The position numbers and the translations under genes are program-made. This document shows, in pieces, positions 1 through 46,929 of a stretch of 46,929 nucleotides of DNA. Origin of the DNA: Thauera terpenica 58Eu (GTDB lineage: Bacteria; Pseudomonadota; Gammaproteobacteria; Burkholderiales; Rhodocyclaceae); the NCBI RefSeq assembly GCF_000443165.1, contig NZ_ATJV01000055.1:1-46929 (forward strand), written 5' to 3'. The notes beneath the pieces were generated by a model. It was not told where the DNA came from, ran no database searches, and saw only the letters and a list, made by a program, of their open reading frames with translations. Within the stretch, counting starts at the first letter, position 1; each line of letters opens with the position of its first letter.

Positions 1-2
1 TG

Positions 3-290
3 GGAAAACGGCTTGAAACCCGCATGAACACTGGCGCGATTTCTCAAAAAACGGCTTTTTTGGAGGCGAACTGTCGAACTCGGGGGGGCACGGCCTTTGC
101 CGAGCGACTGGATGATGATGTCCTGTCCCGTCTGCAAGCCTTGCCGCCGCGCAGTGTGCGTCTGGTTCTGCAGCGGGCCTTGGGCTCGGCAGCTCGTGAT
201 GACCGAGGAGTCGTCCAGGTGCAAGACATCAGGCCGCTGGTGGAGATCAGCCGCCGTGGCATTGGCTTTGTCAGCGAGGGATGGAATTGA
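3..290 (+). CDS. C-terminal part of an unidentified protein, possibly AAA ATPase-like (runs off the left edge)
   Basis: The frame is open from the window edge to a TGA at 288-290. Residues after about position 30 contain LPPRSVRLVLQRALGSAA followed by a V-x-V-x-D-I segment. That helical pattern is common at the C-terminus of AAA-type ATPases, just before the end of the lid domain. The 20 or so residues before it look less protein-like, so the fragment may be joined to unrelated sequence. The last 20 bases overlap the end of the convergent gene at 271-552. There is an ATG at 24, but no convincing ribosome site was seen. It could be the tail of a larger gene outside the window, a truncated relic, or chance coding. 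The ATPase idea is weak and rests on a short motif. Confidence 0.3.
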   Translation, partial: GKRLETRMNTGAISQKTAFLEANCRTRGGTAFAERLDDDVLSRLQALPPRSVRLVLQRALGSAARDDRGVVQVQDIRPLVEISRRGIGFVSEGWN

Positions 291-552
291 GGTTGGCGAT
301 CCAGGCCGCACCGGCGGCCAGCGCATCGGCCTCGCTGGCATAGGTTGTCGATGGGCCGCTGATGATGCAGGGCTCGGTTTCGCCGTCGCCTTCCACTGTC
401 CATAGCTCCCAGGTTCCGTCATTTTTCCAGCTGGGGATGGCGGTGTAGGGTTTGTCTTTCAGCGCAGCCAGCGCGGCATCCACTTCGGGACGGATTTGCA
501 ACTCACCCGAGTAGATATAAGGTGTCGCGCAACGGGCATCAGATCGGCTCAT
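271..552 (-). CDS. Small unknown protein, last gene of the leftward operon
   Basis: A 93-residue soluble protein with no signal peptide or membrane segment. The middle is rich in aromatic residues (W42, W48, W51) and acidic residues, and the C-terminal third is an Ala-rich helix ending near IANLNSIPR. The ATG at 552 lies 14 bases inside the end of the SLOG-like gene upstream, which points to translational coupling. A longer reading from 771 exists, but its first 73 residues overlap that neighbour and read as noise. I do not recognise the family. Its position makes it the most distal gene of the controller-linked operon. Confidence 0.6.
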   Translation of the reverse strand: MSRSDARCATPYIYSGELQIRPEVDAALAALKDKPYTAIPSWKNDGTWELWTVEGDGETEPCIISGPSTTYASEADALAAGAAWIANLNSIPR

Positions 553-1003
553 GTTCCGTGCTCCAGAAAAGGCCCAGCAGCGTGCTCGCCTGCAGGTAAA
601 TACCGGGGTTGCGTGCTTCACTCGGGCCAGCAATGTTGAGAATAGCGATGGCATGACCAACCAGCCAGTCTTGCCATGCCGCCAACAGCTCTTCTGTAGG
701 GTCATGCAAATCGCACAGCAGCAGCGGCTTGCCGTGTCCCGTCGCCAGATCGCGAGTGAGCAAGCTGCCACCTTCGAGCCTGTCCCGGTAAAGGATCAGT
801 GTGGCATCAGAGTCCAGCACATTGCGTTTGGTGCGCTGGCGGTAGCCGCTGGATTCGGTCTCCAGCAACTGGTAGCGAGCATCCAGTACGCCATCAGCGG
901 CCCGTCGGCCTGCCGGGCACCAACCGCCGTGCGGAATCTGCCGGGCAATGGCGAAATCCAGCGCCGCCCGGTCTACGCCGGTTTGGCCGCCGGAGATGAT
1001 CAT
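539..1003 (-). CDS. YpsA/SLOG-like nucleotide-binding protein (putative molybdenum-carrier family)
   Basis: The N-terminus IISGGQTGVDRAALDFA is the signature of the putative molybdenum-carrier/YpsA branch of the SLOG superfamily, a Rossmann-like fold that binds nucleotides or their derivatives. A second motif, GGSLLTRDLA, about 80 residues on, fits the second ligand loop. Length is 154 residues, normal for the family. I start at the ATG at 1003 because family members begin one residue before the first strand. A TTG at 1018, overlapping the stop of the upstream lipoprotein gene as TTGA and preceded by AAAGGG, is an equally possible start. SLOG proteins are known as ligand sensors in phage defence and as modified-nucleoside enzymes. 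Which applies here cannot be told. Confidence 0.75.
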   Translation of the reverse strand: MIISGGQTGVDRAALDFAIARQIPHGGWCPAGRRAADGVLDARYQLLETESSGYRQRTKRNVLDSDATLILYRDRLEGGSLLTRDLATGHGKPLLLCDLHDPTEELLAAWQDWLVGHAIAILNIAGPSEARNPGIYLQASTLLGLFWSTEHEPI

Positions 1004-1014
1004 TAGAACGCCAA

Positions 1015-1644
1015 TCAATCCAGACCCTTTGCTTCCCAGCCTTGGCTGGTCAGCTTGACGGCGTGCTTGGATTCCTTGTTGCCAACACCATCGAGAATGC
1101 TCTTGACCACCGGGAAAGCGGCTTGCACCTCGGGCTTCTTGGCCCAGTCGGCAAGGTCGTTGACATTATAGGTGTAGGTGATGCCTGCCTCCTGGTAGTC
1201 ACCGAGCTTCATCGGGCCTTCCCACTTCACCACCTTGTCGAGGCTCTTCTGTCCCCAGCACAGATCAGTCTGGGTCACCTTCTGGGAACCGTTCAAACCC
1301 CAACTGGTTGCTTCCTTCTCCCGGACAAAGGGTTTGGCGGCATCGGTCAGCGAACAACGCTGTCCCTTGTCCGCAGCTTCGCACTTCACCAGCCCGGCGG
1401 CCTCAAGCGCGGCCATCTGATTGGCTGTACCGCTTTGCATGGTCTTCTGAAGACGCATGTCCATTTCGGTGACCGCCACCGGGAAGTCGCGGTACTGGTT
1501 GAGGCACAACTGCCCCTTTTTCTCGAAATACTGGCTCAGCGCCGCACCGAAGTTCTTTTCGTTTGCATCGGTTTTGCTACCACAAGCGGCGAGCGTGACG
1601 GTGCCGAGTACGGCGAGGATGGCAAGCTGTTTGGACATAGGCAT
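1015..1644 (-). CDS. Unknown lipoprotein
   Basis: A 209-residue protein with a clear lipoprotein signal: a short positive start, a hydrophobic run and the lipobox LAAC at about residues 18-21. It should be anchored to the outer membrane or the periplasmic face of the inner membrane. The mature part has four further cysteines (in LCLNQ, VKCEA, RCSLT and LCWGQ), enough for two disulfides, and a C-terminal segment with TYTYNVNDLADWAKKPEV. No known domain is recognised. The ATG at 1644 has GGGAG just upstream; an ATG two codons later is also possible. It is followed at once by the SLOG-like gene and belongs to the same leftward operon. Confidence 0.7.
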   Translation of the reverse strand: MPMSKQLAILAVLGTVTLAACGSKTDANEKNFGAALSQYFEKKGQLCLNQYRDFPVAVTEMDMRLQKTMQSGTANQMAALEAAGLVKCEAADKGQRCSLTDAAKPFVREKEATSWGLNGSQKVTQTDLCWGQKSLDKVVKWEGPMKLGDYQEAGITYTYNVNDLADWAKKPEVQAAFPVVKSILDGVGNKESKHAVKLTSQGWEAKGLD

Positions 1645-1685
1645 GAACTCCCTGTTCTTGTTGGTGAATATGAATGAAAGTGGTG

Positions 1686-2057
1686 TCAGGACAGATCCCA
1701 GACTTCGATGGTCAGCACCTTGTCGGGCGGACAGGCAGCAATCTTGCCGTGATGCAAGATGACGTCGCGAGCCCGGTTGGCGGGCATCACATGGTCGTCG
1801 CCGATGACGGCAGGATCGTTGCGCGCTGGCGGGCCGCTCTCGATGATCGGCAGGACATCACTGGCCTTGGCCGTGTAACGGTTGGGATAGCCTCCCGACA
1901 GCAGTTGTACCGCCTTGCCTTCATCAACCAGCCGCTGCACCCAACCATTTCCGCCGACACTGGTTTCCCAGTTCGCCAGCACCGCATCCCTTCGACCAAT
2001 GCCTGTATCCCGCTCCTCGGGCGTCTGGGCGGCAATGACGATCCACCATCCGATCAT
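1686..2057 (-). CDS. Unknown small protein
   Basis: A 123-residue protein starting MIGWWIVIAAQTPEER. The start at 2057 is chosen because AAGGAAAGC lies directly upstream and because the upstream extension reads as out-of-frame sequence of the neighbour. The hydrophobic start is too short and too acidic afterwards for a clear signal peptide. Features include a Gly-rich stretch (SVGGNGW), a G-Y-P-N-R-Y motif and an H-H pair near the C-terminus. It lies 22 bases after the GIY-YIG-like gene. No family recognised. Its length and its SGGYP/GDDHVMPAN pattern suggest a compact alpha/beta fold, but this is only an impression. Confidence 0.6.
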   Translation of the reverse strand: MIGWWIVIAAQTPEERDTGIGRRDAVLANWETSVGGNGWVQRLVDEGKAVQLLSGGYPNRYTAKASDVLPIIESGPPARNDPAVIGDDHVMPANRARDVILHHGKIAACPPDKVLTIEVWDLS

Positions 2058-2079
2058 GCTTTCCTTCCTTCGTCTTCGA

Positions 2080-2763
2080 TCACAACGGAGTTCGACTGGC
2101 AACAAACAACTCGACAGGCGTGATGCCACGCTCGACCAGTTCCAGCAGGGGGAGAGACGCGGCAAAGACTTCCATTGCAGGCCAGCGATTCGGCTGGCCT
2201 GTTGGGTTTTCTGGCTGCGGCAACCGTCCCCAGTTATGGGCATCGGGAGCTTCGAAGCCCGCCTCAACCGCCAATTTCAGCCAGTAACCCTCAAATCGGG
2301 ATGCATAACTCTGGTCGCCATCAACCCATGAGAGAACGGTCGCACGAACCTCGGCCTGTTCGCGAACGGCCCACGCGAAGAGAGCGAACGAGGCATGGCC
2401 GGGGCGATGCCGACGAAGATGCTCACGAAATCGACGTTTGAGATTTACCGTCTGCCCGATGTAGCAGGCTTTTCGCTCGCCATTCCGGCTATGCGCCGTC
2501 AGCGCATAAATCCAGTATCCGCGTGAACGGATGACCGGGACGGCGCCCGTGCCAATCGAACATTCCGGCCTTGTAGGAAATGCGCCGCCGGCAAACGCGA
2601 AACGAATCCGGAACCGCTTCCCATCAGGCCCAAGCAACCCGATGTAATCACGCCCATTCCTTGTCACCGTCAGGCCGAGAGCTTCTGCACGCTCAAGCAG
2701 TTCTTGCTTCGTGTTGATTTGCCCAGAGGAGATGGCGGCTTGCAACGTGGCTTTCATCGTCAT
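2080..2763 (-). CDS. GIY-YIG-like protein with relaxase-like N-terminal region
   Basis: A 227-residue protein with two parts. Residues 17-55 (INTKQELLERAEALGLTV, then RDYIGLLGPDGKRFRIRF) resemble the segment that follows the catalytic domain in MobA/MbeA-type plasmid relaxases, where DYI-x(3)-DPDGKR-hR is typical. Residues 84-125 give YWIYAL, then CYIGQTVNLKRRFREHLRRH, matching the core of the GIY-YIG nuclease fold (aromatic strand, Y-I-G-x-T, the arginine and the basic helix). A Glu in FEGYW near residue 158 could be the metal ligand. It starts by ATGA overlap with the upstream gene. This is the only plausible nucleic-acid-cutting protein in the operon; activity is inferred from fold motifs only. 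Confidence 0.65.
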   Translation of the reverse strand: MTMKATLQAAISSGQINTKQELLERAEALGLTVTRNGRDYIGLLGPDGKRFRIRFAFAGGAFPTRPECSIGTGAVPVIRSRGYWIYALTAHSRNGERKACYIGQTVNLKRRFREHLRRHRPGHASFALFAWAVREQAEVRATVLSWVDGDQSYASRFEGYWLKLAVEAGFEAPDAHNWGRLPQPENPTGQPNRWPAMEVFAASLPLLELVERGITPVELFVASRTPL

Positions 2764-3479
2764 GAAACACTTGCGGCCTCGTTTTCATCGCCGTAGTAGC
2801 TTTCGCCTGCCGCTTGCTCGTTCCGCCAATAGCGGATCGTCTCGTCGATGCTTGCCCTGTCGTGAGCCTCGATCTCCTCCCAGACACCATGCTGTTTCCA
2901 GTCATCGAAGGTCTGCTCATGCAGTTTTTCCGCGACCTCGGCAAGAGCCATTTTCGGATCAAACAGCTCTTCGTGGTCGATGCCCGGATTGAACCAGTCG
3001 TCAGGGGCGTATCCATTGGGCAGATCGCAAAAGCGCCACCATCCGCGATAGATCTCAGGCGTGCGGCGGGCGCAGTCGGCAAGATACTCGGCCTCATCCT
3101 TGTCCGACCATGTACCCCGTTCAATCCGTGAGCCACGGTAGGCATCACGGTCATGGAAGAAGCATTCGTGCATTCTGGGATCGTGTTTCGCCCAGTCGTA
3201 AAAGTCACAACCGATGCCCGACTGTCCCCACCGCATAACGGTTCGCACGACGGCAGACTTCGACGTGCCGAACACCCATTCGTATTCGCGCAAGAAGGTC
3301 TGTCCGCTGGTTACGCCTTTGCCCTCGCAGGCAAGTTCGAATTGGCCCTTGTGCTCCTCCCAGAATTGCTCAAGCTCATCGAGTGTCCGCAGGGTGGCAA
3401 ACATGACGCCATCCTCAAGCAAGACGCGCTCGGGCAACTTGATGTCCACAGGCAACAGCGGCTTTTTCTTCGGCTTCAT
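2760..3479 (-). CDS. Unknown acidic soluble protein
   Basis: A 239-residue protein, strongly acidic and rich in aromatic residues, with no signal peptide or membrane helix. Visible landmarks are a Lys-rich start (KPKKK), a C-D-F-Y-D-W motif near residue 92, an ECFFHDRDAYRG motif, and an Asp/Glu-dense C-terminal half with many Trp. It overlaps both neighbours by ATGA, so it is translated in step with the proteins at 3476-4261 and 2080-2763. That suggests the three act together. The high acid content would suit a DNA mimic or a partner of a basic protein, but nothing in the sequence proves it. Family not recognised. Confidence 0.65.
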   Translation of the reverse strand: MKPKKKPLLPVDIKLPERVLLEDGVMFATLRTLDELEQFWEEHKGQFELACEGKGVTSGQTFLREYEWVFGTSKSAVVRTVMRWGQSGIGCDFYDWAKHDPRMHECFFHDRDAYRGSRIERGTWSDKDEAEYLADCARRTPEIYRGWWRFCDLPNGYAPDDWFNPGIDHEELFDPKMALAEVAEKLHEQTFDDWKQHGVWEEIEAHDRASIDETIRYWRNEQAAGESYYGDENEAASVS

Positions 3480-4261
3480 CGAACTGGCATCCCAAGTTGG
3501 GCAGAAGGGTAGTCAACGCTTGCCAGTGCCTCTTGCTCACGCACCAATGGCAGGTGATCACGCGGCACCGCCTCGGACGACACCCAATCGGTTTCGCCAA
3601 TCGCGAGGAAGCGGTCAATCGCAGCTTCGATAGCTGCTTGATTGATGACCTCCACATCCAGGACGATACGAAGGCCAATCCCGTAGGCATAGCTCCAGTC
3701 GAGCTTGAACGATTCGTAGATCACAGGCGGCTCGTCGCGAATGATGGCTGTTTCCAGCAGGTCGATCTGCTCGGAGAGTGTCCGTCCGTCGAACTGTACG
3801 TACCGAACAGGTTCTCGCTTCACCATCCGATAGGTGAGAACCTTCCCCGTGCGCGAGACATCGGCTGGCTCGAAATCCAGCTTTGATTCCCTGTCCAGGC
3901 CGGCGTCTCCCAGTGCTGCGTAGGCCCGCGAGGATGCCTCGTGGTGCGCGGCATCCCAGAACGCTTGCCGTGCCGTCACAATCTCGGCGTTCCAGATCGT
4001 GAATCGATCCATGCCGAGGAAGTAAAAGTCGAACCATTGGTTGTACAGATCGGGGCGGCCCGGCTCGTTTAGCACGAGATGGCTGGTGAATCGCCCGCCA
4101 TATTCGGCGGCGTCGCGACGCATCTTACCTTTGAGGCGGATGACCTCATCGCTTCGCTTACGCCGTGGCAAAGAGCTGAAGGGAGGGCGTTGCTTTCGAT
4201 GACGCAGGCTCATGCATCCATTCCCACTGTTGCAACCCATCCAGTTTGGGTTCTCAGGCAT
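3476..4261 (-). CDS. Unknown soluble protein
   Basis: Up to 261 residues. The first 46 residues are basic and low in structure, and a second start at 4123 (MRRDAAEYGGRF) has AAAGG just upstream, so the mature protein may be about 215 residues. Landmarks include FTIWNAEIVTARQAFWDAAH, a tyrosine-rich core (YRMVKREPVRYVQF) and an Asp-rich C-terminal third. There is no signal peptide or transmembrane helix. The 3' end overlaps the next gene by ATGA. It opens a coupled three-gene block with the genes at 2760 and 2080, possibly from its own promoter in the gap at 4262-4327. No family is recognised. Confidence 0.6.
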   Translation of the reverse strand: MPENPNWMGCNSGNGCMSLRHRKQRPPFSSLPRRKRSDEVIRLKGKMRRDAAEYGGRFTSHLVLNEPGRPDLYNQWFDFYFLGMDRFTIWNAEIVTARQAFWDAAHHEASSRAYAALGDAGLDRESKLDFEPADVSRTGKVLTYRMVKREPVRYVQFDGRTLSEQIDLLETAIIRDEPPVIYESFKLDWSYAYGIGLRIVLDVEVINQAAIEAAIDRFLAIGETDWVSSEAVPRDHLPLVREQEALASVDYPSAQLGMPVR

Positions 4262-4269
4262 GCAAAATC

Positions 4270-4300
4270 ATTATGCTATGTTGCAACGCAGAGTTGTCAC
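4270..4300 (-). promoter_or_regulatory. Possible weak promoter inside the leftward operon
   Basis: On the minus strand a GTGACA (4295-4300) is followed after 19 bases by CATAAT (4270-4275), upstream of the gene at 3476-4261. The spacing is long and the boxes are imperfect, so this is only a candidate. The gap of 66 bases is the largest in this part of the operon. Confidence 0.2.
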
Positions 4301-4327
4301 TCATTAGCAATAGGCGCCTTTCAACAG

Positions 4328-4753
4328 CTATTGCCCCACATTCTGCCCCTGCCAGACCTCCGTGCAGCTCACTAAAACCTCTGCGCTGGGCTGATCTGCC
4401 GATAGCTGGCCGATGCGCCCGCGCTGGCTGGCAAGCTTCAGTTGCTCGCGCACCTGTTCCAGGCTGCGCTTTTCAATAACCGCTGTATAGCTTGCACCCA
4501 GCTCGCCATCCGGGTCGATGAACAGCTCGATCCGCTTCACCGGCAACCCGAACACCGTGAAGCTGCGTGCCGGCGTCAGCGCCCAACTGCCGGGAGCATT
4601 GGGCGCAATGCCCTCCAGCACGCGCATCGGCAAGGCTTGGCGGCATTCCACGGCGGCGACAATGGCCGGCTCGATCCGCAACCAGCGGTCGATGTCTGTC
4701 GTATTGCCATCCATCAGCACAACCGGCATGGCCGCCAGCAGCAACGCCTTCAT
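4328..4753 (-). CDS. Unknown small protein with a hydrophobic start
   Basis: A 141-residue protein that begins MKALLLAAMPVVLMDG, which could serve as a short, weak export signal. The body has two cysteines (AAVECRQAL and VSCTEVW) that could pair, and the segment FTVFGLPVKRIELFIDPDGE reads as a beta-hairpin. It starts by ATGA overlap with the end of the lipoprotein gene upstream, so the two are translationally coupled and may act together in the envelope. The family is unknown. Confidence 0.6.
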   Translation of the reverse strand: MKALLLAAMPVVLMDGNTTDIDRWLRIEPAIVAAVECRQALPMRVLEGIAPNAPGSWALTPARSFTVFGLPVKRIELFIDPDGELGASYTAVIEKRSLEQVREQLKLASQRGRIGQLSADQPSAEVLVSCTEVWQGQNVGQ

Positions 4754-5394
4754 CCCTTGATGTTCCTGATCCAGAAGCGGCGGTCATCGACCGTGAAGTT
4801 GGGGTCGTAGCCGACCAGGGTCAGCAGCGAACCGACATAGTAAAGGCCGAACTGATTCATCAGCCAGCGCTCCATCGCCGGGTCGCCGGGCAACTTGCTG
4901 TACGGTGGGGTTGGCCCGTCACTGCGAACCTGACCACTGGTTTTGCCGGAGATGGAAAAGCTCTTCCAAGTCAGCACGAAATTGTTCGACTGTTTCGGCA
5001 GCTCCGGCGCGCAGAGCGACAGATTGCTGAAGCGCTCGGAGCGCTTGGCGTCGTGCCAGAGTACTGCGTCAAAGCGAATACAATCACTGGCTTTGAGCGT
5101 GAGGCTACGGGTCAGCGTCATCTGATCAGCCGGAATTTGCAGATTGCTGATCGCCACCTTGGGCCATTCCGGGGCGCGGCCGTCGGTAGACAGATTCTGG
5201 CGCAAGGCGTTATGCAGTGGAGTGCCCAGCAAGCTGTTTCGGGTTGCCGCGCTTGCGGGCGTAGCCGCTTGCGACAGACTGGTTCCAATGGAGTGTCCTA
5301 GTCCGTTCAGGGAATCCAGCGCCCCCTGCATGTCGGTTGTGGCACAACCCGTCAATACAAAAGGCAGAAGCAATAAGCTCCGGTAGTGTTTCAT
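4750..5394 (-). CDS. Unknown lipoprotein
   Basis: A 214-residue protein with lipobox LTGC at about residues 13-16 (MKHYRSLLLLPFVLTGC). The start at 5394 has GAGG upstream; a longer reading would put an unlikely leader before the signal peptide. The mature part has a low-complexity Ser/Gly/Ala stretch, then a beta-rich domain with two cysteines (ASDCIRFDAV and LSLCAPEL) that may form a disulfide. The C-terminal part has MERWLMNQFGLYYVGSLL and DDRRFWIRN. It lies between the membrane protein at 5412 and the small protein at 4328, with gaps of 17 and -4 bases, so it is part of one envelope-facing unit. The family is unknown. Confidence 0.65.
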   Translation of the reverse strand: MKHYRSLLLLPFVLTGCATTDMQGALDSLNGLGHSIGTSLSQAATPASAATRNSLLGTPLHNALRQNLSTDGRAPEWPKVAISNLQIPADQMTLTRSLTLKASDCIRFDAVLWHDAKRSERFSNLSLCAPELPKQSNNFVLTWKSFSISGKTSGQVRSDGPTPPYSKLPGDPAMERWLMNQFGLYYVGSLLTLVGYDPNFTVDDRRFWIRNIKG

Positions 5395-5411
5395 CGCAGT
5401 TCCTCGCGAGG

Positions 5412-6068
5412 TTATCCGTTGAAGAGGGTATTGAGCCGGGCGCACCAGGTTTCCGCCGCCCGACGGCTCATGGGAAAACTGAGCAGCGGTCGTTGCGGGT
5501 CGGCGGTTTGCAGCTCGATGGCGAAGTCCTTGGCGCGCACCGTGCGCTCGAAGGTCGGCACGCTCATGCCGCTGGCGTTGACCTGACGGCTACCGCCGTT
5601 CATCTCCATGCTCTCGACCTCGCGCCAGGTCATCCGCCACCCAAGCAGCCAGGAGAAGTCGTGGATACGCCAGGCTTCATCCACGATTGAGCAGACAGCC
5701 AGTTTGCGATGCTGCCGGTCAAACACTAGAAAGGCCGGCGCGGGGTAGCCCAAGAGATGTCCAGCATCGAATGACAGCCCCTGCTGAGCGTTGAGCTTGG
5801 CTACAAGTGCCTGACAGCGGGCCTGCAAGCGCGCCAGAAAGCGGAAGGACAGCATGAAGATCGCCAGCGAAATCAGCAGATAGAGCATCAGCTCACTGGT
5901 CAACAGTCCCCAAAGCGATGTCTGTGACAGGCGCGCAGGCCCCACGCCGAACATCGCCAGTACAAGAATCAGCGTAAGAGCAGTGGCAGCAAGACCTGAA
6001 AGCCCAGCCACCGGAACTGCCAGCCCCGCAGCCGCCCCCATCCCAGCAGTCTTCCAGACGCTTGCCAT
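5412..6068 (-). CDS. Two-helix membrane protein, first gene of the controller-linked operon
   Basis: A 218-residue protein. Residues 10-42 are a long Ala/Gly/Leu hydrophobic stretch and residues 55-75 form a second helix (LMLYLLISLAIFMLSF). A cytoplasmic domain of about 140 residues follows. That domain has FLVFDRQHRKLAVCSI, then IHDFSWLLGWRMTWREVESMEM, a layout seen in small membrane proteins with a pleckstrin-like beta domain (DUF4755-like; tentative). The start at 6068 has a strong ribosome site, GGAGGTGA, seven bases upstream. It is the first gene after the promoter at 6104-6132, which is overlaid by C-box-like sites, so its expression should respond most directly to the controller at 6212. 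Confidence 0.7.
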   Translation of the reverse strand: MASVWKTAGMGAAAGLAVPVAGLSGLAATALTLILVLAMFGVGPARLSQTSLWGLLTSELMLYLLISLAIFMLSFRFLARLQARCQALVAKLNAQQGLSFDAGHLLGYPAPAFLVFDRQHRKLAVCSIVDEAWRIHDFSWLLGWRMTWREVESMEMNGGSRQVNASGMSVPTFERTVRAKDFAIELQTADPQRPLLSFPMSRRAAETWCARLNTLFNG

Positions 6069-6089
6069 ACGTCATCACCTCCATGTTGT

Positions 6090-6114
6090 TACTCATAGAG
6101 GTCATTCTATGGCG
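6090..6114. promoter_or_regulatory. C-box-like operator pair beside the leftward start
   Basis: TACTCATAGAG at 6090-6100 is followed at 6104-6114 by ATTCTATGGCG. The first is identical to the element at 6175-6185 near the controller gene. Both fit the 4-3-4 pattern of restriction-modification C-boxes (ACT, central TAT or CAT, AGT-like). They lie between the leftward -10 box and the first gene, the position expected for repression. Confidence 0.55.
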
Positions 6115-6132
6115 CTTGAATTAAATTGTCAC
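6104..6132 (-). promoter_or_regulatory. Leftward sigma-70-type promoter of the unknown operon
   Basis: On the minus strand GTGACA (6127-6132) is followed by exactly 17 bases and TAGAAT (6104-6109). Both boxes are one base off consensus. The -35 box overlaps a C-box-like element at 6130-6140 and the -10 box overlaps elements at 6090-6114, so a bound controller should block or modulate it. Confidence 0.6.
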
Positions 6133-6185
6133 TTATAGTGCGGGCACCTATCGGGCGTAGCCCTATAGAGGGGGTACTCATAGAG
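6130..6185. promoter_or_regulatory. Array of four C-box-like elements at a 15-bp period
   Basis: Elements CACTTATAGTG (6130), CACCTATCGGG (6145), GCCCTATAGAG (6160) and TACTCATAGAG (6175) are each 11 bp with 4-bp gaps. All have TAT or CAT at the centre. The first pair with its CGGG gap closely parallels the C-box pair described for PvuII-type controllers (11 bp, a 4-bp CGTG-like gap, 11 bp). The array ends 26 bases before the controller start, and the rightward promoter there has no good -35 box, which would suit activation by the bound protein. Confidence 0.65.
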
Positions 6186-6211
6186 TCATTTCTCTTTAAG
6201 AAGAGAGAAAT

Positions 6212-6451
6212 ATGGCCCTTGATCCCCGACTACGCTTCGGCTTGAAGCTGATAGAAATCAGAAAGACCAGAGGGTGGTCGCAAGAACGCCTGGCACTGGA
6301 AAGTGGCTTGGCGCGCAGCTATCTGGGGGGTGTTGAGCGTGGGCAACGCAACATCGCCTTACTCAACATCTTCAAGCTGGCCGAGGCACTGGGGGTGGAG
6401 CCTTCAGTACTGCTGGAGGCGCCGGCTGCTGGACAGGAGCCAACTCCGTAA
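6212..6451 (+). CDS. Restriction-modification controller (C) protein-like regulator
   Basis: A 79-residue single-domain helix-turn-helix protein. RKTRGWSQERLALESGLARS gives the helix-turn-helix, and YLGGVERGQRNIALLNI is the hallmark of C proteins such as C.PvuII, C.AhdI and C.Esp1396I (Y-h-G-G-h-E-R-G-x-R-N-h-x-L-x-N). Known C proteins dimerise, activate their own gene at low level and repress it at high level through paired C-boxes; such boxes are present just upstream. The start at 6212 has AAGAGAG before it. No restriction enzyme or methyltransferase gene is next to it. The leftward operon at 271-6068 is the likely target. A palindromic repeat follows the stop codon directly. Confidence 0.8.
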   Translation: MALDPRLRFGLKLIEIRKTRGWSQERLALESGLARSYLGGVERGQRNIALLNIFKLAEALGVEPSVLLEAPAAGQEPTP

Positions 6452-6485
6452 CATCGTAGCGCTACGTTATCGTAGCGTTACGATG
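6452..6485. repeat. Two tandem 12-bp palindromes that together form a hairpin
   Basis: The arm CATCGTAGCGCTACG (6452-6466) pairs with 6471-6485 at 14 of 15 positions across a TTAT loop. Each half also contains its own palindrome: CGTAGCGCTACG (6455-6466, perfect) and CGTAGCGTTACG (6471-6482, one mismatch), 16 bp apart. There is no T-run after it, so a plain terminator is unlikely. It may be an operator for the hipBA module or a transcript-end structure of the controller gene. Confidence 0.6.
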
Positions 6486-6527
6486 GTCTCCGCATGATCG
6501 CTCGCGGCAGCTATCGCAGCCATCTGC

Positions 6528-6556
6528 TTTCAAGAACAAGTAAAGCCCACTACAAT
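6528..6556 (+). promoter_or_regulatory. Promoter of the hipBA module
   Basis: TACAAT at 6551-6556 is a good -10 box, with TTTCAA at 6528-6533 at 17-bp spacing as a weak -35 box. The stretch CACTACAATG recurs at 8392-8401 before the second hipB copy, which supports its function. Confidence 0.55.
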
Positions 6557-6560
6557 GGCG

Positions 6561-6587
6561 CTTACGCAATTTTTTTCGCGTTAAGGG
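6561..6587 (+). promoter_or_regulatory. Imperfect inverted repeat with T7 tract in the hipB leader
   Basis: CTTACGC (6561-6567), a run of seven T (6570-6576) and GCGTTAAGG (6578-6586) form an imperfect inverted repeat between the -10 box and the start codon. The right arm includes the ribosome site AAGGG. The same arrangement, with different but compensating arm bases, precedes the second hipB copy. It could be the HipB operator or act in the RNA. Confidence 0.5.
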
Positions 6588-6595
6588 TCATAAAA

Positions 6596-6907
6596 GTGAC
6601 TTTTCATCTCTCAACTCCCGCTGAGATCCTGCATGCGCTGGGTGTTCGTCTGCGCGAGCAGCGGCTTGCCCAATCGCTCACGCAGCGTGAACTGGCGCAA
6701 ATGGCCGGACTGTCCTTGGGGGCGTTGCGCAAACTCGAAAGCGACGGTCAGTGCTCACTGGAAACGCTGGTCCGTGTCGCGCAGGCACTTGGCTTGCTGG
6801 AGGCGCTGGACGATCTCTTCGTGCTCAAACGGCAATCCATCGCCCAGATGGAGCAGGTGGACCTTGTGAGCCGCCGCCAGCGTGCGCCGCGTAAGAGAGC
6901 ATCATGA
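6596..6907 (+). CDS. HipB-like antitoxin, XRE-family helix-turn-helix regulator
   Basis: A 103-residue protein. LRKQRLAQSLTQ-type sequence (here VRLREQRLAQSLTQRELAQM) opens a helix-turn-helix that continues AGLSLGALRKLESDGQCSLE. The C-terminal tail is basic (RRQRAPRKR). I start at GTG 6596 because AAGGG lies upstream and because the paralogue at 8440 aligns from the same residue (VTFHLSTPAEIL against VAFALSLPEEVL). An ATG-type reading from 6494 would run through the promoter. The stop overlaps hipA by ATGA. By analogy it should bind HipA and repress the operon from the leader repeat. Confidence 0.8.
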   Translation: MTFHLSTPAEILHALGVRLREQRLAQSLTQRELAQMAGLSLGALRKLESDGQCSLETLVRVAQALGLLEALDDLFVLKRQSIAQMEQVDLVSRRQRAPRKRAS

Positions 6908-8127
6908 AGCTGCTTACCGTGCATTATTGCGGCTGGGGAGAAGACTGGCCGTTGGGACGCCTGGCCGATGACGGTCAATCCCTGCTCTTCGAATATTCTC
7001 CCGAAGCCTTGTCTCAAGGCTTGGAACTGTCGCCCTTGCACCTCAAGCTGCGGGCGGATGCCTACGGAGGTTTTCCGATCCATTTGCATCGCCTTCCGGG
7101 CCTGATCGCCGACAGTCTGCCTGACGGCTGGGGTTTGCTGCTGATGGATCGGTTGTTCCGTCAACACGGCTTGCGCCATCCCGGGCCACTGGACCGGCTG
7201 GCCTTCATTGGTGAGCGCGCGATGGGCGCGTTGCGCTTCGTTCCGGCAAGCGACGCCGGCGCCCACGAGCCCGACTGGTCCTTGCTGGCGCTGGCCGAGC
7301 AAAGCCGTCTCGCGCTCGCGGGCGAGGCGGGGGCAGCCCTGCGCGAGCTCGCGCTCACCGGCGGCTCACCGCAAGGGGCTCGCCCCAAGGCCTTGGTGCA
7401 GTACGACGCAATGACCGGGCAAGTCAGCACCCGTCCGGATGCGCCCGGCAGTCCCTGGCTGGTCAAGTTCCCGGCGCAGAACGAACACAAAGAGGTTTGC
7501 GTCATCGAGCAGCTCTATGCCGAGTTGGCTCGGGATTGCGGACTGGATGTGCCCGAAAGTCGTTGGTTCGACCTTGGCCCCGAACTGGCCGCCTTCGGCG
7601 TCGCGCGCTTCGACCGGGAGGGAGGGCAACGCGTCCCGGTGCACAGTCTGGCTGGATTGTTGCAAGTGGATTTTCGCCTGCCCGGTGCCACCGACTATAC
7701 CGCCTTCCTGCGGGCTACCCGTTTCCTGACGCGCGACGAGCGCGAAGTGGAGAAAGCCTACGCACGAGCCGTCTTCAATGTGCTTTTCCACAACCGTGAC
7801 GACCATCCCAAGAATTTCGCGTGGCGTCTCGGGCCTGACCGGCGCTGGCGTCTGGCTCCGGCATTCGACCTGACCTTCAGCGAAGGCCCGATGGGCCAGC
7901 ATCACCTGGACGTTTGCGGCGAAGGTGCTGCCATCGAACGCCGGCATTTATTGCGTCTGGCGGAGGAAGGTGGCGTCCCAAGGAAACGGGCGGAAGAGGT
8001 CATCGAACGGATGTTGCTGCAGGCAAGCTCATTGGGTGAGCGGTTGGAGCGTGCGCCGATCAGGCAGATGCTGGTGCAACAGATCAAATCCACCATTGAT
8101 GCCTGTCGCCGGCGCCTGGAAAGCTGA
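6904..8127 (+). CDS. HipA-family serine/threonine kinase toxin
   Basis: A 407-residue HipA-type kinase, close to the usual length. The N-lobe has LPDGWGLLLMDRLF, the Gly-rich loop LTGGSPQGARPKALV lies at about 155-169, and the catalytic segment FHNRDDHPKNFAW holds the Asp, the Lys-Asn pair and the family-typical HxKN arrangement. It is followed by the metal-binding region APAFDLTFS. Known HipA proteins phosphorylate aminoacyl-tRNA synthetases or translation proteins and arrest growth; the target here is unknown. It is translationally coupled to hipB by ATGA. All key motifs are intact, so it is probably active. A scrap of a sister gene survives at 8802-8915. Confidence 0.88.
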   Translation: MKLLTVHYCGWGEDWPLGRLADDGQSLLFEYSPEALSQGLELSPLHLKLRADAYGGFPIHLHRLPGLIADSLPDGWGLLLMDRLFRQHGLRHPGPLDRLAFIGERAMGALRFVPASDAGAHEPDWSLLALAEQSRLALAGEAGAALRELALTGGSPQGARPKALVQYDAMTGQVSTRPDAPGSPWLVKFPAQNEHKEVCVIEQLYAELARDCGLDVPESRWFDLGPELAAFGVARFDREGGQRVPVHSLAGLLQVDFRLPGATDYTAFLRATRFLTRDEREVEKAYARAVFNVLFHNRDDHPKNFAWRLGPDRRWRLAPAFDLTFSEGPMGQHHLDVCGEGAAIERRHLLRLAEEGGVPRKRAEEVIERMLLQASSLGERLERAPIRQMLVQQIKSTIDACRRRLES

Positions 8128-8162
8128 ATCCGAGCCGGCGCAACGGCGCCAGATCACGGTTG

Positions 8163-8212
8163 AACATACTCAATGCTGAGTTTCTTGAGTACAAACATGA
8201 GTATGTTTTTTA
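8163..8212 (+). terminator. Long inverted repeat with T-run after hipA
   Basis: AACATACTCA (8163-8172) and TGAGTATGTT (8198-8207) are perfect 10-bp arms, with smaller CTGAG/CTTGAG elements inside, followed by TTTT. It lies 35 bases after the hipA stop. A terminator is most likely. The AT-rich arms could also be an operator. Confidence 0.5.
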
Positions 8213-8394
8213 ATGGAGCAGCATGGTTAACTTTTCATTCAATGACTTGCAGTCACAATCGCTGTTCAACGTCTGAGCGCATACGGACATTTCCGCCGAT
8301 TGCTCCGGAAAGCGGCCTGGCACGCCGCTGGCGCCCTCATCGGGCGTGCTCCTCTTATACGGCAGGCCTCTCTACCCATTAGCTTAAAAGCCAC

Positions 8395-8430
8395 TACAAT
8401 GAACCCTAATCGATTTTTTTGCTGATTAGG
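8395..8430 (+). promoter_or_regulatory. Promoter and perfect inverted repeat of the second hipB copy
   Basis: TACAAT (8395-8400) is the -10 box. CCTAATC (8405-8411) and GATTAGG (8424-8430) are perfect 7-bp arms around a 12-base centre with seven T. Spacing between the -10 box and the T-tract is 13 bases, against 13 in the first copy. The right arm supplies AGG for the ribosome site. Confidence 0.55.
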
Positions 8431-8439
8431 TGCATTAAC

Positions 8440-8814
8440 GTGGCTTTTGCCTTGTCGCTACCCGAGGAAGTGCTATTTGCGCTGGGCACTCGTTTGCGCA
8501 AGCAACGGCTTGCCCAGAGTTTGACGCAGCGCGATCTGGCGCACATGGCCGGGCTGTCACTGGGCGCACTGCGCAAGCTGGAGTCGGACGGACAATGTTC
8601 TCTCGCAACCCTGGTGCGGGTGGTGCAAGCCTTGGGCCTCAGCGCTGAACTGGACGAGCTCTTCGTCCTCAAGCGCCAGTCCATCGCCCAGATGGAACAG
8701 GCCCAAGCCGTCGAACAGCGCCAACGCGCGCCGCGCCGCAAATCGCCATCAAGCAGATCTCCGTCCAGTAAAGCGGCTGGGGTGAAGATTGGCCACTACG
8801 TGAGCCAGCCCTGA
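8440..8814 (+). CDS. Second HipB-like regulator, orphaned
   Basis: A 124-residue paralogue of the protein at 6596. The first 97 residues align almost without gaps; LRKQRLAQSLTQRDLAHMAG and the following LSLGALRKLESDGQCSL are nearly identical. After RQRAPRR the tail is replaced by a Ser/Lys-rich extension that ends in HYVSQP. The GTG start at 8440 matches the start of the first copy. Its hipA partner is reduced to about 22 recognisable codons, in another frame, at 8802. The regulator may still act, possibly on the intact hipBA copy, given the similar leaders. It arose by tandem duplication or by import of a related module. Confidence 0.75.
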   Translation: MAFALSLPEEVLFALGTRLRKQRLAQSLTQRDLAHMAGLSLGALRKLESDGQCSLATLVRVVQALGLSAELDELFVLKRQSIAQMEQAQAVEQRQRAPRRKSPSSRSPSSKAAGVKIGHYVSQP

Positions 8815-8915
8815 CCGGCGGCTCACCACAGGGAGCCCGCCCCAAGGCGCTGGTGCAATACGACACGATGAGTTGCCGCTTGCAGCGCATCCCTGAGCGG
8901 AACGCTCAACACTGA
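8802..8915 (+). pseudogene. Remnant of a second hipA
   Basis: In the frame starting at 8802 the translation begins EPALTGGSPQGARPKALVQY, against ELALTGGSPQGARPKALVQY in the intact HipA (its residues 152-171). After about 22 codons similarity ends, and a stop occurs at 8913-8915. Residues 1-151 and everything after about 175 are missing. The join to the hipB tail is direct, so an internal deletion removed the start of the kinase and a second event removed its end. Confidence 0.75.
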
Positions 8916-8935
8916 GCGCGACGCCACGCACACGC

Positions 8936-10477
8936 CTACAGCGTATCCAGCCGCGCGCGTATTTGCAGCGCCTGCGCCTTCAAGGCATCAAGCTGGGGTC
9001 CGTGCATTTTTTGCAGTTGACGGTACACCATCCCCAAGCGATGGTTGCCACTCAGCAGCGCTTGGTGGCGATCAAAGAAATCCCAGTACAAGGCATTGAA
9101 GGGGCAGGCGCGTTCGCCCAGCTTTTGCTTGTGATCGTAGCGACAGCCCTGGCAATAGTCGCTCATGCGATGGATGTAGGCCGCGCTGCTGACATAGGGC
9201 TTGGTGGCAATCAGACCGCCATCGGCCCATTGGCTCATGCCCAGGGTGTTGGGCAGTTCCACCCACTCGAAGGCGTCGATATAGATGCCCAGATACCAGC
9301 GGTGTAGTGCCTGCGGGTCCAGCCCGGCGAGCAGCGCAAAGTTGCCTATCACCATCAGGCGCTGGATGTGATGCGCGTGCGCCGTGTGCAGCGACTGTCC
9401 GATCGCGTGCTGCAGGCAGCGCATGCCGGTGTCGCCGCTCCAGAACCAGTGCGGCAAAGGCTGATGATGGTCGAGCGCATTGTGCTGCGCGTAAGCCGGC
9501 ATGTGCGCCCAGTAGATCCCGCGCACATACTCGCGCCAGCCCATGATCTGGCGAATGAAGCCCTCGACCGCGGCCAGTGGTGCAGCGCCGCTGTAGTAAG
9601 CCGCTTGTGCGCGCTGCACCACTTCGAGCGGGTGGAGCATTTTCACGTTGAGGGCGAATGACAGCAGCGAATGGAACAGGCGCTGGCCCGTGCTGCTCAT
9701 GGCGTCTTCAAAGTCGCCAAAGTGCGGTAGCCCATCCTGGATGAAGGCTTGCAGGCAGGCCAGCGCCTCGTCACGGTTCAGTGGCCAGCGCAGGCGGGCG
9801 GCCTGCGCGTCACCAAAGCTATTGACGCCGCAGTGCTGCACGCTTTGCCACAAGGCCTGATGGTCGTGTTGCGGGCGCGCATCCACCGGCTCGGCGGGCG
9901 TGCCCGGCCAGGGCTTGCGGTTATCGTGGTCGAAGTTCCACTTGCCGCCTTCAGGCTTGCCCTGGGCATCGATCAGCAGCCCGAAACGACGACGCATGTG
10001 GCGATAGAAGTGCTCCATCAGCCACTGTTTGCGCCCGGCGAAGAACTCGGCTATCTCATGACGAGTGCTCAGAAAATGCTCGCTGTCGACGCTTGCGCTG
10101 GCGAAGGCTTGATCCGTCGCCCACTGGCGCAGCTGCTCGTCCAGTCGCCATTCATCGGGCGCCTGCCACTCGATGCGCTGGGCATCGTAGTGCTGCATCA
10201 GCGCAGTCAGATTGTCAGGGATAGTCTGCCGGTTGCTCGGGTCGTCCACCGCCACATAGCGCACGCGATGTCCGGCGGCGCGCAGATGGCGGGCGAAGTC
10301 ACGCATGGCGGCAAAGATGGCGAGGATTTTCTGCGCATGGTGCAGGACGTAGTCGGTCTCCTGACGCACCTCCATCAGCACGTAGACCACCTGCGCATCC
10401 ACGGTTTGAAACCATGAATGCGCGGGATTGAGCTGATCGCCCAGCACCAGGCGCAAGCAGTGGCAGCTCGCCGTCAT
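8936..10477 (-). CDS. Iron-sulfur bacterial cryptochrome/photolyase (PhrB type)
   Basis: A 513-residue protein of the FeS-BCP/PhrB family. Characterised members repair (6-4) photoproducts and carry FAD, a lumazine antenna and a [4Fe-4S] cluster. The N-terminal Rossmann-like domain begins LRLVLGDQLNP, which is typical. The FAD-binding helical domain has RQIMGWREYVRG, MGIY-like segments (LGIYIDAFEWVELPNTLGMS) and a TKPYVSSAAYIHRM block. Four cysteines suit the cluster: one in DTGMRC, two in DYCQGC and one in RACPF. The start at 10477 overlaps the stop of the preceding remnant as ATGA; a start four codons earlier is possible. It is co-transcribed with the DUF2256 gene. Confidence 0.9.
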   Translation of the reverse strand: MTASCHCLRLVLGDQLNPAHSWFQTVDAQVVYVLMEVRQETDYVLHHAQKILAIFAAMRDFARHLRAAGHRVRYVAVDDPSNRQTIPDNLTALMQHYDAQRIEWQAPDEWRLDEQLRQWATDQAFASASVDSEHFLSTRHEIAEFFAGRKQWLMEHFYRHMRRRFGLLIDAQGKPEGGKWNFDHDNRKPWPGTPAEPVDARPQHDHQALWQSVQHCGVNSFGDAQAARLRWPLNRDEALACLQAFIQDGLPHFGDFEDAMSSTGQRLFHSLLSFALNVKMLHPLEVVQRAQAAYYSGAAPLAAVEGFIRQIMGWREYVRGIYWAHMPAYAQHNALDHHQPLPHWFWSGDTGMRCLQHAIGQSLHTAHAHHIQRLMVIGNFALLAGLDPQALHRWYLGIYIDAFEWVELPNTLGMSQWADGGLIATKPYVSSAAYIHRMSDYCQGCRYDHKQKLGERACPFNALYWDFFDRHQALLSGNHRLGMVYRQLQKMHGPQLDALKAQALQIRARLDTL

Positions 10478-10695
10478 GGCGCGGCCCACAGACGCCGATA
10501 CGCGCCGTCCGGGTCATGTTCGGCAGTCTGCTTGGCGACATTGAAACGCCGCCCGCCGCGCGGGTCCGTGCCGCGGCCAGCGATATACAAACAGTTGCCC
10601 TGCTTGCTATGGACGTCGTAATCCAGCAGCTGAGACTCGAACCACGCCGCGCCCGCGCGCCGGTCACCGCCAAACCAGTACAGCACGGTCGTCAC
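10474..10695 (-). pseudogene. Internally deleted DASH-type cryptochrome
   Basis: A 73-residue frame that joins the two ends of a DASH cryptochrome. It begins MTTVLYWF, like the family's N-terminal strand. It then jumps to AAWFESQLLDYDVHS, NCLYIAGRGTDPRGGRRFN and EHDPDGAYRRLW, which match the FAD-domain end (E-x-x-L-x-D-Y-D, G-x-G-x-D-P-R-x-x-R-x-F-N, Y-D-P-x-G-x-Y-x-x-x-W). Roughly 350-400 residues between them are missing. The usual Trp after GN is Cys here. The frame is still open and coupled to both neighbours: GTGA overlap at 10692-10695 and ATGA at 10474-10477. It may persist only to carry ribosomes into the photolyase gene. Confidence 0.7.
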
Positions 10696-10853
10696 GCCTC
10701 ACCTCCGGCACGCGGGCTGCGCTTGCGTTCGTGGCGGCAGCGCTCGGAGCAGTACTTCACCTCCGCCCACACCTTTTCCCATTTCTTGCGCCAGGCAAAG
10801 GGCAGGCCGCAGCGCTGGCAAAGTTTTTCAGGCAAATATGCTTTCTTGTGCAT
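10692..10853 (-). CDS. DUF2256 zinc-ribbon-like protein
   Basis: A 53-residue protein starting [19 protein letters not shown] and continuing with WRKKWEKVW, then YCSERCR. The two Cys pairs (CQRC and C-x3-C) suit one zinc ion. The family is usually found beside photolyase or cryptochrome genes, as here, and its biochemical role is unknown. It is short enough to be missed by gene finders, but the motif match is strong. The stop overlaps the start of the cryptochrome remnant. Confidence 0.88.
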
Positions 10854-10896
10854 GGTTCAAACACCCAGATTCGGGCTCTTCGCTGCCCCTGCTCGC

Positions 10897-11808
10897 TCAG
10901 CGCCCGCCCAGCGTCTTCAGCACATCGCGCACCACGCGCCAGCGACTGAGAACCAGGGCCGAAAAGATCAGCGCACAGCCCACAAACTGCTGCGCGCTCA
11001 TGCGCTCACCGAACCAGCCGGCGGCCAGCATCGCCGTCCACATCGGCTCCAGCATCAGGATCATCGAGGCGTGGCTGGGCGTGGTCAGGCTCTGGCCGTA
11101 AAGCTGGATGAAGAAGCGCAGGGTGGTGGCGATCAGCGCACTGGCCAGCACCCAGCCCAGCACCGGCAGCGACACCGCCGCAGGCCAGTTCTCGTAGAGC
11201 GCGGACGAGGGCAGCACGAGCACTCCGACCATGCTCACCTGCACCGCGCTCAGCGCCAGCGGCGGCACCTGGCGCACGACGCGGCCGTTGAGATTGATCA
11301 GCACCGCAAACACCAGCGCGGCGGCGAGGAAAAGCCACTGCCCGGGTTCGAAGCGAAAACCGTGCTCGAGCGAAAGGAAGGCAAAGCCCACCATGGCCAC
11401 CGGCATCGCCACCCAGGCGATGCGCGGCGGATGCTCGCCGAAAAACAGACGCGCCACGACCGGCACCAGCACCGCGCCCAGGCTGGAAATGAAAGCGCCT
11501 TCACCGAGATGGCTGGCATGCTCCAGGCCCTTGATCCACAGCATCATGGCCAGGGTGAACAGCGCCCCGACGAGCACGGAGCCGCGCCAGCCGGCACGAT
11601 CGAGCAGGCGCAACTGCCGCCAGCTGAAAGCCATCAACACCACGCCGGCGAGCAGGAAGCGCACGCCGACGAAGAGCAGCGGCGGCAGCCCGGCGAGCGA
11701 CTCCTTGGAAAAGATCCATCCCGCGGCAGCCACCAGCGTGGCGCCGACGAGGATCAGGTCCGCCTTGAGCGGATGAGGCGATTCGGGAGTCAGTCGCTCA
11801 GGCTCCAC
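10897..11808 (-). CDS. DMT-superfamily (EamA) transporter
   Basis: A 303-residue inner-membrane protein with about ten hydrophobic helices in two repeats of five, the EamA layout. Typical pieces are LLFVGVRFLLAGVVL in helix 2 of the first repeat, and PTW-like sequence near the end (MILMLEPMWTAMLAAGWFGE), which marks the second repeat. Such proteins export metabolites or amino acids; the substrate cannot be read from sequence. The start is taken as GTG 11808, which overlaps the end of the response-regulator gene by 11 bases. A longer reading to 11949 would cover that gene and adds unlikely sequence. It probably shares the regBA transcript. Confidence 0.8.
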   Translation of the reverse strand: MEPERLTPESPHPLKADLILVGATLVAAAGWIFSKESLAGLPPLLFVGVRFLLAGVVLMAFSWRQLRLLDRAGWRGSVLVGALFTLAMMLWIKGLEHASHLGEGAFISSLGAVLVPVVARLFFGEHPPRIAWVAMPVAMVGFAFLSLEHGFRFEPGQWLFLAAALVFAVLINLNGRVVRQVPPLALSAVQVSMVGVLVLPSSALYENWPAAVSLPVLGWVLASALIATTLRFFIQLYGQSLTTPSHASMILMLEPMWTAMLAAGWFGERMSAQQFVGCALIFSALVLSRWRVVRDVLKTLGGR

Positions 11809-12340
11809 CAGGCGGACGCGCAAGCTTGCGCTGCAGGGTGCGGCGGTGCATCTGCAGGGCACGCGCAGTGGCCGAGATATTGCCGTCGTTCTCAGCCAAT
11901 ACGCGCTGGATGTGCTCCCATTCGAGACGATCGACCGACATCGGCGCATCAGGCACGTGTTCGCCGATGATCACATCATCCGCCCGCAAGGCCTTGATGA
12001 TGGCATCGACCTCGGCCGGTTTGGCGAGATACTGGATGGCACCGAGCTTGACCGCATCCACCGCGGTGGCAATGCTGGCATAGCCGGTGAGCACCAGGAT
12101 GCGGACTCCGGGGCTGGCCTCAAGCAGCGGGCGGATCAGCTTGAGACCGGATTCGCCGCCAATATTGAGGTCGAGCACGATGAACTCGGGCGAATGATCC
12201 TGCGCCAGCTCCAGCGCCCCTTCGCTGTCGGTCGCACCATAGGTGTCGAAGCCGCGCTGGCTAAGCGCGCGTAGCAGGACGCGATTGAAGGCGGGATCAT
12301 CATCGACGACGAGCAGGGTGGGAGCGTGTTCCGGACTCAT
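11798..12340 (-). CDS. regA: RegA/PrrA-type response regulator
   Basis: A 180-residue response regulator of the RegA/PrrA/ActR family. The receiver domain has the acidic pair VVDDDP, the phospho-acceptor Asp57 in FIVLDLNIGG and the Lys of LAKPAEVD. The Fis-type helix-turn-helix at the end reads ISATARALQMHRRTLQRKL, which is near-invariant in the family. These regulators couple redox state to respiration, photosynthesis and nitrogen metabolism. The gene overlaps the sensor gene by 4 bases. Its position directly upstream of and divergent from nosZ makes nos control plausible, though unproven. Confidence 0.92.
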   Translation of the reverse strand: MSPEHAPTLLVVDDDPAFNRVLLRALSQRGFDTYGATDSEGALELAQDHSPEFIVLDLNIGGESGLKLIRPLLEASPGVRILVLTGYASIATAVDAVKLGAIQYLAKPAEVDAIIKALRADDVIIGEHVPDAPMSVDRLEWEHIQRVLAENDGNISATARALQMHRRTLQRKLARPPGGA

Positions 12341-13692
12341 GCAGCAGGCGCTCGCAAGGGAATGAGGAGGCGTGCAATGGTGCCACCACCGGGGCGCAAA
12401 CGGAAATCAAGCCCACCACCGTGATGCTCGACCGCAGCAAAGGCCAGCATCAGACCCACACCCATCCCTTCGGCATGACTCGCCCCCGGCGCATGGCGGG
12501 CGGCAGCAATGCGCTCGGGAAGCAGGCCTGGCCCGCGATCAGCGACCTCGATGCACAACATCTTGCCGGAGGGCCGCGCGCTCACCTCCACTGCGGCATC
12601 GCCGCGTGCGGCGGCCTGGTTGGCATTGGCCGCATTGTCGACCAGGCTCTGCAGGGCCTCTGTCAGGCTTGCATCGGCCACGATGGCCTCCGCGGCCAGT
12701 TCCGCCGCCACCTCGAACTGCAAGGTGACCGCTGGCCGCAAATGCTGCCAGCCTGCCACCGCCGCGCGCAACCACGGCGCGACAGGCTCCAGCCCCCCTC
12801 CTTCTGCACGTTGCTGTCCGGCCTCACGCGTCAGACTGTTGAGGATGTCGCGGCAGTGGGACACCTGCTCGCGCATCAGGGCAAGGTCCTCGCGCACCTC
12901 ATCCGGCAAGCTCTGGAGACGCGCCAGTTCATCGCTCAGGATGCGCAAGGTGCCGAGCGGTGTACCCAAGCGGTGCGCGGCACTCGCCGCCAGGTTACCA
13001 AGACCAACGACATAGGCATCGCGGGCACGAGCGGCGCGCGACTCGAGCAGCGCGGCCTCGCCTTTTGCCAGGGCGGCATTGAGACGCACGATGAACCACA
13101 CCACCGTCACCGCCGCCAGCGCGAAACTGAGCCACATGCCGGCGAGATGCCAGTGCATGCCCGACGCCGCATCGGCGAGTTGCACCGGATGGTGGAAATC
13201 CCACAGCATCGAATAGACGCCCACCGCAACCGCTGCGAGCGTCCACGCGTGACGGGCGGGCAGAATCGAGGCCCCCACCGCCACCACCGGCAGCAGCAAG
13301 GAAATGGCGGGATTTGTCACCCCCCCGCCGAAGTAAAGGAAGGCGGCCCATGCCAGCAGGTCGATCAGCAGCTGCAGAAACGCAGCCTCCCGAACATGGA
13401 GCCAGCGTGCAACACCCGCCATCAGGGCCAGGTTGACAGCGGTCAGGACCAGCGCCACGCCCAGCAAGGGCTGAGCCGGGTGCGCTGGCGCCAGCAACGG
13501 AAATGCGACCAACGCCATCACCATCATGGCGACAACGGACAGCCAACGGAATTGCAACAGGTGGCCGCGCTCGGTGCGTAAAGCCGCGATCGACGCATCT
13601 GCGCCCACCCAGGGTCCGTCCACCCGCGACGTCTCAGGCCCCATGCCTGCGTCGGGCCTGGATCCTGTCGACTCAGATCGGAGCAGGCTCAT
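12337..13692 (-). CDS. regB: RegB/PrrB-type redox sensor histidine kinase
   Basis: A 451-residue sensor with about six membrane helices (residues 50-205). A quinone-box-like motif, GGVTNPA, lies at 123-129, where the family usually has GGxxNPF. The phospho-acceptor His240 sits in AASAAHRLGTPLGTL. A cysteine 40 residues on (Cys280, in SHCRDIL) is at the spacing of the redox-active Cys265 of RegB. The catalytic domain has DNAANANQA (N box) and DRGPGLLPE (G1). The ATG at 13692 is preferred because AGAGGA precedes it; a TTG eight codons earlier lacks a ribosome site. It overlaps regA by 4 bases. Confidence 0.92.
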   Translation of the reverse strand: MSLLRSESTGSRPDAGMGPETSRVDGPWVGADASIAALRTERGHLLQFRWLSVVAMMVMALVAFPLLAPAHPAQPLLGVALVLTAVNLALMAGVARWLHVREAAFLQLLIDLLAWAAFLYFGGGVTNPAISLLLPVVAVGASILPARHAWTLAAVAVGVYSMLWDFHHPVQLADAASGMHWHLAGMWLSFALAAVTVVWFIVRLNAALAKGEAALLESRAARARDAYVVGLGNLAASAAHRLGTPLGTLRILSDELARLQSLPDEVREDLALMREQVSHCRDILNSLTREAGQQRAEGGGLEPVAPWLRAAVAGWQHLRPAVTLQFEVAAELAAEAIVADASLTEALQSLVDNAANANQAAARGDAAVEVSARPSGKMLCIEVADRGPGLLPERIAAARHAPGASHAEGMGVGLMLAFAAVEHHGGGLDFRLRPGGGTIARLLIPLRAPAA

Positions 13693-13749
13693 TGAACTGA
13701 ATTCCTCTGTTTGCAAGGGCGAATCACCACCGGACCAAATGAGATTCCT

Positions 13750-13763
13750 TTAACCCAAATCAA
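13750..13763. promoter_or_regulatory. Degenerate FNR/DNR-like box before nosZ
   Basis: TTAAC-CCAA-ATCAA has one perfect half-site (ATCAA) and one poor one against TTGAT-N4-ATCAA. It lies 144 bases before nosZ and 58 bases before regB, so it could serve either direction. Confidence 0.35.
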
Positions 13764-13906
13764 GGTTTACTCCAGTGTGCAGACCTATAGTCCACCTGCG
13801 ACAAAACGCCACAGGACATTCTGTCACAGCCATCTGCGTCGTCTGCGCCCCGCACACGAACCCCGGATGACTGGACGGGCACCGATCAAGCCAGAACGGG
13901 AGCACC

Positions 13907-15868
13907 ATGCTCATGAATGAAAACGCCAAGATGAATCAGGTCGAAGTAAGCCCCGACCCGAGCCGCCGCAAGTTCCTCAACACCGCCGCACTGGCCGGCT
14001 TGGCGGGTGCCGGCTTGTCGGTCGGCCTTTCGGCCTGCAACAAGGAATCTGCCCCTGCCCCTGCCGCCGGCACCGCCCCCGCAGCCGCACCCAAGGCAGT
14101 CGCCTCCGGCAGTGACCTGAAGCTCCACATGGCACCGGGCGAACTCGACACCTATTATGGCATCTGGTCCGGCGGCCACTCGGGCGAGTGCCGCATTCTC
14201 GGCTTGCCCTCTGGCCGTGAAATCAAGCGCATCCCGACCTTCAACATCGATTGCATGAGCGGCTGGGGCATCACCAACGAGTCGAAGAAGGTCATCGGCA
14301 CCCGTGCAAACGGTGAGCTGAAGTACAAGACCGGCGACACTCACCACATCCACGGCTCCTACACCGACGGCACCTACGACGGCAAGTACTTCTGGGTCAA
14401 CGACAAGATCCACGGCCGCCTCGGTCGTATCCGCGGCGACGTCTTCGAGTGCGACGCGATCACCGAACTGCCCAACATCCAGGGCTTCCACGGCATCTTC
14501 TCGGACAAGCGCGACCCGGTCGACCCGGCGATCAACCACACCACCCGCGTGTTCTGCGGCAACGAGTTCCACATTCCGCAGCCGAACGACGGCCGCGATC
14601 TGGACGACCCGACCCTGTACTACTGCCTGTTCACCTGCGTCGACGCCGATACCATGCAAGTGCGCTGGCAGTGCAAGGTCGACGGCAACATGGACCTGGT
14701 CGCCACCTCCTATGACGGTCGCTTCGCCTGCTCCAACCAGTACAACACCGAGGGTGGTGCACGCTACGAAGACATGATGTCGGCCGAGATGGACGCCTGC
14801 GTATTCTTCGACGTCGCTCGCATCGAGCAGGCCATCAAGGACGGCAAGTCCTTCACTGTCGGCACCTCCAAGGTGCCCGTTGTCGACGGCACCAAGGCCG
14901 CCAACACGGACCCGAAGACTGCCCTCACCGCCTATGTGCCAGTGCCGAAGAACCCGCACGGCGTCAATGCCAGCCCGGACGGCAAGTACATGATCTGCTC
15001 GGGCAAGCTGTCGCCCACGTGCACGGTCATTGAAGTCAGCAAGGTTGCCGACTTCTTTGACGGCAAGCTCGACGACATCCGCAAGTCAGTGGTTTCCGAA
15101 GTCGAAGTTGGCCTCGGCCCCCTGCACACCACCTACGACGGTCGCGGCAACGCCTTCACCACGCTGTTCCTGGACAGCCAGATCGTGAAGTGGAACATCG
15201 ACGCCGCGATCAAGTTCTACGAAGGCGACAAGAACGTCCAGTATGTGGTCGACCGCATTGACGTGCATTACCAGCCCGGCCACATCAGCTCCGACATGGG
15301 CGAGACCAAGGAAGCCGGCGGCCAGTTCCTGGCCGTGGGTTGCAAGTTCTCCAAGGACCGCTTCCTGCCGGTCGGCCCGATGCACCCGGAAAACGAACAA
15401 CTGATCGACATCCGTGGCGAGAAGATGGTGCTGCTGGCCGACCACCCAGTGCATCCGGAGCCGCACGACTTCGTCATCGTCAAGCGCGAGATCATCAAGA
15501 CCAAGCAGGTCGGCAACCTTGCCGACCACCCGCTGTCGCTCAAGGACGCGAAGGAATCCGGCGTGTTCCGCGACGGCAACAAGGTCACGGTCAGGATCGC
15601 CTCGCAGGCTCCTGCCTACAGTCTGCGCGAGTTCGAGGTGAAGCTGGGCGACGAGGTGACGATCATCCTGACCAACCTCGACAAGATCGAAGACCTCACC
15701 CACGGCTGGGCGATACCCAAGTACGACATCAACTTCACCGTCAACCCGCTGGAGACGAAGTCCGTCACCTTCACGGCCGACAAGCCGGGTGTGTTCTGGT
15801 GCTACTGCACGCACTTCTGCCACGCCTTGCACCTGGAGATGCGCACGCGCATGCTCGTGCGTCCGTAA
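13907..15868 (+). CDS. nosZ: Nitrous oxide reductase, clade I
   Basis: A 653-residue periplasmic multicopper enzyme that reduces N2O to N2. The N-terminus carries a Tat signal (SRRKFLN, then a Gly/Ala-rich helix), which marks clade I. The seven-bladed propeller holds the CuZ histidines, including the block THHIHGSYTDGTYDG. The C-terminal cupredoxin domain has FWCYCTHFCHALHLEM with CuA ligands Cys634, Cys638, His642 and Met645. Length is normal. The ATG at 13907 has GGGAG upstream; an ATG two codons later is possible. It is first in the cluster, before nosR, and is followed by its own hairpin terminator, so it probably forms a separate transcript. Confidence 0.97.
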   Translation: MLMNENAKMNQVEVSPDPSRRKFLNTAALAGLAGAGLSVGLSACNKESAPAPAAGTAPAAAPKAVASGSDLKLHMAPGELDTYYGIWSGGHSGECRILGLPSGREIKRIPTFNIDCMSGWGITNESKKVIGTRANGELKYKTGDTHHIHGSYTDGTYDGKYFWVNDKIHGRLGRIRGDVFECDAITELPNIQGFHGIFSDKRDPVDPAINHTTRVFCGNEFHIPQPNDGRDLDDPTLYYCLFTCVDADTMQVRWQCKVDGNMDLVATSYDGRFACSNQYNTEGGARYEDMMSAEMDACVFFDVARIEQAIKDGKSFTVGTSKVPVVDGTKAANTDPKTALTAYVPVPKNPHGVNASPDGKYMICSGKLSPTCTVIEVSKVADFFDGKLDDIRKSVVSEVEVGLGPLHTTYDGRGNAFTTLFLDSQIVKWNIDAAIKFYEGDKNVQYVVDRIDVHYQPGHISSDMGETKEAGGQFLAVGCKFSKDRFLPVGPMHPENEQLIDIRGEKMVLLADHPVHPEPHDFVIVKREIIKTKQVGNLADHPLSLKDAKESGVFRDGNKVTVRIASQAPAYSLREFEVKLGDEVTIILTNLDKIEDLTHGWAIPKYDINFTVNPLETKSVTFTADKPGVFWCYCTHFCHALHLEMRTRMLVRP

Positions 15869-15911
15869 GCTCGGACTGCACCGTGTCACTCTTGAGTGAC
15901 GCCGTCTGAAG

Positions 15912-15940
15912 ATCGAGGGGCTCGCGCCCCTCGATTGCTT
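15912..15940 (+). terminator. Terminator after nosZ
   Basis: ATCGAGGGG (15912-15920) pairs perfectly with CCCCTCGAT (15927-15935) over a 6-base loop, followed by TGCTTT. It separates nosZ from nosR. Confidence 0.75.
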
Positions 15941-15985
15941 TCCGCCGTCTGCTCATCTCCGATTCTGGCGGCAGCCTGCGACAAT

Positions 15986-15999
15986 TTGACCCTAGACAA
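15986..15999 (+). promoter_or_regulatory. FNR/DNR-like box before nosR
   Basis: TTGAC-CCTA-GACAA resembles TTGAT-N4-ATCAA (7 of 10 fixed positions). Its centre lies about 63 bases before the nosR start, which leaves room for activation at the usual -41.5 position. Confidence 0.5.
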
Positions 16000-16055
16000 A
16001 TACGCGCAGGGTGTGGCGGCATAAACTCCATCGCAAGTTACTTATGGAGCTCATC

Positions 16056-18239
16056 ATGAAGCCCCTCTCTGCCCTGCGGGGTGTTGCGCTCGCAGCCCTG
16101 CTCGCCATCGCGCCCCTCCTGCCGCAGGCCGCCTCCGCGCAAACCGCCTACGAGGCAAACCTGCCGCCCGAGGTCAACACTGCACCCGCGCTGTGCAACT
16201 ACGTACCCTGTAGCGAAGTCCTGCCGGGCGCGACCAGCTTCTCCGAGCGCAAGGGTCAGCCGCCCTACGTCGAGGGCTACTCCGAAGAAAATGGCGAGCG
16301 CAAGCTGGTCGGCTACGTCGTGCTGTCCACCGATGTCACCGACACCCCCGCCTATTCCGGAAAGCCGGTCATCACGCTGATCGGTCTGACGCCGGAAGGC
16401 AACTTCGCCGGCATCAAGATCCTCAAGCACTCTGAACCCATTTTGTTGCTTGGCATCCCCGAGTCAGCCCTCACCGAGTTCAACGACCAATACCTGGGCA
16501 AGTTCGTCGGCGCCAACATTGAAATCGGCCGCTCACGCCCGGAAGAAGACATGATCGGCCTTGACGCCATCTCGGGCGCCACAGTAACCGTGATCGCGCA
16601 GAATCAGGTCATGATGATGTCGGGCGCCGCGGTCGGGCGCCAGGTCGGCATTCTGGAAGCGACCGTGCGCCCACAGGCGACGTTCGTAGACCGCGGCCGT
16701 ACGCTCGACTGGGCAACGCTGGTCGAGGAAGGCCTGGTCCAGCGCCTGACGGTGAAGCCCGAGCAGGTCGGCCTCAAGCGCGACAAGGAACCGTTCATCG
16801 ATCTGTGGTTCGGTTACCTGAACCACCCCGAAGTCGGACGCGCAATCATGGGCGACACCGGCTGGCGCGACCTGATGGGGCGCATCAAGGAGGGCGAGCA
16901 TGCGCTGTTCGTGATCCGTGCCGGCGGCAAGGAATCATTCAAGGGTTCAGGCTTCGTGCGCGGCGGCATCTACGATCGCGTGCAGTTGCGCCAGGGCCAG
17001 GATGTGTTCACCTTCCGCGACCTCGACTATCTGCCCCTTTGGGGAGTGCAGGCACAGGGAGCACCGTCCTTCACCGAGTCGGCGATCTTCATCGTGCACT
17101 CGTCCTCGTTCTCCGGCGCCTTTCCATGGAAGTTCATCTTCCTCGGCAACCGCGTCGACCGTGAGACCGGCGCCCGCACCTTCCTCAACTTCGACAGGGA
17201 ATACTGGCTGCCCGCCGCCTATCTGGAAGGCGGCCGTCCGGTGGTGACCAAGCCAGACGCACCCTGGGTCCGGGTGTGGAAGACGCGCGCGGTCGAGATC
17301 GTGCTGTTCTCGATCCTGCTCGTGGGCGTGGGCGCGGTGTACGCGATGCGTGACCGCCTGACGCGGATGTCTACGCGCAAGAACAAGTGGCCAATCGACG
17401 GCTTCAAGTACGCCGCCTGGATCATCAGCATCTTCTTCATCGGCTTCTACCTGATGGCGCAACCGTCCATCACTCAGGTGCTGACCTGGTTCCACGCCCT
17501 GCTGTTCCAGTGGAAATGGGAGCTGTTCCTGACCGATCCCTTCATCTTCCTGTTCTGGATCTTCATCATCGTCACCGTGTTCCTGTGGGGACGTGGACTA
17601 TTCTGCGGCTGGCTGTGCCCCTTCGGCTCCTTGTCCGAGTTGCTCTACAAGGTCGGCAGCAAGCTCGGCCTCAAGCGCTTCCAGTTCATGCTGCCGATGA
17701 AGTGGCACAACCGCCTGAAGTGGGTGAAATACTTCGTGTTCTTCGGCCTGCTCGCGGTGTCGGTGCTGTCTATGGGTCTGGCCGAGAAGCTGGCCGAGGT
17801 GGAGCCGTTCAAGACTACCTTCCTGGTCGGTCTCCTCAATCGCAGCTGGCCCTACACCCTGTTCGCAGCCGGTCTGCTCGGCCTGTCCATCTTCACCGAG
17901 CGCCCGTTCTGCAAGTACCTGTGCCCGCTGGGGGCCGCGCTGGCCATGCCTTCGACCTTCCGCTGGTTCGGCCTCAAGCGCAAGCAGGAGTGCGACACCT
18001 GCAAGGCCTGCGCCGTAGGCTGCGGCTCACTGGCGATCGACGACAAGGGTCGCATCGACCATCGCGAGTGCATGCTGTGCCTGGACTGCATGGTGATGTA
18101 CACCGATGAGCACGCCTGCCCGCCGCTGGCCAAGGAGCGCAAGCGTCGCACCAAGGCCGGACTGCCGCTGACACCGATCGGCAAGGACGGCTACTACATC
18201 CCGATCAAGCCCGTGGCGCCCGCGGCGCCCCGTGCCTGA
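16056..18239 (+). CDS. nosR: NosR, flavin and iron-sulfur membrane protein for N2O reduction
   Basis: A 727-residue protein. Residues 1-29 form a Sec signal peptide. A periplasmic FMN-binding domain follows, with the SGATVT flavin-attachment motif near 173-178. After several membrane helices come two C-x3-CP motifs (CGWLCPFG near 516 and CKYLCPLG near 618). The C-terminal ferredoxin-like part has CDTCKACAVGC and CMLCLDC, for two [4Fe-4S] clusters. NosR feeds electrons to NosZ and is needed for its expression and maintenance. The start at 16056 is chosen for GGAG just upstream and a proper signal peptide; longer starts at 16011 or 16044 are less likely. Confidence 0.95.
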   Translation: MKPLSALRGVALAALLAIAPLLPQAASAQTAYEANLPPEVNTAPALCNYVPCSEVLPGATSFSERKGQPPYVEGYSEENGERKLVGYVVLSTDVTDTPAYSGKPVITLIGLTPEGNFAGIKILKHSEPILLLGIPESALTEFNDQYLGKFVGANIEIGRSRPEEDMIGLDAISGATVTVIAQNQVMMMSGAAVGRQVGILEATVRPQATFVDRGRTLDWATLVEEGLVQRLTVKPEQVGLKRDKEPFIDLWFGYLNHPEVGRAIMGDTGWRDLMGRIKEGEHALFVIRAGGKESFKGSGFVRGGIYDRVQLRQGQDVFTFRDLDYLPLWGVQAQGAPSFTESAIFIVHSSSFSGAFPWKFIFLGNRVDRETGARTFLNFDREYWLPAAYLEGGRPVVTKPDAPWVRVWKTRAVEIVLFSILLVGVGAVYAMRDRLTRMSTRKNKWPIDGFKYAAWIISIFFIGFYLMAQPSITQVLTWFHALLFQWKWELFLTDPFIFLFWIFIIVTVFLWGRGLFCGWLCPFGSLSELLYKVGSKLGLKRFQFMLPMKWHNRLKWVKYFVFFGLLAVSVLSMGLAEKLAEVEPFKTTFLVGLLNRSWPYTLFAAGLLGLSIFTERPFCKYLCPLGAALAMPSTFRWFGLKRKQECDTCKACAVGCGSLAIDDKGRIDHRECMLCLDCMVMYTDEHACPPLAKERKRRTKAGLPLTPIGKDGYYIPIKPVAPAAPRA

Positions 18240-18270
18240 TTCCGACACGGTAATGAAGGAGGATTCGATC

Positions 18271-18696
18271 ATGGTCGATCCACGTATTCTGACTGAGGCG
18301 GTTGAGCCGCCCTATGCCAGCAGCGGCGCCGCAAGCCGCCTGCTGGCCGAAGTCTGGGACCACCTGTGGCCGTGGAGTCGCAACGGCTTCCAGCGTCAGC
18401 GCATGATCCAGGCTGCCGGTCTGGCGCTGGCCGTCGCCGCCAGCGTGGCATGGATCCTGGCTGCGATGGGCAGCATGACGCCTGGCGCCATCATTGGCTG
18501 GTGGTTCGGGTGGAGCGTCTTCGAAGTACTGGTACGCCTCGGCTCCAAGCCCTACGTCAAGGACGGCCCGTGGTGGGGAAATCGCTACCGTCGCGCCAGC
18601 CTGATGGACATGGTGTGCTATGTTGGCTTCAAGAACCTGCTGATCGGTGCCACGCTGTTTCTGCTGCTCAAGAGCCTGGGACTGATCCAGATCTGA
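18271..18696 (+). CDS. Unknown membrane protein of the nos cluster
   Basis: A 141-residue protein with two or three hydrophobic helices: about residues 47-67 (AAGLALAVAASVAWILAAMG), a Trp-rich one at 75-92 (IIGWWFGWSVFEVLV) and a C-terminal one ending LLLKSLGLIQI. Between them lies KPYVKDGPWWGNRYRRA. The start at 18271 has a perfect AAGGAGG upstream; a longer frame from 18232 overlaps nosR. It lies 31 bases after nosR and ends at a terminator, so it belongs to the nosR transcript. Function is unknown. The context suggests a helper of NosR or an electron-transfer partner. Confidence 0.75.
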   Translation: MVDPRILTEAVEPPYASSGAASRLLAEVWDHLWPWSRNGFQRQRMIQAAGLALAVAASVAWILAAMGSMTPGAIIGWWFGWSVFEVLVRLGSKPYVKDGPWWGNRYRRASLMDMVCYVGFKNLLIGATLFLLLKSLGLIQI

Positions 18697-18723
18697 GGCC
18701 CCGCCCCACGCTGTTTACCCTGT

Positions 18724-18752
18724 GCGCCGCCCTTAGGGGCGGCGCCTTGTTT
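18724..18752 (+). terminator. Terminator after the nosR transcript
   Basis: GCGCCGCCC (18724-18732) pairs with GGGCGGCGC (18737-18745) over a TTAG loop, followed by CTTGTTTT. Confidence 0.75.
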
Positions 18753-18781
18753 TCCTCACTCACGGCCGGCGCTCGTAGCGC

Positions 18782-18795
18782 TTCACCTAGATCAA
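18782..18795 (+). promoter_or_regulatory. FNR/DNR-like box before nosD
   Basis: TTCAC-CTAG-ATCAA has a perfect right half-site and a weak left one. It lies about 64 bases before nosD and just after a terminator, so nosDFYL probably has its own anaerobic promoter. Confidence 0.45.
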
Positions 18796-18852
18796 TTACC
18801 GCGCTGACATTGCGTCGCATACTGCTCGCAATCGTCAAGCACCCACCGTTCA

Positions 18853-20139
18853 ATGCACCCCTCCCTTCGCCTTCTCATTACCCTTGGCACCGCAGCGCTG
18901 CTTGCCGGGCTGACCACGCCGGCCACGGCCGCGGTGTGGCGGGTTAAGGCCGGCGAATCCATCCAGGTGGCGATCGACCGCGCCGAACCCGGCGACACCA
19001 TCGAAATCGAGCGTGCTCGCTATTTCGGCCACCTGCTGGTTGACAAGCCCTTGACGCTGCGTGGCATCAACCGCCCGACGATCGATGGCGAGTTGAAGGA
19101 GAACACGATCAGCGTGAAGGCGGAAAACGTTACCGTCGAAGGACTGATCGTCGCCAATTCGGGGGGCGACACCCTTTACCAGCACGCTGGCGTCTACATC
19201 TACCCCGGTTCGCACAAGGCCGTGGTGCGCAACTGCGACTTCTCCTACACCCTGTTCGGGATGTGGATCGAGAAAGCGGACGACGTGCTGATCGAGAACA
19301 ATCTCATCACCGGCAAGCGCGATTTCGATTCCCCGCGGCGCGGCAACGGCATCCAGCTGTACAACACCCAGCGCGCGCGCATCATCGGCAACAACATCAG
19401 CTTCGTGCGCGACGCGATCTACGTCGACGTGTCGCATGACGCCATCTTCCGTGGCAACAAGCTGCACCACAGCCGCTATGGCACGCACTACATGACCTCC
19501 TACCGCAATCTGTGGGAAGGCAACGAGACCTGGTACAACCGCGGTGGTCTGGCGCTCATGGAAGTGCGCAGCCAGGTTGTGCGCAACAACATCGCCTGGG
19601 GCAATTCTGACCACGGCATCATGCTGCGCACCATTCAGGACTCGGTGATCGAGGGCAACATCGTCGCCGGCAACCAGCGCGGCTTCTTCATCTACGATGC
19701 TGAATACAACGAGATTCGGGGCAACCGTGTGATCGACAACATGGTCGGCATTCACCTGTGGGCCGGCTCGAAGAACAACCAGGTCGAAACCAACGACTTC
19801 ATCGCCAACCGTGAACAGATCCGCTACGTCGCTGCGCGCGACATGATCTGGGGTGAGAAGGAAGGCAACTACTGGAGCAACTACCTCGGCTGGGACCGCA
19901 ACGGCGACGACATCGGCGACGTGCAGTACGAGGCCAACGACATGGTGGACCGCCTGTCCTGGCGCCACCCGATGATGAAACTGCTGCTGGCAAGCCCGGC
20001 GGTGCAGACGCTACGCCTGGTCGGACAGCAGTTCCCGCTCTTGCGTGCCCCGAGCATCGTCGACCCCAAGCCTCGCATGCAGCCGTTCAACCCTGACTGG
20101 AGCCAATGGCGTGGCCGATATTTCCCCCGCTCCAAGTAA
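18853..20139 (+). CDS. nosD: NosD, periplasmic beta-helix protein for NosZ copper-site assembly
   Basis: A 428-residue protein with a Sec signal peptide (cleavage near ATAAVW) and a long right-handed beta-helix (CASH/NosD repeats). Repeats are visible as recurring N-N-x-I, G-N-x-h and I-x-x-N segments such as VLIENNLITGK and RIIGNNISFV. NosD works with the NosF/NosY ABC transporter in building the CuZ site of NosZ. The C-terminal part has NYWSNYLGWDRNGDDIGD, typical of the family. The ribosome site is weak. The end overlaps the likely nosF start. Confidence 0.93.
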   Translation: MHPSLRLLITLGTAALLAGLTTPATAAVWRVKAGESIQVAIDRAEPGDTIEIERARYFGHLLVDKPLTLRGINRPTIDGELKENTISVKAENVTVEGLIVANSGGDTLYQHAGVYIYPGSHKAVVRNCDFSYTLFGMWIEKADDVLIENNLITGKRDFDSPRRGNGIQLYNTQRARIIGNNISFVRDAIYVDVSHDAIFRGNKLHHSRYGTHYMTSYRNLWEGNETWYNRGGLALMEVRSQVVRNNIAWGNSDHGIMLRTIQDSVIEGNIVAGNQRGFFIYDAEYNEIRGNRVIDNMVGIHLWAGSKNNQVETNDFIANREQIRYVAARDMIWGEKEGNYWSNYLGWDRNGDDIGDVQYEANDMVDRLSWRHPMMKLLLASPAVQTLRLVGQQFPLLRAPSIVDPKPRMQPFNPDWSQWRGRYFPRSK

Positions 20140-21070
20140 TCAACCTTCGCGCGGAGCACGCGCGGTGATCGTCGCCCGTGGCGTGCACAAGCATTACGGC
20201 AGCATCCATGCGGTCGACGGCGTCGACCTCGACGTACAGGAAGGCGAGCTGTTCGGCCTGATCGGGCACAACGGTGCCGGCAAGAGCACGATGTTCAAGA
20301 TGATGCTCGGCCTCATCCCGGTCACGGCCGGCGACATCCATATCGACGGTGCGCCCGTCGGCAGCGCGGGCGGCGACTTTCGTGCGGTGCGGCGCAAGAT
20401 CGGCTACCTGCCCGAGAGCGTCGTGCTCTACGACAACCTTACCGGCCTCGAGACTCTGCACTTCTTCTCCAAGCTGAAGGGCGTCTCGCCCAAGGACAAC
20501 GCCACGCTGCTCGAACGCGTCGGCCTCGCTCACGCGGCCAAGCGACGGGTGCGCGAATACTCCAAGGGCATGCGCCAGCGCCTCGGCTTCGCTCAGGCGC
20601 TGCTCGGCACGCCCCGTATCCTGTTCCTCGACGAACCCACCTCCGGCCTCGATCCGGAGGCGATCCGGGGTTTCTACGCCATCCTGCGACAGCTGAAGAG
20701 CGAAGGCGTGACCATGATCATCACCTCGCACATCCTGGCCGAGATCCAGGAGCGGGTAGACCGTCTGACCATCATGGCCGCCGGCAAGGTGCAGGCCACC
20801 GGCACCGTGCAGGGACTGCGCGAGCAGATGGACCTGCCCCTGTGGTTCAGCGTACGTGTGGCAGCGGAGGACTTCGAGGCCGTGCGCGCCGCGCTCGGCC
20901 ACCTGCCGGTGGCGGCAATCGAGGCACGCGACGACCATGTGGCGGTGCAGTGCAAGCGCGACACGAAGATGGCGGTGATCGCCGCACTCGCCACGCTGGG
21001 CGACAAGGTGCGCGATCTCAACGTGCGCGAACCCTCGCTCGAAGACGTGTTCTTCGGCTTTTCGGACTAA
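20111..21070 (+). CDS. nosF: NosF, ABC transporter ATPase for NosZ maturation
   Basis: A 319-residue ATP-binding subunit. Walker A is GHNGAGKST, the Q-loop region is YLPESVVLYDNL, the signature is YSKGMRQRLG (SKGMRQR in place of LSGGQ, normal for this family), Walker B is ILFLDEPTSGLD, and the switch His is in ITSHILAE. A C-terminal domain of about 90 residues follows. The GTG at 20111 overlaps nosD by 29 bases and has TGGAG upstream; a GTG at 20165, with GGAG upstream, would give 301 residues and fits family length equally well. It energises NosY at the inner membrane. Confidence 0.92.
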   Translation: MADISPAPSNQPSRGARAVIVARGVHKHYGSIHAVDGVDLDVQEGELFGLIGHNGAGKSTMFKMMLGLIPVTAGDIHIDGAPVGSAGGDFRAVRRKIGYLPESVVLYDNLTGLETLHFFSKLKGVSPKDNATLLERVGLAHAAKRRVREYSKGMRQRLGFAQALLGTPRILFLDEPTSGLDPEAIRGFYAILRQLKSEGVTMIITSHILAEIQERVDRLTIMAAGKVQATGTVQGLREQMDLPLWFSVRVAAEDFEAVRAALGHLPVAAIEARDDHVAVQCKRDTKMAVIAALATLGDKVRDLNVREPSLEDVFFGFSD

Positions 21071-21080
21071 GGGGCGGATC

Positions 21081-21911
21081 ATGGAGTTCTCGCAGATTGC
21101 CGCCATCGCCAGCAAGGAGTTCTGGGACCGCATCCGCAACCGCTGGGTGCTGGCGGTGGCATTGGTGTTCACCGCCTTCGCGCTCTCGATCGCCTACTTC
21201 GGCGCAGCGCAACAGGGCACGGTAGGCTTCCGCTCGATCGAAGTCACCATCGCCAGCCTCGTCAGCCTGGTCATCTACCTGATTCCGCTGATCGCGCTGA
21301 TGCTCGGCTTCGACGCCATCGTCGGCGAGCGCGAACACGGCTCGCTCGACCTGCTGCTGTCGATGCCGATCACTCGCGGCGAGTTACTGCTGGGCAAATA
21401 CCTCGGCCTGGCCGGCGCGCTTGCATTTTCCACCGTGGCCGGCTTCGGCCTGGTCGGACTCGTGCTCTCGGCACAGCTAGACCTCAACGCCCTATTCCAC
21501 TACTTCGGCTTCATGCTCAGTTCAGTGCTGCTGGGATGCGCCTTTCTCAGCCTGGCGGTGATGCTCTCAGTGTTCGCGTCCGATCGCACGCGCGCCTCCG
21601 GGCTGGCGATCGCGATGTGGTTCTTCTTCGTGCTGATCTTCGACCTGCTGCTACTGGCCGTACTGGTCGTCACCGCCGGCCAGTGGGGTGGCGAGGCCTT
21701 GCCCTACCTGCTGTTGTTGAACCCGGCGGACGTGTTCCGCATCCTCAACATATTTTCGCTGGAAGACGTACGCACCCTGTACGGTCTATCCACCGTCTTC
21801 CCGCCAGCGCTGGCCAAGCCCTGGCTACTCGGGCTCGTGATGCTGGGCTGGATCATCGCCCCGCTCGCGATCGCGGGCTGGCGCTTCCGGCTCAGCGCGA
21901 GCCGCGCCTGA
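21081..21911 (+). CDS. nosY: NosY, ABC transporter membrane subunit
   Basis: A 276-residue permease with six hydrophobic segments and the ABC-2 type start IAAIASKEFWDRIRNRWV. The family motif VGEREHGSLDLLLSMPITRGELLLGKYLG is present in full between the second and third helices. It pairs with NosF and NosD to handle sulfur or copper species for CuZ assembly. It starts 10 bases after nosF, with AAGGGGCGG upstream. Confidence 0.93.
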   Translation: MEFSQIAAIASKEFWDRIRNRWVLAVALVFTAFALSIAYFGAAQQGTVGFRSIEVTIASLVSLVIYLIPLIALMLGFDAIVGEREHGSLDLLLSMPITRGELLLGKYLGLAGALAFSTVAGFGLVGLVLSAQLDLNALFHYFGFMLSSVLLGCAFLSLAVMLSVFASDRTRASGLAIAMWFFFVLIFDLLLLAVLVVTAGQWGGEALPYLLLLNPADVFRILNIFSLEDVRTLYGLSTVFPPALAKPWLLGLVMLGWIIAPLAIAGWRFRLSASRA

Positions 21912-21935
21912 TCGACTGCGACTGGAGAACTTCCG

Positions 21936-22487
21936 ATGTGCATACACCATGGCTGCAAGCACCCTGCGCTTGACCGCCGCCGCTTCCTGATCGCCAGCGC
22001 CGCCGCCGGCCTGCTCGCCGCTTGCGGCGGATCCAGTGACGGTAGTGGCGCGGTCGCCGCGCTCGAGATCGATCGCAGCACCAGTTGCGCCCTCGACGGC
22101 ATGCTGCTCGCCGACTATCCCGGCCCCAAGGCGCAGGTTCACTACAGCGGCCTGGCACAGCCCGACTGGTTCTGCGACACGCTGGAGATGTTCAACGTCT
22201 ACCTGAACCCCGAGCAGGCACGTCTCGTCACCGGCATGTTCGTGCAGGACATGGGCAAGACGGACTGGGACAAACCCGTGGCCAACTGGATCGATGCGAA
22301 GACGGCCATCTACGTGTTCGGCTCGAAGCGACTGGGCTCGATGGGGCCGACCGCTGCATCCTTCTCAAGCGAGGCAGACGCCCAGGCCTTTGCCGCACAG
22401 CACGGCGGCAAGGTGTTGAAGTTCGACGAGGTCAAGCCCGACATGGTCATCCTCGACGGCGGCGCCTTGCACGACCAATCCATGTAA
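21936..22487 (+). CDS. nosL: NosL, copper-chaperone lipoprotein (first copy)
   Basis: A 183-residue lipoprotein. The signal combines a Tat-like DRRRFL with the lipobox LAAC near residues 28-31. The family's metal-site motif, usually C-x2-C-G-M, reads CALDGM here (second Cys replaced by Asp). The rest is typical: LLADYPGPKAQVHY, DWFCDTLEMFN and a C-terminal MVILDGG. NosL delivers Cu(I) for NosZ. A second family member with an intact CPVCGM lies at 23138. The gene follows nosY by 24 bases. Confidence 0.9.
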   Translation: MCIHHGCKHPALDRRRFLIASAAAGLLAACGGSSDGSGAVAALEIDRSTSCALDGMLLADYPGPKAQVHYSGLAQPDWFCDTLEMFNVYLNPEQARLVTGMFVQDMGKTDWDKPVANWIDAKTAIYVFGSKRLGSMGPTAASFSSEADAQAFAAQHGGKVLKFDEVKPDMVILDGGALHDQSM

Positions 22488-22500
22488 GGGACGTAACAGC

Positions 22501-22770
22501 ATGAATCCGATTTACGGCGCCCTGACACCCGAGGTCGCGCTCGAACTGGAGCCGCTTTCGCGGCTGGTCTATGAAGCACGCGAAAACCGCCGCCAGGTGC
22601 TGGATGCCGTTGGCGCGAGCGACGAAGCCAGCCTGCTGGCGCGCATCGCTGCGGCGGAGATAGGGGAACACCCGGCTTATGAGCACTATTTGGCCGCCCG
22701 CATTCTTGCCGACACCCACGAGGCCGCACGCAAGGCAGTGGCGGCGCTTCTGCACGAGGTCAATGGCTGA
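22501..22770 (+). CDS. Small helical protein of the nos cluster
   Basis: An 89-residue, mostly alpha-helical, soluble protein: Leu/Glu/Ala-rich, with RLVYEARENRRQVLDAV and EIGEHPAYEHYLAARIL as landmarks. The start is 13 bases after nosL, with GGGACGTAACAGC upstream. The stop overlaps the next gene by one base (TGATG), so the two are coupled. No known domain is recognised. It may be a partner of the TumE-like protein that follows. Confidence 0.65.
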   Translation: MNPIYGALTPEVALELEPLSRLVYEARENRRQVLDAVGASDEASLLARIAAAEIGEHPAYEHYLAARILADTHEAARKAVAALLHEVNG

Positions 22771-23141
22771 TGGATCTGCATGCACGCATTCTCGAATGCA
22801 TCGAACATGAACACGGCGACCTGCTCGCCGCAGCACCCCAGCTGAACCAGGACGCCCTCGACATCCGCTTGCGCAATGGGGTCATGCTGACGGTACGCTA
22901 CGCCGCCGCCGACGCCTACTCGCTGCGCTGGCGTACGGGCCTGGGAAGCGACATGGCAGAGCTTGGCATCGATACCGCACCCAGCCATCCCCACCTCGCA
23001 ACACACCCCAACCACCTGCACCTGGCCGACGGGACGGTCGTGCCCGATCCGGTCACGCGCACCGATGCCAGCCCCGAGGCCAACGTGTGTGCGCTGGTCT
23101 CCGCCCTCGCCCACGACCCGCAACTCGGCACGCAAGCGTGA
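22770..23141 (+). CDS. TumE-like protein in the nos cluster
   Basis: A 123-residue protein. The second half has IDTAPSHPHLATHPNHLHL, then GTVVPDP, close to the H-P-x-L-x-T-x-P-H-H-x-H pattern of TumE-family (DUF6516) toxins. The first half, with VRYAAADAYSLRWRTG, suits the beta-sheet of that fold. TumE is normally paired with an XRE-type TumA antitoxin; none is seen here, and the coupled upstream gene is not a helix-turn-helix. It may be a domesticated relative with a nos-linked role. The stop overlaps the next gene as GTGA. Confidence 0.6.
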   Translation: MDLHARILECIEHEHGDLLAAAPQLNQDALDIRLRNGVMLTVRYAAADAYSLRWRTGLGSDMAELGIDTAPSHPHLATHPNHLHLADGTVVPDPVTRTDASPEANVCALVSALAHDPQLGTQA

Positions 23142-23776
23142 CATCCGCCCCTGTGCGCAGCCGCGCCCTCCTGCTTGGCTCCGCGGCCGTGTGCATGACG
23201 GTCGCAGGGGCGTTGTTCTGGCAGTATGCGACAAGCAGGGGAGGGGCTGACTTCACCCCCCCCCAGGAAGACATCTGCATCGTGCCGCCTGCACGCGTGT
23301 CGCTTGCCCACCCCTACGACCCTGCATCGGGGCTCGGCATGTATGACGTCCGCCCGATTCCTGCAGACGCCCGTTGTCCTGTGTGCGGCATGTATCCGGC
23401 ACGCTTCCCGAAATGGGCAGCACAGATCATCTTCAAGGACGGTTCGGCGCACTTCTTCGACTCGCCGGTCGACCTCTTCATGTTCCTGGAGGACTCTGCG
23501 CGCTTCGACCCCACCCACAAGGCGGAAGACGCGGCTGCGTTGTATGTCGCAGACCATCGCAGTGGCGCCTGGGTGGACGCCCGCCAGGCGACTTTCGTCA
23601 TCGACTCCAGCGCCAAGGGGCCGATGCGAGGGCCCGACCTGCCAGCCTTTGCCAAGCTTGCCGACGCTCAGGCCTTTGCCACCGAGTACGGCGGTCGTAC
23701 GCTCGGCTTTGTCGACCTTGACCGCAGCGTGATGGGCGGATTGCGCAGTTCGACCCACGCCGGGCACACCCACTAA
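23138..23776 (+). CDS. Second NosL-family protein, membrane-anchored, with intact CPVCGM
   Basis: A 212-residue protein with an N-terminal membrane anchor (residues 8-30) rather than a lipobox. The metal motif DARCPVCGMYPARFPKWAAQ is complete, and FFDSPVDLFMFLED and FATEYGGRTLGF are also typical of NosL. It ends in a His-containing tail (HAGHTH) that could bind copper. Start GTG 23138 overlaps the previous stop as GTGA; a longer frame from 23087 is unlikely. The protein probably handles copper for NosZ, alone or with the lipoprotein NosL. Confidence 0.85.
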   Translation: MTSAPVRSRALLLGSAAVCMTVAGALFWQYATSRGGADFTPPQEDICIVPPARVSLAHPYDPASGLGMYDVRPIPADARCPVCGMYPARFPKWAAQIIFKDGSAHFFDSPVDLFMFLEDSARFDPTHKAEDAAALYVADHRSGAWVDARQATFVIDSSAKGPMRGPDLPAFAKLADAQAFATEYGGRTLGFVDLDRSVMGGLRSSTHAGHTH

Positions 23777-23827
23777 GCGAAGCCCTGGCCCAGTCTGCCA
23801 CCCGCGCGAAGCGGGCGTGAACGAAAA

Positions 23828-23847
23828 ACGGAGGCTTGCGCCTCCGT
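23828..23847 (-). terminator. Terminator of the cytochrome c5 gene
   Basis: ACGGAGGC and GCCTCCGT form a perfect 8-bp stem with a 4-base loop. On the minus strand it is followed by TTTTT, so it mainly ends leftward transcription. It may also stop readthrough from nos. Confidence 0.7.
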
Positions 23848-23876
23848 TCCGTGATCGCTTCAAGCCGGTGTTGAGC

Positions 23877-24320
23877 TTACTCCGACTTCGCCACCATGAA
23901 GTCCACCGCCGCCTTCACCTCATCGTCGCTCAGGTTCGGCGCGCCACCACGTGCGGGCATCATGCCTTTTTCGCCGGTGTAGCCCTCGAGCGCGTGCTTG
24001 TACAAGGTGTCCTTGCCCTGGGCGATACGCGGAGCCCACTCGTCCTTGTTACCCGGAAGCGGTGCACCGGCAACGCCTGAGGCGTGGCACAGCGCGCAGG
24101 TCTTCTTGTACACACTCTCACCCCCGGCACTGGCCGGAGCAGCGGCCACCGGTGCAGGCGCGGGTGCAGCAACCGGTGCCGGCGCAGCAGCCGGTGCCGC
24201 GGCAGGCGCGGCGGCTGTGGGCGCTGAGGTCGAAGCGGCCGGGGTGCCGGAGTCCTGGCCACCACAGGCAGCAAGCAGGCCAGCGAGCACAGCGGCGACG
24301 ATCAGCGGGGTTTTTTTCAT
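23877..24320 (-). CDS. Cytochrome c5-type lipoprotein
   Basis: A 147-residue protein: lipobox LAAC near residue 20, then an Ala/Pro-rich linker of about 45 residues, then a class I cytochrome c domain with heme motif CALCH and Met ligand in GMMPARGG. This is the cytochrome c5/c555 layout of periplasmic electron carriers. It lies back-to-back with the nos cluster end, and a near-perfect FNR/DNR box sits about 100 bases upstream, so it is a good candidate electron donor to NosZ or another denitrification enzyme. The start at 24320 is fixed by the signal peptide; longer readings have no such support. Confidence 0.88.
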   Translation of the reverse strand: MKKTPLIVAAVLAGLLAACGGQDSGTPAASTSAPTAAAPAAAPAAAPAPVAAPAPAPVAAAPASAGGESVYKKTCALCHASGVAGAPLPGNKDEWAPRIAQGKDTLYKHALEGYTGEKGMMPARGGAPNLSDDEVKAAVDFMVAKSE

Positions 24321-24413
24321 GACAAATCTCCGTTCGTATGGGGCAAGCGATGCAGCACCCATCGAGCCACATCGAACTTGGCGAGATGCTAGCGCACAGC
24401 GAAATCGATACGA

Positions 24414-24427
24414 TTGACAGGAATCAA
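24414..24427 (-). promoter_or_regulatory. FNR/DNR box of the cytochrome c5 gene
   Basis: TTGAC-AGGA-ATCAA matches TTGAT-N4-ATCAA at 9 of 10 fixed positions. It is the best such site in the window. It lies 94 bases before the cytochrome start, leaving a leader of about 50-60 bases. Confidence 0.7.
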
Positions 24428-24587
24428 TTCCTGCGAAATCACCTCCGTCGCAGGCGGGCGCGAGTTCGATCGCCCGACCATGGTGCCAGAGTTCGAGGAT
24501 TGAGGCAGAATCCCGCGCAAGGTCCACCGCCAACAAGACCGGGCACTCGATACGCGCTCGGCCCACGCCCGGTATTGTCAGCCCTCG

Positions 24588-25511
24588 ATGAGCGCACTCA
24601 CGCTCCCCTCAGCCCCCGCCTACATTGGCCGCTTCGCCCCCTCGCCCAGCGGCGCGCTGCATTTCGGCTCGCTGGCGGCGGCGATGGGCAGCTATCTCGA
24701 TGCGCGCACCCACGGCGGGCGCTGGCTGCTGCGCATCGAGGACGTCGACACCCCACGCACCGTGCCCGGCGCAGCAGAGCACATCATCGCCACGCTCGCA
24801 CGCTTCGGTTTCGAGTGGGACGGCGACATCGTGTGGCAAAGCCAGCGCAGCGAAGCCTACCGTGCCGCGCTCGAACATCTGCAGGCAGCAGGTCACGCCT
24901 TTGCCTGCGCGTGCACGCGCCGCGAGATGGCCGACTCCGGACTCGCGCGCGATGGCTCACGGCGCTACCCCGGCACCTGTCGTGAAGGCCTGCCTGCCGG
25001 GCGCAGCGCACGCGCCTGGCGGGTGCGTGCGCAGGGCGTGGTGGGCTTCGAGGATGGCGTTCAGGGCTGGCAACAGGAAGACCTCGCCGCCGACTCGGGC
25101 GATTACGTGGTGCTGCGTGCCGACGGCCTGTTCGCTTATCAGCTCGCGGTGGTGGTCGACGATGCCGACGCCGGCATCACCCACGTCGTGCGCGGTGCCG
25201 ACCTGCTCGACTCCACCGCCCGCCAGATTCACCTGCAAGGCCTGCTCGGCCTGCCCTCGCCGTACTATGCTCATTTGCCGGTAGCCACCAATGCCGCCGG
25301 CGAAAAGCTGTCGAAGCAGACCCTCGCCCGTGCCATCGACACCCACCCGCCCGCCCACGCCCTGCTTGCGGCCCTCCGCTTTCTCGGCCAGGCTCCGCCT
25401 GCCGCATTGGGGCGCGCCAATACCGCCGAGCTCTGGCAGTGGGCGCTCCATCACTGGCAACTCAGCGCCGTCCCCCGCTGCCGCCACGCGCCGGCAGTCG
25501 ATATCGATTGA
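24588..25511 (+). CDS. gluQ: Glutamyl-Q tRNA(Asp) synthetase
   Basis: A 307-residue truncated GluRS relative that attaches glutamate to queuosine in tRNA(Asp). It has YIGRFAPSPSGALHFGSL (HIGH-like), LLRIEDVDTPR, a zinc site with CACTRREM and PGTCR, and EKLSKQT (KMSKS-like). The anticodon-binding domain is absent, as expected. It stands alone between cytochrome c5 and the CoA-binding gene. Confidence 0.93.
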   Translation: MSALTLPSAPAYIGRFAPSPSGALHFGSLAAAMGSYLDARTHGGRWLLRIEDVDTPRTVPGAAEHIIATLARFGFEWDGDIVWQSQRSEAYRAALEHLQAAGHAFACACTRREMADSGLARDGSRRYPGTCREGLPAGRSARAWRVRAQGVVGFEDGVQGWQQEDLAADSGDYVVLRADGLFAYQLAVVVDDADAGITHVVRGADLLDSTARQIHLQGLLGLPSPYYAHLPVATNAAGEKLSKQTLARAIDTHPPAHALLAALRFLGQAPPAALGRANTAELWQWALHHWQLSAVPRCRHAPAVDID

Positions 25512-25518
25512 GGATTCC

Positions 25519-25944
25519 ATGCACAGCAATGACATCAGCGCCGACCGCAATGCCCTTCGTGCCCTACTCGAGGACACCCGTACCATTGCCATCGTCGGTC
25601 TCTCGCCCCGCCCCGAGCGCGCCAGCAACGAGGTCGCGCGCTACCTGCGCGCAGCCGGTTACACCATCATCCCGGTCAACCCGGCGTGCACCGACGTGCT
25701 GGGCGAAAAGTGCTATCCCAGCCTGCGTGACGTGCCCGGACCGATTGACATGGTCGACGTGTTTCGCAGGTCGGAAGAAGTGATGGCGGTGGCCGAGGAC
25801 GCGATCGCCGTCGGTGCGCGCAGCCTGTGGCTGCAGCTGGGCGTGATCGCACCCGAAGCGAGCGCGCGCGCCGCTGACGCCGGGCTGAAGGTGGTGATCG
25901 ATCGCTGCACCAAGATCGAGCATGCGGTCCTGATCGGACGCTGA
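25519..25944 (+). CDS. CoA-binding domain protein (YccU type)
   Basis: A 141-residue Rossmann-fold protein. TIAIVGLSPRPERASNEVARYL is the nucleotide-binding start, followed by the family's IPVNPAC, CYPSLRDVP and the Cys in VIDRCTKIEH. Members bind CoA, but their role is unclear. It starts 7 bases after gluQ, with GAGGA upstream, and is probably co-transcribed. Confidence 0.85.
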   Translation: MHSNDISADRNALRALLEDTRTIAIVGLSPRPERASNEVARYLRAAGYTIIPVNPACTDVLGEKCYPSLRDVPGPIDMVDVFRRSEEVMAVAEDAIAVGARSLWLQLGVIAPEASARAADAGLKVVIDRCTKIEHAVLIGR

Positions 25945-25975
25945 GCAGCGCGGAGCTCGATCTCAGCCTGGCGGC

Positions 25976-27133
25976 TCAGTGCTTGTCGCCGTAGCCGGCG
26001 AGCCCGATCGCGAGGCGGACGAGCTGGTATGAAACCCAGTTGAGGGCGCGCTGCAGCAGCGACAGACGGCGCCAATCGGTCGCGCGCAACTCGCTCGCGC
26101 CATTGCAGATCGCGTGCTCGAGGCGGGCGCGCAGCTGCGTGGCAAAGCCGCTGTCATCGATGAAGATATTGGCCTCGCGCGCGAGCAGCAGGCTGAAGGC
26201 GTCGATATTGCTTGAGCCCACCGTCGCCCATCTGCCGTCAACCACCGCCACCTTGGCATGCAGGTGGCTGCGGTGATACTCGAACAAGCGGATGCCCTGG
26301 CGCAGGAAGTAGGGATAGAGCGCCCGCGTGGCGTAACGCTGCAGCGGATGGTCGGCGATACCCTGCAACAACAAGGTGATGCTCACCCCGCGCTCGGCGG
26401 CGTCGATCAGAGCCTGGCGGAAGCGCCTGCCAGGAAAGAAATACGCGCTGGCGATGACAATCTCACGCTGGGCGCCGTCGATTGCCGCCAGATAGGCATC
26501 CTCGATCGCATGGCGAAAGCGCAGGTTGTCGCGTACGACGTAAGCCGCGCAGATCTCTCCCACCGGCTCGGCTTGCGCCGGTGCCAGCAGGGGGAGTTGC
26601 TGGCGACGACGAAAGCTGGCCCAGGCAACCAGGCGCCAGAGGCGGTTCATCGAGCTGACGATGGGCGCGAGCACCGGCCCGCGCACATGCACGGCGAAGT
26701 CGTAACGCGGATGAGGCGGGCCGCCGGCGGTGAAGTCATCGATGATATTGATGCCGCCGACAAAGGCTTCGCGCCCGTCGATGACCACAACCTTGCGATG
26801 CAGGCGGCGCAAGCGGTGACGATGCAGCGACAACTTGCGCACCTCGCGGCGATAGATCAGTACCTGAACACCTTGCTCATGCAGGCGCGGCAGCAGCCGC
26901 ATGAGGAAACGGCGGCTACCGAAGCCATCGACCATGACTTTTACCGTAACGCCGCGGGCGGCCGCGCGCTCCAGTGCCGCAGCGATGCGGCGCCCGGTTT
27001 CATCATCCTCGAAGATGTAGACCTGCAGGAATATCTCACGCTCGGCGCGATCGACCGCCGCCTCCAGCGCGGGAAAATACTGTTCGCCATTCTCCAGCAA
27101 GCGCACCGCATTGCCGGGCTGGCACTGCTTCAA
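25976..27133 (-). CDS. clsB: Cardiolipin synthase B, phospholipase D family
   Basis: A 385-residue enzyme with two HKD motifs: HRKVVVIDGREAFVGGIN near 125-142 and HAKVAVVDGRWATVGSSN near 310-327. The order and the FLQVYIFEDDETG segment fit ClsB-type cardiolipin synthases, which join phosphatidylglycerol and a second lipid at the inner membrane. The start is TTG 27133, which overlaps the stop of the EEP gene as TTGA; longer readings run antisense-like through that gene. The EEP-ClsB pair is common in proteobacteria. Confidence 0.88.
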   Translation of the reverse strand: MKQCQPGNAVRLLENGEQYFPALEAAVDRAEREIFLQVYIFEDDETGRRIAAALERAAARGVTVKVMVDGFGSRRFLMRLLPRLHEQGVQVLIYRREVRKLSLHRHRLRRLHRKVVVIDGREAFVGGINIIDDFTAGGPPHPRYDFAVHVRGPVLAPIVSSMNRLWRLVAWASFRRRQQLPLLAPAQAEPVGEICAAYVVRDNLRFRHAIEDAYLAAIDGAQREIVIASAYFFPGRRFRQALIDAAERGVSITLLLQGIADHPLQRYATRALYPYFLRQGIRLFEYHRSHLHAKVAVVDGRWATVGSSNIDAFSLLLAREANIFIDDSGFATQLRARLEHAICNGASELRATDWRRLSLLQRALNWVSYQLVRLAIGLAGYGDKH

Positions 27134-27879
27134 GCCAGCGGTTCCAGTTCGGCCGTGAGCGCTGCGTGATCGGAGATCTGTGCCCAGGGCGCACCGAAAT
27201 GCACCTCGGCACGACGCACGCGAAAGCCACGCACATAGATGCGATCGAGACGGAAAAACGGCAGCGCGCTCGGGTAGCTGCGCGCCGGGCGCCCGATGCC
27301 GCCGCCAAAGGCTTCGACCAGCCCGAGCCGATCGGCGAGCAGGCGGTCGGCTCGATTGCGCCAGTCGTTGAAATCCCCCGCAATGATCAGCGGCGCCCCA
27401 TCGGGTGCCAGATCTTCCATGCGCTCGGCGAGCGCCTCCATCTGCCGTCGGCGCCCCCCTCCGGTCAGCCCCAGGTGCACGCAGACGCAATGCACCGCGG
27501 CCGCGACCCCGGGCAGCTGGATCTCGCAATGCAGCAGCCCGCGGCGCTCGAAGCGGTGCGCCGAGACGTCCTGGTTGGCCTGACTGAGGATGGCATGGCG
27601 GCTGAGGATGGCATTGCCATGGTGGCCGTGGTCGTAGACCGCATTGCCGCCGTAGGCGGTCTGCTGCCAGCTCTCCTCAGCCAGAAATTCATGTTGCGGC
27701 TGCGCTGGCCAGCTCGAATGACGCTGCGGATGAGCGAGGTGCAGGCCCTGCACCTCCTGCAGGAACACCAGATCGGAATCCAGCGTGCGCAAGCGATCAC
27801 GCAGCTCATGCACCACCATACGGCGGTTGAACTGCGAAAAGCCCTTGTGGATATTGTAGGAACAGATCCTCAGCGTCAT
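27130..27879 (-). CDS. Endonuclease/exonuclease/phosphatase family protein
   Basis: A 249-residue EEP-fold protein (as in E. coli YbhP, next to clsB). Catalytic motifs are SYNIHKGF, FLQEVQG, HLGLTGGGR, IAGDFNDW and the final SDHAAL. It is probably a phosphatase or phosphodiesterase linked to phospholipid handling. The ATG at 27879 begins exactly at the family's first strand (MTLRICSYNIHKG). It is coupled to clsB by a 4-base overlap. Confidence 0.87.
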   Translation of the reverse strand: MTLRICSYNIHKGFSQFNRRMVVHELRDRLRTLDSDLVFLQEVQGLHLAHPQRHSSWPAQPQHEFLAEESWQQTAYGGNAVYDHGHHGNAILSRHAILSQANQDVSAHRFERRGLLHCEIQLPGVAAAVHCVCVHLGLTGGGRRRQMEALAERMEDLAPDGAPLIIAGDFNDWRNRADRLLADRLGLVEAFGGGIGRPARSYPSALPFFRLDRIYVRGFRVRRAEVHFGAPWAQISDHAALTAELEPLA

Positions 27880-27904
27880 CGACCGCCTCTCCACGCAAGG
27901 CGGA

Positions 27905-29005
27905 TCAGGATAAAGCCAGCATGCGATCGAGAGCGATGCGTGCGAGTTCGGCCTCCCGCCCGGGCACCTTGATCTGGTTGACGATCTTGCCGTCGGCAAG
28001 ATTTTCCAGCGCCCAGGCCAGATGCTGCGGATCGATGCGCTGCATGGTCGAACACATGCACACCGTCGGCGCCATGAACTGCACGACCTTGCCCTGCGGC
28101 TTCATCTCCTCGGCCAGGCGGCTGACCAGGTTGAGCTCGGTGCCGACCAGCCAGTGACTGCCCGCCGGGCCCGCGCTGATGGTGTTGATGATGTACTCGG
28201 TCGAACCCACATAATCCGACTTCTGGCACACCTCCAGGCTGCTTTCCGGGTGGGAGATGACGAAGCCCTGCGGATTCTTCTCGCGCCAACGGTCGATGTG
28301 CGCCGGCTGGAACATCTGGTGCACCGAACAGTGCCCTTTCCACAGCAGGATCTTCGCATTGCGGATCTGCTCGGGCGTGAGGCCGCCGTATTCGAGGTCG
28401 GGATCCCACACCACCATCTGCTCGAGCGCGATGCCTTTCTTGTAACCGCTCCAGCGCCCGAGGTGCTGGTCGGGGAAGAACAGCACCTTCTCGCGCTTGG
28501 CAAAGGCCCAGTCGAGAATGGTCGGGGCATTGGTGGAAGTGCACACGATGCCGCCATGCTCACCACAAAAGGCCTTCAGGTCCGCAGCGGAGTTGATGTA
28601 GGTCACCGGCGTGATGATCTCATCAGGCGCGTCGAGGACCTCGGCCAGTTCGCGCCAGCAGCGCTCGACCTTGGCCAGGTTGGCCATGTCGGCCATCGAG
28701 CAACCCGCCGCGAGGTCGGGCAGGATGGCGACCTGGCTGGGCTTGGACAGGATGTCGGCAACCTCGGCCATGAAATGAACGCCGCAGAAGACGATGAACT
28801 CGGCTTCGGTCTGCGAGGCGAGGCGCGCGAGCTTGAGCGAATCTCCGGTGAGGTCGGCGTACTGATAGACATCGGCGCGCTGGTAATGGTGGCACAGCAG
28901 CACTGCGCGCTCGCCAAGGCGGGCGCGGGCGGCACGGATGCGCTCATGCGCCTCGGCGTCGGCGAGCGCGTTGAAACGGTCGAAACTGATGGTGGCTACT
29001 TGCAT
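27905..29005 (-). CDS. nadA: Quinolinate synthase A
   Basis: A 366-residue [4Fe-4S] enzyme of NAD synthesis that condenses iminoaspartate with dihydroxyacetone phosphate. Visible signatures are LLCHHYQRADVYQYADLTGDS, FCGVHFMAEVA, the conserved HPE of SHPESS, and VCMCSTM near the C-terminus. Cluster cysteines lie in FCGVHFM, EHGGIVCTS-type and MCST segments. The start at 29005 has AGGAGCC upstream; an ATG 13 codons earlier is possible. Length is normal for the long NadA form. Confidence 0.92.
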   Translation of the reverse strand: MQVATISFDRFNALADAEAHERIRAARARLGERAVLLCHHYQRADVYQYADLTGDSLKLARLASQTEAEFIVFCGVHFMAEVADILSKPSQVAILPDLAAGCSMADMANLAKVERCWRELAEVLDAPDEIITPVTYINSAADLKAFCGEHGGIVCTSTNAPTILDWAFAKREKVLFFPDQHLGRWSGYKKGIALEQMVVWDPDLEYGGLTPEQIRNAKILLWKGHCSVHQMFQPAHIDRWREKNPQGFVISHPESSLEVCQKSDYVGSTEYIINTISAGPAGSHWLVGTELNLVSRLAEEMKPQGKVVQFMAPTVCMCSTMQRIDPQHLAWALENLADGKIVNQIKVPGREAELARIALDRMLALS

Positions 29006-29150
29006 GAGGCGAATCCGGCTCCTGTCAGAAGAGAATGCGTCCATTGACTTTGGGTAGGGTGGGTTCGTGGCTGGATGTGACCTTGCGCATCGGACCCTGC
29101 GGCGGCGGCAGGGGTTCCGGCGCGGCGCAAACCCGGTTTGTAATAAAACG

Positions 29151-29603
29151 TCAGCCCTGGTGCCAGGGCAGACCGGCATGGCGCCAGCCGCCAATGCGAT
29201 TGCGCTGGCCCTTGCCGTCCTTGTCACCCTCGAAGCCTTCGAGAATGTTGTAGCAATTGCTGTAGCCCGCGCCGGCGGCAAGGCGGGCGGCGCCGTCCGA
29301 GCGCACGCCCGAGCGACACAGGAACATCACCAAGGCCTCGGTATCGACCTGCTGCCTGAGCTGGGTCAGGAAGTTGGGGTTGCGCTGCATGCCCGGCCAC
29401 GATGACCATTCGAGCTCGACTGCAGCAGGCACGCGACCGACCCAATCGAGTTCGGCACGGGTGCGGATGTCCACCAGCTTCGCGCCCGGCGCGAGTTGCC
29501 AGATCTCCCAGCTTTCAGCTGGCGTCAGTGCGCCCTGATAGGGCAGACCGAGCTTGAGCGCACGCTGTCGCGCAAGGGCCAGCAGGTCGGACAGGGTTCC
29601 CAT
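29151..29603 (-). CDS. Rhodanese-like domain protein
   Basis: A 150-residue single-domain rhodanese. The active-site loop is CRSGVRS near residue 95, with LVDIRTRAELDWVG before it and YNILEGFEG after it. The substrate is unknown; such proteins transfer sulfur. It lies upstream of nadA by about 145 bases and may or may not share its transcript. Confidence 0.85.
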   Translation of the reverse strand: MGTLSDLLALARQRALKLGLPYQGALTPAESWEIWQLAPGAKLVDIRTRAELDWVGRVPAAVELEWSSWPGMQRNPNFLTQLRQQVDTEALVMFLCRSGVRSDGAARLAAGAGYSNCYNILEGFEGDKDGKGQRNRIGGWRHAGLPWHQG

Positions 29604-29665
29604 GCGATCATCCGTCTAAAATCATGTCTTGCGCCAAGTATAGCGCGTCCTTTCTGGCCCCTCGC

Positions 29666-30859
29666 ATGCCCCCTCCCCTGTCTCATCCGCAGCTGCCGCG
29701 TGCTGCGCGCGCGCACCCCGACAACGACGATGCCCGCAAGCGCGACATTCAGCGCACCACCCTGGTGGCCGTCGCCACCAACGCCACGCTCGCGGTCGCC
29801 CAGTTCGTCATCGGCTTGTTTGCCAACGCCTTCAGCCTCGTGGCCGATGCCGCGCACACCTTGTCGGATCTGGTCACTGATCTGCTCGTGCTGCTGGCCG
29901 CGCGCCATGGCGCCGACCCCGCCGACATCAACCACCCCTATGGCCACGGTCGCATCGAGACTGCCACCACCATGGTGCTCGGCGCCGTGCTGGCCGCGGT
30001 AGGCGTGGGCTTTTTGTGGAACTCGGGCTTGCGGCTGCAGAACATGAACGCCCTGCCCGATCTGCATCCGGTCGCCCTCGGCGTGGCGGTGCTGACCCTG
30101 ATCGCCAAGGAGAGCCTGTTCCGCTTCACCCTCGCTGCCGCGCACCGACTGAAGGCGCCTTTGCTCGAAGCCAACGCCTGGCATGCGCGCTCGGACGCAG
30201 CCTCATCACTGGTGGTGGCAGTGGGCATCGGCGGCAGCCTGGCGGGCTACCCCTTCCTCGAGCCGCTGGCCGCAGCCGTGGTCGGCTTCCTGATCCTGCA
30301 CATGGGCCTGCGCCTGGGGTGGACGGCGATCCGCGAACTGATCGACACCGGCGTGTCCGAGCAGGAGCTTGAACATCTGCGCCAGACGATCGAGCAAACG
30401 CCGGGCGTCATCGGCCTGCACGAGATGCGCACGCGGCGCATGGCCGGCCGCGTGCTTTGCGATGCCCACGTGCAGGTGGCGCCCCGCCTCACCGTCTCCG
30501 AAGGCCACCGCGTGTCCGATAGCGTCTATCTGCGCGTGCGCGCCGCCCATCCCGAAGTGCAGGACGTGCTTGTGCATATCGACCCCGAGGACGACGACAG
30601 CCTGCAGGCCGTGCCGCCCGGGCGACTACCCGAACGCGCGGATGTGCTCGCTACGGTCGCCACCCTGCTCGGCCCCGATGTGGCCGTGCCCAAACGCGTA
30701 CAGATCCATTACCTGGGCGGGCGCGTGGATGTCGACGTCTTGCTGGACACCGCGCCTGCCGCGGCCGATGCGCAGGCACTGCGGCGGCGCACCCAGGACT
30801 GGCTGGCGCAACAGGCGCACTACCGCTCGATCAGCTTTTACACGCCGATCGCACCATGA
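29666..30859 (+). CDS. Cation diffusion facilitator transporter
   Basis: A 397-residue CDF-family metal/proton antiporter with six membrane helices. Metal-site pieces are SLVADAAHTLSD in helix 2 and NAWHARSDAASS in helix 5. The cytoplasmic C-terminal domain holds HVQVAPRLTVSEGHRVSD. It is followed by about 80 extra residues (from DSLQAVPPG) with an IHYLGGRVDVDVLL segment, a second small alpha/beta unit beyond the usual domain. An upstream start at 29624 is possible. Its stop codon lies inside the NtrC site of glnA. Confidence 0.88.
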   Translation: MPPPLSHPQLPRAARAHPDNDDARKRDIQRTTLVAVATNATLAVAQFVIGLFANAFSLVADAAHTLSDLVTDLLVLLAARHGADPADINHPYGHGRIETATTMVLGAVLAAVGVGFLWNSGLRLQNMNALPDLHPVALGVAVLTLIAKESLFRFTLAAAHRLKAPLLEANAWHARSDAASSLVVAVGIGGSLAGYPFLEPLAAAVVGFLILHMGLRLGWTAIRELIDTGVSEQELEHLRQTIEQTPGVIGLHEMRTRRMAGRVLCDAHVQVAPRLTVSEGHRVSDSVYLRVRAAHPEVQDVLVHIDPEDDDSLQAVPPGRLPERADVLATVATLLGPDVAVPKRVQIHYLGGRVDVDVLLDTAPAAADAQALRRRTQDWLAQQAHYRSISFYTPIAP

Positions 30860-30865
30860 TGGTGC
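30851..30865. promoter_or_regulatory. NtrC-binding site before glnA
   Basis: GCACC-ATGAT-GGTGC is a perfect dyad matching the NtrC consensus (GCAC-N5-GGTGC type). It lies about 120 bases upstream of the sigma-54 promoter, a normal enhancer distance, and covers the last codons of the CDF gene. Confidence 0.75.
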
Positions 30866-30898
30866 ATGCATGCTGACTTTCGCCCCAATGCAGTGCAT

Positions 30899-30928
30899 CA
30901 CGAAAGCCCACTGACCGAGACTTTCGTG
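30899..30928. repeat. Inverted repeat between enhancer and promoter of glnA
   Basis: CACGAAAG (30899-30906) and CTTTCGTG (30921-30928) are perfect 8-bp arms 14 bases apart. It could end transcription of the CDF gene or bind a protein. No T-run follows. Confidence 0.4.
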
Positions 30929-30971
30929 CAAGGCCCCGTGTGGCACAATGATCTTCATGCATGTGCCAGCC

Positions 30972-30988
30972 TGGCACACTTAGTGCTT
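30972..30988 (+). promoter_or_regulatory. Sigma-54 promoter of glnA
   Basis: TGGCAC-ACTTA-GTGCTT gives GG (30973-30974), ten bases, then GC (30985-30986), the -24/-12 pattern of RpoN promoters. It leaves a leader of about 80 bases before glnA. Confidence 0.7.
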
Positions 30989-31077
30989 TATCTGACTCAT
31001 CAAATTCCGCGCTCCGGTACCGAACCGGAGCGCGCCCCGCTCAACGCACACAACGCCTCATCTCACCAGGAGTGAAA

Positions 31078-32487
31078 ATGAACGCTCAAGACGTCATGAA
31101 GATGATCCAGGAAAACGAAGTCCGCTTCGTGGACCTGCGCTTCACCGATACCCGCGGCAAGGAACACCACGTCGGCCTGCCGGTTTCGGCCTTCGAGGAA
31201 GAGCACTTCGAGCAAGGCCACCCCTTCGACGGCTCCTCGCTGGCCGGCTGGAAAGGCATCCAGGCCTCGGACATGATCCTGATGCCGGAGCCGTCCACCG
31301 CCTATCTCGACCCCTTCTTCGACGAGGCCACGCTGGTCATCACCTGCGACGTCGTCGAACCCTCGGACGGCAAGGGCTACGACCGCGATCCGCGCTCGAT
31401 CGCCAAGCGCGCCGAGGCCTATCTGAAGAGCACCGGTATCGGCGACACCGCCTACTTCGGCCCCGAGCCCGAGTTCTTCATCTTTGACGCCGTCGAATGG
31501 TCGATCGACATGTCCGGCGTGTACAGCAAGATCATCTCCGAAGAGGCCGCCTGGTCCACCGCCGAGAAGTTCGAAGGCGGCAACACCGGCCACCGTCCGC
31601 GCGTCAAGGGCGGTTACTTCCCGGTGCCGCCGGTCGACAGCCTGAACGACGTGCGTGCCGCCATGTGCCTGGCGCTCGAAGCCTGCGGCGTGCCGGTCGA
31701 AGTGCATCACCACGAAGTCGCCAATGCCGGCCAGTGCGAGATCGGCACCCGCTTCAGCACGCTCACCCAGCGCGCTGACTGGACCCAGGTGCTGAAGTAC
31801 ATCGTGCACAACGTCGCGCACCAGTACGGCAAGACCGCCACCTTCATGCCCAAGCCCATCGTCGGTGACAACGGCTCCGGCATGCACGTCCATCAGTCGA
31901 TCTGGAAGGACGGCCAGAACCTGTTCGCTGGCAACGGCTACGCCGGCCTGTCCGAGACCGCGCTGTATTACATCGGCGGCATCATCAAGCACGCGCGCGC
32001 GCTCAACGCCATCACCAACCCGGGCACCAACTCCTACAAGCGCCTGGTGCCGCACTACGAAGCCCCGACCAAGCTCGCTTACTCGGCGCGCAACCGCTCG
32101 GCCTCGATCCGCATCCCCTACGTCGCCAACCCGAAGGGGCGCCGTGTCGAGGCGCGCTTCCCCGACCCCCTGGCCAACCCCTACCTGTGCTTCGCGGCGC
32201 TGATGATGGCCGGCCTGGACGGCATCCAGAACAAGATCCACCCCGGCGATCCGGCCGACAAGAACCTGTACGATCTGCCACCGGAAGAGGACGCGCTGAT
32301 CCCGACCGTGTGCACCAGCCTCGAGCAGGCGCTGGAACATCTGGACAAGGACCGCGAGTTCCTGACCCGTGGCGGCGTGTTCTCCAATGACTTCATTGAC
32401 GCCTACATCACCCTGAAGATGGAAGAGGTCGACCGCATGCGCATCACCACCCACCCGGTGGAGTTCGACATGTATTACAGCCTCTAA
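31078..32487 (+). CDS. glnA: Glutamine synthetase, type I
   Basis: A 469-residue GSI, exactly the usual length, making glutamine from glutamate and ammonia. It has [12 protein letters not shown], the catalytic-core signatures [12 protein letters not shown]-like ([20 protein letters not shown]), the ATP-binding [17 protein letters not shown] block and the adenylylation loop Tyr in [10 protein letters not shown]. Start at 31078 with AGGAG; longer frames lack support. Control by NtrC and sigma-54 is expected from the sites upstream. Confidence 0.97.
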
Positions 32488-32511
32488 GCCAGGACTCCAA
32501 GCGCAGCGCAC

Positions 32512-32540
32512 AAAGGACGGGCATTGCCCGTCCTTTTTTT
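32512..32540 (+). terminator. Terminator of glnA
   Basis: AAAGGACGGGC and GCCCGTCCTTT form an 11-bp stem with a 3-base loop and a run of seven T: a strong intrinsic terminator. Confidence 0.9.
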
Positions 32541-32639
32541 ATCGGGTCTAATCGAGCTTGACTGCGCCCGCACAGCGCCGGACTGACTCTTTCCGCCCGG
32601 CCTGCCGTCCGCTCCGGCAAAGCCCCCACCGACACGAGC

Positions 32640-33125
32640 ATGCGACCGCTTCGAGCACTCCCCCTGATCCTGCTGCTGCATACCGCCCTTCCCGCACAGG
32701 CTGCGGTATACAAATGCATCGATGGCGATGGCAGGGTGACTTACACCAACGACCCCAGCCTGGCGCGTGGCTGCAAGCTGCTCGACTCAGGCCAGGCGGT
32801 GTCGACCGTGCCGGCTCCGGTTCGGCGCCCGGCAGCAAGTCCGGGCAGCTCCTCCTCCACCTCACCGGCCTTCCCGCGCGTCAGCGCAGACGACCAGCGC
32901 GCACGCGACGATGGTCGACGCCAGGTGCTGGAGTCCGAGCTGGCGACCGAGGAGAAGGCGCTGGCGGAAGCCGAGCACAGCCTCCTTGAGCAGGAGTCGA
33001 TCCGGCTCGGCAACGAGCGCAACTACCAGAAAGTGCTCGACCGGCTGCAACCCTTCAAGGACAAGCTTGAACTGCACAAACGCAACATCGAGGCGCTGCG
33101 GCGCGAGATCTCCGGCCTGAAGTAG
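32640..33125 (+). CDS. DUF4124 periplasmic coiled-coil protein
   Basis: A 161-residue exported protein. A signal peptide (ends near PAQA) is followed at once by the DUF4124 start AVYKCIDGDGRVTYTNDP and a partner Cys in ARGCKLL. A Pro/Ser linker follows, then a long charged coiled coil (residues 85-160). It lies between glnA and ntrB, but a nitrogen role is not evident. It probably sits in the periplasm. Confidence 0.8.
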   Translation: MRPLRALPLILLLHTALPAQAAVYKCIDGDGRVTYTNDPSLARGCKLLDSGQAVSTVPAPVRRPAASPGSSSSTSPAFPRVSADDQRARDDGRRQVLESELATEEKALAEAEHSLLEQESIRLGNERNYQKVLDRLQPFKDKLELHKRNIEALRREISGLK

Positions 33126-33177
33126 AGCACTGGCGCGCGTCTTGCTTGGCATCCTGGACACAAAACGGGACGCCCCC

Positions 33178-34251
33178 ATGCCCAAACCCAGATCCACCCC
33201 CTTGATCAACAACGGACTGTTCGCCGGGATTGAGCTGCTGTCGACGGCGGTGGTGCTGGTCGACGCCGACCTGTGCATTCGCCACCTCAACCCCAGCGCG
33301 GAAAACCTGTTCGCGATCAGCCGTCACAAGCTCCTCGGCATGCCCCTGAGCCTGCTTCTGGGGAAGCCGCCGGGACTGGCTGCGGCGCTCGACAACGCGC
33401 TGCACAGCAACTGGAGCTATACCGGCCAGGACATGACGGTCGCGCACCCCAACGCCGATCCGATCCGGCTCGACTGCACGGTGAGCCCGGTCGACAGCGC
33501 AGGCATCCGCCTGGTGCTGGAGTTCCGTCCCATCGACGCCCAGCTGCGGGTTGCGCGCGAAGAGCAGCTGCTCCAGCAGCAACAGGCCAACCGTGAGCTG
33601 ATCCGCAATCTCGCGCACGAAATCAAGAACCCGCTCGGCGGCATCCGGGGCTCCGCCCAATTGCTGCAGCGTGAACTGGGCGATGCGCAACTGCGCGAAT
33701 TCACCGCCGTCATCATCGCCGAGGCCGACCGTCTGAACGAGCTCATGAGCCGGCTGCTGAGCTCGCACTGCATGATGCGTCCGGCGCCGCTGAATATTCA
33801 CGATGTGCTCGAGCGCGTGCGCCGCCTGATCCTGGCTGAGTTCCCCGCGCTCGACATACGCGGTGACTATGACCTCAGCCTGCCCGAGCTCAGCGCCGAT
33901 CGCGAGCAGCTCATCCAGGCCATTCTCAACATCGTGCGCAACGCCGCGCAGGCAGTGGAGGGCGCAGGCGAGATCCTGCTGCGCACGCGGGTGGCACGCC
34001 AGGTCACCCTGGCAAAGCGTCGCTACAAGCTGGCACTGGAATTGCAAGTGATCGACAACGGCCCCGGCATCGCCACCCACATCCGCGAGCAGATCTTCTA
34101 TCCGCTGGTGTCGGGGCGCGCCGGCGGCAGCGGCCTCGGACTGTCGCTGGCCCAGGGCTTCATCGAACAACATCAGGGCATGATCGAAGTGGACAGCCGC
34201 CCGGGGCGCACCTGCTTCACGATCCTGCTGCCGATTTCCGACCGTGTGTGA
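33178..34251 (+). CDS. ntrB: Nitrogen sensor histidine kinase NtrB
   Basis: A 357-residue soluble kinase. A PAS domain spans about 15-125, the phospho-acceptor His lies in NLAHEIKNPLGGIRGSAQLL, and the ATP domain has NIVRNAAQAVEG, DNGPGIATH and GGSGLGLSLAQGF. It phosphorylates or dephosphorylates NtrC under PII control. The start at 33178 is chosen to fit family length; an upstream start at 33142 is possible. Confidence 0.93.
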   Translation: MPKPRSTPLINNGLFAGIELLSTAVVLVDADLCIRHLNPSAENLFAISRHKLLGMPLSLLLGKPPGLAAALDNALHSNWSYTGQDMTVAHPNADPIRLDCTVSPVDSAGIRLVLEFRPIDAQLRVAREEQLLQQQQANRELIRNLAHEIKNPLGGIRGSAQLLQRELGDAQLREFTAVIIAEADRLNELMSRLLSSHCMMRPAPLNIHDVLERVRRLILAEFPALDIRGDYDLSLPELSADREQLIQAILNIVRNAAQAVEGAGEILLRTRVARQVTLAKRRYKLALELQVIDNGPGIATHIREQIFYPLVSGRAGGSGLGLSLAQGFIEQHQGMIEVDSRPGRTCFTILLPISDRV

Positions 34252-34262
34252 GCCCAGCTCAC

Positions 34263-34277
34263 GCACCCTTATGGTGC
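34263..34277. promoter_or_regulatory. NtrC-binding site directly before ntrC
   Basis: GCACC-CTTAT-GGTGC is a perfect dyad with the same arms and flanking bases (C before, A after) as the glnA site. It ends 7 bases before the ntrC start, where it could block a local promoter or ribosome access. Confidence 0.65.
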
Positions 34278-34284
34278 ATGCCGA

Positions 34285-35724
<1,440 letters not shown>

Positions 35725-35851
35725 GCTCCCCAGCCAGTGAACAGAAGTGGGCCGCAGCGCGGACGCAGGAAGCCCGGCCGACTGGCCGACTCGTAAGCGA
35801 CTCACGGTTGACGGATAATGTGCGCACATCCGCTGTTCGCAAATTCACACC

Positions 35852-36688
35852 GTGCCCACCCCTGCCACCCCAGACACCTCCACCCCTGCCGGCGCGCTGA
35901 CCACCACCGTGGCCGAGCTGGGTCCACTCGCAGCACGCTTTGCGATCGAGTGGGTGGACAGTTGCGCATCGACCAACAGCAGCCTGATGGAGCACCCGCC
36001 GGCCGACGATGGCAAGGTGCATGTACTGGTTGCGGAGCGCCAGAGCGCGGGGCGCGGCCGGCGCGGGCGACAGTGGCAATCCTGGGCAGAAGGCAGCCTG
36101 ACGTTTTCCCTGCTGTGGCGCTTCGCACCCGGCGCGCCGGTGCCTGCCGGGCTGTCGCTGGTGGCCGGCCTCGCCGTGGCGCGCACGATAGAGCAACTGG
36201 GGGTGCTCGGGGTGCAGCTGAAATGGCCCAATGATGTGCTGGTCAATGGCGAAAAGCTCGCCGGCATTCTGGTCGAGCTGCTCCCCGCACGCGACCGCTC
36301 GCTGAGCGCGGTGATCGGCATCGGCATCAATCTGCAGCTGCCCCCGGATGCGCACATCGAGCACCACGCCGGCGTCACCGATCTGATGCGGGCACTCGAG
36401 CACGCCCCGCCCTCCAGACCCGCGCTGCTGGCGCGCCTGCTCGCCGAGCTTCAGGCGCTGCTCGACACCTATGCGCTTGCAGGCTTTCCCGCCCTCAGGG
36501 GCGCATGGGAGCAGCGCAACGCCTTTGCCGAGCTCCCGGTACGCATCAGCGGCGAGCGCGACGCGAGCGACGGCATCTGCCTGGGCGTGGATGAGGATGG
36601 CGCCCTGCTCCTGCGTACCAGCGACGGTGTGACACGCATCCTGGCGGGTGACGTTTCCTTGCGTCCGCTGGGTGGAGAGCGCACATGA
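35852..36688 (+). CDS. birA: Biotin-protein ligase, without DNA-binding domain
   Basis: A 278-residue enzyme that attaches biotin to acetyl-CoA carboxylase carrier protein. It has CASTNSSLM, the biotinyl-AMP loop ERQSAGRGRRGRQW, and LKWPNDVLVNGEKLAGILVE. The N-terminal helix-turn-helix of the E. coli type is missing, so it is a group I ligase with no direct repressor role. GTG start at 35852. The stop overlaps coaX by 4 bases. Confidence 0.9.
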   Translation: MPTPATPDTSTPAGALTTTVAELGPLAARFAIEWVDSCASTNSSLMEHPPADDGKVHVLVAERQSAGRGRRGRQWQSWAEGSLTFSLLWRFAPGAPVPAGLSLVAGLAVARTIEQLGVLGVQLKWPNDVLVNGEKLAGILVELLPARDRSLSAVIGIGINLQLPPDAHIEHHAGVTDLMRALEHAPPSRPALLARLLAELQALLDTYALAGFPALRGAWEQRNAFAELPVRISGERDASDGICLGVDEDGALLLRTSDGVTRILAGDVSLRPLGGERT

Positions 36689-37410
36689 TCCTGCTCATCG
36701 ACGCTGGCAACAGCCGCATCAAATGGCGGCTGCAGTGCGCATCGAAGGGGCGGGTGGAGGCCGAAGGCGCGCTCGTCCACGACGACATCGACCGCCTCGC
36801 CAGCCTGCGCCCGCAGGCGCTGAGCGCAGCCCGCATCGTGGGCAGCAACGTGGCGGGCACGGCCGTCGCCGAGCGCATCGCCCGCGCGCTGGGCGGCGAG
36901 CACATCGACTGGCTGCGCCCCGGGCAACAGGCCTGCGGTGTGCGCAACCTCTACGAGCATCCGCTCCAGCTCGGCGCCGATCGCTGGGCAGCGCTCATCG
37001 GCGCGCGCGCTGTGCATGCGTACGCCAGTGTGGTGGTGATGGCCGGCACCGCCACCACGGTGGACCTGCTCTCGGCCAGCGGCGACTTTCTCGGTGGCCT
37101 GATCCTGCCGGGCGTCGAACTCATGCAACAATCGCTTGCCAGGGGTACGGCCCAGCTCCCGTCCGCAAGCGGCAAGTTCAGGCTGCAACCACGGTGCACG
37201 CTGGATGCGATCCGCTCGGGCTGCCTGCAGGCGCAAGCCGGCGCGGTCGAGCGCATGTTCCGCCAGATCGCCACACAGCCGGATGCGCTGTGCCTGCTCA
37301 GTGGCGGTGCTGCCGATGGGTTTGCCGAACTGCTCGACATTCCGCTGCAACGCATTGACAACCTGGTGCTGCACGGCCTTGCCGTTTTCGCCGCTTCGCA
37401 CCCTCAATAA
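36685..37410 (+). CDS. coaX: Type III pantothenate kinase
   Basis: A 241-residue Coa[14 protein letters not shown] (phosphate loop), [24 protein letters not shown], and [11 protein letters not shown]. It catalyses the first step of CoA synthesis. The birA-coaX pair with ATGA overlap is common in betaproteobacteria. The CoA pathway gene coaE also lies in this window. Confidence 0.92.
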
Positions 37411-37445
37411 CACGCCAACGATCAAGAACCCCAGGGAGACACCCG

Positions 37446-38810
37446 ATGGAAGCCACCCGCATCGAACTCGAAGCCAAGGACATCCCCACCCACTGGTACA
37501 ACGTCGTCGCCGACATGCCCACACCCCCGGCGCCGCCGCTGGGACCGGACGGCAAACCCGCCACGCCCGAGCAGATGGGCGCCATCTTCCCCGGCGCCAT
37601 CCTCGAACAGGAGATGAGCGCCCAGCGCTGGATCGAGATCCCGCAGGAAGTGCGCGAAATCTACCGCCTGTGGCGCCCCAGCCCGCTGGTGCGGGCAGTA
37701 CGCCTGGAGCGGGCGCTGGGCACACCAGCGAAGATCTTCTTCAAGTACGAAGGTGTTTCCCCCGCGGGTTCGCACAAACCCAACTCCGCCGTGCCTCAGG
37801 CCTATTACAACAAGCAGGCGGGCATCAAGCGCCTGAGCACCGAGACCGGTGCTGGCCAGTGGGGCTCATCGATCGCGTTTGCGGGCCAGATGTTCGGACT
37901 CGATGTCCGGGTCTACATGGTGAAGGTGAGCTACGATCAAAAGCCTTATCGCCGGCTGATGATGCAGACCTGGGGCGCGGAGGTTTTCGCCAGCCCTTCG
38001 CCGCTGACCGAAACCGGCCGTCGCCTGCTCGCTGAGAACCCCGACAATGAAGGCTCGCTGGGCATCGCCATCTCGGAAGCGGTGGAAGAGGCCGCGAGTC
38101 GTGCCGATACCAATTACACCCTGGGCTCGGTGCTCAACCACGTCGTGCTGCACCAGAGCATCATCGGCCTGGAGGCAAAGAAGCAATTCGACAAGATCGG
38201 GCTCTACCCCGACCTGGTGATCGGTCCCTGCGGCGGCGGCTCGAGCTTTGCCGGCATCGCCTTCCCCTTCCTTGCCGACAAGGCCAGCGGCGACAAGCGC
38301 GCCGAGAAGCTGCGCTGCATCGCGGTGGAGCCCAGCTCCTGCCCGACCCTGACCAAGGGGCAGTTCGCCTACGATTATGGCGATGCCTCGGGTTTCACGC
38401 CGCTGATGAAGATGTACACGCTGGGCCACGACTTCATGCCGCCTGGCATTCACGCTGGCGGCCTGCGCTATCACGGCGACTCACCGCTGGTGTCGCAGCT
38501 GTTCCACGACGGTCTGATCGAGGCCGTGGCCGTTCCCCAGCTGGCCACCTTCGATGCCGGCGTGCAGTTTGCGCGCGCCGAGGGCATCATCCCCGCACCC
38601 GAGTCCTGCCACGCCATCCGCGCCGCAATCGATGAAGCCCTGCGCTGCAAGGAGACGGGCGAGGCGAAGACCATCCTGTTCAACCTCACTGGTCACGGCC
38701 ATTTCGACATGAGTTCGTATGAACGCTACTTTGCGGGCAAGCTGGAGAACTATGACTACCCAGCCGACGCGGTTGCGGCTTCGCTGGCCCACCTGCCGAA
38801 GCCGGGCTGA
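37446..38810 (+). CDS. TrpB2-type tryptophan synthase beta-like enzyme
   Basis: A 454-residue PLP enzyme of the TrpB2 branch. The PLP lysine lies in [21 protein letters not shown], the phosphate-binding loop is [11 protein letters not shown], and the N-terminal extension (about 60 residues before [12 protein letters not shown]) is typical of TrpB2. TrpB2 enzymes make tryptophan from serine and free indole. No trpA is adjacent, so it may salvage indole or have another role. Ribosome site GGGAG is present. Confidence 0.9.
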
Positions 38811-38867
38811 GGGAGAGGCCGCGATGCGAGCGCATGAATCAGCGTATCGAGCACACGGACGCTCGCG

Positions 38868-39746
38868 ATGAGCCTGTTGCGCGTCACCCTCCTCGTACTC
38901 GTCGCCTTGAATGCGCTCGCCTTCGCCGGCATCAAGGGCTGGCTGGGCACGAGCACACCCGGGAGCGAGCACGAGCGCATCAGCATGCAGCTCAACCCCG
39001 AGCACATCCGGCTTGCCACTGATTCGCCTGCGCAAGGGCTGCAGGCATCGCTGCAGCCTGCGAGCCCGGCGTATGAGGCGGCCCCCGCGCAGCCGCAGTC
39101 GCCCCCCATGGCGGCCGCGGGCACCGAGGCGCCTGAGGTGCTCACTGCCGACACCGCTGCCGCCATGGTGGCCGACACGGCTATTGAAGAGGATCCGCCT
39201 GCCGCCGCAGCGCCTGTGGAGGACACCGCAGAGCCCGCGCCAGCGCAGCCAGAGCCTGCTGCGGCGCGGGTGGAGGCGCCTGTTGTCGCGACAACGCCTG
39301 CCACAAGCTGCTTCGTGTGGAGCGCGCTGAGCGAGGCCCAGGCAGACGCCCTCAGCCGTCGTCTGCGCCGCAGCGGCGCGGACCCCGAGCGCAGCCGCAG
39401 CGACATACCAGATTCATGGTGGGTCCGCATTCCTGCGCAAGGCAGCCGCAGCCAGGCCGAGCGCCGGGCGGACGAGCTGCGCGCACTTGGCGTCAAGGAC
39501 TTGTTCATCGTGCAAGAGCCCGGCCCTACGCAATACGCCATCTCGCTCGGCGTGTTCAAGACCGAGAGCCGTGCGCGCGTAATGCTCAACCAGTTGCGCA
39601 ATCAAGGCGTGCGCAACGCCGGCGTGGAGGCGCGCATGACCACCCGCTATCGCGTACAGGCCGAGCTCCCCACCGACATGCTGCGCAGCGTCGAGGGCAG
39701 CGTGCCTGGCATCGACCGCAATCGCAGCACCTGCCCCCGGCGCTGA
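38868..39746 (+). CDS. SPOR-domain protein with one membrane helix
   Basis: A 292-residue protein: one N-terminal membrane helix (residues 3-24), a long Ala/Pro/Glu-rich linker (about 60-140), and a C-terminal SPOR domain with CFVWSALSEAQADALSRRL at its start and YAISLGVFKTESRARVML near the core. SPOR domains bind septal peptidoglycan without stem peptides. It lies 3 bases before coaE, near zapD, so a cell-division role is plausible. Confidence 0.82.
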   Translation: MSLLRVTLLVLVALNALAFAGIKGWLGTSTPGSEHERISMQLNPEHIRLATDSPAQGLQASLQPASPAYEAAPAQPQSPPMAAAGTEAPEVLTADTAAAMVADTAIEEDPPAAAAPVEDTAEPAPAQPEPAAARVEAPVVATTPATSCFVWSALSEAQADALSRRLRRSGADPERSRSDIPDSWWVRIPAQGSRSQAERRADELRALGVKDLFIVQEPGPTQYAISLGVFKTESRARVMLNQLRNQGVRNAGVEARMTTRYRVQAELPTDMLRSVEGSVPGIDRNRSTCPRR

Positions 39747-39749
39747 GCC

Positions 39750-40385
39750 ATGAATACACCTTCTTCGCGCACCTCTCCGCCCTTGGTCATCGGCCTCACC
39801 GGCGGCATCGGCAGCGGCAAGAGCGCCGCTGCCGACCGCTTCGTCGAGCTTGGCGCCAGCCTGGTGGACACCGACGCCATCGCCCACGCACTCACCGCCC
39901 CCAGGGGAGCGGCGATGGCCGCGATCCGTGCGCAGTTCGGGGCTGAGCTCATTGCCGAGGACGGCAGCCTCGACCGCGCGGCGATGCGGGCGCGCGTCTT
40001 TGCCGACGCCGCCGCGCGCCGGCAGCTCGAGGCCATCCTGCATCCGCTCATTGGCGCCGAGAGTGCACGCCAGCGCCTGGCTGCACAGGGGCTTTACGTG
40101 ATTCTGGCGGTGCCCTTGCTGATCGAATCCGGCGACTATCGTGCGCGCTGCGATCGCGTGTGCGTGGTCGACGTCCCGCCCGAGATACAGATCGAACGGG
40201 TACGAGCACGCAGCGCGCTGGATGAGGCGCAGATTCGCGCCATCATGGCGGCGCAGGCCAGCCGCGAGCAGCGCCTTGCCGCCGCCGACGATGTGATCGA
40301 CAACAGCGGCACCTTCGAACACCTGCGCGAGCAGGTCGATGCACTGCATCTGCGCTACTCGGCGCTTGCCGCCCAGCGCGCCTGA
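39750..40385 (+). CDS. coaE: Dephospho-CoA kinase
   Basis: A 211-residue kinase for the last step of CoA synthesis. Walker A is GLTGGIGSGKSAAA, followed by VDTDAIAHALT, the LHPLIGAES segment and VPLLIESGDYRARCDRV. It is part of the common betaproteobacterial coaE-zapD-yacG cluster. Confidence 0.95.
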   Translation: MNTPSSRTSPPLVIGLTGGIGSGKSAAADRFVELGASLVDTDAIAHALTAPRGAAMAAIRAQFGAELIAEDGSLDRAAMRARVFADAAARRQLEAILHPLIGAESARQRLAAQGLYVILAVPLLIESGDYRARCDRVCVVDVPPEIQIERVRARSALDEAQIRAIMAAQASREQRLAAADDVIDNSGTFEHLREQVDALHLRYSALAAQRA

Positions 40386-40472
40386 AGTGCCCGCCACTCA
40401 AGGAGTTGGGCGAAACCGCTGTGCTATCATCGCGACTGACGACAGGGGCGCAGTGCTTGCGGAAAATGTGCG

Positions 40473-41228
40473 GTGATTAGCTACGAATATCCTCTCAACG
40501 AGCGCATCCGCACCTTGTTGCGTCTCGAGGACCTGTTCGACAAGGTTGCGCACTTTTCCGATCGTGATGCCCCGCAAGACCACCACGTCGCGCTGCAGAC
40601 CATCTTCGAGACACTGGAAGTGGCCGGACGTGCTGATCTCAAGGTCGATCTGGTGCAGGAGCTCGAACGCCAGCGCCAGATCCTGATGTCCTTCCGCAAC
40701 AACCCCGAGATATCCGAAGACGCCCTTGCCGGGGCGCTGTACGAGATTGAACACGCCTCAACCGGCCTGCTGTCGATGGCCGGCAAGATCGGCCAGTACC
40801 TGCGTGAAAACGAGTGGCTGATGAGCATTCGCAGCCGCGCGGCAATACCGGGCGGAGTCTGCCAGTTCGACCTGCCTTCCTATCATTACTGGCTGAACCG
40901 CGATCCCGACCTGCGTCGTGGCGACCTCGACAAGTGGATGTCGCCGATGACGCCGATCCGCGCCGGGCTGGAGATCGTGCTGCGCCTGCTGCGCGCCAGT
41001 GGCCGCCCCGAGGCGCAACTCGCGCGCTGTGGCGCTTACCAGCTCACCATGGCCGGTCGCAGCGCGCTGATGCTACGCGTGCGGGTGCCGCATGGAGATG
41101 CGGTGGTCCCCGAGATCAGCGCCAACAAGTACGCGCTCAACATTCGCTTCATGCTGCCCGAGACCGTCGCCCGCCCGCGCCAGGTCGAACGCGACGTGAA
41201 TTTTGAACTCACCTTCTGCAGTCTGTGA
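40473..41228 (+). CDS. zapD: Cell division protein ZapD
   Basis: A 251-residue cytoplasmic protein that crosslinks FtsZ filaments. The start [19 protein letters not shown] is the family signature, with [12 protein letters not shown] and LPSYHYWLN further on. The start is GTG 40473. It overlaps the yacG region at its end. Confidence 0.93.
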
Positions 41229-41230
41229 AC

Positions 41231-41446
41231 ATGATGACGAGTGACAAGCCACGCACTGTCCGCTGCCCCACCTGTGGTACGTCCGTTAGCTGGGTGGCGG
41301 AAAGCCAGTATCGACCCTTCTGCTCCGCGCGCTGCCGGCAGATCGATCTGGGCGCGTGGGCATCCGAGGCTTACAGCGTGCCCGCCTCCCCGCCCGACGC
41401 CAGCGACGGCGAGGACTTCCTGCCACCGGGTGTCGAGCGCGACTGA
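41231..41446 (+). CDS. yacG: DNA gyrase inhibitor YacG
   Basis: A 71-residue zinc protein with CPTCG and [17 protein letters not shown], the YacG signature that binds GyrB. The GTG at 41225 would overlap the zapD stop; ATGs at 41231 and 41234 are alternatives. No clear ribosome site, so coupling to zapD is likely. Confidence 0.92.
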
Positions 41447-41448
41447 AT

Positions 41449-42420
41449 TCAGCGCACCCCTGGCCCCTGGCCGTTGTGCGTTTGCGCCCATGCGCCACGG
41501 ATGGCAGCGATGCCATGAGCACCGGCATTGCGCGCCGTGTCCATGTCGGTCGCGGCCAGGCCGCCCAGTGCAAGCACCGGCATCGGCAAGCCTGAGGCCT
41601 GCTCGCTGAAGCGTGCCCAGCCGATTCCAGCAGCACCCGGATGACTTGCCGTCGGCGCCAGCGGTCCGAGCAAGGCATAGTCAAGCCCGAGGCGGGCCGC
41701 GTGCTCGAGTTCCGCGCGCGCGTGGCAGGACGCCCCCACCCAGCTGCAGTCCGGCCGCTCGCGCAGCGTCATCAGGCTGCGCGTGGGCAGATGCACGCCA
41801 TGGGCGCCGACCCTGCGGGCGAGTGCAGGATCATCGTTGATGAGCACCAGCCCGCCGCAAGCCTCCACCCGCCGCACCACCTCACGGGCGAAGCCCTCCC
41901 TGCGCTCCGGATCGAGTGCGGCCTCGCGCACCTGCACCAGACGCAAGCCGGCCTCCAGCGCCGCATCGAGCGCGGCAAGCTGGGCCGCGATACCAAGCTG
42001 GGCAGCATGGGTGATGCCCATCAGGCGCGGCAGGCGCAGCGCCTTCAGGATGGGCCCATTGGCGGGCAACATGGGCTCAGGCGCGGGGCCGTCGGAGCGC
42101 ACCCAGTCTAGCGCCGCATGCACCTTGGCGCTGAGTTCGCCCTCCCAGGCCGAGACCTCGAAAAAATGCAGGCGCACATGGGCGTGTTCATACACATGCT
42201 CACGTCTCAACCAGGGCCGCAGCTGGGTGACGTGGATTCCAAGCTCCTCCTCGAGTTCACGACACAGTGCCTGGGCGGGCGTTTCACCGCGCTCGACCTT
42301 GCCGCCAGGAAACTCCCAATAGCCGGCATAGACCGTGTCCGCTCCGCGCTGACCGAGCAGGTAACGACCGTCAGGCGCCAACAACACCGCAGCCGAGACA
42401 TCGACAAGCTTTCGCGTCAT
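41449..42420 (-). CDS. Nudix hydrolase fused to a ThiE-like domain
   Basis: A 323-residue two-domain protein. Residues 1-130 are a MutT-type Nudix domain with the full box GGKVERGETPAQALCRELEEELGI. Residues 135-320 are a thiamine-phosphate-synthase-like TIM barrel with LVQVREAALDP, VLINDDPALARRVGAHGVHL and GIAAIRGAW. MutT clears 8-oxo-dGTP; the ThiE-like half may act on a pyrimidine by-product or be non-catalytic. Fusion is known in proteobacteria. The ATG at 42420 lies just after the ATPase stop. Confidence 0.88.
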   Translation of the reverse strand: MTRKLVDVSAAVLLAPDGRYLLGQRGADTVYAGYWEFPGGKVERGETPAQALCRELEEELGIHVTQLRPWLRREHVYEHAHVRLHFFEVSAWEGELSAKVHAALDWVRSDGPAPEPMLPANGPILKALRLPRLMGITHAAQLGIAAQLAALDAALEAGLRLVQVREAALDPERREGFAREVVRRVEACGGLVLINDDPALARRVGAHGVHLPTRSLMTLRERPDCSWVGASCHARAELEHAARLGLDYALLGPLAPTASHPGAAGIGWARFSEQASGLPMPVLALGGLAATDMDTARNAGAHGIAAIRGAWAQTHNGQGPGVR

Positions 42421-42424
42421 TGGC

Positions 42425-43297
42425 CTAGCGCTCACCGTCCTGCCGCTGTCCGGCGTAGTCACGCGCGAATTGCCACGCGACCCGACCCGAACGTGAGCCG
42501 CGCATCAAGGCCCACTGCAGCGCCTCCTGGCGCACCGCCGCGAGTTCGCCATCGGGCACGCCGAAGCTCGACAGCCAGTGCGCGACGATGTCCAGGTACT
42601 CCGCCTGACTGAAGGGATAGAAGGAAATCCACAGTCCGAAGCGCTCGGAGAGGGAGATCTTCTCTTCGGTCGCTTCGCCGGGATGGATTTCACCACCGAC
42701 ATGGCGAGCCTGCAGGTTCTCGTCGTGATACTCGGGCATGAGGTGGCGACGGTTGGAGGTCGCATAGATCAGCACGTTGTCCGACATGGCGGCGACCGAC
42801 CCATCGAGCACGCTCTTGAGGGCCTTGTAGGCATCCTCGCCCTCCTCGAAGGACAGGTCATCGCAGAACAGTATGAAGCGCTCGGGCCGAGTGCCCACCA
42901 TCTCGACGATCTCGGGCAGGTCGACGAGATCGGTCTTGTCGACCTCGATCAAGCGCAAGCCCTGCGCGCAGTACTCATTGAGCAAGGCCTTGGTCAAGGA
43001 CGACTTCCCGGTGCCGCGGGCACCGGTCAGGAGCACGTTGTTGGCGCGCCGTCCGGCCAGGAACTGGCGCGTGTTGCGATCGATGCGCGCCTTTTGCTCG
43101 TCAATATCCTGCAGATCCTCAAGGCGGATGCGGTGCCGCATGCGCACCGGCGTGAGCGCTGCACGCCCATGTCGGCGCTGCCAGCGGAAAGCCACGGCGG
43201 CGTCCCAGTCGGGCGCAGCCGCCGGGCCAGGGAGCAGGGATTCGAGGCGCTCGAGCACGCGCTCGGCGCGACTCAGCAGGTCTGCGAGTTCAGTCAT
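42425..43297 (-). CDS. DUF815-family ATPase
   Basis: A 290-residue AAA-type ATPase. Walker A is LLTGARGTGKSS, Walker B is ILFCDDLSFEEGED, and a sensor-like region is IYATSNRRHLMPE; all fit DUF815. The N-terminal 75 residues are helical. Function is unknown. It lies between the tiny membrane protein (8-base overlap) and the Nudix-ThiE gene (4-base gap), forming one operon. Confidence 0.88.
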   Translation of the reverse strand: MTELADLLSRAERVLERLESLLPGPAAAPDWDAAVAFRWQRRHGRAALTPVRMRHRIRLEDLQDIDEQKARIDRNTRQFLAGRRANNVLLTGARGTGKSSLTKALLNEYCAQGLRLIEVDKTDLVDLPEIVEMVGTRPERFILFCDDLSFEEGEDAYKALKSVLDGSVAAMSDNVLIYATSNRRHLMPEYHDENLQARHVGGEIHPGEATEEKISLSERFGLWISFYPFSQAEYLDIVAHWLSSFGVPDGELAAVRQEALQWALMRGSRSGRVAWQFARDYAGQRQDGER

Positions 43298-43421
43298 CGT
43301 GTTTGTTGTCGTCATTGGCATCGGGCGCAGTCGGCTCGTCCCGTCGTCGTGGCCAGGTGCTCCAGACGATGATCAGCAGCAGGCACAGGGCCAGCCCCGC
43401 TTCGAGAAAGATCACCCACAT
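43290..43421 (-). CDS. Tiny membrane protein, 43 residues
   Basis: MWVIFLEAGLALCLLLIIVW forms one membrane helix, followed by a basic TWPRRR and an acidic Asp-rich tail. It has a strong ribosome site, GGAGG, seven bases before the ATG at 43421, and its end overlaps the DUF815 gene by 8 bases. It may anchor the ATPase at the membrane. The family is not recognised. Confidence 0.7.
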   Translation of the reverse strand: MWVIFLEAGLALCLLLIIVWSTWPRRRDEPTAPDANDDNKHDD

Positions 43422-43484
43422 CGCAAACCTCCGGATCGGGATGTTCGCACCGGTATACTGATGGCCGAAAGTCTTGAAGTCTGA

Positions 43485-44753
43485 ATGATACCCCTCATGA
43501 TTCCGTTTCCTGCTCGCGCTCCGCGCTACGCCCTGGCGCTCCTCGTCTCCTTGCTCGCAGCGTGCACCACGCCGTCCATCGCGCCTGACGTGAACGCAAA
43601 GTGTCCGCCACAAGGCCCTTGTGCCCCCTGCCCCGTGTGTGCGACACCCGCTGCACCCTCTGCAACGCCCATCGTGCGTCCGGCCGACGCCACAGCCGAG
43701 CCTCCGCCGGCGGTGCAAGGCAACTGGAGCTCGGTCAAGGGCTGGAGCGAAGATGAGCCGGCGGCCGCCTGGCCGGCACTGCTGGCCTCATGCTCCAGGC
43801 TGGCACGCCAGCCCCCATGGAAGCCGGCGTGCGATATGGCCTCGACGCTGGGCAGCGCCCCATCCAGCGCCCAGGTGCGGCGTTACTTCGAACAGCACTT
43901 CGTACCCTGGCAACTGCTCAACAGCGGCCCCAGCAGCGAGGGCCTGGTGACCGGTTACTACGAACCCCTCATCCGCGGCAGTCGTACTCGAAACAGTCAA
44001 TACGCCTGGCCGATTCACGGCGTGCCCAGCGACATGCTGACCATCGAACTGGGCGACATCTATCCCGAGCTCAAGCCGCTTCGCCTGCGCGGGCGCGTCG
44101 TCGGCAACAAGGTCCTGCCCTACTGGAGCCGGGAAGAGCTGTCCGCGCGCGGCGCGCAAGTACCCTACCCCGTCCTGCTGTGGGCGGACGATCCGATCGA
44201 TCTGTTCTTTCTGCAGGTGCAGGGCTCGGGGCGGGTTCAACTGCCGGATGGGCAACATGTGCGCGTCGGCTATGCCGACCAGAATGGCCACCCCTATCAA
44301 TCGATTGGTCGCTGGCTGGTGAGCAAGGGCGAGCTCAGCCTGGATCAGGCGTCGATGGACGGCATCAAGCGCTGGGCGCGCGAAAATCCACATCGCCTGC
44401 GCGAACTGCTGAACACGAACCCCAGCTATGTGTTCTTCCGTGAACTGCCGGCGTCGAACGCCGGACCGATTGGCGCGCTCAATGTGCCGCTCACTGAAGG
44501 CCGCAGCATTGCCGTCGATCCGCGCTACGTGCCCTTGGGCGCGCCGGTGTTCCTGGCCACCACCCACCCCCTGAGCACACGCCCCCTGAATCGTCTGATG
44601 CTTGCCCAGGACACGGGGAGCGCAATCAAGGGAGCGGTGCGCGCGGACTTCTTCTGGGGTTTCGGCGAGCAGGCCGGCCGCGAAGCCGGCCGCATGCGCC
44701 AGCAGGGACAGATGTGGCTGTTGCTGCCCAAGGGCGTTTCTCCGCCGCGCTAA
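43485..44753 (+). CDS. mltA: Membrane-bound lytic murein transglycosylase A
   Basis: A 422-residue outer-membrane lipoprotein (lipobox LAAC). It has an unusual cysteine cluster just after the anchor (KCPPQGPCAPCPVC). The catalytic part has VTGYYEPLIRGS, FFLQVQGSGRV and LAQDTGSAIKGAVRADFF, with the catalytic Asp in the last motif. It cuts glycan strands of peptidoglycan. A start at 43497 is also possible. Confidence 0.93.
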   Translation: MIPLMIPFPARAPRYALALLVSLLAACTTPSIAPDVNAKCPPQGPCAPCPVCATPAAPSATPIVRPADATAEPPPAVQGNWSSVKGWSEDEPAAAWPALLASCSRLARQPPWKPACDMASTLGSAPSSAQVRRYFEQHFVPWQLLNSGPSSEGLVTGYYEPLIRGSRTRNSQYAWPIHGVPSDMLTIELGDIYPELKPLRLRGRVVGNKVLPYWSREELSARGAQVPYPVLLWADDPIDLFFLQVQGSGRVQLPDGQHVRVGYADQNGHPYQSIGRWLVSKGELSLDQASMDGIKRWARENPHRLRELLNTNPSYVFFRELPASNAGPIGALNVPLTEGRSIAVDPRYVPLGAPVFLATTHPLSTRPLNRLMLAQDTGSAIKGAVRADFFWGFGEQAGREAGRMRQQGQMWLLLPKGVSPPR

Positions 44754-44761
44754 GAAGACGA

Positions 44762-44794
44762 GAGGTCCCGTGGCACGGGTGCCCGCGGGACCTC
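44762..44794. terminator. Hairpin between convergent mltA and dsbC
   Basis: GAGGTCCCG and CGGGACCTC form a 9-bp stem around an inner GGCAC/GTGCC stem. There is no clear T-run. It may serve both converging genes. Confidence 0.6.
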
Positions 44795-44816
44795 CTCAGT
44801 TCAGAACCAGTGCTGC

Positions 44817-45548
44817 CTACTTGGTCTTGACGCCCTCAAGCGCCAACTCCAGCTCGGCCGCAGGGACGTAACCGCCGATCCGGGTACCGTCGGCGAGAAA
44901 AATGGTCGGCGTGCCACTGATGCGCAGCTTCTGGCCGAGCTCCACGTTCCTGGCCACTGCGCTTGCATCGCAATCGCTCGCCGCCGGCTCCTTACCGTCC
45001 ACGATCCAGCCATTCCAGGCCTGCACCTTGTCTTTTGCACACCAGATGTTGTTCGACTTGGCGGTCGAATCAGGGCTGAGGATGGGGTACAGGAAGGTAT
45101 AGATGGTCACGTCATCCATGCCGACAAGCTCCTTGCCAAGGCGCTTGCAGTAGCCGCAGTTCGGATCCTCAAAAGTCGCGATCACCCGCGTCCCCTTGCC
45201 CTTCACCTGCTTGATCGCCTGCGCCAGCGGCAGGGAGGCGAAATCAATGGCGGAGAGTTCGTTCATGCGCGCCTGGGTCACATCACGCCGGGTCTTGGTG
45301 TCGATGATGCTACCGTCAAGGATGAAGGCCGCTTTTTCATCGGTGTACACAAGCTGACCGTTCTTCAGCACAACTTCGTACAGGCCGGCATAAGGCGTGC
45401 GCGTAACGGTTTCGACTGCAGGCGAGCCGATGAAGGCCTCCATGCTCTTTTTGACCTCGTCTTCAGAGGCCTGCGCCAGCCCGGCGAGGGCAAGGCCCAG
45501 CGCAAGCGCAAGCGGACGGGTAACAGCAGGGTGAGCAGTCAAGGTCAT
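44817..45548 (-). CDS. dsbC: Thiol:disulfide interchange protein DsbC
   Basis: A 243-residue periplasmic disulfide isomerase. Signal peptide to about residue 28 (LAGLAQA), an N-terminal dimerisation domain (VTRTPYAGLYEVVLKNG), and a thioredoxin fold with ATFEDPNCGYCKRL and the cis-Pro in SGTPTIF. The ATG at 45548 is preferred because GGAG lies before it. Confidence 0.93.
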   Translation of the reverse strand: MTLTAHPAVTRPLALALGLALAGLAQASEDEVKKSMEAFIGSPAVETVTRTPYAGLYEVVLKNGQLVYTDEKAAFILDGSIIDTKTRRDVTQARMNELSAIDFASLPLAQAIKQVKGKGTRVIATFEDPNCGYCKRLGKELVGMDDVTIYTFLYPILSPDSTAKSNNIWCAKDKVQAWNGWIVDGKEPAASDCDASAVARNVELGQKLRISGTPTIFLADGTRIGGYVPAAELELALEGVKTK

Positions 45549-45566
45549 CAATTTCTCCGGATCCAT

Positions 45567-46730
45567 TCAAAAGCGCCCGTTGACCGCATAGCGTGTCAGG
45601 GCGTTGGTTACGACAGGCAAGCGCCCGGTGAGGTTCATCCCCAGGTTGCGCAGCGCGGAAAGAAAGGGATTGCGTGGCACAAACAGTCGATTCAGCCCGT
45701 GGGTGAGGTTCTGCATGAGGAAAGGCTCTTCTGCGCGCTCTCGCGCATAAGCGCGCAGGATCGATAGTTCGCCTATATCACGCCAGGCCGGAACCTTGCT
45801 GAGCACTCCGGCCAGCGCTCGTGCATCCTGGAAACCGAGGTTGATGCCGTGCCCGGACAGTGGATGAATCGCATGTGCGGCATCGCCAATCAGGGCGAGC
45901 CGCGCCTGCACCACCGTGCTCACCCGCATCAGGCGCAAGGGAAAGGCGGCGCGAGGCGTGATCAACTCGAACGCGCCGAGATGGCGTGCACCCGCATCAG
46001 CGACACGCTCGCAAAACGCGCCATCGTCGAGCTCCATCAGCTCGTCGGCAAGCGCGTCGGGCGCCGACCAGACCATAGAGATCCGATTGCCCGGCAGCGG
46101 CAGCCAGGCGAGGATGCCGTCATCGCGAAACCACTGTGAGGCGATCGCGCGGTGGGGCTGAGTGCAGCTCAGGTTCGCAACCACGCCGCGCTCGTTGTAA
46201 GGCGAGATGTGGGCATCGATTCCAGCCTGTTTGCGCACCCACGACTCACGTCCATCTGCGCCAACGATGAGGCGGGCGTGCAGCCTGCGCCCGTCCGCCA
46301 GGCCCAGGGTGGCCGAGTCTGAAGTGCACTCCAGGCTTGCGGGGGTCGCGGGGCAAAAAACAGTGACGTTGTGCTGACGCTTGAGGCTTTCCCACAGCTC
46401 ACCATGGATGCGACTCGACTCGCCGATCCATGCAAGCTCAGGCAAGCCGCTGTCGTAAGCGGAAAAACGTAGTGCGCCTCCCGCATCACCGAAGATGCGC
46501 ATTTCGGAGACGGCCTGCAGGCGTTCGCGCTGCAGGTGTTGCCAGACGCCGAGCTCCTCGAGGAAACGGATGCTCGCCGGGCTGTAGGCATAGACGCGCT
46601 GATCGAGCTCAAGCGGCATCACTGGCGCCGCGGTTTCGATGAGCGCCACCTTGAGGGGCGTCCGGCGCAGCGCAACTGCCAGAGCCGCACCCGCAAGCCC
46701 GCCACCCACCACGATGAGGTCGAAGTTCAT
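45567..46730 (-). CDS. UbiH/Coq6-family FAD-dependent hydroxylase
   Basis: A 387-residue flavoprotein monooxygenase. FAD-binding GGGLAGAALAVAL, the middle DG motif VGADGRESWVRKQAG, and the second FAD motif LIGDAAHAIHPLSGHGINLGFQD are all typical of ubiquinone-ring hydroxylases. Which ring position it acts on (UbiH, UbiF, UbiI or UbiM type) cannot be told. It lies 18 bases before dsbC, so the two are probably co-transcribed. Confidence 0.88.
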   Translation of the reverse strand: MNFDLIVVGGGLAGAALAVALRRTPLKVALIETAAPVMPLELDQRVYAYSPASIRFLEELGVWQHLQRERLQAVSEMRIFGDAGGALRFSAYDSGLPELAWIGESSRIHGELWESLKRQHNVTVFCPATPASLECTSDSATLGLADGRRLHARLIVGADGRESWVRKQAGIDAHISPYNERGVVANLSCTQPHRAIASQWFRDDGILAWLPLPGNRISMVWSAPDALADELMELDDGAFCERVADAGARHLGAFELITPRAAFPLRLMRVSTVVQARLALIGDAAHAIHPLSGHGINLGFQDARALAGVLSKVPAWRDIGELSILRAYARERAEEPFLMQNLTHGLNRLFVPRNPFLSALRNLGMNLTGRLPVVTNALTRYAVNGRF

Positions 46731-46852
46731 TGACCACTTTCCTGCACTGTATCAAGTGCCTTGATTGTGCCGGATGCACTGAGGGGCGTCACGCCCGACG
46801 ATCCGATTTGTAGTGCTCAGTTACGCGGCGGAAACATTTCTTTCGTCCACGC

Positions 46853-46892
46853 AAAAACCCCCTTGTACATTTTTTTGCACAAGGGGGTTTTT
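46853..46892. terminator. Strong terminator of the rRNA operon
   Basis: AAAAACCCCCTTGT and ACAAGGGGGTTTTT form a perfect 14-bp stem with a 12-base loop. It works in both directions, but its position just after the 5S gene fits the end of a leftward rRNA operon. The gap 46731-46850 between it and the hydroxylase gene holds nothing else I can support beyond a possible promoter. Confidence 0.88.
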
Positions 46893-46903
46893 CATATAAT
46901 TAG

Positions 46904-46929
46904 TCTGACGATGACCTACTTTCACGAGG
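46904..46929 (-). rRNA. rrf: 5S ribosomal RNA, 3' end (cut by the window edge)
   Basis: The minus strand reads CCTCGTGAAAGTAGGTCATC and then GTCAGAC, the 3' end typical of betaproteobacterial 5S rRNA. The rest lies outside the window. The rRNA operon runs leftward and ends at the terminator at 46853-46892. Confidence 0.85.

Follow-up and report, generated by a model that had tools for sequence, protein, structure and literature searches.

On balance, we favour reading the short gap upstream of a small regulatory gene in Thauera terpenica 58Eu as a two-way switch, in which a stand-alone, autoregulated C-type controller shuts the promoter of the cargo that faces it: the controller probably turns itself on and the neighbouring operon off. 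The established role of C proteins is to time pairs of toxic enzymes, and a C-type device that was kept while driving different cargo would demonstrate the portability of the circuit as such. In other bacteria the same switch is met before different genes, with some 35 natural variants whose array length differs one operator at a time, and how operator number relates to switch behaviour becomes a directly testable question. Coordinates below refer to the window, i.e. the whole stretch of 46,929 nucleotides that was analysed. From left to right, the features of the gap and its controller are as follows.

6090–6100, plus strand: extra box TACTCATAGAG beside the divergent promoter, 14.8 bits, 40 bp left of box 1.
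6104: element ATTCTATGGCG, overlapping the divergent -10 hexamer (6104–6109).
6104–6109, minus strand: divergent -10, TAGAAT, with a 17-bp spacer and 10 of 12 consensus matches.
6127–6132, minus strand: divergent -35, GTGACA, inside the core of box 1 as the reverse complement of TGTCAC.
6130–6140, plus strand: box 1, CACTTATAGTG, 15.4 bits, with the conserved core TGTCACTTATAG at 6127–6138.
6145–6155, plus strand: box 2, CACCTATCGGG, weak (6.1 bits), at the 15-bp period.
6160–6170, plus strand: box 3, GCCCTATAGAG, 8.2 bits, overlapping the controller -35 position (6158–6163, TAGCCC).
6175–6185, plus strand: box 4, TACTCATAGAG, 14.6 bits, overlapping the controller -10.
6181–6186, plus strand: predicted controller -10, TAGAGT, inside box 4, placed by the TAnnnT offset rule.
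6188–6211, plus strand: predicted leader hairpin with a 10-bp stem, directly 5' of the ATG (MFE -9.0, z -3.5, p 0.003).
6212–6451, plus strand: gene of the C-protein-like controller, 79 aa, HTH_3 match at 2.7e-15.

The 79-residue product of the open reading frame at 6212–6451 belongs to the small HTH_XRE proteins and is a homologue of known C proteins: it contains the motif YLGGVERGQRN, its best solved relative is C.AhdI (phmmer, 2.4e-18), and it is homologous also to C.BclI and C.Esp1396I, all of which bears out the C-protein-like controller that a preliminary description had proposed. Relatives were taken from the best 80 of 229 loci of a genome scan and from four places in a plasmid collection, so that 85 loci, window included, were examined upstream; once promoter regions more than 75% identical over 120 bp had been removed, 35 of 65 remained as representatives, again with the window among them. 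In all 35 the recognition helix reads SG[LIV]ARSY, as against GLDRSY in C.AhdI and GLDRTY, DLDRTY or GLHPTY in comparators from restriction-modification (R-M) systems; the DRSY, DRTY or HPTY of the C.AhdI/C.Esp1396I class is thus ARSY here. Boxes differ too, with AGTC in the first box of the comparators L101, L104 and L105 versus AGNG in window-type boxes, yet the link between helix and box is not clean, as L102 (GLDRSF) and L107 (GLHRTF) have neither. A controller tree from 76 columns, weakly supported, makes the box-bearing group a single change (support 50/44) and places the window's controller within a supported set of 10 rows.

The four elements at a 15-bp period, also claimed in the preliminary description, withstand scoring by a profile made elsewhere: trained on 84 boxes of other loci, with the window, L015 and L024 excluded to avoid circularity, it gives the four-box array 44.3, whereas 2000 mononucleotide shuffles of the gap reach 10.1 at most and the best array score listed for the window outside the gap is -0.9. 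On both strands of the 46.9-kb window, the three highest-scoring 11-mers of this profile are the boxes at 6130, 6090 and 6175 (beginning at 6129, 6089 and 6174, one base before the registers first assigned); those at 6090 and 6175 are the same sequence, TACTCATAGAG. Boxes 2 and 3 are individually weak. C-box operators at a 15-bp period thus stand before the controller's own gene, four in number, with the last over the -10. The six elements originally described keep their positions; those at 6104 and 6175 overlap -10 hexamers, however, and in relatives the usual number of boxes ahead of the -10 is two or three. Their assignment to the PvuII type has to be withdrawn: the window-group consensus is CACT-YAT-AGNG, whilst the published C-box consensus, as given in the portion of PMC4824078 available, is GACT-tat-AGTC, and window-type boxes do not have those half sites. 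The R-M comparators L101, L104 and L105 share the 15-bp period, and their second boxes carry AATC, TGTC and AGTC, respectively. A genome-wide regulon was considered and rejected, as the exact box pattern occurs in the window's genome at 6130 only, and boxes with at most one mismatch are no commoner than a reversed control (12 versus 21). Of 30 chosen genomes, 26 have a single box-1 site, two have a pair and two have none, against one match of the reversed control across all 30; being mostly single per genome, the site points to a local switch, with its position relative to the controller gene compared for L020 and L077. A strict three-box pattern matched in 0 of 369 genomes of the class, and in missing the window's own genome as well it proved too strict to be informative.

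With at most one mismatch, the core TGTCACTYATAG precedes the gene in 65 of the 85 loci (the best 80 of 229 plus those added). The 20 loci lacking the array comprise 15 of an Azoarcus-type group, three cut by contig ends (L005, L011 and L048), the rearranged L014, and L067. The Azoarcus-type group (L028, L033, L037 and 12 further loci) shares a different gene set, and many of its members have a TTGTCTATTGTGGAAATCCACAAT-like promoter in place of the array; its helix, in the nine rows seen, is ARSY, yet the array is absent. Among box-bearing promoters, the position of the controller -10 is strikingly regular: counted from the first T of TGTCAC in the box-1 core, TAnnnT falls precisely at +39, +54 or +69 in 29 of the 35 representatives, against at most 6 of 35 (mean 0.7) for other triplets of offsets. 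Such quantised offsets indicate that array length varies by whole 15-bp operators, with two boxes before the -10 in 12 representatives, three in 16, four in one and an unclear number in six. Eleven loci found after these rules had been set have the core in 10 of 11; all 10 of these place the -10 at an offset that the rules predict, and 8 of the 10 have the divergent -10. This sample includes L109, which is near the window, and L111, L112, L113 and L119, which are near L059 or L068; counting new promoters only (L110, L115/L116, L114, L117 and L118), the figures are 4 of 5, 4 of 4 and 2 of 4.

Does the controller activate its own promoter, or does it only repress? The strongest boxes, namely 1, 4 and the one at 6090, are not at the expected activating position, so plain repression of both promoters also fits. 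Under that reading box 4 would be the main site of autorepression and there would be no activation, which agrees with boxes 4 (14.6 bits) and 1 (15.4 bits) being the strongest of an array whose boxes 2 and 3 are weak, and with the overlap between the -10 and a box-like word (9 bits or more) in 10 of 35 representatives, as at 6175. In the other 25, however, the -10 is either not box-like or not located. Moreover, the controller -35 has at best three of six consensus matches in 28 of 29 representatives and four in the remaining one (with words such as TGGCCT; the window, with TAGCCC at 6158–6163, has no -35 consensus), and the last box holds the same place relative to the -10 whatever the length of the array, as expected of an activator position. 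We therefore consider pure repression an unlikely, if serious, alternative to a controller that activates itself.

Between the -10 and the start codon, leaders fold more stably than their shuffled counterparts (mean z -2.1), significantly so (p<0.05) in 15 of the 25 representatives that have a leader; ten show no significant hairpin, five further representatives appear leaderless, and another five, in which the -10 is not near its expected place, lie outside this test. Stem pairing is kept with different letters, for example in L069, L072 and L074, and as the sequence differs between lineages while the pairing persists, we think it unlikely that the hairpin is a protein operator. Leaderless C messages are known and have been tied to low translation, whilst the EcoRV message is not leaderless, according to the accessible parts of PMC5333194 and PMC4824078. 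Perhaps both forms of leader, hairpin and leaderless, serve to keep translation of the controller low.

On the other strand, GTGACA-17-TAGAAT is the one promoter-like site found in 5950–6650. Shuffles of this region yield 0.4 such sites on average, so a divergent promoter alone is not rare, and the weight rests on comparison across loci and not on the site in the window. There, a divergent TAnnnT lies exactly 17 bp from GTGACA in 24 of 35 representatives, against 0–3 of 35 at each of the other spacers (12–16 and 18–22 bp), and of the 22 called representatives that have this -10, 21 show a divergent left neighbour, as do 8 of the 11 without it. Six of the 11 representatives (of 35) without the 17-bp -10 are Burkholderiales (L055, L069, L070, L072, L074 and L077), and as all six retain TGTCAC, this hexamer probably also serves the controller itself. 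Of the 34 representatives tested (L060, too short, was left out), 10 have an extra box of at least 10 bits, versus 1.3% of 1989 control segments, and nine of these ten boxes sit 37–40 bp left of box 1; the operator O_M, a third operator at the M gene of Esp1396I, is comparable, as described in the available text of PMC3758141. In its geometry the region is laid out as a C switch, in which box 1 would couple repression of the divergent promoter to the filling of the array.

How might such a switch run? In the absence of the controller, the divergent promoter would be on and the operon at 539–6068 would be made, whilst the controller promoter, with no -35, would at first leak slowly and yield a message that we propose is poorly translated, since the hairpin covers the region before the ATG. 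Accumulating dimers would then bind and fill the 15-bp array, presumably cooperatively: occupancy of box 1 would cover the divergent -35, occupancy of 6090 would cover the divergent start region, and dimers adjacent to the -10 would bring polymerase to the controller's own promoter. Once the controller is abundant, boxes 3 and 4, lying over the -35 and -10, would limit that promoter in turn. The outcome could be a timed pulse, in which divergent cargo is expressed early and expression then terminates itself, or else a bistable, two-state switch.

What, then, is the cargo? In the window, an operon of unknown genes does face the controller, as first described; of the ten genes attributed to it, at least eight are clear, and the far end runs off the contig, as the window starts at contig base 1.

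5412–6068, minus strand: first divergent gene, 218 aa, two long helices and a beta domain, weakly PH-like.
4750–5445, minus strand: lipoprotein-like protein, 231 aa; a 70% homologue faces the controller in L045.
4328–4753, minus strand: protein of no assigned family, 141 aa, in the divergent operon.
3476–4261, minus strand: protein of no assigned family, 261 aa; in L062 and L080, homologues immediately follow the controller downstream.
2760–3479, minus strand: protein of no assigned family, 239 aa, in the divergent operon.
2080–2763, minus strand: GIY-YIG domain protein (Pfam, 3.9e-8), in the divergent operon.
1015–1644, minus strand: lipoprotein-like protein, 209 aa, in the divergent operon.
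539–1018, minus strand: cpYpsA SLOG protein (Pfam, 4.6e-52), in the divergent operon.

The operon of the window's group thus combines a predicted membrane protein, lipoprotein-like proteins and a SLOG protein. We take the two long helices of the first protein to be membrane helices; it has no Foldseek match at E<=0.001, and PH-like is a lead only (3hsa, Foldseek probability 0.72). In relatives, divergent genes form nine BLAST clusters and eight singles (1e-6), and 26 of them match five Pfam families in total, each in one or two members (E<=0.01). The clusters do not exclude remote kinship, as one divergent gene is bPH_2 and the window's first is weakly PH-like. A QseM-type divergent partner was sought and not found among these 26 by Pfam, with DUF2285 in none (E<=0.01). 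A wider neighbour scan, with a simple caller of open reading frames and at most two genes per side, covered 129 genes in 34 of the 35 representatives, and no Pfam family occurs in more than three of these genes (E<=1e-4; 25 of 90 families listed).

No R-M family is present among the window proteins scanned (539–18239), in agreement with the preliminary description. Could the controller nonetheless be a remnant of an R-M system that lost its R and M genes, persisting without present function? Its family is kin to R-M controllers and to ones annotated beside methyltransferases, and R-M-type genes lie within two genes of the controller in at least 3 of 34 representatives (L019, L058, and L044 with type I R and S), a lower bound, as ten of the 129 neighbours were scanned singly with PADLOC. 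Such single scans gave no defence genes in L068 and L015; elsewhere QatAB, MzaA and PDC-S53 stand near the controller in L045, L063 and L077, and matches to ThsB1 and mad8 are among the first 25 of 198 PADLOC families listed. A methyltransferase motif search flagged 11 proteins in 10 of 84 loci, including one close to the controller of L035 that may be a methyltransferase, and is incomplete, since it missed the C5 methyltransferase of L058. Against a remnant, the array, the -10 steps and the divergent promoter are kept over some 65–100% protein identity and many genera, and operon and controller occur together across different genera, such that we hold this explanation to be highly improbable. 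The contrary outcome foreseen in the preliminary description, that homologues always sit beside R-M genes with the operon absent, is false: 15 of the 18 nearest loci (L001–L018) have operon genes next to the controller, and as for the remaining three, contig ends truncate L005 and L011, and L014 has lost both array and operon.

Another possibility is that the controller regulates the genes downstream of it (hipBA-like here, ICE or defence genes elsewhere) and that the divergent gene is incidental. Downstream genes of this kind are, in some Burkholderiales (L084 and L076), DUF3577 and antirestriction genes, in L045 QatAB, and in L044 the type I R and S. However, within the window's group hipBA is absent from L004, L007, L013, L015 and L016 despite the same array, and the divergent promoter is tailored to the array; we regard downstream targets as distinctly doubtful, and return to a switch directed at the divergent side.

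The controller is sporadic: 7 of 41 relatives have it, as do 2 of 150 genomes in the order, with the window's own genome counted each time. In 13 of 64 box-bearing loci a custom profile places a tyrosine integrase no more than 10 kb away, tRNA-Ala adjoins in L021, L026 and L036, and RepA and an integrase stand beside the controller in L004; mobile islands thus carry the controller over part of its range. We could tentatively go further: given divergent genes of nine BLAST clusters and eight singles behind a control region that is kept, it is conceivable, if short of probable, that a transferable cassette of controller, 15-bp-step array, embedded divergent promoter and hairpin left R-M and is now an establishment switch for exchangeable cargo on proteobacterial islands.

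Where does this arrangement stand among known systems? With the C.AhdI/C.Esp1396I class the controller shares sequence similarity and, going by the available sections of PMC3758141, two adjacent operators before the C gene, of which OR forms part of the -35; in contrast, here there are no adjoining R-M genes, the boxes are CACT-YAT-AGNG, and there are often three of them. We do not class it as an R-M controller, since both linkage to regulated R and M genes (none among window proteins in 539–18239, and R-M-type genes nearby in at least 3 of 34 representatives) and the half-site sequence are wanting. EcoRV-type C/M systems also have one control region common to two divergent promoters (PMC5333194, in the part available), yet the divergent partner here is cargo of changing kind and not a methyltransferase. 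In QseC/QseM of symbiosis ICEs, an HTH regulator is likewise divergent from its target, and the switch is described as bistable, in the available portions of PMC8627217, PMC10359603 and PMC5882170; as far as sequence can tell, only the geometry of that bistable repression is comparable here. QseC is only distantly similar to the controller (9e-4), and the 26 divergent genes lack DUF2285. By analogy, our controller may work like a C protein in an EcoRV-type divergent layout and like QseC/QseM. Phage TF-smORF modules, in what is available of PMC10432266, have C-protein-like regulators acting on an adjacent small gene outside R-M and, unlike the controller here, they control prophage induction. 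Nor is a three-repeat array new in itself, given HsdC of Acholeplasma, whose three tandem repeats, (AACGAATN12)3, precede an R-M operon; these differ in sequence from the array here and are placed on R-M operons (PMC5282649, as far as its text is available). Our literature search, which did not cover Sorokin et al. 2009 and 2010, met no account of this controller group.

Some further observations concern the surroundings of the module. Two or three controller paralogues occur per genome in G399, G404 and G422. A 524-aa AAA ATPase with a weak TRIP13-like match is conserved and convergent with the divergent operon in 12 loci (L004:4816–6390 and equivalents). Downstream of the controller in the window lies a HipB-like and HipA-like pair (6494–8127; HipA_C, 7.3e-42), which relatives have or lack irrespective of the controller. 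An inverted repeat at 6452–6485, lying between the controller and the HipB-like gene, with 15-nt arms that are 93% complementary and no T run, is possibly the HipB operator. Right of the module, within 8936–18239, the genes are of chromosome type, namely a RegB-type kinase followed by nosZ and a NosR-like gene, and the same interval contains a 517-aa open reading frame that matches no family and which we take to be cryptochrome/photolyase-like.
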